A stretch of 64,000 nt of DNA. Source: Zanthoxylum bungeanum. Its lineage: Eukaryota > Streptophyta > Magnoliopsida > Sapindales > Rutaceae. Shown piece after piece: positions 1-64,000 of this stretch (within the stretch, counting starts at the first letter, position 1; each line of letters opens with the position of its first letter). Made by a program: the position numbers and the translations under genes. A model generated the notes under the pieces. It did not search any database. It saw only the letters and a program-made list of their open reading frames with translations, and was not told where the DNA came from. The DNA is taken from assembly GCA_019454045.1 (NCBI GenBank), contig SKCR01038133.1, forward strand, positions 62,001 through 126,000, in the 5' to 3' direction.

Positions 1-575
1 TTTTTCCCCAGATTTTTTACTTCAGTCAAAGCAATATGAATCATATCTTTTATTTCAGTTTTATGCCCTGATGGGTTTAATTTGGTGGGTTAATTTGTTT
101 TATTTGTGAGTTTTGCTAGTGGGTAAGATTGCTTTGAGACTTGAAAGTTAAAACAATCATGATGTAAAATATTCTATTAACAGTGTCTCGATGTTCTCTA
201 TGTCAGACATGAACTTGGAGATAGTTTTTTACCTGATGAAGTTTTGCCATGTTCTGATTGATACTTGTTGAAACCTTTGGGGGATATGGCACCTGTCATC
301 TGATGTGCTTTGAGGTGCAGCATGAATGCTATGGAAGCAGTATTTGATATATTGAGATCTAACATGTTTATCTCATCTATTTTTATGGCAATTACCTGGA
401 ATGTTACATTCTAGTACATTTTGAGCTTTGAACTTTTAGTTTCCAGGAATTCCATAATGAACAACTATCTTGTCATCTTGATTTGCTTCCTGCATTTGGA
501 AACAGTATTAGATCATGTCATCTGATAAACTTCATCTGGTTCATGAGATCCTTTTATTTCAGTTTTATATGTCCG

Positions 576-577
576 TC

Positions 578-611
<34 letters not shown>
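576..611. repeat. (TA)n-(GT)n microsatellite
   Basis: A compound simple repeat: about seven TA units followed by about ten GT units. Confidence 0.9.
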
Positions 612-1129
612 GTTGTTATTGATTTGTTTGTTTTGGTGATTATGTAGCGGTATGAAAGATACAACTTGTTATTATGGATGCCATTTGGTTTTTTATATGC
701 ATGCTCTTAGGTTGTTGGTATGGTTATTGTCAATAAGTGCTTTATGTGACAAAAATTAGATTAGGGTTATATTTTGTATTTTTATTTGGATGTATTTAAT
801 GTTTTTATTTATGAAGATATCGATTTTTTTTGGAAGTCCATCTAATTCTTAACATTTGGTTTATAATTTCAGATTTTGTGCCAGATATCATATTGTTGGG
901 GGATTGTTGCAGGCTTCTCAACAAGTATCATGAATTTTGGTGGGGGCATGACATTTTGATGGGACTTTAAGAGTAGTTTTTGAAATATATATATGTTAAT
1001 TTAAAGATTGTCTATGGAGTTTTTGTATTCATCATGTGATACTGTTGAATTGATTAATACGATTAATCTATTATATTGCGAATTTTATATAAATGTAATT
1101 TTTTAGTTTTTTTATTTCATTGAGTTGGT

Positions 1130-1139
1130 AATATATATA

Positions 1140-1171
<32 letters not shown>

Positions 1172-1172
1172 T
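1130..1172. repeat. (AT)n microsatellite
   Basis: About 42 bases of alternating A and T with one phase slip. Confidence 0.9.
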
Positions 1173-1249
1173 TTATGATTAATTTAATTACAAAAAATAA
1201 GAAATATAATTGTGAAATAATACGATTTTTAAATTTTAAAAGATATTGA

Positions 1250-1573
1250 CGGATATTGATACTATAGTAACAATAATTACTGACACTAAAAATCAAATAT
1301 ATGCGATATACTGATACTGCAGTAACAAAATTTACTGACACTATAGTGTCAATAATTTACTGACACTAAAATAGTGTGAGAGATTACTGATACCATAGTG
1401 TCAATAATTTTCTGATACTACAGTATTAACGTTTACTGACACTAAGAATCACTGACACTAGAAACTAGTGTCAGTGATTTCTGGCTGCGGCAACACTGAC
1501 ACATTTATATAGTGTCAGTAAAACCCTTTACTGACACTAATTTAGTATCAGTAAAAGCCTTTTTCTTGTAGTG
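1250..1573 (-). mobile_element. Terminus of a CACTA (En/Spm-type) DNA transposon
   Basis: Read on the minus strand, the sequence begins at 1573 with CACTACAAGAAAAA, the hallmark terminal inverted repeat of plant CACTA elements. Inside it lies a subterminal block of about 320 bases packed with direct and inverted copies of CTGACACTA / TAGTGTCAG. Such arrays are the known transposase-binding subterminal repeats of this superfamily. No partner terminus or transposase frame is visible, so this is either the right end of an element that starts left of the window or a truncated copy. Confidence 0.85.
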
Positions 1574-1795
1574 TTTGAAAATAAAACTATGCAATTGTAA
1601 TTGCAATTGATTTGAGTGGGTTTTGATTCTTGTGAATGAACAGTTGCCATGGATCAATGATTTTGTTGGTGGTTGTTATTATTACATGGTTGAAGGAATC
1701 TAAGACATATCACGAGCAGAACAGTTCCTTTTTCCCATTCATGGAAAAGGAGAGGTCATTGAGGGTCATCTTGGTTTTTTATACCAATATAATAT

Positions 1796-3013
1796 TGTTG
1801 ACGGTTATTTTTTATTTCAGGAGTAATTTAGGAAATCTATTCTTCGAATAAACCTCCTCAAGCAGTGAATTTGTTCGATTAGTTGGGAACCAAAGCAAAC
1901 TTGACAAATAAATAGAAAATCACAAAGAAGACAAAGAGCTTAACGTGGTTCGGCGAAGAGTGGCTCCAAGCTACGTACTCGGGAGCAAAGAAATGAAAAT
2001 TTATTATGAGCTCGGGTCAAGACCGATCAGCTTTCTCTCTCTATCCCTAAACTTTCAGAGCTCTTTTACAAGTTGTGATATGTGAAATTTTGCTAACCCC
2101 TAATTCTGAATCTTCAGCCTCTTTATATAGGCTTCTAAATCTATTGTTACACCAACTCATGACATCAGCCACGTCACCCTGTCATCATCGCCAATGCTCA
2201 TTTCCCTAACTACTTTGCAAACAGTACATTTGGTCGTCTGACACAACCACCCTCTGTCAGCTGAAAGCCATCATTCTCACATTTACTCTCTGTCACATGT
2301 TCTGCCCATGTGACGGCCTGTATTTCAACCACTCCCACGTTGTTCCGTGCGTCAAAAGATAAGCCACTGAACTGCTCTTGTCGTATCAGCCATCTGGAGA
2401 CTCAAACTTTCTCGTAGGGCTTAGTCACTCATACATAAACATCAGATACTGCAACCTCGACTTCGGTCTCTGGATTGGCATTCCAAGGTGAATGACGCTA
2501 GATCATCTTCTTTCATCTTTACTAGGTTTGACCTGCTGAGTTGATTATGATTTCAGAGGATGATAGCGACATAATGATGCGTTCAGAGTCTGATATGAGG
2601 TTCTGAATTCGAAGTCTGGTATACTGACGTTCTGACTCGAAAGTCTGATGTTGGGTCTTATCAGAGTCTGATGTCGAGCCTGCATTTTGTTGCCGATGTT
2701 CTTCCCAAGGTCGAATCTGACCTTGCTTCTTTTACCATGTCGGCTTGGGTAATCACGGACCACTTCGAGTAGGCCTTCGTAGATGTTCGAGTGTTGTGGA
2801 ATCTGATATCTTTTTATCAGGTAGGGTCGGTGTCCCCACCTATTCTTCTCAACTGGTTCTTCTGTCAGGTAATCCTGAGGTCTCGGGCTCAGGATTTTCT
2901 TGTCTGATCTCTTGTCCTCATAAAGACATTGGACCTTCATCTGCTAAGTGCAAACCCCATTATACCCCCCATCAGACTTATGAGTTCCTCGGGACATAAA
3001 ATCACCATCAACA
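1796..3013. mobile_element. Solo LTR A (TGTTGACGG...CATCAACA)
   Basis: The segment starts TGTTGACGG and ends CATCAACA, the 5'-TG...CA-3' termini of an LTR with a 6-bp terminal inverted repeat. Flanks are AATAT on the left and AATAA on the right, a TSD with one mismatch. It shares its ends and the internal motifs AAGCAAACTT and ACGTGGTTCGGCG with the LTR at 4503-5285, so the two are related families. There is no primer-binding site, polypurine tract or coding sequence beside it, so it is read as a solo LTR left by LTR-LTR recombination. Short open frames inside it are not genes. Confidence 0.75.
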
Positions 3014-3018
3014 AATAA

Positions 3019-3727
3019 TGTTAGAATATTTTATTCTAATATTATTGTGGGCTTTTATTAATTATGAGATGAATTTTAAATAAAGCGCTAAGATAATTGG
3101 TTTTGTAATAGAATTATAAAGCTCAATCGTCTGATCTAATAAAGTGGGTTGAACTCTATATTAATTAATGTGTGGAAATTATAGTGAGTTTTGGAGATTT
3201 TATAGGATTTTTATGGGTGAGCTCATTACACTCCATAAATTTATGATATGAGGTCTCACCCTCATTCCCCTAATATAGCTTGCTCAATAAGCTTCATTTA
3301 TTATTATTATTAGTTTCTCTCTCTTAATATTGTGATGATTATTATTAAAGGCCAAAAGTATGTGATTATCTTGCAATTAGCCTTGCATAAGGACAAGCTT
3401 TTTCACATCTCAATTATGCATAATAATGCTTATATAATTCATTCATATGTGAATGAAATGGTGTGAGCTTCACGAGAGAGAGGGGAAGCATAAATGTTTT
3501 ATAAAGTAAAGATATAATGAAGCTTGTAAGGAGAGTAAGTTTCTCACCATAAAAAAGAAGTGAGAAGATGGTGATCTCCTCAGTGCAAATATTTAACAGA
3601 TTTGTCAAAATTTTCCGCCGAATCTATGGATTGTAAATCAGGTACACTCTATAAATCATTTGAATAATTCTTAATTTGTATTCTAAACTCTTATGAAAAA
3701 GATCCCGTTGTAAACTAAATCCTAACA
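3019..3727. mobile_element. Candidate solo LTR B (TGTTAG...CTAACA)
   Basis: The segment opens TGTTAGAATATT and closes CCTAACA, giving TG...CA ends with a 6-bp inverted repeat. Flanks are AATAA and AATAC, four of five matching. It abuts solo LTR A with only the 5-bp flank between them. The interior is AT-rich and non-coding. The call rests on the termini and flanks alone. A second copy in the genome would be needed to prove it. Confidence 0.5.
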
Positions 3728-3734
3728 AATACAA

Positions 3735-3869
3735 CTATATAGCCCATCGGTTTGAGCTTTGATATCTTGTCTTTAAGGTCTCAGGTTCAAACCCGGAATA
3801 ACACTCTTATAAGAGTATGAGACATACATTTATATGGATGACATGAAATTTCTTCGGTATTTCAAAAAA
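3735..3869 (+). mobile_element. SINE (tRNA-derived, short)
   Basis: About 135 bases with a Pol III B-box-like GGTTCAAACCC and an A-rich tail, flanked by direct repeats of AAATACAA (3727-3734 and 3870-3877). The layout is that of a tRNA-derived plant SINE. Its body differs from the SINE family at 31-41 kb, so it is probably another family. Confidence 0.75.
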
Positions 3870-3877
3870 AAATACAA

Positions 3878-4497
3878 TTTATTTTTTAATATTATTGAGC
3901 TAAAAGATGTCACTTCACTTGTTTCCAATTATGTGAAGCAAATTATATTTTAAAAAACATAATACTTTAGGTTTGTGGTTTTAAATTCGTCGACATATAA
4001 CATCATAATCGAACCGACGGTCGACATGGCATTGGAGGTGATCAGTATAAGTGAGAATTGAAGACAAGCAAATAGATTAAAGTAACATATCTTTTTAGGG
4101 GAAATTTTTTAGTGATACTTTAATGGTATTTATGTTTCAAACAGTTATATATTTTGGAAAAAATTAGAATGTACAACTAATTGAAATATAAATGTCATTA
4201 GAATATAACAAAAAAATATCCCCTAAAATTATTGTAAAATAACAAATCTTTTCTAATAGGTTAAAATCATAATTGGTGGTAAACAAACGAATTAAATTGA
4301 TTGATCTATGACATTGATAAATCCAGTCAGAAATGATAGGATAGACTCGCTTTCAATGAGAGTTAAGCCATAAAATCTCTTCTCGAGTGAGAGGAACCTC
4401 ATAATAATTTATTTATTAATTTAATGCTTAAATGTTCTAAATGTGCACTTAAATAATAATAAAATACTAATTAAACAGAAACTAAAATACCATATAG
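3878..4497. other. AT-rich intergenic sequence
   Basis: No gene, repeat structure or transposon end is recognised here. Frames are short and closed on both strands. Confidence 0.5.
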
Positions 4498-4502
4498 ATA
4501 CC

Positions 4503-5285
4503 TGTTGACGGTGGATTTTGGTCTCAGGGCAATACGAGAATATCACTCCCGAGGCAATCCTCCTTCAATAGTGAATTTGTTTGGTTATGGGGGAAACCAA
4601 AAGCAAACTTAGCAGAAGGTAGATAATACGCCAATCAAACAATGAGATTTTACGTGGTTCGGCGGATTTTTACCGACCTACGTCCACGGACACAAACAGG
4701 ACTATACTTTTATTGCTGAAACTCGTATTTCTTGTGCTTTTTACAAGTTTTTTTTATTATGATCCCCTTTCCACATATTCTACCCTTCTATTTATAATAG
4801 TGAAGAAATCAGATTCCTTCTAGTATGTGGATTCCTAATTGAAGCAACCTCCTTTTTCCACAAGGATTCCTATTCAAATCTACCTCTATTCCCTTTATCC
4901 TTCTAGGACACCGGTTTCATCAGTATTCTTCATGAAGATAGGACTGTCTCCTTATCCCGTAGGGACATGACATCTTATCTTCTTGGTGTACGCTTTACCA
5001 TATGCTCGGTCTTCATGTGGTCGGTCATGATGGTTCTTTGAACTGAGAATGATGTTGTCGATCTGATAATGCTCGGTCATTTGAACCAAAGTGATCGGTT
5101 GCCGACCATAAAGTGCTCGGTCTCTTCCTGTTGTGGTCGGTCTGTAACCATAAGGCGCTCGGGCCCTTGCTGCTGGCTTTTTATGGGTCGGGTCAGCATC
5201 AATGATCCTGAACAAGAATGGGTTTTACCTTTCTGCCCCTGTCGTGATGCTTTAAATACCATAGTGCCTGAAAACACCATCAACA
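4503..5285. mobile_element. Solo LTR C with perfect 5-bp TSD (ATACC)
   Basis: A 783-bp segment begins TGTTGACGGTGG and ends CATCAACA. It is flanked by identical ATACC at 4498-4502 and 5286-5290, which establishes LTR ends and integration. The right half holds repeated GCTCGGTC / GGTCGGTC motifs at about 5007-5165. The termini and an ACGTGGTTCGGCG block relate it to solo LTR A. With no internal region present, it is the product of LTR-LTR recombination. Confidence 0.9.
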
Positions 5286-5461
5286 ATACCTATCTTCTAA
5301 ACCTAGACTACTAAAAATACTAATAAGATATGCTAACCAAATAAATTAATTAGTTCTTAGTTCAATGATAACTCAAGTTTGAGTCTCTCTAAGTGTGTAT
5401 GAACTCAATTCTCTCAGATTGAAAGTAGATTTATGAGTATACTACAAATATATGTATTTAG

Positions 5462-6258
5462 TAGGGGTGGGCGCAGTTCGGTTTGGTTCGGTTTTTGCTA
5501 AAAACTGAACCAAATCATATTTTACGGTTCAGATTTTTTACCTCTCAAACCAAACCATTAAATAACGGTTTGTTCGGATTGGAAAGTTTTAAACCAGCGG
5601 TTTACGGATTGGTTCGGTTCGGTTTACAGATTATTATATTTAAAACAAATTTTCATCCACTTAATTGAAGACAAAAAAAAAAAAAAAACTAGTTTATCCA
5701 ACAAATAGTATGAAGTGCTAGGGTGTAAGCTGTGACTCCAGGGAACACATGCACTCCATTAAGGATTGAAAAATGAGGCACAATTAATTCTTGTATTTTT
5801 TAAAAAATTACCTTCAATAATGATGCTATCATCATTCTAATTAAGAGACAAATCCAACATCTTACTTTCAAGAATAATGATGCTACCATAAAACAAAAAA
5901 TTTAAGAATAAAAGTATTAACAAATAAATTAAAGAATAAAAGTATTAACAAATAAATATATTAACAACAAATTTAAGAATAAAAGTATTAACATACAAAT
6001 TAAAAGAAAACATAGAATAAAATAAAAATAAAAATAATTTTTTTTTTATAAAAATATATACTTTTTTTTAATTATAACGGTTCGGTTCGGTTTAACCGGT
6101 GCGGTTCGGATTAGCTCCTGAACCGAACCGTAAACCGTTTGGGGTGGGCCAATCCGAACCGCAAACCGAACCGTTAGAAAAAAAAAACCGTAAATCCGGT
6201 CCGGTTTGGTTCGGTTTGCGGTTTGGTTCGGTTCAGTCGGTTTTTTTGCCCACCCCTA
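5462..6258. mobile_element. Non-autonomous hAT transposon, 8-bp TSD
   Basis: A 797-bp element has inverted ends TAGGGGTGGGC / GCCCACCCCTA and exact 8-bp flanking duplications GTATTTAG (5454-5461 and 6259-6266), both diagnostic of the hAT superfamily. Both subterminal regions are dense in CGGTTCGG / CCGAACCG in both orientations. The AT-rich middle contains no transposase. It must therefore have depended on a hAT transposase encoded elsewhere. Confidence 0.92.
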
Positions 6259-6266
6259 GTATTTAG

Positions 6267-6714
6267 TGTCTAAATAAATTATATGTAAACTTATAATGTA
6301 TTAAAAAGAATAAATTATTTATAAAATAATTAAGCCTTATCAAAATTTATAAGACCCATGACTTAATTGCAATTCTAAAAAAATACTCATCATGATCATT
6401 ATTCCTATTTAACATGTACGGACAACAAAATCTCCACGGGAACGCTGAACTTCAGGGGCCCTCCCCAATTAGAGAGATAAAAAGAAAAAAAAAAAATAAT
6501 ATTGGATGAGTATGAGGATAATTTTAATATAAAATTTTTATTGCGGAAATTGATGAAGATCCCGTAAAATCATCATCCTCTCCTATTAGATATTTAAGTT
6601 TTAATTATTTATTTTTATTGAAAATATTTATTTGACTATTCATTTTATTATTTCTTTACTTTTGGATGATGTAACTAGACATGGAACCGAACCGAACCAT
6701 TCGTTCTACGGTTC
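6267..6714. other. Intergenic sequence before the gypsy LTR
   Basis: AT-rich with no gene. The last 30 bases carry GAACCGAACCG motifs like the hAT subterminal repeats and may be a scrap of another such element cut by the adjacent LTR. Confidence 0.4.
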
Positions 6715-7458
6715 TGACCGGTTTAAACACACACGTATAACGCAAGCGCACGTATCGTTCAAGTAGTATAAAAATATCGATCCCACGAGGACTTAATATC
6801 TAATCTATTAATTTTATGAGGTCGAATGATTACTAGTATTTAACAGGTTATTTGATTAATTTGAAATTGTGACGATTCTAAATTTAAAAACAAGTAAATA
6901 AAATTGTTCGAAAGTATGTTTTAAGAAAATTCAATATTAAAAACTATCTAGGGTTGTGATTTCTTTGCCATATCATTGTAAAGATGAAGTGGTTATCTTA
7001 TAGTTGTGTAAAATATTGATTTATTAACCTAGAACACTAAATTATGTAAAAGCCTCTTCCGATGGTCAACTACAAATATCCAGTATAACTCAATTGAACC
7101 ATATGTCTATGTCAATCAAATTACATAGATTCATTAAGATTAAGTTCCAATTATGGCTACTCCGCCCGACAGGTATATTCCTATCCTGTAAGGAAATCTA
7201 TTAAAGGGTTATCTATCCTCAAGGAAGATCGTGGGTTATAAGTCTAAGGTCTTAAACTTAAAATTCTTATGTCTAGTTCATTTTAAGTTTCCCAGTTCAA
7301 TTTTATTAATGGCCAGTTAATGAAAAACCATTAAGATTAAGACTCAATAAATAAATCTTTATATTACCCAAACTATAATCTAACCCTTTATAAACCGGTG
7401 ATATTGGATTTCATCACAACCCCAGATAATTGGCTTAGTTACGACACATATTTACGGG
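6715..7458 (-). repeat. Athila/Tat-type 3' LTR, first part
   Basis: This matches 22248-22987 almost base for base, including GTATAACGCAAGCGCACG and the run to ACGGG at 7454-7458. The alignment resumes at 15893. It is the end of the LTR in element orientation, opening TGACCGG on the + strand. Confidence 0.92.
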
Positions 7459-8142
7459 TGTAGGCACTGCATTTTTACACATAAAACCCTATGATGAGTC
7501 TCATTTTGGAGACACTACCATTCATCTCACGGAGGTCACGGGAAACGGACATCGGAAGGGGAAATTCAGAATAAACAAGGTTCACTGTTTTCGTTCGTGC
7601 TACGTTCGTGTTTACGTTCGAACGTCAAACGGATTGCGGGCGTTCGTGCCGCGTTCGAGGAAGCGTTCGAACGGTGTCGGTAATTCTGGTTTTGCTGCTA
7701 GCCTCACATCCAGCCCGATTAGCCCCCCAAAGCCCATAAAACACATCCCAATTTAAATGAATAAATATTAATTAAAACATTAACTAAATAAGATAATAAT
7801 TAAATTAATTAAATAATTAAATAAAAATATACCAAACATAAAATAAACAATTACCAACTAAACTAAAATCATGCCTAAATTAAACAAATCACACACTAAA
7901 TCAAAATATAATCATACCAAGATAAAATCAATCAACCAATTATATTCCCAATCTAATAAGATTATTCCCAAACTTAAAATATTGTATTCCTAATCCAAGC
8001 CAATCAAATATTCAACCTTCCCTATCTAGCCAAGATTTGTCCCCCCTCAATCTTTGACTTCCCTTAACCAAACCAAATCAAATCTCTTGACTTCCCTTAA
8101 CCAAACCAAATCAAATCCTTTCTTGTCAAGCCAACCCTTTGC

Positions 8143-8152
8143 CTATAAAAAG
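8143..8152 (+). promoter_or_regulatory. Putative LTR TATA box
   Basis: CTATAAAAAG lies in the left LTR about 680 bp from its start. It is the strongest TATA match in the LTR and is preserved at 14255-14264 in the right LTR. It probably marks the U3/R border. Confidence 0.55.
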
Positions 8153-9050
8153 AACCCTTCACCAACCTTCTCAACCCTAGCTAGCTAGCCCCTAACTCAT
8201 ACACAACACACATAAAAATTACAGGAGGAACACACCCAAGGAAACAATAAGCAAAAGATAAAGAGGAAAAGGCAGCGAAACACAAAGGAAATAATAGCAA
8301 AAGATAACGAACGAGAACAGTGAACCAGTGAACCAGGAGAGTTGCGGAGCATCCCCCCTTCCGACGATCGTGTACCGTACATCCGAGAGATGATTTAAAA
8401 GGTTAGACCTGAGGGTACCTTTTCATTAGTTTATATTCGTTTTATTATTATTATTATTGCATTCTATTCGCATGAGAGTCGTTTATGGAAGCATGTTGTG
8501 GCTTGAATGAAATGGAAGAGTGTCGTCTCTTGTGGTATATAGGATGGAAACCCAGACGTAAATTCCGTAGCCGAATCCGAATGGACGGTAGTGCGGTCTG
8601 TACATGGGACACAACTCCACGTACCACTTGAGTAAACGGCACATTCTCTTGTTTTGTGTTGCTTTTATGTATTTATTTTTGTCATTTAAATTCTGCATGT
8701 TGCTTATTATGCATGACTCAATCGAGCGCATGGGCTTAGTAAGTGCGATGTGAGATCCCCTATGGGGAGGGGTTAAAGCCCTTTACCACGATGCTTTGCC
8801 GCGCCGGTTGATGTGTGTTCGGTTGGACGCAAGACACGTTCAATCGGACATACTTAGGATAGTATGATTGTCTTTGTGTTTGTATGCATGATGTGATGTG
8901 ACGCGCATGGGCTTAGTATGTTGGTCTAAAGGTCCTCTCTTTGAGAGATCAAGAGCCCCCATAAGGCCACCTTTACGGCAGTACTTCGCCGCGCCCCCCT
9001 TTATTTTGATGTTTATGCATTTTTGCCCATTTCATGCATCAGGTCCGTGT

Positions 9051-9264
9051 CCGTTCGAACGCGTTCACGAACGCAATTCGAACGCGCATACATTTCGCCT
9101 TATCATGCATCAGGTCTCATTTCCGTTCGAACGCGTTAACAAACGCCATACGAACGTGAACATTCTGTTCCATTTCCGTTCGAACGCGTTTACGAACGCT
9201 ACTCGAACGCGAGCATTCTGTCTCTTCCGTTCGAACGCGTTTACGAACGCCACACGAACGCGCA
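9051..9264 (+). repeat. CpG-rich palindromic cluster in the LTR
   Basis: Four copies of the 10-bp palindrome CGTTCGAACG, each followed by CG and a diverged CGAACGC arm, are spaced about 50-75 bp apart. The same cluster is at 15159-15374 in the right LTR and, reversed, at about 63121-63390. In an AT-rich genome this is a striking concentration of CpG. Confidence 0.85.
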
Positions 9265-9782
9265 CACACTGAACCGAGTCTGTCTTATCGTGTTCATGCA
9301 TAATTGCCTCTTGGTTGATCTTTCTTGTGTTATATAGCCAACTGTATTATTTGTATTCAAGCATGATTAGGTTGCTAACATGTTATTGGTTAATAGGTTC
9401 ATGAGATAGTACTCAAGCATGATTATGTTGTTCTTAGTTTTCCATATCATAGGATTGAAATATGTTCATGAGATTGCCATGTGATGTTGCATGTTGTGAT
9501 GAACTTGTTGATGTATGCATATGAATTTAGAAGCATGATATCTTTGGAAATAATGTTATTTAAGCCTAGTTAAATTATCACATAAATCCTTTTATTACAA
9601 GTGACATAAGTAAGGGACCATTCCGAACCCAACGGTTTGAGGTCTTCCCTTGCGAGGGGTGAGTGCGGCCTTAAATCTTTGTCCCGGTTCACACCGGGTG
9701 GCGACTCCATGTTATTCAGTACTTCCCAAACTAGTGCCGCGAGCCTAGGAACGGCGTCGCCCAGGTCCTGTGTCCCACAGTC

Positions 9783-9800
9783 TGGCGACTCCACTGGGGA
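9783..9800 (+). other. Primer-binding site (PBS)
   Basis: TGGCGACTCCACTGGGGA begins three bases after the LTR end. It starts with the TGG complementary to a tRNA 3' CCA. As I recall, this is the primer site described for Ogre/Tat elements and assigned to tRNA-Arg. The tRNA identity was not checked. Confidence 0.85.
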
Positions 9801-10322
9801 TGTAAAGTTGGCCCCGAAATATTGTCTTGTAATGTTTGGATTCATGTTTTAATTGACCATGTCTATAGTGGATAAAGTAGGGGTTTAATCAAGGGCACTT
9901 TGAGGCTAGGTAATGGTTTGGTGTCTTCCTTCATTCACTACCTTTCTAGAAGGAAAAGCTGTGAAGGCACCTATATGGCCATCTACTTGTAGCCTTTGTG
10001 ATGGACTAATTTGGAGGACTCGTTGTTTATTCCTGACAACAAGCGATAAGAGCCTAAGAGGCTTGGGTATTTAAGTGAGCCTCGCTCCACCTTCCCTCTG
10101 GGGGATCTACAACGGGAAATCCATTTGACAGTCCGTCACACACCATAGCTCATTGGCACGTACCTTAGTGTATAAAAAGGGGTGCGCTCACTTGGTTGCT
10201 CAAACCCTTGAGTGGGGAGACCTAGTTGTGGGCCATCCTTCGCCGGTGAGAGCCTTTGTCTATACTCTTACTAACTCACCCATAGACCGGGTTGGCTAAA
10301 GTAGCAATTATTTTCTTGAGTA
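9801..10322 (+). other. Non-coding leader of the Ogre/Tat-like element
   Basis: No open frame of coding length. Sequence is unique within the window. Confidence 0.6.
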
Positions 10323-10790
10323 TGTGCTTGTGGACCATCCTCATTTGGATGCAGTTGGACTATTGTCAGAAATGCGGGCTTGCTGGGCCATTTAAACTGG
10401 GGCAAGTTTGTACCTTATGACTATTAGGCCCAAAGCTTCTGAAATGTTGATGGGCCACTTTGTAAAAAAATTATTATGTCATGTTTGCATCATTTTTTAT
10501 GCTTGTGTTTGGGAACATCGTTGTTTGGATCCATTTGGACCATTTATCATGGGATATGGGCTTGTTGGGCCATTTAAACTGGAACAAGAACACATCTTAT
10601 GACGATTGGGCCAAAAGGCTTCTAAATAACAGTGGGCCATTTTATGATTGTGTTCGGAATATTATCATTTGGATTTAGTTGGGCTCTTTGCCATAAGACA
10701 TGAACTCGTTGGGCCATTTAAACTGGGACGGGTTCACTTCTATGACAGTTGGCCCAAAAACTTCTAAAATGGTGATGAGCCGATTTGTGT
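10323..10790 (+). repeat. Three diverged tandem copies, about 145-180 bp
   Basis: Each copy contains a TCATTTGGAT-like block, GGGCCATTTAAACTGG, TATGAC, and GGCCCAAA or GGCCAAAA followed by CTTCT. Copies begin near 10323, 10505 and 10650. Divergence is clearly greater than between the two LTRs, so the duplication predates this insertion. Confidence 0.75.
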
Positions 10791-11139
10791 GAAAATTTTA
10801 ATGAGTTGATATATTTCTTGTATCGCATGCATATCATGCATCACATGCACCTCATGCATACATGCACCATGTTAACTCCCTTTTGATTTAAAAGCCATCA
10901 TAGATGCATGTTGGTTAGGGAAGATGACAGACTTGTCAAAAGACCAAGCAGCCACCAAGATACTGCTGGAAGAAGACCTAGCTCAATGGGATAGGAAACC
11001 CAATCATGCATGCATGCATACACGTAACACATTTTGCATCCCTTTTGTGTTTGTTCTGTTTTGTAATAACAGGTTTCAGAGAGAAAAAGAGAAAGCGGCA
11101 AAGACAAGACAACCAGAATCAGTAACATATGAGTAGTAG
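10791..11139 (+). other. Spacer between repeat blocks
   Basis: Contains ATGCATGCAT-type runs at 10825-10875 and 11008-11020. No gene seen. Confidence 0.5.
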
Positions 11140-11815
11140 TTTTGGGGATGAGTCCCAAGGTCGAGGCCCACATCGTCAGAGTGTTGGAATGAATCCCGGG
11201 GTTGAGGCCCATGTCAGCAATTTCAGAAATGAGTCACAGGGCGAGGCCCGTATCTGTATCAGTCTGGGGGCGGCCCATATCAATATCAGTTTAGGGCCGA
11301 GGCCCACATCAGCAGAATTTTGGAATGAATCCCAGGGCCGAGGCCCACATCAGCAGAATTTTGGAATGAATCCAGGGAATGAATCCCAGGGTCGAGGCCC
11401 ACATCAGCAGAATTTTGGAATGGATCCAGGGAATGAATCCCAGGGCCGAGGCCCGCATCAGCAAAATTTTGGAATGAATCCGAGGGTCGAGGCCCACATC
11501 AGCATCAATCTGGGGGCGAGGCCCATGACAGTAGCAGTTGGGGCCGAGGCCCACTTCAGCAATCAGTTTTGGGGATGAGTCCCAAGGGTCGAGGCCCACA
11601 TCAGCATCAATCTGGGGGCGAGGCCCATGTCAGTAGCAGTTGGGGCCGAGGCCCACTTCAACATCAGTTTTGGGGATGAGTCCCAAGGTCGAGGCCCACA
11701 TCAAACACAGTTTGGGAATGAGTCCCAGGGTCGAGGCCCACATTACATCAGTATCAGTCTTGCCGGGTATGGCATTCTGGGGGCGAGGCCCACATTACAT
11801 CAGATCAGTTCTGTC
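11140..11815 (+). repeat. Tandem array 1 (GAGGCCCACATCAG units)
   Basis: About a dozen irregular units of roughly 35-60 bp contain GGG(C/T)CGAGGCCCACATCAG. The central GGGCCGAGGCCC is self-complementary. The array is open in more than one frame only because it lacks stops. The encoded peptides are repeat artefacts. Confidence 0.85.
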
Positions 11816-11824
11816 GAGAATGGC

Positions 11825-12265
11825 ACTCCGAGAATGAAGATATAGTCCGGGAATGGACAGCTCGAGAATGAACAAGCCGAGAATGGCAATCCAAGAATGG
11901 AGCAGAGTTCAAGAATGAACAAGCCGGGAATGGCAATCCAAGAATGGAGCAGAGTTCAAGAATGAACAAGCCGGGAATGGCACTCCAAGAATGGAAGCAC
12001 GGTTCGGAAATGGACCACTCTCATATCAGTAACGGTTCGGAAATGGACCACTCTCTTATCAGCAATGGTTCAGAAATGGACCACTCTCATATCAGGCATG
12101 GTTCGAAATGGACTATCTCTCATCAGCAACGGTTCGGAAATGGACCATCATCTCACTAGCCGGAAATGGCACTCCGAAAATGGAGCACGGTTCGAAATGG
12201 ACCATCATCTCATCACTCGCCGAAAATGGCACTCCGAAAATGGAGCACGTTCGAAATGAACCATC
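11825..12265 (+). repeat. Tandem array 2 (GGAATGGCACTCC / GAAATGGACCA units)
   Basis: Repeats of about 35-50 bp alternate GGAATGGCA(C/A)TCC and TTCGGAAATGGACCA followed by CTCATATCAG. The CATATCAG tail is shared with arrays 1 and 3, which suggests a common origin by local amplification and divergence. Confidence 0.8.
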
Positions 12266-13345
12266 ATCGCAACAGTTCGGGAACAAAGCCCAGAGGAATA
12301 AAGCCTCATATCAGTATAAGTTTGAGAACAAAGCTCAAAGGGGAAGAAAGCCTCATGTCAGTACAGTCCGGGAATAAAGCTCGGGAGGAATAAAGCCTCA
12401 TATCAGCACAGTTCAGGAACAAAGCCCAGAGGAAGAAAGCCTCATATCAGTATAAGTTTGAGAACAAAGCTCAAAGGGGAAGAAAGCCTCATGTCAGTAC
12501 AGTCCGGAATAAAGCTCGGGAGGAATAAAGCCTCATATCAGCACAGTTCGGGAACAAAGCCCAGAGGAAGAAAGCCTCATATCAGTATAAGTTTGAGAAC
12601 AAAGCTCAAAGGGGAAGAAAGCCTCATGTCAGTACAGTTCGGGAACGAAGCCCAGGGGAATAAAGCCTCATATCAACACAGTTCGGGAACAAAGCCCAGG
12701 GGAAGAAAGCCTCATATCAATATAAGTTTGAGAACAAAGCTCAAGGGGAAGAAAGCCTCATGTCAGTACAGTTCGGGAATAAAGCCCAGGGGAATAAAGC
12801 CTCATATCAACACAGTTCGGGAACAAAGCCCAAGGGAATAAAGCCTTATATCAGTATAGTTTGAGAACAAAGCTCAAGGGGAAGAAGCCTCATGTCGGTA
12901 TAGTTCGGGAATAAAGCTCGGGAGGAATAGAGCCTCATCTCAACAGTTCGGGAATAAAGCTCGGGAGGAATAAAGCCTCATCTCAACAGTTCGAGAATAG
13001 AGCTCGGGATGAATAAAGCCTCATATCAGCACAGTTCGGGAACAAAGCCCAGAGGAAGAAAGCCTCATATCAGTATAAGTTTGAGAACAAAGCTCAAAGG
13101 GGAAGAAAGCCTCATGTCAGTACAGTCCGGGAATAGAGCTCGGGAGGAATAAAGCCTCATACCAGCACAGTTCGGGAACAAAGCCCAAAGGAAGAAAGCC
13201 TCATATCAGTATAAGTTTGAGAACAAAGCTCAAAGGGGAAGAAAGCCTCATGACAGTACAGTCCGGGAATAAAGCTCGGGAGGAATAAAGCCCCATATCA
13301 GCACAGTTCGGGAATAAAGCCCGGAGGAATAAAGCCTCATCTCAG
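12266..13345 (+). repeat. Tandem array 3 with higher-order structure (~136 bp)
   Basis: Subunits of about 43-46 bp, all ending AAAGCCTCAT(A/G)TCAG, occur in the order A-B-C. The B subunit (GTTTGAGAACAAAGCTCAA) starts near 12320, 12456, 12591, 12726, 12859, 13079 and 13215. Spacing is 133-136 bp apart from one 220-bp gap that holds extra C subunits. A 127-codon open frame at 12458-12841 is only the array read through. Confidence 0.9.
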
Positions 13346-13548
13346 TACAATACACGAAAGATGCCGAAAATGGCGCTCTAAAAATAGAGCACGGTTCGGG
13401 AATGAACCAGGGGTCGCAGCACCTCACCACCAAATCAACGCAACTCAACACATGGTAAGTCAAGTGGCAGCTGGCGAGCCAGGTAAGTAGAAATGCATTG
13501 CATAACTTTGATAGGATTGTCACTGTTGCACATTACACAAGTCCCATC

Positions 13549-13562
13549 AAAGTGGGGGCGAC
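13549..13562 (+). other. Polypurine tract of the Ogre/Tat-like element
   Basis: AAAGTGGGGGCGAC lies immediately 5' of the right LTR start (TGTAGGC). It matches the form typical of Ogre/Tat plus-strand primers. Confidence 0.85.
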
Positions 13563-15892
13563 TGTAGGCACTGCATTTTTACACATAAAACCCTATGATG
13601 AGTCTCATTTTGGAGACACTACCTTTTAAGTCACGGAGGTCACGGGAAACGGACATCGGAAGGGGAAATTCAGAATAAACAAGGTTCACTGTTTTCGTTC
13701 GTGCTACGTTCGTGTTTACGTTCGAACGTCAAACGGATTGCGGGCGTTCGTGCCGCGTTCGAGGAAGCGTTCGAAAGGTGTGGTGTCGGTAATCTGGTTT
13801 TGCTGCTAGCCTCACATCCAGCCCGATTAGCCCCCCAAAGCCCATAAAACACATCCCAATTTAAATGAATAAATATAATTAAAACATTAACTAAATAAGA
13901 TAATAATTAAATTAATTAAATAATTAAATAAAACATATACCAAACATAAAATAAACAATTACCAACTTAAACTAAAATCATGCCTAAATTAAACAAATCA
14001 CACACTAAATCAAAATATAATCATACCAAGATAAAATCAATCAACCAATTATATTCCCAATCTAATAAGATTATTCCCAAACTTAAAATATTGTATTCCT
14101 AATCCAAGCCAATCAAATATTTAACCTTCCCTATCTAGCCAAGATTTGTCCCCCCTCAATCTTTGACTTCCCTTAACCAAACCAAATCAAATCTCTTGAC
14201 TTCCCTTAACCAAACCAAATCAAATTCCTTTCCTTGTCAAGCCTAACCCTTTGCCTATAAAAAGAACCCTTCACCAACCTTCTCAACCCTAGCTAGCTAG
14301 CCCCTAACTCATACACAACACACATAAAAATTACAGGAGGAACACACCCAAGGAAACAATAAGCAAAAGATAAAGAGGAAAAGGCAGCGAAACCACAAGG
14401 AAATAATAGCAAAAGATAACGAACGAGAACAGTGAACCAGTGAACCAGGAGAGTTGCGGAGCATCCCCCCTTCCGACGATCGTGTACCGTACATCCGAGA
14501 GATGATTTAAAAGGTTAGACCTGAGGGTACCTTTTCATTAGTTTATATTCGTTTTATTATTATTATTATTGCATTCTATTCGCATGAGAGTCGTTTATGG
14601 AAGCATGTTGTGGCTTGAATGAAATGGAAGAGTGTCGTCTCTTGTGGTATATAGGATGGAAACCCAGACGTAAATTCCGTAGCCGAATCCGAATGGACGG
14701 TAGTGCGGTCTGTACATGGGACACAACTCCACGTACCACTTGAGTAAACGGCACATTCTCTTGTTTTGTGTTGCTTTTATGTATTTATTTTTGTCATTTA
14801 AATTCTGCATGTTGCTTATTTATGCATGACTCAATCGAGCGCATGGGCTTAGTAAGTGCGATGTGAGATCCCCTATGGGGAGGGGTTAAAGCCTTTACCA
14901 CGATGCTTTGCCGCGCCGGTTGATGTGTGTTCGGTTGGACGCAAGACACGTTCAATCGGACATACTTAGGATAGTATGATTGTCTTTGTGTTTGTATGCA
15001 TGATGTGATGTGACGCGCATGGGCTTAGTATGTTGGTCTAAAGGTCCTCTCTTTGAGAGATCAAGAGCCCCCATAAGGCCACCTTTACGGCAGTACTTCG
15101 CGCCCCCTTTATTTTGATGTTTATGCATTTTTGCCCATTTCATGCATCAGGTCCGTGTCCGTTCGAACGCGTTCACGAACGCAATTCGAACGCGCATACA
15201 TTTCGCCTTATCATGCATCAGGTCTCATTTCCGTTCGAACGCGTTAACAAACGCCATACGAACGTGAACATTCTGTTCCATTTCCGTTCGAACGCGTTTA
15301 CGAACGCTACTCGAACGCGAGCATTCTGTCTCATTTCCGTTCGAACGCGTTTACGAACGCCACACGAACGCGCACACACTGAACCGAGTCTGTCTTATCG
15401 TGTTCATGCATAATTGCCTCTTGGTTGATCTTTCTGTGTTATATAGCCAACTGTATTATTTGTATTCAAGCATGATTAGGTTGCTAACATGTTATTTGGT
15501 TAATAGGTTCATGAGATAGTACTCAAGCATGATTATGTTGTTCTTAGTTTTCCATATCATAGGATTGAAATATGTTCATGAGATTGCCATGTGATGTTGC
15601 ATGTTGTGATGAACTTGTTGATGTATGCATATGAATTTAGAAGCATGATGATATCTTTGGAAATAAATGTTATTTAAGCCTAGTTAAATTATCACATAAA
15701 TCCTTTTATTACAAGTGACATAAGTAAGGGACCATTCCGAACCCAACGGTTTGAGGTCTTCCCTTGCGAGGGGTGAGTGCGGCCTTAAATCTTTGTCCGG
15801 TTCACACCGGGTGGCGACTCCATGTTATTCAGTACTTCCCAAACTAGTGCCGCGAGCCTAGGAACGGCGTCGCCCAGGTCCTGTGTCCCACA
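13563..15892 (+). repeat. Right (3') LTR of the Ogre/Tat-like element
   Basis: Near-identical to 7459-9779, including the TATA-like site (14255-14264) and the CpG palindrome cluster (15159-15374). It ends CCCACA at 15892, followed by the ACGGG duplication. Confidence 0.93.
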
Positions 15893-15897
15893 ACGGG

Positions 15898-16891
15898 TAG
15901 TAAAAAAAAAAAACTAAATAAAATAAAAGACATAAAGTAAAATATTGAAAATTAAATACTGAAAAGTAAATTGCTGAAAAGTAAATTGCTGAAAGTAAAT
16001 TACTGAAAAGTAAATGCTGAAAATAAATTACTGAAAAGTAAATGCTAAAAGTAAATTGCTGAAAATTAAAGAAAGAAAAGTAATGTGCATAAAAGTAAAT
16101 TACGTAAAGTAAAAATTGAAAAGTAAAGAAAAGAAAGTGCGAAAGCGGAAATTAATTACTGAAAGCTGTAAATAAACAAACAAGATACAATCTTCCTAGT
16201 ATTCTTAAGGAATTCCTTAGAAGAAAGTATGAATTTTACAAATGAAATGGTTTGGTATTTATAGGCAAAATTTTGCCTCCATCAAATCATCCACCAAATC
16301 AATTATGAATTGCTCCACTAATTGCTCCACTAATTGTTCCACCAAATCCATTATTAATTGCTCCACTAATCTCTTATCATGTTTGGTGATGATTTGATCA
16401 TTTTTATTATTTATTTATTTATTTATTTTTTTGCTTTGAAAATGATTGAAAGTGACTTTAATAATACACACAACACACTTCTGGATGGTTCATCAACTTC
16501 GGGCATGAAATCGTCAGAATTCGAAATTATTTTGTCTTTCAAAGCTGTAGATCTTCGAGTCGTCTTTAATCTGGAACTTGAATCAGCTCAATCCGATATC
16601 AGAGTAAAAAAGTTTTCCCAAAATACAACAGATGCGCAAAATTGGAATTTCCAAAACTGCACTTCGTCAAAAACGCCCTTTCAAGTTTCCAATCTCCAAA
16701 ATTAAAATATCAAGTCCAATAATTACCCTTATTTGACCCATATTTCGTCCTAAATGATTTCATTGAGATCCGATAGTATTTTATCGTGCAAAATAAACTA
16801 AACACATCAAAACGTTCATCAAACCCGAGAAACTAAACAAAATATTTAGTTAAAGGGGCGGTAAATATTGATATATTTTCCGCTCATCACA
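15898..16891 (-). repeat. Athila/Tat-type 3' LTR, second part
   Basis: Continues the interrupted LTR. It aligns with 22988-23566 up to about 16476 and then extends some 415 bp that the truncated right LTR lacks. On the minus strand it begins TGTGATGAGCGG, directly after the polypurine tract. The block 15905-16165 is built of GAAAAGTAAATTGCT-like short repeats. Confidence 0.88.
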
Positions 16892-16929
16892 CCACCCCAA
16901 CCTAACATTTTGCTAGTCCTCGAGCAAAA
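16892..16929 (-). other. Polypurine tract with upstream hairpin
   Basis: On the minus strand a perfect 7-bp stem (TTTTGCT / AGCAAAA, loop with CGAGGACT) is followed by TTAGGTTGGGGTGG and then the LTR start TGTGATG. The polypurine tract and LTR junction fit Athila/Tat-type elements. A similar hairpin plus purine module recurs at 18118-18157. Confidence 0.85.
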
Positions 16930-18117
16930 CAATAAAATAAAATACAAGAACAATTAAATTAAACTAAGTCACTTTCGTAGGGATCACGTTGCATTTAGCA
17001 TATGCAACAAGCCTTTAAACCCCTAGGTGTCCCTAGTGGACGAGTTATAGTCTCGTGAGGGCTTACAGCAACGATACCCACAAACGTTTTAAAAAAGTAA
17101 AAAGGTAGTGAAACTAATGCACACAAAATCAAAAAGACAAGAGAAAAGAGAATAAAGGAAGTTAGTGACTAATCAGGTGAAACTTCTACTCCAAGTTACT
17201 AGTTGTTTTGTTTCTTCTCTAAACAAATTTCTAATTACCGAATAAGTAAATTCTCCGATTATATTTATCATTCTCCATATACACACCCAACAAGTATTAA
17301 TCAATCTCATTTTTAACCACAACAGTCACAAATGTAGTTGAAAGAGAGTAATATTTTGTCCTAAAGTTCTATCAGATTTCACACCTTTTTTATGGCAATG
17401 GAATATTTTTTCTGATTTTTTCTGATTTTTTTTTTTTTATTTTTTTATTTATATACAATATCTTCCATCTATGTAACGAGTATTAGGTCGGTAGCTCCCA
17501 AACCAGTTGGCTTTAGGGCACCAGGTGTTAAGACACCCCTACGGACTTAATTACTCAGACTTCAGATATATATATATTTGCAGCATCTTTGATCCATCTA
17601 GCGAGCTTTGGGCCAGTGACTCCCAAACCAGTTGGTTTTAGGGCACTAAGTGTTAAAACACCCTTACAGACTTAATAACTCGGATCTCAGATTTTTTTTT
17701 TTACTCCATCACTTTTTGAGATGTTTTCTCCAATTAAACTAGAGCACTAAATATTATAAACTTTTCAATTACAACTCATGTTTGTATGTTACTATGCATG
17801 TTGATAATATCTGCTAATTGAGCATATGAAGATCATTTTTTAGTCAGTATTATGGAGAATTCACAATTTAAATAATTCAAAAGGAAATAAACAAAAATTA
17901 ACTTGTTCCGATTTAGGTTTGAGATACGTCTCAGGAGTGAAAACTCATCACTGCTATCTCTTACCAATTTCACCTTTTTAGTCAAAATAAAAACACAAAA
18001 ACAAAATATTTTTGTGTATTTTTGAAAAATTTTCAATTTTTTTTGTATTTTTTCGAAAAAATTTGGACTAAAAATAAAACAACACACAAACTAAAAACAA
18101 GGTACTGATCAACTAAT
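16930..18117 (-). other. Long 3' non-coding region of the Athila/Tat-type element
   Basis: Between the two purine modules there is no convincing gene. An 84-codon minus frame at 17833-18087 is low-complexity and hydrophobic and resembles nothing I know. The segment contains a diverged duplication (separate entry). Confidence 0.6.
17465..17693. repeat. Two diverged ~110-bp tandem copies
   Basis: Copies at about 17465-17570 and 17588-17693 share CTCCCAAACCAGTTGG, TTTAGGGCAC, GTGTTAA and ACAC CC..ACGGACTTAA-like blocks in the same order. They are separated by short AT-rich spacers. Confidence 0.8.
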
Positions 18118-18157
18118 TCCCTCCCCCAAACCTAAATTAGACATTGTCCCCAATGTC
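18118..18157 (-). other. Second hairpin plus polypurine module
   Basis: On the minus strand GACATTG-GGGA-CAATGTC forms a perfect 7-bp stem with a 4-base loop. It is followed by TTTAGGTTTGGGGGAGGG. Order and spacing parallel the true polypurine tract at 16892-16929. It could be a second plus-strand primer or a remnant of an earlier element end. It lies about 60 bp downstream of the LOG stop codon. Confidence 0.6.
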
Positions 18158-18217
18158 TTAAAAAGTAGAAGAAGAGTTTAGAAAATAATACCTGGTTAGC
18201 TGAAATTCTATAGGAAA

Positions 18218-18873
18218 TTAAAGGTTAAGATCCAGATTAACACGACGCCTCTTACCACGATCGTCCTCGGACCAATTTATCTTTGAAAGGATATAGTCAA
18301 CTCGTGATTCATAGGCTATGAGTTGGTCTATTAGATCCGGAGCAGTTCTGGCAGTAAAGAGAAGTTCTTTCAAAGGTTTTGACACGAACCCATTTCTCCT
18401 CTCCGGCATCATCAAGAAACACACAAAGAAAATCATAAATCCATCAACGTTGTACAACCCAATTGGTTTCTGGTGTATGTTCAGGTTCGCCCAAGATAGC
18501 ACAATAAAAATTTCCTCCAATGTACCAAGCCACCTGGCAAAGCAATAAAAGTATCAGCACAGTTAATCATTTCTACCAAACGTTCATACATACCTGCCAC
18601 GATCAGTTCCTCTCCGTTTGATGGTTCAATAAGATTTGCTTCTGCCATGGGTTTTGGGATGATTCCCAAAACGTGACTGCCTCCTTCTTGTACAGCTTTT
18701 GAAACGATCCCCATAAGTCCAAGATTGCCTCCGCCATATACTAAGTGCATATTCCTTGCAGCTAAGACTCGACCCAATTCATGTGCTGCTTCTACGTATT
18801 GTGGCATAGTACCGACACTAGTACCGCAAAACACACAGATGTTCTCAATTCGTCTTCTTGAAGTGGCTTCCAT
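18218..18873 (-). pseudogene. LOG: Captured LONELY GUY (LOG) cytokinin-activating enzyme, frameshifted
   Basis: LOG enzymes are cytosolic phosphoribohydrolases that release active free-base cytokinins from cytokinin riboside 5'-monophosphates. The first frame (from MEATSRRR, with another ATG upstream at 18912) shows ICVFCGTS, the phosphate-binding LVYGGGNLGLMG and FIALPGG. A single missing base near 18525 then moves the frame. The second frame carries LEEIFIVLSWA and KPIGLYNVDGF, so the signature PGGxGTxxE spans the break. It ends at 18218 after about 215 residues, the usual LOG length. Host LOG genes have several introns as I recall. This copy has none, which fits capture from mRNA. The lysine of the usual RK pair (here MYERLVEM) is replaced by leucine, and the C-terminal third diverges from typical LOGs. 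It lies between the unknown ORF and the 3' end of the retroelement, in the same orientation. Confidence 0.88.
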
Positions 18874-18941
18874 TTTTATATGTATTTCTTTCTCAACTCT
18901 GGATGCCTTCAAAAGTGCAATGACGGGCTGAATTTATAGTA

Positions 18942-18965
18942 CCTGAAAAAGGTGAGTAAAAATAG
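18942..18965 (-). promoter_or_regulatory. Splice-acceptor-like site upstream of the LOG copy
   Basis: On the minus strand a T-rich stretch ends CTTTTTCAG followed by GTACTATAAA, about 30 bases before the first possible ATG and 70 before the preferred one. The same CAG/GT pattern precedes the other two coding units. Confidence 0.4.
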
Positions 18966-19132
18966 CACAAGTATCTTCCAGAGGACGATTAGTAGCGAAA
19001 TAATATCGTGATAGTCAAAAAGGTCTGGATCCTGTCGGAGAAAATAAAAGAAAACAACAAAACAAATTACAATTATTAAGAAAAGACAAAGAGATATAAT
19101 ATTTACAAGAAAAGTAATGGCTTGATTGACGT

Positions 19133-19684
19133 CTATGCGTCAGGGACAAGCTTCCCATCCAATTTTCTTATAAACTGGCAAACATGGTCTTTTTGAGTCA
19201 GATTCCCAAGACTTAATTGTTGTCTTTCTTTTTGGAATTGTGTATGTAATTTACGAATGGCTATGTGAACATATCCACTAGGATGCGTCTCAAGAGTTGA
19301 AGATATATCATCTAAAGACTCCTTACTCAAGCCATCCCTAATGAATTTAATTTTATCTTCGCGATTATCAGACACCATTCCTAAAGAACGACAACGAGAA
19401 TTGCAATTCCAGCGTGCACATTTGTAACAAACACCCATTTGCTTAGCTCTACGTTTCTTTGCATAGGTGTTTCTTCCAAAACCAGGCAGATGTGAAATAA
19501 AAGAGTCAGAAGACTCACCTGCCAATCGGACCCGTGCTTCAATTAACCAACGAATGTCAGTAGGAATACCTTTAATCATCAGTAATCTCATCCGTTCCAA
19601 GCGAGCTTTGTAAACTTTCATCAGAGATTTTTTTTGAGGGAGAGAAGGAAATTGCTTGCGAAGATTTGCGATAGCTTCTTTCAT
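19133..19684 (-). CDS. Accessory ORF of the retroelement, 183 aa, unknown function
   Basis: I do not recognise this protein. The start at 19684 (MKEAIANLRK) is preferred because a splice-acceptor-like site ends 16 bases upstream. A longer reading from 19735 would translate the T-rich tract as a hydrophobic leader. The product is basic. Residues 1-60 look helical (LRKQFPSLPQKK, KARLERMRLL). A cysteine cluster CYKCARWNCNSRC (C-x2-C-x4-C-x3-C) follows near residues 100-112, preceded by KKRRAKQ, and the C-terminus is helical and charged. The cluster suggests metal or nucleic-acid binding, but this is inference. The frame is intact, unlike the adjacent LOG copy. It sits directly downstream of the integrase C-terminal end, where Athila-type elements carry an env-like ORF. 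No transmembrane segment is seen. Confidence 0.65.
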   Translation of the reverse strand: MKEAIANLRKQFPSLPQKKSLMKVYKARLERMRLLMIKGIPTDIRWLIEARVRLAGESSDSFISHLPGFGRNTYAKKRRAKQMGVCYKCARWNCNSRCRSLGMVSDNREDKIKFIRDGLSKESLDDISSTLETHPSGYVHIAIRKLHTQFQKERQQLSLGNLTQKDHVCQFIRKLDGKLVPDA

Positions 19685-19700
19685 CTTGAAATGACTAAAC

Positions 19701-19730
19701 CTGCAAAAATTAAACACACAAAAAATAAAA
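19701..19730 (-). promoter_or_regulatory. Splice-acceptor-like site upstream of the accessory ORF
   Basis: On the minus strand a strongly T-rich tract ends TTTTTGCAG followed by GTTTAGTC, 16 bases before the ATG at 19684. By base composition it is the best acceptor in the element. Confidence 0.5.
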
Positions 19731-19761
19731 CACACCAGATCACAATATATACAAAAATTGC

Positions 19762-19785
19762 ATGGGTTGCCTCCCTGCTAGCGCT
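19762..19785 (-). other. Conserved Athila/Tat motif downstream of integrase
   Basis: On the minus strand AGCGCTAGCAGGGAGGCAAC and the following CCAT fall shortly after the integrase stop codon. From memory, an AGCGCT...GGGAGGCAACCCA block occurs at the same place in many plant Athila/Tat elements. Its role is unknown to me. It helps classify the element. Confidence 0.7.
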
Positions 19786-19823
19786 AAGTTTAGAGTCGTC
19801 AACCAGACTTGACTTCTCGAACG

Positions 19824-22129
19824 TTAAGCTGGATCTGAAAGTGTAACACTTTCTTTTTGTCGCTCAAATGATTCTCCCCAGTTGTGCTTGACACTCTTGT
19901 TTTTAACCTTGAAAGTCTTATTGGAGTCAGGATCATGTATCTCAACGGCTCTATTTGGTAAAACTTTGGTGATCACAAATGGACCTGACCACCGTGATTT
20001 TGGCTTCCATGGGAAGAATTTCACCCTTGATTTGTTTAACAGTACCTTCTGCCCTGGTTTCCAGTGTATGCGCACTAATTTCTCATCTTGTCTCTTCTTG
20101 GCCTTTTCTTTGTACAATTTGGCATCCTCAAAAGGCTGATTGTGAAATTCCTTCAATTCGTTGAGCTGGTGGAACTTTTTCTCTTCTGTTGCTTGTAGTG
20201 CAAGAATTGGCTTCTTCAGTACAAAAGACGCTTTATCTTTAGGCTCCACAGGCAATTGACATGTTTTAAGTTTGTCAGTAGAACTTTGTCTTTCATCAGA
20301 GTTCTGAACGGTGCTGTGTATCACATCAAGTCTGAAACATTCCTCATTCTTTTCATCATCTGGAAAATTCATGGCTTTGAAAACATTGAATGTTATTTCT
20401 TGGTCTTGTACCCTCATGGTTAGTTCTCCTTTTTGTACATCAATAATGGTTCGACCTATAGCCAAGAATGGTCTCCCGATGATGATTGGCACGTCTGCGT
20501 CTTCCTCCATATCAAGGACAATAAAATCTGCTGGGAAAATGAATTTGTCAACCTTGACCAGCACATCCTCAACTACGCCTCTTGGAAATACGAGCGTTCT
20601 ATCAGTAAGTTGTAGTGAGACTGAAGTTGGCATTGTTTCTTCAATATGTAATTTCCTGAAAATAGAAAAAGGCATCAAGTTAACACTCGCACCTAGATCA
20701 TACAGAGCCTTACCGAAGTCATGTTCTCCTATGGTGCAAGGAACAGTGAAACTTCCAGGATCTTTCAACTTTGGGGGAAGTTTCCTCTGAATGATAGCGC
20801 TGCATTCTTCTGATAATGTTACTGTCTCGTAATCTCTCAATCTCCACTTTCGTGAAAGAATGTCTTTCATGAATTTGGCATAGCTGGGCATTTGTTCTAA
20901 CGCTTCTGCAAATGGAATGTTGATATGCAGCCTTTTAAAGATCTCCAGGAACCGAGAAAACTGCTTGTCCAATTTATTCTTCTGAAGACGTTGAGGAAAA
21001 GGTGGAGGTGGAGTGATCTGTTCTTTTTCCTTTGCTTCTTTTTCCTCCATCTGTTGCTTTGTTTCTTTTGGAATTTCCTCAACAACTGTTTTGGCTCCAA
21101 CATCTTTGTTGATTTCAGTACCGCTTTTTAACATGATGGCATGACATTGCTCATTCCCCATGTTTCTTGGATTTGGCTCTGTGTTGCTAGGAAGGGTACC
21201 TGGCGGTCTGTAACTCTGAGCATTTGCCAGTTGTCCAATTTGATTCTCCAGTGCTTTAATAGAAGCAGATTGACCTTGAATTAATGCTGCTTGGGATTGA
21301 AACATAGCATCATATCTTGCTGCTTGGGATTGAAACATAGCATCATATCTTGCTGCTTGAGATTGAAATATAGTATCATATCTTGCTGCTTGAGAGTCAT
21401 GTTTTGCTTCTATCTTTTTCAAGTGGGTCAACACTTCTGTTATTCCTGGTTCATTTGCCTGCTCCTGGCTTTTGTTCTGTTGTTGGAATCCAGGTGGTGG
21501 ATAGTTCTGCTATTGGCCTGAATTGTTGCTCCATGATAAATTAGGATGATTCCTCCACCCTGGGTTGTAGGTGTTGGAATATAGATTGTTCCCCTGTCTG
21601 TTGAAATTATTGACAAAATTCACTGTTTCTTCAAGTTGGTTCGACTCTGGTGCTCCTCCATATGGTGAACTTGTGGATCCAGTAGTAAAAGTCTCCATGA
21701 ATTTGCATATCTGATCTAGCTTGGCGTTGACTGTTGTATTGGCTCCACTTTCATAAATTCCTGCAATTCTTTGGATCATGCTCCTTTCTGTTGGCCACAA
21801 GGAATTGTTGTTGGTCATTTCTTCGATTAGGTCCCAGACTTGATCTTCTCCTTTTTCCATTAAAGCTCCTCCAGCAGCAGCATCGATTGTGGTTCTCATT
21901 ATTCCAGAAAGCCCATTATAGAATGTTTGGACTTGAAGCCATTTTGGAATCTCATGGTGAGGACATTTCCGAAGTAAATCTTTGTACCTTTCCCAAGCTT
22001 CGCAGAGGGATTCTGAATCTTATTGTACAAAGGATGTGATGTCATTCCTCAGTTTTTCGATTCTGGCTGGTGAAAAGTACTTTGCAAGAAATTTGGTGGC
22101 TAAAGTGTTCCAAGTTGTAGTTTATGAGA
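19824..22129 (-). pseudogene. Truncated gag, protease and integrase C-terminal domain
   Basis: In element order: a gag remnant with CEAWERYKDLLRKCPHHEIP and the plant-gypsy gag signature LIEEMTNNNSLWPTER; a coiled-coil region with an 11-residue repeat (AARYDAMFQSQ); a proline-rich hinge; the aspartic protease with ALYDLGASVNLMP and IIIGRPFLA; then, without a stop, the integrase C-terminal domain (RWSGPFVITK, WKPGQKVLL). Reverse transcriptase, RNase H and the integrase core are missing between about residues 410 and 425 of the 536-codon frame 19824-21434. Two in-frame stops break gag: TAA at 22020-22022 and TAG at 21510-21512. The gag N-terminus is also deleted, because the primer site lies only about 100 bases upstream. 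The product could at best supply gag and protease. Confidence 0.9.
21283..21405 (-). repeat. 33-bp tandem repeat inside gag
   Basis: Three to four in-frame copies encode the 11-residue unit AARYDAMFQSQ. The copies nearest the middle are almost identical, so the expansion is recent. Confidence 0.85.
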
Positions 22130-22131
22130 AC

Positions 22132-22165
22132 CTGAAACACAAGAAAACAAAAACAATAAGTAAAA
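22132..22165 (-). promoter_or_regulatory. Splice-acceptor-like site upstream of gag
   Basis: On the minus strand a long T-rich tract ends TTGTGTTTCAG followed by GTTCTC, between the primer site and the remaining gag sequence. Confidence 0.45.
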
Positions 22166-22223
22166 AGAAATTAGATACAAGTAACGTATCTAACCCCAAA
22201 ACTAATAGTGAAAGATAAATAAG

Positions 22224-22241
22224 TCTCCGACAACGGCGCCA
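22224..22241 (-). other. Primer-binding site, tRNA-Asp type
   Basis: On the minus strand TGGCGCCGTTGTCGGAGA follows the 5' LTR end by a few bases. TGGCGCCGTTG is the primer site usual in plant Athila/Tat elements, attributed to tRNA-Asp. Confidence 0.85.
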
Positions 22242-22247
22242 AAAACT

Positions 22248-23566
22248 TGACAGGCGTAAACACACACGTATAACGCAAGCGCACGTATCGTTCAAGTAGT
22301 ATAAAAATATCGATCCCACGATGACTTAATATCTAATCTATTAATTTTATGAGGTCAAATACTAGTATCTAACAGGTTGTTTGATTGATTTGAAATGGTG
22401 ACGATTCTAAATTTAAAAACAAGTAAATAAAATTGTTCAAAAGTAGGTTTTAAGAAAATTCAATATTAAAAACTATATAGGGTTGTGATTTCTTTGCAAT
22501 ATCATTTTAAAGATGAAGTGGTTATCTTATAGTTGGGTAAAATATTGATTTATTAACCTGTAACACTAAATTATGTAAAAGCCTCTTCCGATGGTCAACT
22601 ACAAATATACAGTATAACCCTATTGAACCATATGTCTATGTCAACCAAATTACCTGGATTCATTAAGATTAAGTTCCAATTATGGCTACCCCCCGCCCGA
22701 CAGGTATATTCCTATCATGTAAGGAAATCTATTAAAGGGTTATCTATCCTCAAGGAAGATCGTGGGTTATTGAGTCTAAGGTCTTAAACTTAAAATCCCT
22801 ATGTCTAGTTCATTTTAAGTTTCCCAGTTCAATTTTATTAATGGCCATTTAATGAAAAAGCATTAAGATTAAGACTCAATAAATAAATATTTATATTACC
22901 CAAGCTATAATCTAACCCCTTATAAACCGGTGATATTGGATTTCATCACAACCTCAGATAACTGGCTTAGTTACGACACATATTTACGGGTAGTAAAAAA
23001 AACTTAAATAAAATAAAAGACATAAAGTAAAATACTGAAAATTAAATACTGAAAATTAAATACTGAAAAGTAAATTGCTGATAAGTAAATTGCTGAAAGT
23101 AAATTACTGAAAAGTAAATGCTGAAAATAAATTACTGAAAAGTAAATGCTGAAAGTAAATTGCTGAAAATTAAAGAAAGAAAAGTAATGTGCATAAAAGT
23201 AAATTACGTAAAGTAAAAACTGAAAAAGTAAAGAAAAGAAAGTGCGAAAGCGGAAATTAATTACTGAAAGCTGTAAATAAACAAACAAGATACAATCTTC
23301 TTAGTATTCTTAAGGAATTCCTTAGAAGAAAGTATGAATTTTACAAATGAAATGGCTTGGTATTTATAGGTAAAATTTTGCCTCCATCAAATCATCCACC
23401 AAATCAATTATTAATTGCTCCACTAATTGCTCCACCAAATCCATTATTAATTGCTCCACTAATCTCTTATCATGTTTGGTGATGATTTGATAATTTTTAT
23501 TATTTATTTATTAATTTATTTTCTTGCTTTGAAAATGATTGAAAGTGACTTTAATAATTACACACA
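22248..23566 (-). repeat. Athila/Tat-type 5' LTR, truncated
   Basis: Matches the split left LTR over 1.3 kb with a few percent difference by eye. Similarity stops at about 23566, so roughly 415 bp of the LTR start, including the probable promoter region, is missing. The element could not transcribe itself from this LTR as it stands. Confidence 0.88.
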
Positions 23567-24289
23567 ATTTAAATTACAAATAAGTTTTTAAATAATTTAA
23601 ATTAATTTCCTGATAAATTTTTCAATCATTCGGAATTCGGATACCAATCCCTTCGGAGATCCGTTTTTATTATTTGGGAATACCAAAATTTCATAAAATA
23701 TAGATGTCAATCCTCCCACGTCATTACCATTGCTTGTAACAGGAGACCATACACATCATGAGAGTAGGACATTTTGGTCATATTTTATAAACCAAAAGCA
23801 CTTTGGAACGAAGCATTTTGTTTTTCACTTTTCACTTACAAAAAGTCGTATTTCTAAAGCGAAGTCCCCATCGGTTCACAAATGGACAATTTTGATCATA
23901 TTTTCAAATTCTCTAAATGCTAGTCTCAATCTGTCTACCAAAAGCTATTCCCTTTCTAAATCACACTGCAATAATATCTCACTTTCAAGGGTATATATGA
24001 CTTTTCCCAACTCATTTGTCATCAATACTGGGGTACGGATTACAGGAGCAACGAACGGGCTTTGATCCGCTGCATTCGTTCGGCGTTGCGCTCCTGGTCA
24101 AACTCAGTTCGATCTCACCTCCGTTTGCGAATCAGAAAATTTAGGCTCACCTGACAACTTTATTTTTTTTTTTTATCAAATTGAAAACATTGTAACACTT
24201 ATAAATAACTATTATATGAATGGCGAATATTTGTCCAATAATGAGTAGGGATATCAAAAATCTCAAATCTCATTCAAGATTTCGTATAA
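23567..24289. other. Intergenic sequence
   Basis: No gene or repeat structure recognised. A 111-codon frame at 23730-24065 lacks any motif and is probably chance. Confidence 0.5.
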
Positions 24290-25280
24290 TTTAGGTCGGT
24301 ATGTTTTACAATAAAATAATTTTCCGAAAAAAAATCGGAAAATATGATGTTTGTAACACTTATGAAAAATATGATCAATATAAATTATTTTCTCATCAAT
24401 GCAAAAATTAAGTTATTTTCCGGAAAATAACTCACGGAATACAAATCTGTATGTCATTTTAGAAAAAAAATCATTCTTATCGAAAATTTTCATAACTCAT
24501 TTTAAGGAATTACAAAATTCAGACTTGGACCGGAATCTGCATGGATCCGGGTCTATATATATTTTGGTGGATCTGGGTCCATACCCATATATAAGAAAAT
24601 ATATCTAGACTCGGATGCAAGTATACTTAGTCCGGATTTAAGAATACCCGGACTGAATCCGGAAATCTAAATTTTTTTAATTATATTTATATAAAATTAA
24701 TAAAATCCTAGACCCGAGTCCCTATTTTTCGGACCTGCGTGTAAATCCAAAATTTTCGTTTATATTTTTCAATTATATTTGCATGAAATTAATAAAATAA
24801 TGAATTTTAATACTCATGTGGTTCCAATCCATGTAGTATTTTTCAATTATAGTACTCATGTGGTTCCGAATCCATGTATATTCGGACGGATCCAGAAATT
24901 CAATTTTTTTAATCTTTTTCAACTATATTTTTATAAAACTAATAAGATTATGGACTCAGTTACTGAAATTTCGGGTCCGGGTGAATCTAGATCTGGATAA
25001 ACCCTGACCGAATCAAGAAATCCGATTTTTTTTATCATTTTTAATTATATTTATATAAAATTAATAAAAATCATAAACTTATAATTTCGTTATCCGAGTC
25101 CAAATTTTTTTCCATACCCAAGTCTTCAATGTCTATGCGGATCTAGTTGAACTCGAATTTTTTTGTCATCTCTAATTTTAACAACCATAAAAATATTTTC
25201 TGAAAAAAATTGGACTTGTCAAGCATCTGAAAACATTTCTGTAAAATATTTTCAAATAATAGCCAAACAAACTAACCCTT
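24290..25280. repeat. AT-rich repeat region, possibly an old DNA transposon
   Basis: At least four diverged direct repeats of an AATTATATTTATATAAAATT-like block (near 24675, 24770, 24918, 25040) alternate with CGGATC / GGGTCC / CCGAGTCC motifs. Both ends carry TTTTCCGAAAA- or TTTTCTGAAAA-like sequence in opposite sense, which hints at imperfect terminal inverted repeats. No TSD was found. Confidence 0.5.
24411..24432. repeat. Perfect 22-bp palindrome
   Basis: AGTTATTTTCC is followed directly by its reverse complement with no spacer. Confidence 0.9.
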
Positions 25281-25760
25281 GATACGTAATTTGAAATGAT
25301 TTTTTATTTTGATTAAACATTTTGATATGTATCTGAGATAATTCAATATCCTAAAAAAAAAATGACCAGGTTAGAGTCCTGGACAAAATCGTCCCCATTT
25401 AGAAATTATTACTGAATTTGGGATGGTTTTTTTATTTTGAAATGAAAATGGAGACAATCAGACAACCCGCATGCTTTAATTGTGAGTAGTGACGTGGCGA
25501 AGTGTGAACAAAGCGTAAAGAAAAAGATATGGGAACGCATGTAGAAGATCACAAAAGGGTGAGGGAAAAAAACTTTTCTCAAAAACAGAAAAGTTGTCAA
25601 TTCATACGTTGCTTGCCAACCCCAAACGAAACGACACTGTTTACATTATTTTCCCTCAAAATTTATTTTATTCATTAAAAAAAAAAAACACTCAAATTAC
25701 GTCATTGTCGCCGACACTAAGCTGTGAGCAATGAGCAAAGACACTCTTCATTTAGTACTC
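25281..25760. promoter_or_regulatory. Upstream region of the SRF gene
   Basis: AT-rich sequence upstream of the SRF 5' UTR. No unambiguous TATA box could be chosen. No gene is present on either strand. Confidence 0.45.
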
Positions 25761-25766
25761 CCAACT

Positions 25767-25793
25767 CTCTTCTTCTTCTTCTTCTTCTTCTTC
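25767..25793 (+). repeat. (TTC)n tract in the SRF 5' leader
   Basis: About nine CTT/TTC triplets lie about 100 bases before the start codon. Pyrimidine tracts of this kind are common in plant 5' UTRs. Confidence 0.8.
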
Positions 25794-25892
25794 ACTTTCG
25801 AGTCCACGCTACTCTACCATGCACTTCACCTCACCTGATTCTCACCTCTGAACACTAAACTCCTCATTCCTCAACCACTGACCAGAACCACA

Positions 25893-28800
25893 ATGGCTGT
25901 TCGAAACACCGCCGTTTTTCCTGTTTCTGTTTCTTCAACTCGTTTGCTCGATGCGTTCGTGTTGCTCCTGTCGATCTTCTTATCTCTGTCTCTTGTTCAA
26001 TGCACTACTGATTCTTCCGACGGTATTTAATTTAAATTTTTTTTTAGTAATTTGATCCGATTTTTCTTTTATTTTTTGTTTGCTTTTTTTTTTTTTTAGC
26101 GTTTGATTGGTTGGTTTAGGTATGTGATGGTGATTGGTATGAGTAAAGTCAAGAAATGAGCTTTGACGGTTTTATTTATACTTTTTGTTTTGTTTGAAGT
26201 TTAATTATTTTTGTTCTGTTTGGTTCCCGGGAAAATGCAGGATGCTAAGATTTGATAAAGTCTGTAAATTTTTCCTGCGAAATGTTGTAGAATAATTTTT
26301 TATTCTTAAACCTTAAGCTGGGTCTTAAATATTGAATATCTGTTTTTCTTATAAAATAAAATGGCTGGCTTAATTGGTTATTATTTTATTATTATTATTA
26401 TTATTTTTTGCAGTTCAAGCTCTTCAGGTGATGTACACTTCGTTAAACAGTCCTTCACAGCTAACTAATTGGAAAAGCAATGGAGGTGATCCATGTGGAG
26501 AGTCATGGAAAGGGGTAGCTTGTGAGGGATCAGCTGTTGTTTTCATGTATGTGTATGAAAGAATATAAAAAGTGTGGTTTTTTTTTAAAAAAAAAAAAAC
26601 ATTTCCACTGTGATTCAATAAGATTTTGATTTGGGGTTGATTGTTATTTGATGCTTTGTGACAGTGATATTTCTGGGTTAGGACTCAGCGGAACAATGGG
26701 ATACTTGCTTTCGGACCTTATGTCATTGAGAAAATTGTGAGATTTATTTTTAAATTTTAGTTTTTCCCCTCCCCTTCAATGGGTGTCTAGAATGATATTG
26801 GTTTCGTGAGATATTGATTAACAACTTAATATGTTGCTAATTTGATTAAATTATTCTCTTTTTGCTAGTGATTTGAGTGGCAACTACATCCACGACACAA
26901 TCCCATATCAGTTACCGCCAAATCTTACCAGCCTGTAATGTTTCTAATGGTTACTGATTGGTTCTATTACTTTGAATTTGTTATCGACTTGCTTGATGCA
27001 CTGATTCTTCTTCAGCATTATACAGAAATCTTGCAAGCAACAACTTAAGTGGGAATCTTCCTTATTCTCTTGCTAGCATGGTCTCACTCTCTTATTTGTA
27101 AGTGGTTGTTAAGAAAAATATGACTTTTGATTTGGAGTTCAGTTGCAGTTTAGAATGTTTCTCATTGCCAAATTGAACAATCCATGGTTTAGGAATGTTA
27201 GCCATAATTCGCTCACCCAGTCAATCGGAGACAGTTTTGGAAATCTTACTGGCCTCACAACCTTGTAAGTCATCTCACAACATTATTTTGTTAGTTTTGA
27301 TTAAAATATGACATTGGCTATAAATAATTATTTGTCAAAATAAGCCGTTAAAGTTTGGTTCAATATGCTGTCTGTACATGGAACTTGATGGCTTGATGCT
27401 AAAATGCACTCTTGACTTGTTCACTTGTGAACACTCACTAAGATAATCTGCTATATCCTTATATATTGCATCTGTAATTTTTTTCATGCATTTAACTTTT
27501 TTTTTTCTAAATGCATTGTGCTTTTTTTGTTCCTGCCTTATGATGCAGGGATCTTTCTTTCAACAATTTTTCTGGAGATTCCTAATTCATTTAGTTCGTT
27601 GTCCAATATTTCTTCACTGTGAGTGAAATGCTTCTTCCTTTCAAGGGGAAAAAGTGGTTGCAATTTTTGTGAATTTCTATGAAAGTGCTTATGATATCTG
27701 ATTTTCTGACAGTTATCTGCAGAACAATCAATTGACTGGTTCTCTTAATGCCCTTTCGAGTTTTCCTTTGACTACTCTGTAAGTTACTATTTTACAGTTG
27801 AAGTAGGTATTGTATTATCTTTCTATCTTTTCTTATCTCACCCTATCCAACAGAAATGTGGCAAACAATCATTTCAGTGGTTGGATACCTCGAGAGCTCA
27901 GTTCAATCCAAACATTTATGTAAGCTTTTGCTCCTTCTGTTCCTTTTACACTGATTGTTTCCCCTCTCTCTCTCTTATATTTTGCTAATATTTACACTTT
28001 TGCAATATGCTTAACCTAGTTATTGGAAATAAATTAGATATAATGGAAATTCTTTCGACAATGGTCCTGCTCCACCACCACCACCTCCATTTATTGCACC
28101 TCCCCTTGGTAGATCTCGCAATAATCGAACTCATCGACCTGGCTCACATTCACCCTCAGGCAGTCAGTCATCCAGTTCGGACAATGGATTATCAGCTGGA
28201 GCTATTGCGGGCATAGTTCTGGGTGCTGTGTTCTTAGTTTCTCTTGCGCTACTTGTCTTTTATTATTGCATTCAGAAGAATAGAAGAAAGGTAAGTGGTG
28301 CAAGAAGTTCTGCGGGTAGTCTCCCTGTCAGCACAAATAATGGTAGGTTTTCTTTTCCCTTTTTATTTTCTTTTTTCCATGTCCTGAAATTTTGCCTTCC
28401 CTTTTCTTATTTGTTTCTTTGGCTATAAATACTTTTGTATAATATCTGTTTTATGTTGATTCAAATATCTATAATTTCTTTTTTGGAGTCATAATTGATA
28501 ATCTGTTCAGAGTTTCCTGGGTATGATAAATTTCTTATTGTATGACCGAAATCATTGATGCAGATTTGTGCCATATACTTAGCCACACTACGTACATTAA
28601 TTGCTCTGTAAAATGTATAATGTCAGCTTCATCTTGGTTTGCTTCGAGTTGTGGCTGTAAATAAATTGGTGCTTGCAGCTCAAGTTTCACAATCCTGATT
28701 GTTTGGCTGTTGCAATGTACTTTCCTTTTGCAGTAAATGCTGAGATGCAGGAGCAGTGGATAAAAAGTGTGGCTGCTGTCACTGATCTGACACCTCCACC

Positions 28801-30735
28801 AGCAGAAAAGTTGGTGGTTGAGAGGGTGGCAAAAAGTGGATCCCTAAAGAAAATAAAGTCACCTATCAGTGCTACTTCATATACCGTTGCTTCTCTCCAA
28901 ACAGCTACAAATAGCTTTAGTCAAGAATTTCTTATTGGTGAAGGTTCACTTGGTCGTGTTTACAGAGCAGAGTTTTCCAATGGGAAGGTAATATGTCATG
29001 CTATAATCTGTGTGAAACTAATTATTTTCCTGTGCCCCATAATGATTAGAAAGGGATGCAAAAGATTTTGTTAGTGATTGTGATCTCAACTCAGGGTTGC
29101 TTCTGCAGTGGAAATCAGCGTCGTCCTTCAACAAACTCCTCTCTTTAGTTTTGTTCTTTTTTTCTTTTTAATTTTAATTTCTGGTGATATTTGATATGAT
29201 TATGACATCATCATTTCAACTGTTAAGTTTAGCTTCTGGCAATACTATCACTTGATTATTTTCTTTGGTCATGTTTCATATATTTATTACAGTAACGATC
29301 TAATCATTTCGTGTTTGGTTTGATTGTGAACTAGATAATGGCTGTTAAGAAGATCGACAATGCGGCACTCTCATTACAGGAAGAAGATAATTTTCTGGAA
29401 GCTGTTTCTAATATGTCACGCTTGAGGCACCCGAACATTGTTACACTGGCTGGATATTGTGCAGAGCATGGCCAACGTCTTCTGGTGTATGAATATGTTG
29501 AAAATGGTAGTCTCCATGATATGCTGCACTTTGCTGATGATAGCAGCAAGAACCTGACTTGGAATGCACGAGTTAGGGTAGCACTAGGCACTGCTCGGGC
29601 TCTAGAGTATGTTACATGTGTATGCCATTTTAAGTCTCTCTCTTGTTCTGCTACATTAGAGGATCCATGGGTGATTGAGGTGAATTTCCTTTCTTAACTA
29701 TAGCTTTATCTATCAGGTACTTGCATGAAGTATGCTTGCCTTCTGTTGTACATAGAAATTTCAAGTCGGCAAACATTTTACTTGATGATGAGCTCAATCC
29801 CCACTTGTCAGATTGTGGTTTAGCTGCTCTAACACCAAACACTGAGAGAGAGGTGATCAACTGGAACAGTATAACAATTTTCTATTTCTAGGATTTGCTT
29901 TTTCTTTGTCTTTTCTCGTATTCAAGCTTGACAAATTCCGTTCTCTTCATGTTTGACAGGTTTCAACACAGATGGTTGGTGCATTTGGTTATAGCGCTCC
30001 TGAATTTGCATTGTCCGGAATATTCACTGTAAAAAGTGATGTGTACAGTTTTGGAGTGGTCATGTTAGAGTTGTTGACCGGTCGGAAGCCACTGGACAGG
30101 TACACCTTTTACTAGATTACTGAATCTTTTGTAATTTTTCTCTCTGAATAGTTCTAATGCTGTGTGCAAATTTCTGGTAGTTACATGTGTGGTGCTGCAA
30201 TTCTTGTATGTGTAGTTCAAGGCCAAGATCAGAGCAGTCACTTGTGAGATGGGCTACTCCACAGCTACATGATATAGATGCGTTGGCCAAAATGGTTGAT
30301 CCTGCCTTGGATGGCATGTATCCTGCAAAGTCTCTGTCACGTTTTGCCGACATTATTGCTTTATGTGTTCAGGTGGACCTTTTTTCATTTTTAAACTAAT
30401 GCTAACGTATATTAAGCTTAGCTTTTTAAGGTTTTTAGCTAATTGAATAGAATAAAATTTAAAATCTCTTTATTTATCCGAATCTGCTGTCTCATAGTTC
30501 CAATGAAGATGTTATCTCTGAAATAGAAGAATCTTTTCTGCTGCTAAGAAATGCTCATCTAAACTTTGTTTATTCTGTGTAGCCGGAACCTGAGTTTCGG
30601 CCACCCATGTCGGAAGTTGTGCAAGCACTGGTACGGTTAGTACAAAGGGCAAGTGTGGTCAAAAGGCGTTCCAGTGATGAATCAGGATTTTCCTATAGGA
30701 CCCCAGATCATGAGACTATCGACACATTATTTTAA
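25893..30735 (+). CDS. SRF: SRF-type LRR receptor-like kinase (LRR-V), 16 exons, frameshifted in exon 7
   Basis: Plasma-membrane receptor-like kinase of the STRUBBELIG family, closest by eye to SRF6/SRF7. Exons: 25893-26022, 26414-26546, 26665-26736, 26869-26934, 27026-27097, 27193-27264, 27549-27618, 27713-27778, 27854-27919, 28038-28342, 28734-28987, 29335-29606, 29717-29852, 29960-30099, 30216-30372, 30583-30735, all with GT-AG introns and consistent phase. Order: signal peptide; SRF N-terminal region ([20 protein letters not shown]); leucine-rich repeats, one per 66-72-bp exon; a proline/serine-rich stretch; a transmembrane helix ([20 protein letters not shown], about residue 305); a kinase domain from about 416. 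The kinase is atypical: HRN replaces HRD and DCG replaces DFG, as in STRUBBELIG-type pseudokinases. Exon 7 is 70 bp instead of 72 and hits TAA at 27583-27585. All other exons are clean. About 721 codons if that exon were full length. Confidence 0.93.
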
Positions 30736-31487
30736 CTGTAATAACCATGTTGAAGCCGAAAGCAAACTTTGCAACTCTGAATTCACGCCATGTTGAGGTC
30801 TGGAGACTTGAAGAACAAACTGGTTAAGCAGAAAAGTGAAAGGCTTTCAAGGTAGATAAGATATGTAATTATATCCCATACATTCAACTACAATTTTCTA
30901 TTTACAATGCAAATTAAGGTTATATAGATTTTGCTGGAAACGCTCCACGATGTTGTAATTTCAATTTTTCTTTAGATATCTTATGTACCGTTTGATATAG
31001 AATTTGGTGAGTTTATAAGTTAATTAAAATAACGTCGTTTTGAATTTCGTATGTTTGGACACCAATTCGAACACTATAATCGGCAAAGTAGCTTTTTCCG
31101 TAGACTAAACTGTATGTCGTTTTGAATATGCACTTTTACCAGACATTGCCAGCCTGTTTACGAAGCTTAGATTCAGCTAGGAAAAGATGGGCGCAACTCT
31201 ATTTAGACGAAATGCTCTTACAAATATTCCACGTGCTTCCTTTTCTCTTTATGATTATATACAAAGTTTGTTAACTAAAAAGCCAAATAATCATCTGAAC
31301 AAAAGTATTTGTTTTCTATTAAATGGGATTGACTACATGCATTATTATCGAAAATGAAAAAATTTATGCTTCATCACTTTAACTTGGCACGTTTGTTTGT
31401 TTTGAGGTTCGTTGAACTCTGCCGCATGATTTTGTTTCATATCAAATCGTTATTTGTTTCGAAGTGTCTAGGTTCAAATTGCGGAAC
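30736..31487. other. SRF 3' UTR and downstream intergenic sequence
   Basis: The first 150-250 bases are the likely 3' UTR. The remainder is AT-rich without a gene. Confidence 0.55.
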
Positions 31488-31501
31488 AAGAAACTTCCTA
31501 C

Positions 31502-31680
31502 GTCTCCAAGGGGTGAGGCTTGGTGGTGTAGGATCCAGGATCTCACCTTGAGATTTTGGGTTCGAATCCAGGGGTGCACTTCTTGTAAGAGCCTGGGATA
31601 GCCGGTGGTTTTACCTGCGCCGCGGCCCAGAATGGGTGATTTGGTGGCGGGGTTTCCATCGTTTCAAAAAAAAAATAAAA
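31502..31680 (+). mobile_element. SINE with 14-bp TSD
   Basis: tRNA-derived SINE with B box GGGTTCGAATCC, the family body CTTGTAAGAGCCTGGGA, TTTTACCTGC and a poly-A tail. It is flanked by AAGAAACTTCCTAC at 31488-31501 and 31681-31694. It belongs to the same family as the copies at 35253, 36575, 39848, 40868 and 41456. Such SINEs depend on LINE reverse transcriptase. Confidence 0.93.
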
Positions 31681-31717
31681 AAGAAACTTCCTACATAACC
31701 AAAATTTTATAAAATTG

Positions 31718-31955
31718 TTACTGTCCTTATTAAAAAAAGTGACTATCTTTATTAAAAATAAAAAAGTATCTGTCCTTATAAAAATGATTGTCCTTGTAAA
31801 AATACAACTGCTTTTATAAAAAAATGACCACCTTATTAAAATGTGCATGTGTTTATAAAAAAAATATACAATTGCCCTTATAAAAAAGTGATTGTCCTTT
31901 CAAAAAATGTGATCATCTTTTTAAAAAAAATATCCAACCATTATAAAAATAATAA
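31718..31955. repeat. Degenerate ~20-27-bp tandem repeat
   Basis: About ten loose copies of a unit resembling TGTCCTTATAAAAAAATGA. Confidence 0.7.
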
Positions 31956-32046
31956 TTATGAATAGTGCAATTTTCAATGCTTGTGCATGAACAATATTTT
32001 TTTAAAAAAAATTAATATTGTAATAGAGATGGGTAAAATAACGAAA

Positions 32047-34963
32047 CTTCCTCCGTATCTAAAAATCACGTAACCAATTATCTGAATCATGTGATTTCCA
32101 AAGCTTCGAAACATCACTTCAAGACATTTCAACATATTTTTAATTACTTAAACTCATATTCTCCAATATCGACTGGTTCCGAGACCCAAACTTCGATCCG
32201 AAAATCTTCCAAAACTGTTCCGAAAACTTGAGATATTACATTCTCCACTCCTTATAAAATTTCGTCCTCGAAATTTCCGTCATTATATTTGGTCATACGA
32301 AACCAAACACACCTACGAAAACTACCTATACCCGTATTCAAAAGCTATCTCACTCTATACATTGCCAAATGCCACACATTCTATGCAGAATAGATCGTAG
32401 CACACCGTATCAAACTCACGTCAAGCCATAACAAATCAAATCAATCATCTCATGTCAAATTAAATTAATACCTTATCAAAATCATATCAGAAAATCGTAC
32501 ATCAGGTGAATTTCAATCATGCCAAAACAGAATCTTATAAAAATCCATACATCCGTCAGATTTGAAGTATAGGATCAAACCATATCAAATCAGAACATAT
32601 CAATTCAAATTACGTCAAATCACACGAAATTATTCAATTCATAACAAACTCATTCATATCATATCAAATCGTATCAAATCAAATTGCATCAAATCATGTC
32701 ACGTCGAGTCACACATAATACATTCCATCTGTATCGAATCCAAGACATATCATGTCACGTAAGATCATACATATCAAATAAATCTTTTTATATCGAATCA
32801 ATATCATAGCATATCATGTCATATATAAAAAAGAATCAAACAAGATTACAAACAGAATACTTATATGGTCTATACATAATAAAAAACTTACTCAAACGAG
32901 CAGATACCCTATAGTTGTAGTCACAAGCATCTAAATATTTTGCTCTGATACCACTTCTGTAACGTCACACCAGGGAGGGGATGCTATCGGCAGAAGACAT
33001 GAATAACTCATCTCTTTGAGCTTCAAAATTAACGAAAAACGGATATGACGCACTCTAAAAATTGAACAACTTGGACGTAGTCCAACACCAAAAAGACCTA
33101 TAACGAACATTAGATATGTAAAAATGACATATGGTCTACCCAAGGCATATCAATTACCAATATCAATATAAATGGGCTTGATGCCCACAATTACACGTAC
33201 AAATAAAAAACTTTTATTTATAAACATACATATACCAATTATAATACATAGTTGTACCAAACTGCTCAAACCCATGGCTATAACCAACCCAAACCCGTGG
33301 TGGTTGATATGGCTAAACTTATACATAAATTGTCTAAGCATGACTCAATCTTACTATAACCAATGACATGCATGTAATTTACCAAACTTCATGTATCCAC
33401 CGCATGAAATACTTACCTCGTCTCGCAACACTCCTGATTCTAGTCAAATTTGTCAAAACAAATGGCAGAAACAATTAGAACAGTGTTATGCGGAATTCTC
33501 AACTTAACTATATAAACTTTCGGATCTTCCCAGAGCACCCAAAAACAGCCTAATTTTAACGATTTCAGTTCTGTTACTCTAAAAATATCTTATACTATAA
33601 ATCCAAAATATTAGAATCACTTTCTGACCCAAAACTTGAAAATCCTCTGGAATCGTTACAAACGGATCCAGAACCTTTCATATCTATCATGTTTCCCCCA
33701 AAACTTATCAAATACATTTGATACATCATAACATATTATACTAGGATCATCAGATAAATTAAATTCTCGATTTATGGGTTTTTAGAAAATCTTCGGTAAA
33801 AGTTTCCGAAAACCCTATGAAATGATCATGGACCCGCCAAAACTTTCTGAAACCATCTACAAATCACCATAAGATCATAATTAACTCATTTTTATCATCA
33901 CATTCATCAAAACACAGACACGCGCGAAATTCATTTTTACCGAAAAATTTGTAAATCTTACCGGATTGATATGATTCTTTCCGATTTCACTTAGATTCTA
34001 CCAATAACACAAATTCAATATATTCTAGCTTATTCAATTCAATACATGTCAATACATTACTCTACGACACTACTGGAAGCATTCGAATACAAACTAACTT
34101 AACTAACATCACGAGATTTTTACCGGGAGGTCTTACCGAAATTCTGAGGGTATCGACAGACTCTCTACTCTCCCACGAATGCGTAGGAATCGACGAAATT
34201 TGAATCGAAGCTTCACTATTCACCATCACTTCTTTTCTCGATTCGTGTGCAACCGAGCATGGATCAGAGAAACCGTCACCACCATCTTGTAGTATTCTTT
34301 TAGGGTTTCGATTTGGCAGGTGGCTCGACAAGTAGATCAAAGTGAGTAATGAACCGAGATCGAAGATTTGATATGCGTGCATTCTACTCCATTTTCCGAA
34401 AATTTCGGCCACCACTAGATGAAGGGTGGCCGGACGATCATTTCTGCACCAGTGCGCTGGGCGACTGTGGTCGATGGCTAGCCACCGTGCTGATTCCCAC
34501 ACGAGCGATAAGGAAGGGGGTCGAGTGGGACTTTGGTGATTTTAGTTATGATTTTATAATTTCTAAAAACTATAAGTATTTATATACAATTTTCTGAAAA
34601 ATATGAATTTCTGTGAAAGCCCAATGATAGAGGCATGTTTGCCATTATTTTTGAGGCCCTTCTGGTATAAATTATGAAATATGCCCAACACAAAAGTTCT
34701 TCGTCTTCGAAAGATCTTTCCAACGGATCAAAAATCAACTCAATCAAAGTTCGTTTTCTATTTTTATAGCCAAAACTATAAAATTTCCTCCGTCTATAAA
34801 AATGGCGTAACCAGTTCTTTCGAGCTATGCGATTTTCGAAGCTTCGAAACATCACTTCAAGACATTCCAATATATGTTTAATTACTTAAACTCTTATCCT
34901 CCAATACTGACTCGTTCCGAAACCCAAACTTCGATCCGAAAATCTTCCATAACTGTTATTACA
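32047..34963 (-). mobile_element. Collapsed Ty3/gypsy element, internal region deleted
   Basis: In minus orientation: a complete 5' LTR at 32958-34963 (+ strand TGTAACGTC...TTATTACA), a primer site (TGGTATCAGAGC, initiator-tRNA-Met type) at 32942-32953, only about 700 bp of internal sequence, a polypurine tract (GGAGTGGAGAA) at 32241-32251 preceded by a TTTCGAGGACGAAATTT motif, and a 190-bp stub of the 3' LTR (32047-32240) matching 34780-34963. The GAGGACGAAATTT motif before the polypurine tract is typical of plant chromovirus-type gypsy elements. No coding domain is left. A 146-codon frame at 34062-34502 lies inside the LTR and is not a gene. Confidence 0.8.
32420..32830. repeat. Degenerate ATATCAAATC repeats
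   Basis: Within the remaining internal region of the collapsed gypsy element, about 30 variants of CATATCAAATC / CATGTCA follow one another. This makes a short-period degenerate array. Confidence 0.75.
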
Positions 34964-35252
34964 CTCTTAATAATTAAAAGATAAATAATAAAATAAAAAT
35001 AAAATAAAAACGGTATCTGAATAATGGTTACTCTTTTAGATTAGGACGAAATATTAAAATTATCTTAAACTTAATAAAGTATATTGAAGTAAAAATACAA
35101 GAAATGTAATGAAAAAGTATGAAAACATGAGGTCCCCTGATCACCTAATTTCTAAATGATTTTCATAATATCACAAATAATATTACTTTTTGTACAAATA
35201 ATTGTTTGAATTAAATCATATATATACACACTTCACACAAAATTTAGAAATA

Positions 35253-35410
35253 GTCTCCCAGAGGTGTGGTTTGGTGGTATATGGCTCAGGATTTTACCTT
35301 GAGGTCATGGGTTCGAATTTAGGGAGTGTGTTTCTTGTAAGAGGCTGAGACAATCAGAGATTTTACATGCTCCGCTTAAGTCCGGAACATGTGAAATTTA
35401 GAAAAAAAAC
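35253..35410 (+). mobile_element. SINE with 13-bp TSD
   Basis: Same family as 31502-31680: GTGGTTTGGTGG head, GGGTTCGAATTT B box, CTTGTAAGAG, TCCGCTTAAGTCCGG and an A-rich tail. Flanked by AAATTTAGAAATA at 35240-35252 and 35411-35423. Confidence 0.92.
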
Positions 35411-35599
35411 AAATTTAGAAATATCCATTTTTTGAGTTACCAAGCAAAGACGCCTATAGGCTTTAATAGTTACATTTGAGTCAAATCGCACCCCACTCAG
35501 CTTTCTTATTCCCTAACCATATAAACCGCCAGCAACCGAAATTTACTCACCCGAACCCTGCCGGAACTTCCACTTTACGCAAAGTCGAACGCAAACAAA

Positions 35600-35857
35600 A
35601 TGTCTTCAAATCAACTCCTTACTGAGTCCGACAAAGAGCACGACACATCGGATCGGTCCGGTGCCGGCAATTTCTTCTCGGCTTCTCTTTCCACGCCGAG
35701 TAGCCGCCAGAACTCACCGCGGATAGAGCCGAGCCGGTTCTTAAAGAAAGGGAAGAGGAAAGGGGAGAAGACTTGGTATCAAAGAAAGAGAGTTAAGAGT
35801 TTAGTGGGTGTGATTGGTTTGATTTGTTTATATTTCTTTGTTAATTGGTTTATGCTT
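35600..35857 (+). CDS. Orphan first exon of a membrane protein (partial gene)
   Basis: Encodes 86 residues from a well-placed ATG. A serine- and charge-rich N-terminus (SSRQNSPRIEPSRF) is followed by a basic patch KKGKRKGEK and one hydrophobic segment (SLVGVIGLICLYFFVNWF) ending in ML. The exon stops at a consensus donor CTT/GTAAGT. The topology, a basic cytosolic tail then a single anchor, is that of a type II membrane protein such as many Golgi glycosyltransferases, but the family is not recognised. No convincing continuation follows. A short stretch at 36020-36070 (RESLSRVGSALGRG, then a stop) may be a broken second exon. It is probably a truncated gene duplicate. Confidence 0.55.
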
Positions 35858-35910
35858 GTAAGTTATAATACTTCAAAGTTAGTTGCTTTTATTTGGACAG
35901 TGCAATAGGT

Positions 35911-36540
35911 TTGTAATATCCAATTCATAATTATTATTTTTTCTTTATTAATAACCCACTCAATCCACTAAACCTAACACATCCACTACTTCTTATTAAC
36001 AAAACCAACACTAATTTAGCTAAAGAAGTCCGCGAATCTCTTTCTAGGGTTGGGTCCGCTCTAGGGAGGGGGTCGTGACAAGATTATTGTGAGAAATAAT
36101 TTAGGATTGAAATTTTGTGATTGAGCATTTGTTTGTTGTTGTTGTTTTTGTGCTTCTGCTTGTTTGATAAACACCCAATTTTAATATTAAAATAAAATAA
36201 AATAAAGAATGGGGATGAAGGTAGTGTTGGTGGATTAAAAATAAAAAATCATTTGGTGATGGATGTGTTGAATCCCATGCAATATTGTGCTTGCAGCTTG
36301 CCTAATATTAGGCAGGCATTGATCCAACAGTAATTAAGTTTGCCGGGCACGTGGCGTCGTCCCACTGGCTGTCCCCTAAAAGAAGCCATCCACGACCACC
36401 GGAAAGTCAGCATTTCCAGCAGCTGTTTAACAGTATATGCATATTCATTTCTCCTCCCTGTAAAAAAAAAAAAAATGATATATGCACATAATTGAACACA
36501 TTATGTGCACATAGGAGTTAATAATGTCCTAAGTAAAGTG
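35911..36540. other. Intergenic sequence after the exon fragment
   Basis: No gene seen apart from the possible broken exon near 36020-36070. Confidence 0.45.
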
Positions 36541-36574
36541 TTTTGTTTTTGGGTCTGTTTTTTGTTTTTTAATG

Positions 36575-36705
36575 TTGTGATTTGGTCGTGTAAAGATCGG
36601 GATTTGACCTTGAGGTCCTAAGTTCGAATTCAGGGAGTCTGTTTTTTGTAAGAGTCTGAGACAGCCGAGATTTTACCTGTTCGGGTGATTTTACGGCCGG
36701 GAAAA
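36575..36705 (+). mobile_element. SINE copy, 3' end without clear tail
   Basis: Same family: GTGATTTGGTCGTGTAAAG head, AAGTTCGAATTCAGG B box, TTTTGTAAGAGTCTGAGACA, and GGGTGATTTTACGGCCGGG near the end. No poly-A tail or TSD is clear, so the copy is old or truncated. Confidence 0.8.
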
Positions 36706-37250
36706 TTAACCATAATCAGATATTGTCTATAATAACCCATTGTCAAACTAACAAAAATTCAATTATAAAGTTGTTATTACCAGTTGTATAGGGGAAAATT
36801 AATTAGCCCCACTTCAAATTCTGGCAAATAGAAGTATAAAAATTTCATCACAGAATCCCTTTTGGTGTTTACTCAATTGCATTCGTACCCACAAGCTTGC
36901 TAAACAAGGCTAAGCGTGCAGCAATGGTACCGTGTCAATTCATCATTCAATTAACTTGGAAGAGAACCCAGTCATGCAAGTCAAAGAAAACACTGGAAAC
37001 TCAGATTTCTGGGTTTTAAAGTTGAATGTCAAAGAACTACATTTGGATCCTCCCAGGGGCAGACCGGAAAAAAACGAACAAACTCCTAAATCTAGAAGAA
37101 TAGGTACATATTGTCTCAAAATAAACACATTAATAACATAATCCAGTCTGACCAGAGCACACTATACAACTTCCACACAACAGCATTCTACAAGCTAAGA
37201 CCGGAAGACGAGCTGCTTCACTCATCCATCACAATGCCACCAAAATGTAC
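36706..37250 (-). other. Region downstream of EBS, including its 3' UTR
   Basis: The part nearest 37250 should hold the EBS 3' UTR. Short frames at 36932-37141 on both strands have no motif and are likely chance. Confidence 0.45.
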
Positions 37251-40200
37251 TCATCTCTTCCGCCGCTTGGGCTCCGCCTGATGAAAATAGATCATAAGGT
37301 TTCATTAACCAATAATGTAAATGCGTAAGACAAGAAAATATTAGAAAGCTTGAATACACAGAAGCACCATCCTGCTCTGAAAGAATGCTAGGACATTTAG
37401 GCTATCCCTTCTATCGACATTATACCATTTGAATCACTTCTTTCTCACCTTCATGACATAAACAAATGAATACTTACCTACTCATGGAGACCTAAAAATG
37501 ATCTTGTTATCACAAATGCATTGGCCAACAGATTTTTAGAGTGAAAATGTAAATAACATTCAGATACAACTCGTTGCCATCAACTGTTAACTGAGGCATG
37601 TACACAGGATCTCAGGTATTTACACCAAAATACAAGTAATTCATGTATTATATGACAGATGTTCCATTACATCGCCAGAAGCAGGAAATCACCAGACATC
37701 GGAAGAAACAAATTTATAGATCATATATTGTCACCAATGTGCAGATAATATTCGTCGTAAATGATTCAAGGTCAAATTAACTATTGGATTTCTGTTTTAT
37801 GGAAAAAGAGCAGTTCTACTAATGAGAAAAGGGGAAATATAACAGGGTGCATAATGCTTATTACCCCTCAAACTTCAATGAATCACCAAAGAAACAGCTA
37901 CTTCCATTATCAACAAAAATTACATATCACATATTTACGTGAGATTATATCATGGAAAAAGTCATCATCAGAGATGATGGGTAAATATTAAAATGAGAAC
38001 CATATTTATCATGAAAGAGGACCAGCTCTTAAATTGCTTGTTCCTTTCTCCTGGTAACATTTTCAGCTACAAACGAAACCGATGTGTCTATGAACTACTT
38101 AATTGAAGGTAACCATCTCCCACCCTATCAACCCACATTCCATGGTGTGAGTAGGATTTGATCCTGGATCTTCAAATGCTTTCCACATATAGGGTAGAGA
38201 CAAGTGTCACAATATTAAAAAAGCTAATGGCCACAGCATTTCAGAGTACAGCAAGGAATTTAATAAGTTTGGTAAAGAATATTTTAGACCGGCATCAATT
38301 GCGGACACTCTAAGCTGCTAACAATTTCATCTACTAGTAGTACCTTTCTCAAGAAATTCTCCTTGGTTTCAAATCTACTACTACAAAGTAAGCACTTCCA
38401 TTGTAGGATAGACAAGAATTTTTCAAATTTCCCTTTGGTAAAAGTGTTAAAATGATAATAGCAGCAAAGGACTTTCTATATGAAGAGAATCAGTTTTTTT
38501 TTACATTTCTTGAAGTTACCATCCATTATTTTTCTCAAATTTCAATCTGACACCCAAATATCATCCTGGAAAATATACTTTGCAAAAGCAAGGATAACTA
38601 CCTGACTTAGGAAAACAAAGACCAAAGCCAGCATCTAGTCTCACCTTGACATCAGCTGCTGGTGATGAACAAAATCCATTCTGGGTTCTTTTTATGTCAT
38701 CATCAGACGAACAATCAGTACAAACAAAATGTTCGAGCTTCTTTGCTTCTTCAATAGTCATGCCCACACAACCAGGATGATACCTACGATCAGAATGGGA
38801 TACAAACAGTATGAATCAGAATATATAAGTGGATTAGCAGCAGTAGAACAGTATAGAGTATAATTTAATGCATTCTTTTGCTGGCTGGTTGTTATACAGA
38901 AAATGTTCTACAATTTTCGTCTGATCCACCGAGAAAAAAAATAAATTTAACCACACAACCAAATGGTCACCAAATATTTATATATTTTAACCTAAACCAA
39001 GAGAACCAATCAGAATCGTGACAAGAAACAAAGTCCATCCAGCACTTAAAACATAGAGAACCAGTCAAACATTGACAATCACTTGAAAACTCAAGCTAAC
39101 TTTTCTAATAGAAAGTAGTCAAGAGTTTCCTATGAATCTTAGCACTTCCCAGTCATCCAATATTTCCAAAACTACTTTTATGAATTATACAAGAAACTGA
39201 AACACCAATTAACCATAATCAAAATAGATTAGCACAAAAAATTAGAAAATAACATTACCAGTCCTTGCACCCCTCACATTGTACCATGAGATCATCTGGG
39301 TTATAAGGCATCTCACATTTGCAGTACCTTCAAAACAACATAAGAAAACAGAAAAAAACCCTCAGTGGCTGAAACCAAGCTACCACATTACACTCAGAAA
39401 CAATAACAAAGCAACAAAACTCACACAGCAACTCGGTCTGGTGTAAACCCCCCTGTAGCAGCCTTATACTCAAATCTACAATAGTAATCTTCAGCGCCAA
39501 CATTCTCTAGTTTAGTATAGTTCTTAAAAGAGTGCACAATACACTTCCCCTCGATTGTATGAGCACTCTGCACATCATAGTGGTCTGATAAAAAGAGCTC
39601 CTTTGCACCGTGGAATTGCCTCCGTCCTCCAAGTGACTCCTCTGGGCGATAATACCACCGGACACGAACCTTAACATTGTTTCGAGCATCAGATTCAATC
39701 TTCTCTATTCGAGCCACATATGGGGGCTTACCAGTGTCAGATGGTCGCATCAGCACACAATCCCCAACTGCAAACCCACCATAAACTCACTCATTAACCA
39801 TCATAACCACATATCTCAACATATGTTTACACATGACATGACAAGGATGTCGACGTGGCTTGGGCTTAGGATCTGGCCTTTAGGTCATGGGTTCGAATCC
39901 AGGGAGTGCGTTACTTGTAAGAGCCTGGGAAGCCGGGATTTTTACCTAATCCGCTTAAGCCCGGATCGAGTGATTTTTCGGCGGAGTTTATAACGTTTCC
40001 AAAAAAAATGACATGACAAGGACCCGAATGCAAAAACACCTCAAATTCACTCAACCATTAAAAAAAACATGCGTTATTAACTTACAACATACACATGCGC
40101 ACAGATAAAAAGAACACCGTCCCAGACTGCCAAACAACCGAAACAAAATTTATTATCCTAGCTAATAAACATACAAACGCACCAACAAAGAAATACCCAT

Positions 40201-40426
40201 TTGCAAAACTACCCCAAAATCAAATTTTTACCACCAAAATCAAATCTTTGACCACCATAATCATAGAAATAGCAAGCAGAACTATAAATGCTCAAATAAG
40301 TGTTAAAAGACTGATTGAAGAACATGTACCTCTAACAACCTTGTTGGTGCCTTTGATAGAATAAGATTCAAGGTCTCTTTTGCCAGTTTTGATCTTGGTT
40401 GGGATTCCCGGTCTAGTTTTTGCCAT
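37251..40426 (-). CDS. EBS: EBS, BAH- and PHD-domain histone reader, 5 exons
   Basis: Nuclear chromatin reader orthologous to Arabidopsis EARLY BOLTING IN SHORT DAYS, which binds H3K27me3 through its BAH domain and H3K4me2/3 through its PHD finger and represses floral integrators. Exons on the minus strand: 40426-40330, 39767-39425, 39327-39259, 38783-38645, 37277-37251, giving 224 residues, close to the family length. The N-terminus [15 protein letters not shown] and GTNKVVR are EBS-like rather than SHL-like. BAH spans residues 33-146 ([34 protein letters not shown]). The PHD finger spans about 147-196 with all C4HC3 ligands (YCKCEM, CEGCKDW, HPGC, CTDC). The C-terminus is AEPKRRKR, a likely nuclear localisation signal. 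The last exon has only 27 coding bases after a 1.4-kb intron. Intron 1 carries a SINE. The upstream region has a telo-box and a duplicated 37-mer. The gene looks intact. Confidence 0.96.
39848..40007 (+). mobile_element. SINE in EBS intron 1, 15-bp TSD
   Basis: B box GGGTTCGAATCCAGG, CTTGTAAGAGCCTGGGA, TAATCCGCTTAAGCCCGGA and poly-A. Flanked by ATGACATGACAAGGA at 39833-39847 and 40008-40022. It is inserted antisense to EBS inside intron 1, midway between exons. Confidence 0.95.
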
Positions 40427-40587
40427 TCAAGCTAGGGGGCTTTTTTTAAGGCTAAAAAAACAAAAAGAAAATACCCTTTTTTTCTGGGAGAGTTATGAAG
40501 ACGGGTAATTTTGAATTTACCGAAACGGTGGAAATGCGGGGTGTTAATGTTAAAATTTAAAACACCCTAGAATTTGGGCAAGAACAG

Positions 40588-40596
40588 AAACCCTAA
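40588..40596 (+). promoter_or_regulatory. Telo-box upstream of EBS
   Basis: AAACCCTAA, about 165 bases upstream of the EBS start codon and so probably in the 5' UTR or near the transcription start. Telo-boxes are known in plants as sites bound by TRB/AZF-type proteins that can recruit Polycomb. One match to a 9-mer is weak evidence alone. Confidence 0.4.
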
Positions 40597-40747
40597 ATCC
40601 TCATTGAGGAGAGGGGAAGAGGGAGAAGGGGGGTGTCACTATAGAGATAGAGCTGAATTACAGTGTCGCTTATGTCAGGTTAATTAAATATTAATTTGGC
40701 TAAATTATAATTTTGGGAATGTTGATTTTGGTGTTTAGATTTTCATC

Positions 40748-40849
40748 TTGTAGATGTCGTTTCGTTTGTCCAAAGCCAATCACGCTCAATAATTCTAGGT
40801 GATATATATATATTGTAGATGTCGTTTCGTTTGTCCAAAGCCAATCACG
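40748..40849. repeat. Perfect 37-bp direct duplication upstream of EBS
   Basis: Two identical copies (40748-40784 and 40813-40849) begin TTGTAGATGTCGTTTCG and end GCCAATCACG. They are separated by 28 AT-rich bases. They lie 320-420 bases upstream of the EBS ATG. Each carries a CCAAT motif (GCCAATCA). Confidence 0.95.
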
Positions 40850-40867
40850 GGTAATTTTAGTGATATT

Positions 40868-41070
40868 TTTGTTTTAATAGTTTTTTTTTTTTAAATCGTT
40901 GGAAATTTCACCGTCAAATCATTTTTTTTTTCCAGATTTAAATAAAGTAGGTAAAATCTTCGACTGTCTCAGACTCTTACAGAAACCCACTCCATGGATT
41001 CGAACATAGGATCTGAAGATTATATCTTCAACCATACATCACCAAGTTACATCCCTTAGAGACGTTTCAA
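40868..41070 (-). mobile_element. SINE, minus orientation
   Basis: Reverse complement shows GTAACTTGGTGATGTATGG, GTTCGAATCCATGGAGTGGG, AAGAGTCTGAGACAGTCG, TTTTACCT and an A-rich tail. It belongs to the same family as the other SINEs, more diverged, with an internal A-rich insertion near 40920. Confidence 0.85.
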
Positions 41071-41075
41071 CAATA

Positions 41076-41445
41076 GATGTCACTAAAATATCACAAAAAA
41101 TATCTCCCTAAAAATATCCCACAGTGCTACCCGAGTGATCATTCATTATCAGTTTTCACCCAAATAAATACCTAATTGGTTTCTTAATTAACACAATCAC
41201 AATTGGGATTGATAACACAATAATTTGTAAACAATAGGAATTGAGATTGAAAATAAGTTTGAGATCTCTATACTACCAATCCATAATTTTGATGGTGAAA
41301 TGGCATGGACAGAGAATTGATAGGTGATACTATTATGTCACACATGATATTCACTCAGGCCATGTGATTTATTTATGTGTATTAGGCAATTAATAGCCCC
41401 CGAGCACAAAAATTTACACAAAGAATGGAGAATCCAACCTTCCAT
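41076..41445. other. Intergenic sequence between SINEs
   Basis: No gene or structure recognised. Confidence 0.5.
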
Positions 41446-41455
41446 TTTGCACATT

Positions 41456-41645
41456 ATTATTATTATTATTATTATTGGAAATATTGGAAACTCTGTCGCC
41501 AAACCACCTGATTCGGACTTAAGCGAATGAGGTAAAACTCCGTCTGCCCCAAATTCTTATAAAAAAATGCACCCCTAAACTTAAACTCAAAACTTAACAA
41601 TCAAATCTTAAGCCATTTGCCACCAAACTCTACCCTCTTGGGGGC
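41456..41645 (-). mobile_element. Old SINE, minus orientation, 10-bp TSD and (AAT)n tail
   Basis: Reverse complement keeps GGTTTGGTGGCAAATGG-like head and TTTACCTCATTCGCTTAAGT, but the B box has decayed. Flanked by TTTGCACATT at 41446-41455 and 41646-41655. The tail has become an (AAT)n microsatellite, (ATT)n on the + strand at 41456-41477. Confidence 0.75.
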
Positions 41646-41879
41646 TTTGCACATTTTATTTAACAAGAGGAAGTACAAATGTTTCTTTTTTTCTTTTGAA
41701 GATAAGATAATTGAAGGTTCCTATTATCATTCAAAACTAAAGTCAATGATTGATTGGAGTGTGCATTTGGCCAACAATCTTATGGAGTTTGGAGAAATAT
41801 CTGAATCTTGAATGAAAATTTTTATTCTGAATGAATTTTCATCATAATTTTCGATCAAGATTTGAGATTTTCTACCAAC

Positions 41880-42440
41880 CTTATTATTTGCTGACAAAAA
41901 TCATCTAAAAAGAGATACACTGGAGTGCAATCATAGATCCTTTCAGGATTATGACACTATGAAGCATTAGATGAAGATGCTTGATTTTTCACTTAAATTT
42001 TCTTAGGAATTTCTTCATTCTGAATGTTTCTATTAAGCATATCAAGTCTTTGACTAAATATTTCAGTCTATTTAGCTAGAGCAAAGACTTGATATGATAG
42101 ATTTAAAGAATTATATCTAGAATAGGATTTATTAGATCGAATTTTATTCCTTTTCAACACGAAACACTTATATTCAAAAAAAAAAATGAAACACTTATGT
42201 TTAATATGTCATGGTTTGCCACAATGGTGACATACAAGAACAACCACTAATAAAATGAGGTTTACCAAAATAAATCATAGAGCTAGGTTACTTCTTAGGA
42301 GATTGATATAGTTATGAAATTTATTAATAGGAATATGATTCTTAATAAGGATATTTTCCGGTTCTAATCTAAAGGTTTCTGCCCTAAATCATGTTGAGGT
42401 ATTAAGTCAACAAGTTCAGGGTTAAACTTAAGATCATGTA
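41880..42440 (-). pseudogene. Relic of a retroelement gag with CCHC zinc knuckle
   Basis: On the minus strand at 42235-42191 the frame reads CHHCGKP, then a stop where glycine belongs, then HIKHKC. This is a CX2CX4HX4C nucleic-acid-binding knuckle with one nonsense change. Flanking sequence in related frames is full of stops, so the element is very old. Its class cannot be assigned. Copia gag is the best guess from the knuckle. Confidence 0.45.
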
Positions 42441-43400
42441 AATCATGAACAAAAAATATATAAATCGTGAACTAAAAATATATTACGTGAAAACGTAAAC
42501 TGTAAACATGACACGTGAAAAAACATAAATTGAAAATATGTGAACATGACACATGGAAAAACATAAATTATAAACATGTAAATATGACACGTAGAAAACA
42601 TAAACTACAAACATATATACATGACATGTGGAAAACATAAATTGTGAACATGTGAACATAACATATGAAAAACATAAAGTATAAGGATGTAAATATGACA
42701 CGTGGAAAATATAAACTGCAAACATGTAAACATGACACGTGGAAAATATAAACTGTAAACATGTAAACATGACATACGGATAACATAAACTGAAAACTGT
42801 AATCATGGGCTGCATGCTGAAAAACATAAACTGTAATCATGAGATGTGACTTATAAAACATAAAACATTGACTGTAAGATGTGACATGTAATCGTAAATC
42901 ATGATTTGAAATCTATAAATCATGAACTGTAACTGTAGAGCATGACTCGTAACTGTAAAACATTACATGAAAATCGTGAAACGTAAACTGTAAATCATGA
43001 CTTGCAAATCGTGAAATGCCAATTGTGAATCATGAAACATAATTCTTAAATCATGAAAATCTAATGAACATTGAAAATACATATATACATGTATTGAAAA
43101 CATATGACATGACCTTTTTAAAAAATGCTTAGGCATACCAGTTACTGACTTATGCACTAGTTTTTGCATATAATGCTCGTACATGACTCACTACTTATTT
43201 TAGAATAGGTATGAGATGAATTCTGCCTGAGCAGATTCCCTAACCAATACGACTATGACACAATCCCAACTCATCAACCAAATTCTTCACACACATTGCA
43301 AATATAAAATATAAAGCATGAGACGTAGGCTGTAAATTGTGAAATATAAATCGTAGTTTGTAAATCATGAGGTAACTACGTCACATAACATGAACTTATA
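42430..43400. repeat. Minisatellite, ~40-bp and shorter degenerate units
   Basis: From about 42480 to 42870 there are eight to nine copies of a 38-44-bp unit containing AAACATAAACTGTAAACATG and GACACGTGGAA. Beyond that the units shorten to about 20 bp (AATCATGA / CTGTAAATC) and fade by about 43400. Open frames on the minus strand (42483-42861) are the repeat read through, not genes. Confidence 0.85.
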
Positions 43401-43409
43401 TGTCATAAT

Positions 43410-45667
43410 TGTTAGGGTTGGTGCTCGGAGTGCCAATTCGGATCGTATTTATGTCTGATTCATAAATACGAACAATTCTTTTTTTTTTCTATAATATTAC
43501 TTATTTAATGGTAGCACCTATTGTCTTTTATATACATATTCGATCTAATTACGATTAGATATCTAATTATGATTAGATTGAAACTAAATTTGATTTAATG
43601 ATACGTTTATATTAGACAAAGACCATATGATTTACAACGTCACCAATCTATTTAGATCAGACCTTCGACTTGAGATACCACAGTGGATATATGAGTTATC
43701 CTCCACACTTTGATGGCAGTCATGTCACCGATCTATTTAGATCAGACCTCCGCCTATTCGTTGGGTGTGGACTGATGCTCATGATATCCAGTGCGTATCA
43801 AGATAGAATCCGTCAATCTTGTGTACATGGCATATGTATCATACACGTGTTTGCGATCTAGTAAATCCATGGCTGTGGTATAACTTCGGAATCAAGTTCC
43901 GAGTGTTATTTAGAGATCGTAAATTTGAAAGTCGACTATATTATACCATAAGGAATTGACGTTCTTATCTATATCCTAAGTATAATATGGATAGCCTGTG
44001 ACGGAGGAATTATACGTATGCAATGACCTCGACTTGCATAGTTTAGCGAGATTATCTGTGGTCGTCATAATTCATGAGTGGGTGAATTATGGACATGAAA
44101 TTGGATTTCGTGATGGATAAACCTAAACTTAGAGAGTCCTACAATATGAAGTGTACTCGTTGAGCATTTGGGCAACGCGTTATGAATAATACAGATTATT
44201 CATAATACTTCACTGAATTAAATGAGTTAATTCGAATCGTTTAATCGGTTAAACGAAAACACATGCTTTCGGGAATTTTGGTCAATTAATAATTAATGTG
44301 TATTTGTATTTGATACAAAATTTGATTTGATACATATTAATTAATTGTCAAATGAGACTTTGACACATGTCATTAATATATGTGTTTGTTATTTAATATA
44401 AATACAAATACATATATAATAATAATTATATTAATTAACTATTTAGATATTTAAATGTTAAATATTTAAATAATTAAATTATATATATATTACATAATTA
44501 TTATGTTATATGGCTAATTATTATTGATACATGTGGCATGTTTTAATTAAGCTTTAAGTGTGCAAATTTGATTTGTCAAACTTAAAGCTTATCTTATCTT
44601 ATTTTTAATTTAATGAAATTAAATTGGAAAATGACCATAATAACCCCACAAAGTCGACAATGAGCATTTAAAAAGGGAAAATTTTTTCTTTTCACTTACA
44701 AGGCTAAGCAAGGCTGAATACTCCATCTCCAAAACACTCTCCAATTTGCTTGATGATTCAATGGAGAAATGTGAAGAAAATCAAGAAATTACTTAAGGAA
44801 TTAGGAGAATTAAAGGTAATTCTTTATATCCCTAAGCCTTGAAAGCATGTTTCTCGTTCTTGATTTAATAGAATGGTTCTGGGGTTTACCTATTTCTTAG
44901 AAATTGGGGCTTTTTGATTTGAAAGATGGAATGGAAGGCTTATTGCATGTGTGAAGTGATTTTGAATGATATTATTATAATATTAGTTCAATTTAATCAT
45001 TTGATGATATGTTTCCATTCTAGAGTGTTATGACCACTCTTGTAATGCCTATAATTGTTCTTGGGTGCTTCATTGGTGGTGGCTTGGATTGATGTTAGTA
45101 TTAATATGATTAATATTGAGAAAGTTGGATTAAAGCATGAAAAATTGACATTTCTGGTTTATGGATCAGATCTGGAAATTCTAAGTTTATTTTAATGAAA
45201 ATAATGTCATATGAATGTATTGGATGTGTTTTGGGTGTTGGAACAATTTCCGGAAATTGTTTCAGAGTTGAAATATGCGAAAACGGTGAAAAACGGCATT
45301 ACCGGGTGACTTTTGAGCCAACCGGGTGACGGCTGCCCAAACAGTTGATTAGTCACTGTTTGGGCAGCCCATGAACTGCCCTAGCACTGTTGTGGCTGAC
45401 CTGGCCAGTCCCCATGTGCATTGGATAGTTAGTTCGGTCAAAAACACGTTTTATGCCATTTTGCGGAAAACTGTTTTCGTAAAAGTTTCGCGATGTTTCT
45501 TAATTATTTATGTCGTTATTTGATATCGAATAAATATGTTTAGGTGAAATACGAATGAATTATTCATATTAGATATTGAATAATTTATTCGGTATTTTAA
45601 AAAGTTTTAAAATTACGATTTCACCCGAACCGCGAGCTTCCGCTGCGCCCGCCCCAAAACCCCAACA
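43410..45667 (+). repeat. Left LTR of the first copia element, with ~320-bp deletion
   Basis: About 300 bp shorter than the right LTR because sequence matching 50190-50500 is missing near 43642. At the junction a short extra copy of CACCAATCTATTTAGATCAG, normally found further downstream, is present. This suggests template switching. Confidence 0.88.
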
Positions 45668-45670
45668 AAA

Positions 45671-45682
45671 TGGTATCAGAGC
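45671..45682 (+). other. Primer-binding site, tRNA-iMet type
   Basis: TGGTATCAGAGC, three bases after the LTR end. This is the canonical plant copia primer site. Confidence 0.95.
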
Positions 45683-46024
45683 AGGTCTGATCCTTCATCC
45701 ATTACATTAGTCATGCCTGATATATGATATATAATCCAATTTTGATGTTTGCACATATATATGATTAGATATTTCTTGACTTTTCGGTTCTACGCTAACA
45801 GGAAACGTAACTGAAATTTACTGGTTAAATTATGTTATGTTTTCTAAGGTAGAATTGAATTGTTTAAAAATTGATCTAGATTGAATTCTGCATTTGATGT
45901 AGAGCAATGTTTTCTTGAGGAATATCCCCGCTTAAATAAGGCAGTAAAGTGACATGTATTGGATGCATGTTTCTTGGTCCGTCTTGTCAATACGGTTTAT
46001 GGGTATTTTTCTATGGTTGCATCC

Positions 46025-46327
46025 GAGAAAGTGCCAAAGCAGTGAGGGTGTAGTTGATAGAATTTTATCCATGCCGGATGTATATTTGATACTAAATAAA
46101 TTCAAGTGAAAGTGGAAATCCTGAACGTGCCAAAGCTGTTAGGACTACATCGGTAGCTTGAGTTTGTCATTGGCAAGTGAAGCCTTGATACACCTCCTTG
46201 TGAACGTGCCAAAGCTGTCATAACGAGAAACAGTCAGGACCAAAATCAGGAGTCACAGTGAGTGTGATTGACAATGAGTTGCCTACCTAATGAATATACG
46301 TAGACCAGATCGTGCCAAAGCTGTGAG
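46025..46327 (+). repeat. Four spaced GTGCCAAAGCTGT motifs in the leader
   Basis: Copies at about 46025-46046, 46123-46140, 46202-46218 and 46308-46327, each inside different surrounding sequence. The same four motifs occur in the same order in the second copia element (60065-60366). Confidence 0.85.
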
Positions 46328-49300
46328 TCGAAATATATTCATGGGGTCCACCTCTCACTATGGAATTCGATTTAATTATTAAATTCTTGTTTTCCGTTGG
46401 GGATTACGGTATTATGTAAAGTAGTGGGAGACACTGCTTGGTTAAAAATCCATAACTAAAGCAATGTGTAATATTATGGAAATTGCTGCTTTTGTTTTCC
46501 TTTATTCTATATTGTTAATAGAATTATACTTCTAATCCATTACATGCATATTACTTGAATATTTTTTCTGACTTTACTTATGGTTGCGTTTTTCTAGAAT
46601 AGGTTCTAGAATATTAGTAAACTTGGATATTGTTAGATTAGTCAAAACTATCAGAAACTGTTGTTCCGATTTTGTTGAAAATCAAGATGGTTAATGACTT
46701 AGTTACTAAGTCACGATAAGTAATCTAAATAGATATCTGTTTTAGGATATAATTATCTAGAGAGAATAGTTTCTTATGCAGTAAGAATTGACGTGAATTA
46801 GTTCATGTCTCGAGATTCTTGACTGACATTAAGAAAACCCTATTAGGTATTTGTTTATCTTATAATGACATTTCTTGGCTTTAATGACTTTTAGAAGTCA
46901 CGTGTTTGACACAGTTTGCTAATCAATTATTTACAATTGTTGTGAATAATTGAAGGCAAATTATAAAGCTAAAGAAACGAGATGTGTATAGTTGTGTATA
47001 AAGAATATCGATTCTCACAATACGACAACTGTAGGTATTGGATACCAGATTCCCCGTCTAGTTATTTAAAATAATGTTTAATGATTGTTTTGATATTTGA
47101 TATCAGAACTTGTGACTATTAGATAGTTACTTGTTCTTTATAAACAGTTATTTCATATTTTAATATGACTAGTAGTGTCATTGATGAAGAGATAAATATT
47201 AAGAAAAATATTCAGTTAACTAAATAACTTAGAACATAGCTTTATGAGATTTTATCACATAAGCATTAGATGCTTATTCTGTATGGTAAAAGATGATCTG
47301 ATACAAGATCACACTATATATCCTTATCCATTTAATGAATATTGTATTCAGGATGTGATTAAATCTCATTTAACCAACGATCATCATTGGACCACAGATT
47401 TATTAAACTAATACATTGGATGCATGTAGTTTAATGAATTATAAATTGCCATGGATAGTTTTATTTACTTCGTAACTTAGTTAATGAATTGTCATGACTT
47501 GGTCACATGTTTCTAAAAGAATATATATTGAACGTCTTGAATGGTTCGAGAACTTTCAATATGTTTCTGATGAAACGCGGATAGAATGTTTTGAATGGTT
47601 TAAAGATATTCTATTTGAAGTGTTGAAAACTATATTTTAAAATTCATCGTGAGTATTTGAATTGTTCAATGATGTTTGATATGATCAAACATATGAATTT
47701 ATGGCAATTAGTTCTAAATTTATTTAATGAATTTGATTCTTACTCAATATAATTCTTCTACGATTCCATCGTGATGGAATTGGTCAGTGAGAGAAATCGA
47801 ATCTTATATGATTTGATTCGTTTGATATTGAGTGTTACCGAATTAGTTTCAATACTCTTGGGGTTATGCTCCAATTACACTTATTCATCCTTTTAATCAT
47901 TGTTTCATTAGTCTCTATAGTTACGTATATGATATTATAGGTAGAAAACTCGAATCTTGAAAAGTTTGAGATTTGAATCTTTCTTTTGTATAATGGTTAT
48001 ATAATTGAAAGTACTTGCGCCTCAGAGGTACAAGTAAAAGTTTATCATTTATTCTATTTAATAGAATATTGTATTCTATTTGATAGAATATCTTTTCTAT
48101 AATCCCGTGTAATAAAATTATTTTATTACTTGGTGTGTAACATCGGATGTTGACAATTGTAGAAAAGACTTGACTTATTGAAGTCAAATGTGAGAGTGAT
48201 AAACTAAAAATGGAACTACATAATTAATTAGATGAAATGACCCTACGATATCTTCCGTATAAGTTTAATAGGATGTCAAAATCATTTACAAAGTATTTGA
48301 TACTTATTGGTTCTTCTATTTTCTTATCGAAGAAAATTATCCTATAACTTATAGTGGGAGCGATATTTTATTTCGATTTCGGTAGTTAGCATTGAACCAT
48401 AGATCTAAAATTGTTCGTAGCTTACTACGATCAAGTTTTAAACTTGAATAAGCTTTCGTTATGAATCGTTCATAAAATGTGCAAATTGTTTACGAAGCAA
48501 AAGCAAAGTGAGCTTATTAAAGGTTTGACCTTTATAGTATGACAATGAGAAAAGTTATACTCAGTGATCTATTGTAGATTCTGAGAAAATTTGTCTCTAG
48601 TTGCACTAATTGAACAATTAAGGATCTGTTGGTTAATGTTGATATTAAACTATGTATTTTGGCTAAAGAATGCAAAGTGGCGTTCTTGAATATTTTCTTC
48701 GAATGAGAGATCCGTTGTGGTTCTTTGTTTGAAGAGTTCATTCTAGAATGGCCCTAGAGTTTGTATTCTGCTAAGATCACAGTTTGATATAATAGCTTAT
48801 AGAGCCTATTGTAGACTCAGATAAGCTTTCCGAAAATCTGTGTTCTCTAATTTTGATACAGTCAGATTGCCTGATTTTATCAAAGCATAGAGAATTCATA
48901 TTTGATAGTAGGGTCAGTGGGAACGTACAAATTTCATTCTAGTATTATATATCCTCACGACAATATCATTATTAATGTAATAATGCAATGTTTGTGAGGT
49001 AAAAGGTTTACCTAAGTCTTATTTTCTCCGTGATAGCAGTGGCAGTAGTCTCTGTTATATTTGATATAAAGTTTCATATATGATATAAAACTAAGATACT
49101 TGTGAGAAAATCTCATTAGTCGTTCATTAGATATGATCTAATAAATGACACAACAAGACTATCTGTATGACAGTTATTATAACTGTTTGACAGTTAGTGT
49201 GTCTATTATATATAGTATTTATCTTTCGTAAAGAATGATTCCTTTGTCGAAAGAGAAATTGATTAGAATGTCTAATCAATATTATGCATTATAGGATGAT

Positions 49301-49950
49301 GGCATAATGAATATTGTATTATGTACGATTAAAGATATCAATTTAATTGTAATTGTTACGAGTTATTTTGATATGCAGTAGACCATAGATGTGTCTTGAA
49401 ACATGTTCTTTGTTATCTTTGAGATATTAAGAACAAGTTTCTTATTCATGGAGAATATAATCCGCAACCATTAGGGTCAAATTAATTTTGAATCTAATTA
49501 TGACGTTAGATGGTCTACGTTATATAAAGTCAGAAAATATGCAGTGGGAGTGTCACGATTGATTCTACTGTATTAGTGGAATTGTTTTCAACTTATGAAG
49601 TATTGACTTATGAAGTTGCATTGTGACCTTATAGATGAGAAGTTTTGATATTAGTGTTGTGCTTGCAGTTGTCTGCATAATATTTGGATTTGATCCCTAA
49701 ATACATAGATAACTCAGTAGTTGTAGCACAATATTGATGGCATATCTGAGTCATATTGATGTATAACTTAGGTTATACAATGTATGAATGATGCTGGCTA
49801 AGGGAAACGATTGGGTTTGTTGGACAAACTCAATGTGTTAAAGTAGACTTACTTGTTGTTGCCTACCTTTTGAGTGCTAGGTGAGCTCTTGAGGGCCATG
49901 AGTATGTGATACACATTGAGATGTGTATAAGATACCGTGGATTGACACTA
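46328..49950 (+). other. Non-coding interior of the first copia element
   Basis: AT-rich, no frame above 90 codons on either strand, and no gag, protease, integrase or reverse-transcriptase motif recognised. The first 150 bases still align with the leader of the second copia element (GATTACGGTATT, TAGTGGGAGA, AAAAATCCAT). Confidence 0.7.
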
Positions 49951-49967
49951 GAACAAGTGAGAGAAAT
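49951..49967 (+). other. Polypurine-rich tract of the first copia element
   Basis: GAACAAGTGAGAGAAAT ends at the right LTR start. It is the expected place for plus-strand priming. Confidence 0.75.
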
Positions 49968-52524
49968 TGTTAGGGTTGGTGCTCGGAGTGCCAATCTGGA
50001 TCGTATTTATGTCTGATTCATAAATACGAACAATTCTTTGTTCCATAATATTACTTATTTAATGGTATCACCTCTTGTCTTGTATATACATATTCGATAT
50101 AATTACGATTAGATATCTAACTATGATTAGATTGAAACTAAATTTGATTTAGTGATACGTGTATATTAGATAAAGACCCTAGGATTTACAACGTAGTGCA
50201 CAGTTACAACGTAGTTTGTAATTGACATTGGGAAGCGTCACTATAAGTTGTATATCCTTAAATAAAGTTCATGGTCAAGATTTACTAACACGGGTTGGTT
50301 AGTAAAATCCGCTGAGACCAGTACATGTCGTATATCGTGACTTGGTCTGATGGTTTATCCCAATAAACCATGAGTCTCGGGAGACTCGTATATACATGTA
50401 GGTGTTTATTTGATAAACACTGAGCGACTCACTGAAGATTTCCTAATAGATGGTACACCAACGTCAATAAGAATCTTCTCGAGTTGAGCGAGCATAGTGG
50501 CCCTTCGACTTGAGATTCCACAGTGGATATATGAGTTATCCTCCACACTTTGATGGCAGTCACGTCACCGATCTATTTAGATCAAACCTCCGCCTGTTCG
50601 TTGGGTGTGGATTGATGCTCATGATATCCAGTGCGTATCAAGATAGAATCCGTCAGTCCTGTGTACAGGGCATATGTATCCTACACGTGTTTGCGATCTA
50701 GTAAATCCATGGTCGTGGTATAACTTCGGAATCAAGTTCCGAGTGTTATTTAGAGATCGTAAATTTGAAAGTCGACTATATTATACCATAAGTATTTGAC
50801 GTTCTTATCTATATCTCAGGTATAATATGGATAGCTTGTGACGAAGGGATTATACGTATGCAATGACCTCGACTTGCATAGTTTAACGAGATTATCTGTG
50901 GTCGTCATAATTCATGAGTGGGTGAATTATGGACACGGAATTGGATTTCGTGATGGATAAACCTAAACTTAGAGAGTCCTACAATATGAAGTGTACTCAT
51001 TGAGCACTTGGGCAACGCGTTATGAATAATACAGATTATTCATAATACTTCACTGAATTAAATGAGTTAATTCAAATCGTTTAATCGGTTAAACGAAAAC
51101 ACATGCTTTCGGGAATTTTGGTCAATTAATAATTAATGTGTATTTGTATTTGATACAAAATTGATTTGATACATATTAATTAATTGTCAAATGAGACTTT
51201 GACACATACCATTAATATATGTGTTTGTTATTGAATGTAAATACAAATACATATATAATAATAAATATATTAATTAATTATTTATATATTTAAATGTTAA
51301 ATATTTAAATAATTAAATTATATCTATATTACATAATTGTTATGTTATGGCTAATTATTACTGATACATGTGGCATGTTTTAATTTAGCTTTAAGTGTGC
51401 AAATTTGATTTGTCAAACTTAAAGCTTATCTTAGCTTATCTTATCTTTTCTTATCTTATCTTTAATTTAATGAAATTAAATTGGAAAATGACCATAATAA
51501 CCCCACAAAGTCGGCAATGAGCATTTAAAAAGGGAAATTTTTTTCTTTTCACTTACAAGGCTAAACATGGCAGAATACTCCATCTCCAAAACACTCTCCA
51601 ATTTGCTTGATGATTCAAGGGAGAAAGGTGAAGAAAATCAAGAAATTACTTAAGAAATTTGGAGAATTAAAGGTAATTCTTTATATCCCTAATCCTTGAA
51701 AGCATGTTTCTTGTTCTTGATTTACTAGAATGGTTCTAGGGTTTACTTATTTCTTAGAAATTGGGGCTTTTTGATTTGGAAGTTGGAATGGAAGGCGTAT
51801 TGCATGTGTGAAGTGATTTTGAATGATATTATTGTAATATTAGTTCAATTTAATCATTTGATGATATGTTTCCATTCTAGAGCGTTAAGACCACTCTTGT
51901 AATGCCTAGAATTGTTCTTGGGTGCTTCATTGGTGGTGGCTTGGATTGGTGTTAGTATTAATATGATTAATATTGAGAAAGTTGGATTAAAGCATGAAAA
52001 ATTGACATTTCTGGTTTCTGGATCAGATCTGGAAATTCTGGGTTTATTGTGATGAAAATAATGTCATATGAATGTATTGGATGTGTTTTGGGTGTTGGAA
52101 CAATTTCCGGAAATTGTTTCGGAGTTGAAATATGCGAAAACGGTGAAAAACGGCGTTACCGGGTGACTTTTGAGCCAACCGGGTGACGACTGCCCAAACA
52201 GTTGATTGGTCACTGTTCAGGCAGCCCATGAACTGCCCTAGCACTTTTGGGGCTGACCTGGGCAGCCCCCATATGCATTGGGTAGTCGGTTCGGTTAAAA
52301 ACGTGTTTTATGTAATTTTGCTGAAAACCATTTTCGTAAAGGTTTCGCGATGTTTCTTAATGATTTATGTCGTTATTTGATATTGAATAAATATGTTTAG
52401 GTGAAATATGAATGAATTATTCATATTGGATATTGAATAATTTATTCGGTAATTTAAAAAGTTTTAAAATTACGATTTCACCCGAACCGCGAGCTTCCGC
52501 TGCGCCCGCGCCAAAACCCCAACA
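49968..52524 (+). repeat. Right LTR of the first copia element
   Basis: 2557 bp, full-length version of the left LTR. It contains TTAGATCA-rich blocks also seen in the LTR of the second copia element (for example GATCTATTTAGATCA). Confidence 0.9.
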
Positions 52525-53462
52525 AAAATCTTATAGCATTTCAATCATATAAGCATACCTTGAAAACATGAAATACCTGTCACGACTTCTTGAGAGATGT
52601 CACGTAACATAACTTAGGAATCATAAACGTGTAGCATGTCAATCACGTAATCATAACTCGAAAAAACATGTGATAACTGTTGCGATTCTTGAGATGCAAC
52701 ACATGCTATAATCACTCATCATGAACAAATGGTAATCTGAAAACATGCTTAAGTTCTAAATCTATCAGTCGTGTAAACATAAATTTAATTTGTGAAGCAT
52801 TTAAAGTTGGAAAACATGGAAATAATAGCATTCATTAATAGAACTGACGTACAATCCTAATATTCACGTGATCAAGTGGAACTTGATGGATTTTCCTTAT
52901 GTAGAATCTATGAAACATAAGTTTAAGTATTGTTAGTATACTTGGACATTTACGATCCTAAATATGTATGTGAATAATACTTGTGCCCGTGAAACCTACG
53001 GTATTTTCTAGCATTACAGCTATTACGGGTACTAGTACAAGGTATCCAACCTGATAAAATTACTTAAGACATCACAATGATTCTTATCGCACTAATCACT
53101 CACCACCAAGATGGGCTCACAACCAAACCCTCAAATACACACCATAACCTACGACAACAATACCATATCACACAAGCAATGATCATAACAACAATAACAA
53201 CATGAATATTGGCTTTATACACTCCCATGTCATGAAAATCATGCAAAACTACACCCCACACTCATTGTAATAACCAAATCTAAACCTTAGGTTTTGATTC
53301 AACTCAAACCATGCATAAATCATGATAATAACCACTAATATAAACATGATTAACACTCTAATTAATAAAAATCATGAAAAATGGACATGAGACATGCTTG
53401 AATTCTATGTATTAAGATGATTGACCTAAGAAGTCATGCTTGAAGTGCATGGAAATTACTTG
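52525..53462. other. Old gypsy-like or unclassified repeat sequence
   Basis: Continues the GTAACATAAC / CATGTCAATCACG style of the 42-43 kb minisatellite, interrupted by the copia insertion. No gene found. Confidence 0.45.
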
Positions 53463-53463
53463 G

Positions 53464-54370
53464 TGAAGATGAGAGACTCACCTTGCTATGATTAGCACAA
53501 GAAATTGCAAAAAAGATCTTCAAATTTCATGGTTAATCATGAGAGAAAATGAGTTTTAGGTCATGGGTGGGGTGATGGGAAAAGAAGAAAGGGGATAAAA
53601 TAACCTTAGCCATTAATTGGGCTATAAATATAAGCCCTGAGATTTTTATTTCCGCGTCCGCATTCAAACGCGGGCTCGAACGCAACACGAATGTGAAATT
53701 ATTGATGTGTTGTGCTCTAACCGCGTGGACAAACGTGACTCAAACATGAACATGCTGGATTGTTTCATTCGAACTATGTGAAGAACACGACACAAATGCG
53801 AACTCTAAAATTTTCAAGACTTATTACAACCCACTAAACTTGGCCAGATACGAAACTGGCCAATGCACAACCCAACATGTGCATAAAACATCTCGTGCAT
53901 GTAAATTAATTTGTAAAGATGAGGGACTTACCTTATTATGATTAGTATAAGAAATTGCAAGAAGGAAATTCAAATTTCATGGTTAATCATGAGAGAAAAT
54001 GGGTTTTAGGTCGTGGGTGGGGTGAGAGGAAAATAGGAAAGGGGAAAAATAACCTTAGCCATTCATAAGGCTATAAATAAAGGGCTTGAGATTTTTATTT
54101 CTGTGTCCGCATTCAAACGTGGGCTCGAACGCAACATAAATGCGAAATTATTGATGTGTTGTGTTCGAATGCATGGACGAATGCGACTTGAGCATGAACA
54201 CATTGGATAATTTCATACGAACGATGTAAAGAACGTGACACAAACGCAAACTCTGAAATTTTCAAGACTTATTACAGCCCATTAAAGTTGGCCCAATGCG
54301 AAATTGGCCAACGCACAACCCAACATGTGCGCAAAATATCTCGTGCATATACAAAATGACCATGATAGAC
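53464..54370. repeat. Tandem duplication of a ~453-bp unit
   Basis: Unit 1 (53464-53916) and unit 2 (53917-54370) share GAAATTGCAA, CATGGTTAATCATGAGAGAA, GGGTTTTAGGTC-like blocks, GTCCGCATTCAAACG and CAACCCAACATGTGC in order, with an estimated 80-85% identity. Each contains a decayed CGAACGCG cluster like that of the Ogre/Tat-type LTR. Confidence 0.85.
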
Positions 54371-54408
54371 ATGTTGTGATAACCGAGATGTTACATTTTT
54401 TTCCCCTT
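54371..54408 (-). mobile_element. Gypsy LTR end with polypurine tract
   Basis: On the minus strand AAGGGGAAAAAAA is followed by TGTAACATCTCGG. This is the polypurine tract / LTR-start junction of a minus-strand gypsy element whose LTR extends left through the 453-bp duplication. It is preceded by GATTCAAGGATGAATC, a decayed form of the GAGGACGAAATT motif. Confidence 0.6.
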
Positions 54409-54674
54409 AAATATGATTCATCCTTGAATCTAACCTTGAGTTACGTAACTAATACATGTAAGGAATTTTATCTACATGGTATAGAGAACTTACTTGGAGC
54501 CGATGGAAGGAGACAATGTTAACATCTCTATAAGCCTATAACATGAACATGTACATGAATTATATGAAACATTCTTAATACAACGTGATACACACATACA
54601 CACGCACACACATACACATATAAATATCATTTGACCTCATGGCCTACCATGAAAAATAAGTAAATATGTGGATC
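54409..54674. other. Remainder of gypsy internal sequence
   Basis: About 270 bases including a short CACACATACA-type microsatellite near 54590-54620. No coding domain is left. Confidence 0.4.
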
Positions 54675-55463
54675 TGTGACACCGTGTTTGTACACCCCGA
54701 TCATTCTAGTGTAACCCCGATAATTCTTTTTGACATGAGAGAAATATTAAGTATCATAAAATAATTTTTAAGTGCTTTAGTATTCATGAAATCATATTTC
54801 GAAAACTCAAGGAATTATTTGTAGCTCCGGTACGCGATTATTTTTCTATCATGTACCTACAACCTTTAGTATTTTGGCCATAACTTGGGCTACCAAAGTC
54901 CGTTTTTAGTGATATTTATATGGTCAGAAATTTTAGACCAAGATATACAACTTTTATGTTAAACATTTTTCCAAATGTTGAATAAAACATGGCCAAAAAC
55001 GCACATTTTATGACCTATATTGTTTAATTTCGAGCTGCCTTTACATTTTGAGCATGTGTCCAATTGTAAAAATAATATTTTATTACAAAAATTAGCCCAT
55101 TTGTGATAAAAATGTCCAGACACTATATGCCCTTCTTCTTTTAGCTTTAATACACGAAATCTCTAGACTTCTCTACACAAAAATTTCACTTAATCATTAT
55201 TTACGATCAAGGCAGTCACAATAGTGGATTTCATGTGCTTCTACAAGCTATTCTCAAGACAAGTAAGCTCCAAACCCTATCCCATCCATTTTTGAATTTC
55301 CTTACATGTATTCTTCACTTACAAATTCAAATTAGGGATTTAAATGAGTTGATTTTGCATGATTAGGCTAGGCTAAGTGTGTAATGAGGCTTTGAGGGTG
55401 GTCAATTAACATGAGTTATGTATTGATCTTGGTTGGGTTATCAAAAAATTACAATGGGTCTTC
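54675..55463. mobile_element. Probable gypsy LTR fragment
   Basis: Starts TGTGACACCG and contains CCATAACTTGGGCTACCAAA and related text typical, from memory, of chromovirus-type LTRs. It is cut at 55464 by the next LTR. Its partner was not found, so the call is tentative. Confidence 0.4.
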
Positions 55464-57416
55464 TGTTGGGATTTATGTCATAGAGTTTCATGTATTGTAA
55501 ACGGAATTGATTATTGTAATAATAATAAATACATTATTTATTTTATCAAAGTTGTTAGATTTATATCGCATATTGTCCAATTGTCTTGTTTATCTTGATT
55601 ACTATTGTACCTTCAGACTTAGTGTATGTTTGATGTACAAGAAGATTTAAGTCTGAAGTTAGTAATCTAAATAGTCTATAGAGAGCAAACAAAGAGGGTA
55701 TTTTGTTTGTGATTTATCTATAGCTGCGGTCCATTTTATACTTGTATGACGACCTTGATCCGGGATCGTTCATGTAGTGACATGAGAATGGAGGCACCGT
55801 GTATGATGAGATCATAAAAGACTGGACTCAGATAAATACGAATTTCTTTTAATATTCGTTAACCGAAGAAATTCATTTTATCTAATATATGGTCATATGG
55901 ATTCGATCTTAATCCTGAGTGTATTACGAACTCCTGCATGACATGCTATATTCTTTGATTTACTATGGTAAGGTTGGTGTTGTATTCCCGGCCAATAACT
56001 ACGTATTTTGGGGATATGTTTTGGTGTGTAGCTAAGAACGTTTTACATAGATATGAAATTCACTCATTCTTACGAGAAGCAGATGAATATCTCTTTTAAG
56101 AGTTGATTCGGGACTTGAACAATTTGAGCGCTCAACTTTTCTATTGCGAATAGAAAGTTTTATTTATTCATAATTGTTATGAATTAATTATTCATTATAG
56201 AATCAATGGTGCTTAAGAGATAAAATATTTAGAGGGTTTTAACGGACTTTTGACCCGGCTCTATTTATGAGATATTCGTGAAGGGCTATATCCATATGTA
56301 ATGACTATATCGATGGACACCAAAGTTGTTCGGTTATTTAATCCATCTAAGGTAACATGAGTTCAACTTTGAGTTTTTAGTGGAATAATTTGGAGTTAAT
56401 AATTCGTAATATTGATTAAAGAGTTTAATTAATATTTCGGAATTATTGGAGCTCGGAACCGTAGGTCCATTTGGTCCTCGTGCTAGCTCGATTAACTGTA
56501 GCAAACCTAATATAATTAGATTGTCTAATTATATGCTCATATTATATTTATTTATATATTATTAATTAGATTAATAATATTTATTGTCATAAATGAAAAC
56601 TATGTTAAATTAGTTTAACTTAATATTTTCTAGAATTCTTTGATTATGAGATACTCAAGTTAGTAATAATTATGAGATAATTACTACAACATAATTGAAG
56701 GTAAATAAATCATTATTAATATATTGCTTTTTATTTACCATTGGAGACAAAACCATATGGCTTACCATGTCATCCAAGCAATTATGTCTATTAGGTGGCT
56801 TGGATACACCTAATAGTTTTGTCATTAACTAATGCATTTTATGCTTTGGTATGGCCTCCACATATATGTGTTTGCCATTGAAAGAAATCATTGAATGTTT
56901 AATGAAAAATCCATTGTCTTTAACTTAACATTTCTTATGCTTTGGTATGACATTCACATTTTTTTGTTGGCCATTGCAAGAAAGCATTAGATGTTTAATG
57001 ACAATGTTAGTTGGCTTGTGTAAGAGAATATAATCTCTACCATTTCTCTCACTTCCCAAGGTTAACACTTTGCAATCATTCACACAATTATTGTGAGAAA
57101 GATTTGAAAGAAAAGAGAGAAAATAGAGAGTTCAAGCATTCACAAGTGTTGTAAAATTCCTAAAGCCAAACACCATTGTGACATCATAGTTCTCTAAATA
57201 GTTTAGAGATTTGATCTTAGTGAGTGAAGCCCACACTTCGGTTTGTTAGTTTCGAGCATAATTCGGAAGACCGAGTGGTTGATCCAAGTGTTGGACACTA
57301 AAGGATTAATCTTGGCTACTACAACAAAGGGAGAAGGTAAATTTTTTTTAAAGATCCATATCAGACCGGTGCCACCACAAGCAACTTCCGCCGCGCTAAA
57401 GAAAATCATTTCCTAC
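55464..57416 (+). mobile_element. Copia-type LTR (solo or cut)
   Basis: Opens TGTTGGGATTTATGTCATAG and ends TTCCTACA, consistent in structure with copia LTRs. The expected flank TCTTC does not recur and no primer site follows, because the second copia element begins at 57425. It is either a solo LTR with lost TSD or the LTR of an element split by that insertion. Confidence 0.55.
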
Positions 57417-57424
57417 ATATTTAT

Positions 57425-59815
57425 TGTTAGGGTTGGGGCTCTGAGGGCCAATTTTATTATGTATTTCCTTGTAAATACTAATGTAACATTTTATTATGAA
57501 TAAAATGAACAATTTCTTTTTATAACTTCTTCTATAATATGGTAAAGACGTAACCGATTTTAAAATGATTAGTTATGATACTGTTGCAAAAGCATCGCAA
57601 CTGACATTGAGTTGTATCATGATGTTGTCATTCTTAGAATGTTCCCGGTCAAGGTTTACACTACTTAGTCAGTAAAGTAAACCCGTTGAGACTAGTACAT
57701 GTCGTATATTGGAATCTTGGATTCCGATGGCTTCTCAGTGAACCATGAGTCTTAGAGACTCGTATAGATGTGTAGGTGTTTATAGCAGATAAACACTGAA
57801 CGACTCACCGAAGATTCTTAATGGATGGTACACCAACGTCAATAAGAATATTCTTGGGTTGAGTGAGTATAGTGATTCTTTGACTTGAGATTTCACTGTG
57901 GATATCTGAGTTATCCTCCACACTTAGATAGCAGTCACGTCACCGATCTATTTAGATCAGACTTTCGTCTGTTCGTTGGGTGTGGACTGATGCTCAGGAT
58001 ATCCTGTGTGTGTCAAGATATGATCTGTCAAATATGTGTACAGAGCATAGATATTTAATATGGAATTAGCAATCTGTTAAATCCATGAGCCCGTGGTACA
58101 CTGTATAAATTAGTTCTAAGTGTTATTTGAGGGATTGGTAATAGAAATGTCGACGTGATTATATCTATAGAGATTTGACGTTTGTATATGTATCTCTGGA
58201 TTAATCTGGATACCTGTGACAGAGGGATTATACGTATGCAGTGACATCGACCTGTATGATTCAGTGAGTTTATCTGTGTTCATCATAATTTACGAGTGGG
58301 TGAATTATGGACACGAAATTTGATTTCGTGACGGATATGCATGAATCTATAGAGTCTCACTAATGAGATTTACTTGTAGAGCACTAGGGAAACTGTTATG
58401 AATAATACTGATTATTTATAACTCGTTTAATGGTTAAACGAAAAATACATGCAATCAGGACCTAACAGTCATTTCCGAATTAATGTGTATTTGTATTTAA
58501 TATTTGATATTATTAAATACACATTAATTAAATATCAATTTGTGATATTTATAATTACATCATGTATATGTGTATTTGAGATATTTAATGTAAATATAAT
58601 ACATATATTTAAGATATTTATATTTATTAATTAATTATTTAATTGTTAAATAATTAAATTAATTTATAAAATAAATATCTTTATGTAATAATTAAGTTGG
58701 AAATGACAAGTTATCATTGGAACACATTTTTGTTCACTTTAATTTGGATAAGGTGTTATCATTAATTTGTTAAATGTGGACCAATTATAATGATACAAAA
58801 ATAATACAATTATTGCTTTATTTTTCATGGTAAAATCGGCAATGCTAGGAAAATCAACAAAATTGGTTTTGTTTCAATTTTTCTAACACTTACACAACTT
58901 CAACAAAAAATTAACAAAGGAGAGTTGAGAGCATTTTGGTGAGAAAGAAAAAGAAACAAAGCAAAATTGGGTTTTGTAAGTATTTTCATTTCTTCTACAA
59001 CATGAAAAATGTTTCAATAATTCTTAGCTTCAATTGTGTTGTTAAGATCATGCATCTACTCTTTTAGTTTGTAATTAGATTTGTTGGAAGCTTGTTGTAT
59101 GTGTTCGTGCATGTATAATTAATTTATTAGCTTATTAATGTAATTAAGCTTAACAAATTAATTAGAAAATTAAAGTTACCATTCTAAAGTTAATTAGCCA
59201 TTCATAATTAGCCTAGAATTGTTCTTGATTGATTTTATAATTGTGAGATTTAATTGGTGTGGTAATTTGAAGATTAAAGTATTGAATTTTATTAATTTAA
59301 TGTAAATTGCCCAATTTGTGAAATTAAGGTTCTTAGCCAACTCAAATTTTGGGCTTTCATATATATGTTATAATTTGATGTATATTTGATGTGTGTCAAA
59401 TTTGAGATTAATTGGATTTGATGTTGATGTGTTTTGAACAAATTGGGCCAAATTACAATTAATTAAAATTTTGGGTTGTTTTGTAAATTCTGGAAAAATT
59501 CTGGGCAGTTTGCGCAATTCTGAAAATTTTTCTGGTTTTGTTGCAAAATTGTAAAAATTATTTTGGGATTGATTTGGAATCAATTAAATATGTAATTGAC
59601 ATATTTAAAACTAAAATAATTAATTTGTAAAAGTTTGGGGTAATTTTATAATTAAAAGAAATATGATTTCTTGGGTTATAATTTCATAATTTAAGTATTG
59701 GTTAATTAAATAAATAAGTTTATTTAATTGTTCCAAGAAAAAATTTTGAAATCGGAAAAATCGTTTTTCTGCGTTCCGCTGCGCTAACCCTGTAATTCCT
59801 TATAAACACCCAACA
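57425..59815 (+). repeat. 5' LTR of the second copia element
   Basis: 2391 bp with TG...CA ends. It shares GTCACCGATCTATTTAGATC and neighbouring text with the first copia LTR but is otherwise diverged. Confidence 0.88.
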
Positions 59816-59818
59816 AAA

Positions 59819-59830
59819 TGGTATCAGAGC
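59819..59830 (+). other. Primer-binding site, tRNA-iMet type
   Basis: TGGTATCAGAGC three bases after the LTR. Confidence 0.95.
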
Positions 59831-60064
59831 GAGTCTGATTCTGGAACCCTGATATATGATTATGCCTTTAAAATTCAATATTGACTTTAATCTTGACTTT
59901 AATGCATGCATGTGTTTATTTAATTTGATTAAATAAAATAAAAAACATCTTAAGCGGAAAATTCCCTATTTAAAATAAGGTTTTAATTTAATATGTATTT
60001 GATGTATATTAATCGGTCCATCTTGTCAATTCCGCTTATCGATAAATTTTCTGCGACTATATCC

Positions 60065-60366
60065 GAGAATGTGCTAAAGCTGTGAGGATATGGCTGGTAG
60101 AAATTTTATCTGTACCAGATATATTTGATATTAGGTGAATTCAAGCGAAAGCGGAATTCTGAACGTGCCAAAGCTGTCAGGGTTTCGCAATTATCTTGAA
60201 TTCATTATTGACAAGTTTGACTTGGTACGCCTCATTGTGAACGTGCCAAAGCTGTCACAACGAGAAACGACCAGGACCGAAAACCCAGGAGTCACTATTG
60301 AGTGATCGACAATGTGTTGTCTACCTAAATGAATATACGTAGGCGAGAATGTGCCAAAGTTGTGAA
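60065..60366 (+). repeat. Four spaced GTGCCAAAGCTGT motifs in the leader
   Basis: Copies at about 60065-60086, 60161-60180, 60239-60257 and 60345-60366. Order and spacing (about 96, 78 and 106 bases) match the first copia element. Confidence 0.85.
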
Positions 60367-60595
60367 CTGAAATATATTCATGGGGTCCACATTTCATTAT
60401 TATGTTATGATTTGATTATAGCATGTTTTGTATTCTGTTTGGGGATTACAGTATTGCATGAAATAGTGGGAGAGGCATTTTTATATTAAAAATCCATGAT
60501 CTAGTTAATGTTTTATAATATATTATGAAACTGTTATAATATTTTATCTGCTTATATGCTTACCGTTGATTCGCTGTCTATTTGATAGATTTGCG

Positions 60596-62358
60596 ATGGC
60601 GGCACCTCCAACCAATCCTTTTGTTGTATGCTTGATACAAACAAGCTAAAAGGCGCAGAAAAATTTGCCGATTGGGATATAGACTTGAGGATTGTCATCA
60701 ATTCCGAGAAGTTTGGGTATATTTTGGAAGGTTCATTACCGCTTGCTATATCACCTGATACATCTCCAGAAGAACATGAGACTTTCCAGCGATGGAAGTA
60801 TGATAATTTAAGGGTTAAATCATTCATCCTGAGTTCTCTTTCTTCTGAGCTTAAGAAGACTTATTTTGAGATGCATGATGTTTATAGCATGATGACACAA
60901 CTTCGTGAATTGTTCATGAACCAGTAACAGGTCGTGGTTCATAGAGTTTCAATGGAATTGTTCCATTCTAAACTTGAAGAGGGGCAGGCTGTGAGCCCGC
61001 ATGTGCTTCATTTGATCGATTTGATCGAGCAGTTTAGGCGACAAGATTTCCCTCTCAATGAAACTCTTGGTCGTAGTGTCATTCTCGGTTCACTCCCGGC
61101 TTCATATCGCTAGTTCGTCATGTACTTCAACATGAATTAGATTCACTGTTCTTACCGTGAGTTGCATAAGATGCTTCTCACAGCAGAGGAAGATTTAAGG
61201 AAGGGAGTTCCGACTCGCCTTCTGAAACCCACTTCACTTTCCGCTTCTTCCCAATCCAAGTCGAAGGGGAAGAAGTCTAAAGGAAAGAAAAAGAAGGGTT
61301 TTAATATTCCTCCGCAGGGTAAGACGGTGAATCCCAAGAGAGCTTCTGAAGACAAGTGCCATCACTACCAGAAAGTCGGGCACTGGAAACGTAACTGCCC
61401 GGACTATCTCGCGCTACTCATGAAGGAAAAAACATCGACATCAGGTACTTTTATTTTTCCTATTATTGATATCTCTTTTGCTTGTGAAGCTATGACATCT
61501 AATTGGATTTTGGATTCTGCTTATCCTATTCACATTTACAATACGTTGCAGGTGCTGATGGGAAGTATGCGGCTGAAATCTGGGGAGATGCAGTTGCGAT
61601 TCGGGAGTGGCGACTCTCTGGATGCAGTTGCAGTGGGCATATGTGAGATTCTCTTACCCAATGGGAGACTTTTGTTACATGACTTCTATTTTGTGTCAGG
61701 ATGTGTGGCGAATTTTATGTCCCTTTTTGTATTAGATACTGAAGGTTATAATGTAAATATTAAGAATCGTTCTTTGTATTTATATGATAGTAGTAATATT
61801 CAGATCCTTTGTTGTCCAAACGAGCATGGTCATTACATATTGCGCACCTCACAAGATATCTTTAATACTGGAATAAATAAACGTAAACAATCTAATATAA
61901 ATAATACTGAACTCTGGAACATTAGGTTAGGTTATATAGGCGTGAAATGCTTAACCCAATTGGTTAAGAATGGTTTGATACATGATCTCACCATTGAACC
62001 TTATCCAACTTGCGAATCTTGTATTCGGGGTAAAATGACCAAAGTTCCATTTTCAGGTGTTAGACACCGAGCCACTGACTTGTTGGAACATTTTGATGTA
62101 TGTGGTCCCTTAAGTCAAACTGCTCACAATGGTTTTTCTTACTTCATCACTTTTACCATTGATCTGTCATGGTATGGTTATGTCTATTTGATGAGACATA
62201 AATCGGAAACCTTTGAAAAGTTCAAAGAATTCCGAAATGAAGTTGAAAAACAAACTGGTCAATATATTAAATGTCTTCGATCTGATCGAGGCGGTGAATA
62301 TATGAGTGGAGAGTTCACTGATTATTTAAAGGAGAATGTGATTCTCGCTCAATATACT
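60596..62358 (+). pseudogene. Copia gag-protease-integrase, degraded and truncated
   Basis: The natural ATG is probably 60596 (MAAPPTNPF), but a frameshift near 60625 moves into the main frame. gag (NKLKGAEKFADWDIDLRIVI) runs through stops at 60925-60927, 61111-61113 and 61138-61140. The zinc knuckle reads CHHYQKVGHWKRNC, its second cysteine lost to tyrosine. The protease motif is WILDSAYPIHI. The integrase zinc site is damaged (WNIRLGY, both histidines lost, CESC kept). The core keeps the first aspartate (FDVCGPL) and second (RSDRGGEY) but is cut by the LTR at 62359 before the catalytic glutamate. Reverse transcriptase would lie beyond. The open frame continuing to 62496 is read-through into the inserted LTR. 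Confidence 0.9.
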
Positions 62359-64000
62359 TGTGGGAACACAGAGATCTGGGGCGACACATGCTGTCCCGGG
62401 CTCGCGGCCCGGTCGGGAATACGGAATAGCCACGGGGGACTAAACCGGAGAATAATATTGTCGCCACCCGGTGTGAACCGGGAAAATGAGATTTAAGGCC
62501 GCACTCACCCCTCGCAAGGGAAGACCTCAAACCATTGGGTTCGTAATGGTCCCTTACTTATGCCACTTGTAATGAAAGGATTTATATAATAATTTAATCA
62601 GGCCTAAGTAACACTTATTTCCAAGAGTACCATGCTTCTAAATTCACGAGTACAAAATAAAACTTATACATACATTTCACATATATCTCACATCTAAGAA
62701 CACATGCCTGAAAATACCTCAAAGTAACAACGAACATACAACTTCATTCAACATATCATATTCATGAAAAACAAGCATTCATAATAACCGCACAAGCATA
62801 CATGTGAGCCATTTTCCAAGTGATACGTGGAATTGTATCCCAAGTACAGACCGCATTACCGTCCATTCGGAATCGGCTACGGAATTTATGTCTGGGTTTC
62901 CATCCGATATATCACAAGAAATAATACTCCAAAGTCATCATGGCATAGGTATATGAATCGTAATGCGTTAAATCAAGACTAAGGCAAATGACGCAACTAA
63001 TAGAATAAACATGCTTTTCATTATTATGTGCACAAAGATAAGAATGACTATGTGTGGTTCCATAAAAAAATCACCTAAGAAACAATTATACATGGCATGT
63101 GATGAATATGTCTCAGTTCAGTGTGTTCGCGTTCGTGTAGCGTTCGTAAACGTGTTCGAATGGTAAACAGAAGGTTCGCGTTCGTATGACGTTTGATAAC
63201 GCGTTCGAACGAAAAAGAAACAGAATGCTCACGTTCGTATGGCGTTTGTTAACGCGTTCGAACGGAAATGAAATAGAATGCTCACGTTCGTATGGCGTTC
63301 GTGAACGCGTTCGAACGGAAATGAGACCTGATGCATGATAAGGCAAAATGCATGTGCGTTCGAGTTGCGTTCGTAAACGCGTTCGAACGGGAACAGACCT
63401 GATGCATGAAATGGGACGCAATACATAAACAACAAAATAAAGGGGCGCGGTGAAGTACTGCCGTAAAGGTGGCCTTTTTGGGGCTCTTGGTCTCTCAAAG
63501 AGAGGACCTTTAGACCAACATACTAAGCCCATGCGCGTCACATCACAACACATGAAATAAAGACAACAAAAGTGTATGACTTCGTATGCCCAATTGAACG
63601 TACATTCAACCCAAACACACTTCGTCCAGCGCGGCGAAGTAGTGTCACAAAGGTGGCATTTTAGGCTCTTCGTCTCTCAGATAGAGGACCTTTGGACTAA
63701 CTCACTAAGCCCATGCGCTCGATCGCATCATACATACAAAAATAGAGCCAATCATATCAAAACCAAGTATGCCCGATTGAACACATCTTACATCCAATCC
63801 GAACACACATCAACCGGCGCGGAAAAGCATCGTGGTAAAGGGTTTTAACCCCTCCCCATAAGGGATCTTTCATTCCACTTACTAAGCCCATGCGCTTGAT
63901 TGAACCATGCATAAAAAGATAAAGACAATAATATCAAACTAAGTATGCCTGATTGAACGTATCTTGCATCCAACCGAACACACATCAACCGGCGCGGCAA
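62359..64000 (-). mobile_element. Ogre/Tat-type LTR, minus orientation, runs off the window
   Basis: Starts TGTGGGAACACAG (the reversed LTR end) and aligns in reverse with 7459-9779 in many blocks: the CGCAAGGGAAGACCTCAAACC region, the CpG palindrome cluster (about 63121-63390), and the GGTAAAGG / GGCGCGG blocks near the end. It is more diverged than the LTR pair at 7-16 kb, so it is another family member. Left flank ATACT (54-58 before the insert) is the expected TSD. Short frames on both strands here are not genes. Confidence 0.88.

What the first reader, a model, noticed from the sequence alone, without database searches (positions are those of the whole stretch)
18218..18912. A cytokinin-activating LOG gene carried inside an LTR retrotransposon
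The frame contains the LOG landmarks (VFCGTS, LVYGGGNLGLMG, PGG...LEE, KPIGLYNVDGF). It has no introns and lies in sense between the integrase remnant and the 3' polypurine tract. Transduction of a hormone-activating enzyme by a Ty3/gypsy element would be unusual. If intact copies exist, they could alter local cytokinin levels or spread LOG paralogues. One base is missing at the catalytic motif, so this copy is probably dead or has a sequencing error.
Basis: partly seen in the sequence, partly recalled or inferred. Interest (0 to 1): 0.88.

Follow-up and report, generated by a model that had tools for sequence, protein, structure and literature searches.

The report
Retrotransposon carrying two foreign genes
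A very abundant plant jumping gene carries a hormone-enzyme-like gene and, beside it, a gene resembling a plant-virus nucleic-acid-binding protein, and both show signs of having been kept functional while the element spread.

Summary
The LOG frame is real and lies, intronless and in sense, inside a Ty3/gypsy (Athila-like) LTR element on the minus strand. It is not a one-off: the assembly gave 59,806 first-look candidates for LOG against 43 for a host-gene control, and the 150 scored are 80-100% identical to the window's. With Arabidopsis LOG3 as query, 150 of 150 scored hits are full-length intronless LOG frames, 139 without a stop. Host LOG genes look intron-containing and are only 33-38% identical over one exon, so this is an old LOG lineage, not a recent retrocopy.

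Between the integrase remnant and LOG lies an open 183-codon frame matching Viral_NABP and Carla_C4, zinc-finger nucleic-acid-binding proteins of plant flexiviruses (15 of 15 copies scanned); LOG is present in 20 of 20 NABP loci. Variants shared among copies are depleted in amino-acid changes relative to singletons for both genes, as for integrase: purifying selection during spread.

LOG in such elements is already reported (Citrus, Populus); the virus-like gene was not found in my searches. LOG keeps its proposed catalytic residues but has a changed substrate pocket, so cytokinin activation is unproven. The window's LOG copy is frame-broken.

The parts
6715..7458 (-). 3' part of the element's 3' LTR (outer piece)
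   Evidence: 6715-7462 is 94.4% to 22248-22995 in the self-comparison; LTR end and nested insertion point read
7459..15892 (.). Younger LTR element nested in the 3' LTR (2.3-kb LTRs 99.3% identical, 5-bp duplication ACGGG); not part of the finding's element
15898..17009 (-). 5' part of the 3' LTR; the LTR start near 17009 is inferred
   Evidence: 15901-16473 matches 23005-23567; the 5' LTR of L055/L056 runs on into homology to 17002-16474
17010..18118 (-). Non-coding stretch between the purine-rich stretch and the 3' LTR
   Evidence: no coding signal in 3 of 3 frames of 17800-18100; boundaries inferred
18119..18155 (-).
   Evidence: read directly; the surrounding stretch is fully covered in 20 of 20 NABP loci
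18218..18873 (-). LOG-like gene, ATG at 18873, intronless, frame change at about 18520-18536 in this copy
18942..18962 (-). Predicted 3' splice site 69 nt upstream of the LOG ATG (inference)
   Evidence: rank 5 of 477 AG sites by an approximate weight matrix of recalled values; AG kept in 70 of 73 copies, not above background AGs
19133..19684 (-). NABP-like gene, 183 codons, open; Cys at 86, 89, 94, 98, basic stretch before them
   Evidence: PF05515 8.9e-6 and PF01623 5.2e-5, both above Pfam's cut-off; 15 of 15 copies; 0 of 9 Cys-kept shuffles
19700..19720 (-). Predicted 3' splice site 16 nt upstream of the NABP ATG (inference)
   Evidence: rank 2 of 477 AG sites; AG kept in 61 of 63 copies, not above background
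19824..20240 (-). Integrase C-terminal remnant, in frame with gag-protease
   Evidence: read, named from recalled motifs; follows the integrase core in relative L053; under constraint in 34 distinct copies
20241..21509 (-). gag tail and aspartic protease remnant
   Evidence: Asp_protease_2 E 0.0093, below Pfam's cut-off; DLGAS and IIIGRPFLA motifs, recalled as protease-like
21510..22019 (-). gag remnant; N-terminal part missing in this copy
   Evidence: Retrotrans_gag 1.7e-5; about 440 nt more at this place in 6 of 6 loci L051-L056
22224..22241 (-). Primer binding site, TGGCGCCGTTGTCGGAGA (tRNA-Asp-like, recalled)
   Evidence: read; TGGCGCCGT just after the 5' LTR in 6 of 6 loci L051-L056
22248..23566 (-). 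5' LTR, its first about 0.5 kb missing
   Evidence: 96.2% to the 3' LTR over 1301 columns, K2P 0.040; longer 5' LTR in L055/L056

Best explanation
The window holds one defective, non-autonomous copy of a very abundant Athila-like Ty3/gypsy LTR retrotransposon family. Two accessory genes stand where retroviruses keep env and accessory genes: (i) a zinc-finger nucleic-acid-binding gene homologous to the NABP/cysteine-rich proteins of plant flexiviruses, and (ii) an old, diverged, intronless LOG-type phosphoribohydrolase gene. Shown: at least one relative with gag, RT, RNase H and integrase domains (in broken frames) carries the same pair; a short form (gag-protease joined to the integrase C-terminus) carries it too; both genes show purifying selection in the sampled copies. 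Inferred: LOG entered through an mRNA (no introns) and NABP from a flexivirus-type RNA, by template switching during reverse transcription; both are translated from spliced subgenomic RNAs; NABP binds nucleic acid, perhaps blunting host silencing or acting on transcription as viral relatives do; the LOG-like enzyme cleaves a nucleoside monophosphate, possibly not a cytokinin precursor. Together they would make host cells more permissive or more proliferative. In this copy NABP is open and LOG is frame-broken.
For: Family and layout: LOG query, 59,806 first-look candidates, 150 scored at 80-100%; NABP query, 45,971 candidates, 150 scored at 91-100%, 125 without a stop by my count; host BAH-gene control, 43 candidates and 20 matches. 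INT remnant, NABP and LOG all present in 20 of 20 NABP loci, the window among them; their order is seen in the LOG loci. RT, RNase H, integrase core, gag and NABP in L053, LOG in the overlapping L045. Full-length intronless LOG in 150 of 150 scored hits with AtLOG3, 139 without a stop. NABP homology: two Pfam families above cut-off in the window, 15 of 15 copies, best 5.4e-7 and 1.3e-6; 0 of 9 shuffles. Selection: NABP singletons N/S 57/26 against shared 20/27, OR 2.96, p 0.005; LOG 102/35 against 29/32, OR 3.22, p 0.0003; both hold without CpG/CHG transitions; integrase remnant as positive control 46/10 against 30/32. Host LOG exons 88-94% to AtLOG3 begin at an intron border that LOG in the element reads through.
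Against: The NABP match is modest (E 1e-5 to 5e-7), AlphaFold on the single sequence gave no usable model (pLDDT 39.7), and no viral relative was found in the one IMG/VR scan. Predicted splice sites are no better kept than background AGs. One of six non-coding control frames (gap2 frame 0) also gave a signal (40/4 against 6/7, p 0.001), so the test is not perfectly clean. Copies were chosen by protein similarity to the window. In the loci held, a LOG frame of 180 codons or more is open in only 21 of 60 distinct copies, NABP in 32 of 50. 11 of 30 LOG loci lack NABP within 1.5 kb, so NABP is not needed by every LOG carrier. LOG lacks 3 of 5 prenyl-pocket residues. No expression data.
Confidence: 0.76

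Rival explanations
1. Passenger cargo: the two genes hitchhike in a successful non-autonomous family and do nothing; the pattern of change reflects biased sampling.
For: LOG is open over 180 codons in only 21 of 60 distinct copies held; loci sharing the window's frame state are scattered over the copy tree; NABP is missing in 11 of 30 LOG loci; copies were picked by protein similarity; gap2 frame 0 gave a false-looking signal.
Against: The signal appears in the true frame of NABP, LOG and integrase and in none of 12 wrong or antisense frames of these genes; shared variants lie mostly at codon position 3 in NABP (26 of 50), less clearly in LOG (30 of 66). Among the best-scoring copies 139 of 150 LOG and 125 of 150 NABP frames have no stop.
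Confidence: 0.17
2. LOG in the element is a recent retrocopy of a host LOG gene inserted into one element.
For: Intronless; host LOG genes with an intron border exist.
Against: 33-38% identity of five element copies to two host LOG exons over 48 residues (56% for one partial copy, L045) against 88% between those exons; own long branch in two small trees; found across the family; no poly-A after the stop.
Confidence: 0.02
3. The NABP-like frame is a retroelement or host zinc-finger protein that only resembles viral NABP by composition or convergence.
For: Modest E-values; basic, Cys-containing proteins are prone to chance matches; no usable structure; no viral hit in IMG/VR; the Cys spacing was not compared with viral proteins.
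Against: Two Pfam models, both above curated cut-offs, and no other family reported at E up to 10 for this protein; 15 of 15 copies; Cys-kept shuffles never match these families (0 of 9).
Confidence: 0.15
4. The element's LOG is a true cytokinin riboside monophosphate phosphoribohydrolase that raises local cytokinin.
For: The proposed catalytic Arg and Glu and PGGxGTxEE are kept; under constraint.
Against: Pocket positions His97, Lys100 and Glu125 (C. glutamicum LOG numbering, PMC4979012) are changed: Tyr, Leu, Ile in the window; Ser and Leu in 6 of 6 open frames matched there, Ile in 7 and Val in 1 of 8; no Glu at the last place in any of 38 frames with the motif.
Confidence: 0.3

Closest known systems
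Ty3/gypsy elements with a LOG (YgdH) extra ORF in Citrus and Populus (PMC9289625: outline, passages and section 12 read; Steinbauerova et al. 2011 Genetica cited there, not held, recalled as two Athila-like elements similar to LOGL4)
   Same: LOG-type extra ORF in a Ty3/gypsy element; recalled 3' position and Athila lineage
   Different: Here a virus-type NABP gene accompanies LOG, first-look candidates number tens of thousands, selection was measured, and the pocket is changed. Whether the Citrus/Populus elements also carry NABP was not testable here.
Athila lineage with env-like or other extra ORFs (Neumann et al. 2019, PMC6317226, passages read)
   Same: Non-chromovirus-like layout, PBS of a type non-chromoviruses use, extra ORFs between pol and 3' LTR, no extra RNase H seen in L053
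   Different: Two small extra genes of identifiable non-env kinship; that survey counted only eORFs of 250 codons or more, so genes of 183 and about 218 codons would be missed
Flexivirus cysteine-rich / NABP proteins (carlaviruses, allexiviruses, mandariviruses; PMC12172455, passages read)
   Same: Pfam families PF05515 and PF01623; basic stretch followed by a Cys cluster
   Different: Encoded by a retrotransposon; function untested; alignment covers residues 36-121 of 183
Phalaenopsis Ty3/gypsy elements with an AlkB m6A demethylase (PMC9289625)
   Same: Captured enzyme gene kept as an extra ORF in a Ty3/gypsy family
   Different: Different enzyme; there the activity was shown in vitro

Membership tests
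LTR retrotransposon, Ty3/gypsy | Two LTRs, PBS, gag-pol with RT-RNase H-integrase order | tested here: met
   LTR pair and PBS in the window; gag, RT, RNase H and rve in order in separate frames of relative L053; the window copy itself lacks RT, RNase H and the integrase core
Athila lineage | RT-RNase H-integrase phylogeny | not tested
   no reference RT set at hand; lineage named from layout, PBS and recalled gag-protease motifs
Athila lineage | No additional (archaeal-type) RNase H domain, unlike Tat | tested here: inconclusive
   none found in the frames of L053 scanned, but that copy has frame breaks
LOG | PGGxGTxxE motif | tested here: met
   8 of 9 frames of at least 180 codons found read PGGLGTLEE; split by the frame change in the window
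LOG | Proposed catalytic Arg and Glu | tested here: met
LOG | NCBIfam TIGR00730 subfamily cut-off | tested here: met
   99.3 bits against 96.35 with the first part alone
LOG, cytokinin-specific | Prenyl pocket Met96, His97, Lys100, Glu125, Trp129 (PMC4979012) | tested here: not met
   Met and Trp kept; His, Lys and Glu changed
LOG, cytokinin-specific | NCBIfam CtkRMPhLog cut-off 300 bits | tested here: inconclusive
   72.7 bits, but only the first part of the protein was scanned
LOG, cytokinin-specific | Phosphoribohydrolase activity on cytokinin nucleotides | not testable with these tools
   needs an assay
Flexivirus NABP / cysteine-rich protein | Score above Pfam cut-off for PF05515 and PF01623 | tested here: met
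   window scores 26.3 and 23.6 bits against cut-offs 23 and 20.9; 15 of 15 copies match at E up to 0.001
Flexivirus NABP / cysteine-rich protein | Basic nuclear-targeting-type stretch and zinc-finger cysteines | tested here: met
   in the window KKRRAK followed by C-x2-C-x4-C-x3-C; the four Cys invariant in 15 of 15 copies; the Cys spacing of viral proteins was not compared
Flexivirus NABP / cysteine-rich protein | Nucleic-acid binding, silencing suppression or transcription activity | not testable with these tools
   reported for viral proteins in PMC12172455 (passages)

The most novel reading that the evidence does not exclude
A plant LTR retrotransposon family took a flexivirus nucleic-acid-binding gene and a LOG enzyme gene as a matched pair of accessory genes. 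One interferes with silencing or reprograms transcription, the other changes nucleotide or cytokinin chemistry to keep cells dividing, and this pair contributed to its spread to very high copy number: a plant retroelement with retrovirus-like accessory functions built from viral and host parts.
Probability: 0.3. Interest if true: 0.92.

Novelty: new variant of a known kind. Interest (0 to 1): 0.74.

Why it matters
Extra genes in plant retrotransposons are common but mostly of unknown origin, and their env-like function is called 'rather speculative' in a major survey (PMC6317226, passages). Here two such genes have recognisable kinship, one of them virus-like, and both show purifying selection in the copies sampled, so the question whether plant retroelements use accessory genes becomes testable. 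It also suggests gene flow between RNA viruses and retrotransposons, and a LOG lineage with a remodelled pocket.

Tried and rejected
Independent retrocopy of host LOG: rejected. Bacterial origin of LOG: the one genome-contig scan gave only 4 bacterial LOGs at 32-43% (close relatives only), and the small trees put LOG in the element on its own long branch; origin within LOGs not resolved. Structure of NABP: single-sequence AlphaFold gave pLDDT 39.7, so no fold search was made. Viral relatives in IMG/VR: none for either gene in one scan each. Splice-acceptor conservation: no excess over background. Frame break as a marker of a subfamily: not borne out, the loci concerned are scattered in a tree whose support I did not examine. 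PDB search for NABP: nothing. Literature: 10 searches. Five (11, 21, 22, 38, 54) aimed at NABP or flexivirus genes in retrotransposons or plant genomes: searches listed no paper; the two papers are on glyoxalases by title and were not opened; of the two, PMC9289625 has no 'carla' in its main text and PMC1899175 was not opened. The library lacks most subscription journals and I could not read supplements.

Host organism: not identified (eudicot-like gene content, recalled).

Full report
OBSERVATION. On the minus strand, frames 18481-18933 and 18218-18553 are the two parts of one LOG-type gene (ATG at 18873), matched by Pfam and by solved LOGs. Identity to Arabidopsis LOG3 is 59 of 120 residues in the first part and 32 of 90 in the second. 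The frame changes inside the PGGxGTxEE motif. In 500 first-order Markov resamplings of 16474-22247, a frame of 214 codons or more (the stop-to-stop length of the NABP frame) never appeared, and one of 150 or more (the LOG first part) appeared in 47. So the NABP frame stands out by length, LOG by homology.

ELEMENT. LTRs, PBS, gag and protease show one Ty3/gypsy element reading from 23566 down to 6715. Its 3' LTR is interrupted by a younger LTR element (7459-15892, LTRs 99.3% identical, 5-bp duplication). Comparable LTR parts are 96.2% identical (K2P 0.040), about 1.5 million years at the recalled rate of 1.3e-8 per site and year. Relatives L055 and L056 show a 5' LTR of about 1.9 kb and place the LTR start near 17009 in the window's 3' LTR, so the window's 5' LTR is truncated; no target-site duplication was seen at its outer ends. 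Gag-protease runs straight into the integrase C-terminus: RT, RNase H and the integrase core are missing. In the 20 NABP loci, 16 have gag-protease next to the integrase C-terminus in the stretch held and 4 (L042, L043, L045, L046) do not. Wider stretches of those four (L051-L054) have about 2.7 kb between the two parts. Pfam found RT and RNase H in both of the two stretches scanned (L051, L053), and the integrase core and full gag domain in L053, in separate frames. So a short form and a pol-bearing form coexist, and both carry the extra genes. The gag N-terminal loss of the window is not shared by any of six relatives.

A SECOND GENE. Frame 19133-19684 scores above Pfam's curated cut-offs for Viral_NABP (8.9e-6) and Carla_C4 (5.2e-5), and no other family was reported at E up to 10. 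15 of 15 open copies match both (best 5.4e-7 and 1.3e-6); 0 of 9 shuffles that kept the cysteines matched either (best chance hit to any family 0.0014). Flexivirus cysteine-rich proteins are described as silencing suppressors and, for chrysanthemum virus B, as a transcription factor causing hyperplasia (PMC12172455, passages). That the retroelement protein does any of this is inference.

FAMILY SIZE. The own assembly has 3.956 Gb in 51,709 contigs. First-look candidates: 59,806 for LOG, 45,971 for NABP, 58,205 with AtLOG3, 43 for a host BAH-domain gene piece of the window. Only 150 were scored per repeat query, so copy numbers are not known exactly. With AtLOG3 as query, 150 of 150 scored hits are full-length intronless LOG frames at 48-51%, 139 without a stop (my count); these are the best-scoring ones. 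In the loci held, which were drawn by similarity to the window, a LOG frame of 180 codons or more is open in 21 of 60 distinct copies and an NABP frame in 32 of 50.

CO-OCCURRENCE. Of 30 LOG loci (the window included as L001), 17 have a full and 2 a partial NABP, and 11 have none within 1.5 kb. Those have other frames upstream; four frames from three of them (L017, L018, L027) gave no Pfam match above cut-off. Of 20 NABP loci (the window included as L031), 20 have LOG and the integrase C-terminus.

SELECTION. Variants seen in one copy arose mostly after insertion; variants shared by three or more were mostly inherited through moving elements. NABP (51 distinct copies with the window): N/S 57/26 in singletons, 20/27 shared, OR 2.96, p 0.005. 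LOG (61 distinct copies with the window): 102/35 and 29/32, OR 3.22, p 0.0003. The effect holds without CpG/CHG transitions (p 0.035 and 0.0006) and with sharing by two or more (p 0.024 and 0.001). Of 10 wrong sense or antisense frames of the two genes none showed it at p below 0.05; one (LOG frame +2) went the opposite way, p 0.024. Positive control, integrase C-terminus (34 copies): 46/10 and 30/32, p 0.0002, its two wrong frames null. Negative controls: 5 of 6 non-coding frames null, one (gap2 frame 0) p 0.001 on small counts. Split by frame state, both LOG classes still show the effect (p 0.016 with 12 copies, 0.0076 with 49). Limits: copies below 90% coverage were dropped, identical ones collapsed, and copies were similarity-ranked.

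LOG CHEMISTRY. C. glutamicum LOG has proposed catalytic Arg99 and Glu122 and prenyl pocket Met96, His97, Lys100, Glu125, Trp129 (PMC4979012, passages). At these places the window reads Arg, Glu, and Met, Tyr, Leu, Ile, Trp. Of 9 frames of at least 180 codons found, 8 read PGGLGTLEE and 6 were matched at the Met-x-x-Arg site, all reading GMSERL; the Glu125 place reads Ile in 7 and Val in 1 of 8. A wider pattern found 38 frames with the motif, none with Glu there; some of these may be shifted or repeated places. So the reaction type is plausible and the substrate uncertain.

HOST LOG. A 74-residue AtLOG3 query found 19 listed hits at 66-94%, 16 of them starting at residue 24 or 25, the usual sign of an intron border, among 158 matches of which not all are listed. 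L082 shows a TTTTCAG acceptor before that exon. The other listed hits run through the border at 49-53%. Over 48 residues five element copies are 33-38% identical to two host exons, which are 88% identical to each other; a sixth, partial copy (L045) is 56% over fewer residues. The pair C2730/C42560 (70%, continuous) is a different host-like LOG.

EXPRESSION. Strong acceptor-like sites lie 16 nt before the NABP ATG (rank 2 of 477) and 69 and 158 nt before the LOG ATG (ranks 5 and 3); rank 1 is at 22131 before the gag remnant and rank 4 at 20655 inside gag-protease (approximate matrix of recalled values). Their AGs are kept no better than other AGs. Spliced expression is therefore a hypothesis.

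PRIOR ART AND NOVELTY. LOG/YgdH domains in Ty3/gypsy elements of Citrus and Populus are in print (PMC9289625). The NABP gene and its pairing with LOG were not found in the searches named. Verdict: new variant of a known kind.

Noticed in passing
7459-15892: Young nested LTR element with 2.3-kb LTRs and arrays of short tandem repeats (about 11.2-13.4 kb); the only frames of 120 codons or more inside it lie in the LTR or the repeats. Parts of its LTR recur at 62460-64000.
   Followed up: partly
L017:1-1041, L018:1-678, L027:168-1031: LOG-carrying loci without NABP have different long frames upstream with no Pfam match above cut-off: apparently a second carrier type for the same LOG lineage.
   Followed up: partly
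window 19132-18876 (gap2), frame 0: Unexpected shared-versus-singleton signal (p 0.001, small counts) in the stretch that continues the NABP frame after its stop; chance or an overlooked extension.
   Followed up: no
G000:C2730:2279-2500 and C42560:158930-159151: LOG-like host sequence, 70% to AtLOG3, continuous across the usual intron border: an intronless LOG paralogue or retrogene.
   Followed up: partly
window 39421-39786: Host BAH-domain (EBS-like, recalled) gene piece; four copies at 97-100% in the assembly suggest polyploidy or unmerged haplotypes.
   Followed up: partly
43662-45670 and 50502-52527: 2-kb direct repeat, 94% identical.
   Followed up: no
28033-29697: Exons of a receptor-kinase gene (STRUBBELIG-type, recalled).
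   Followed up: no
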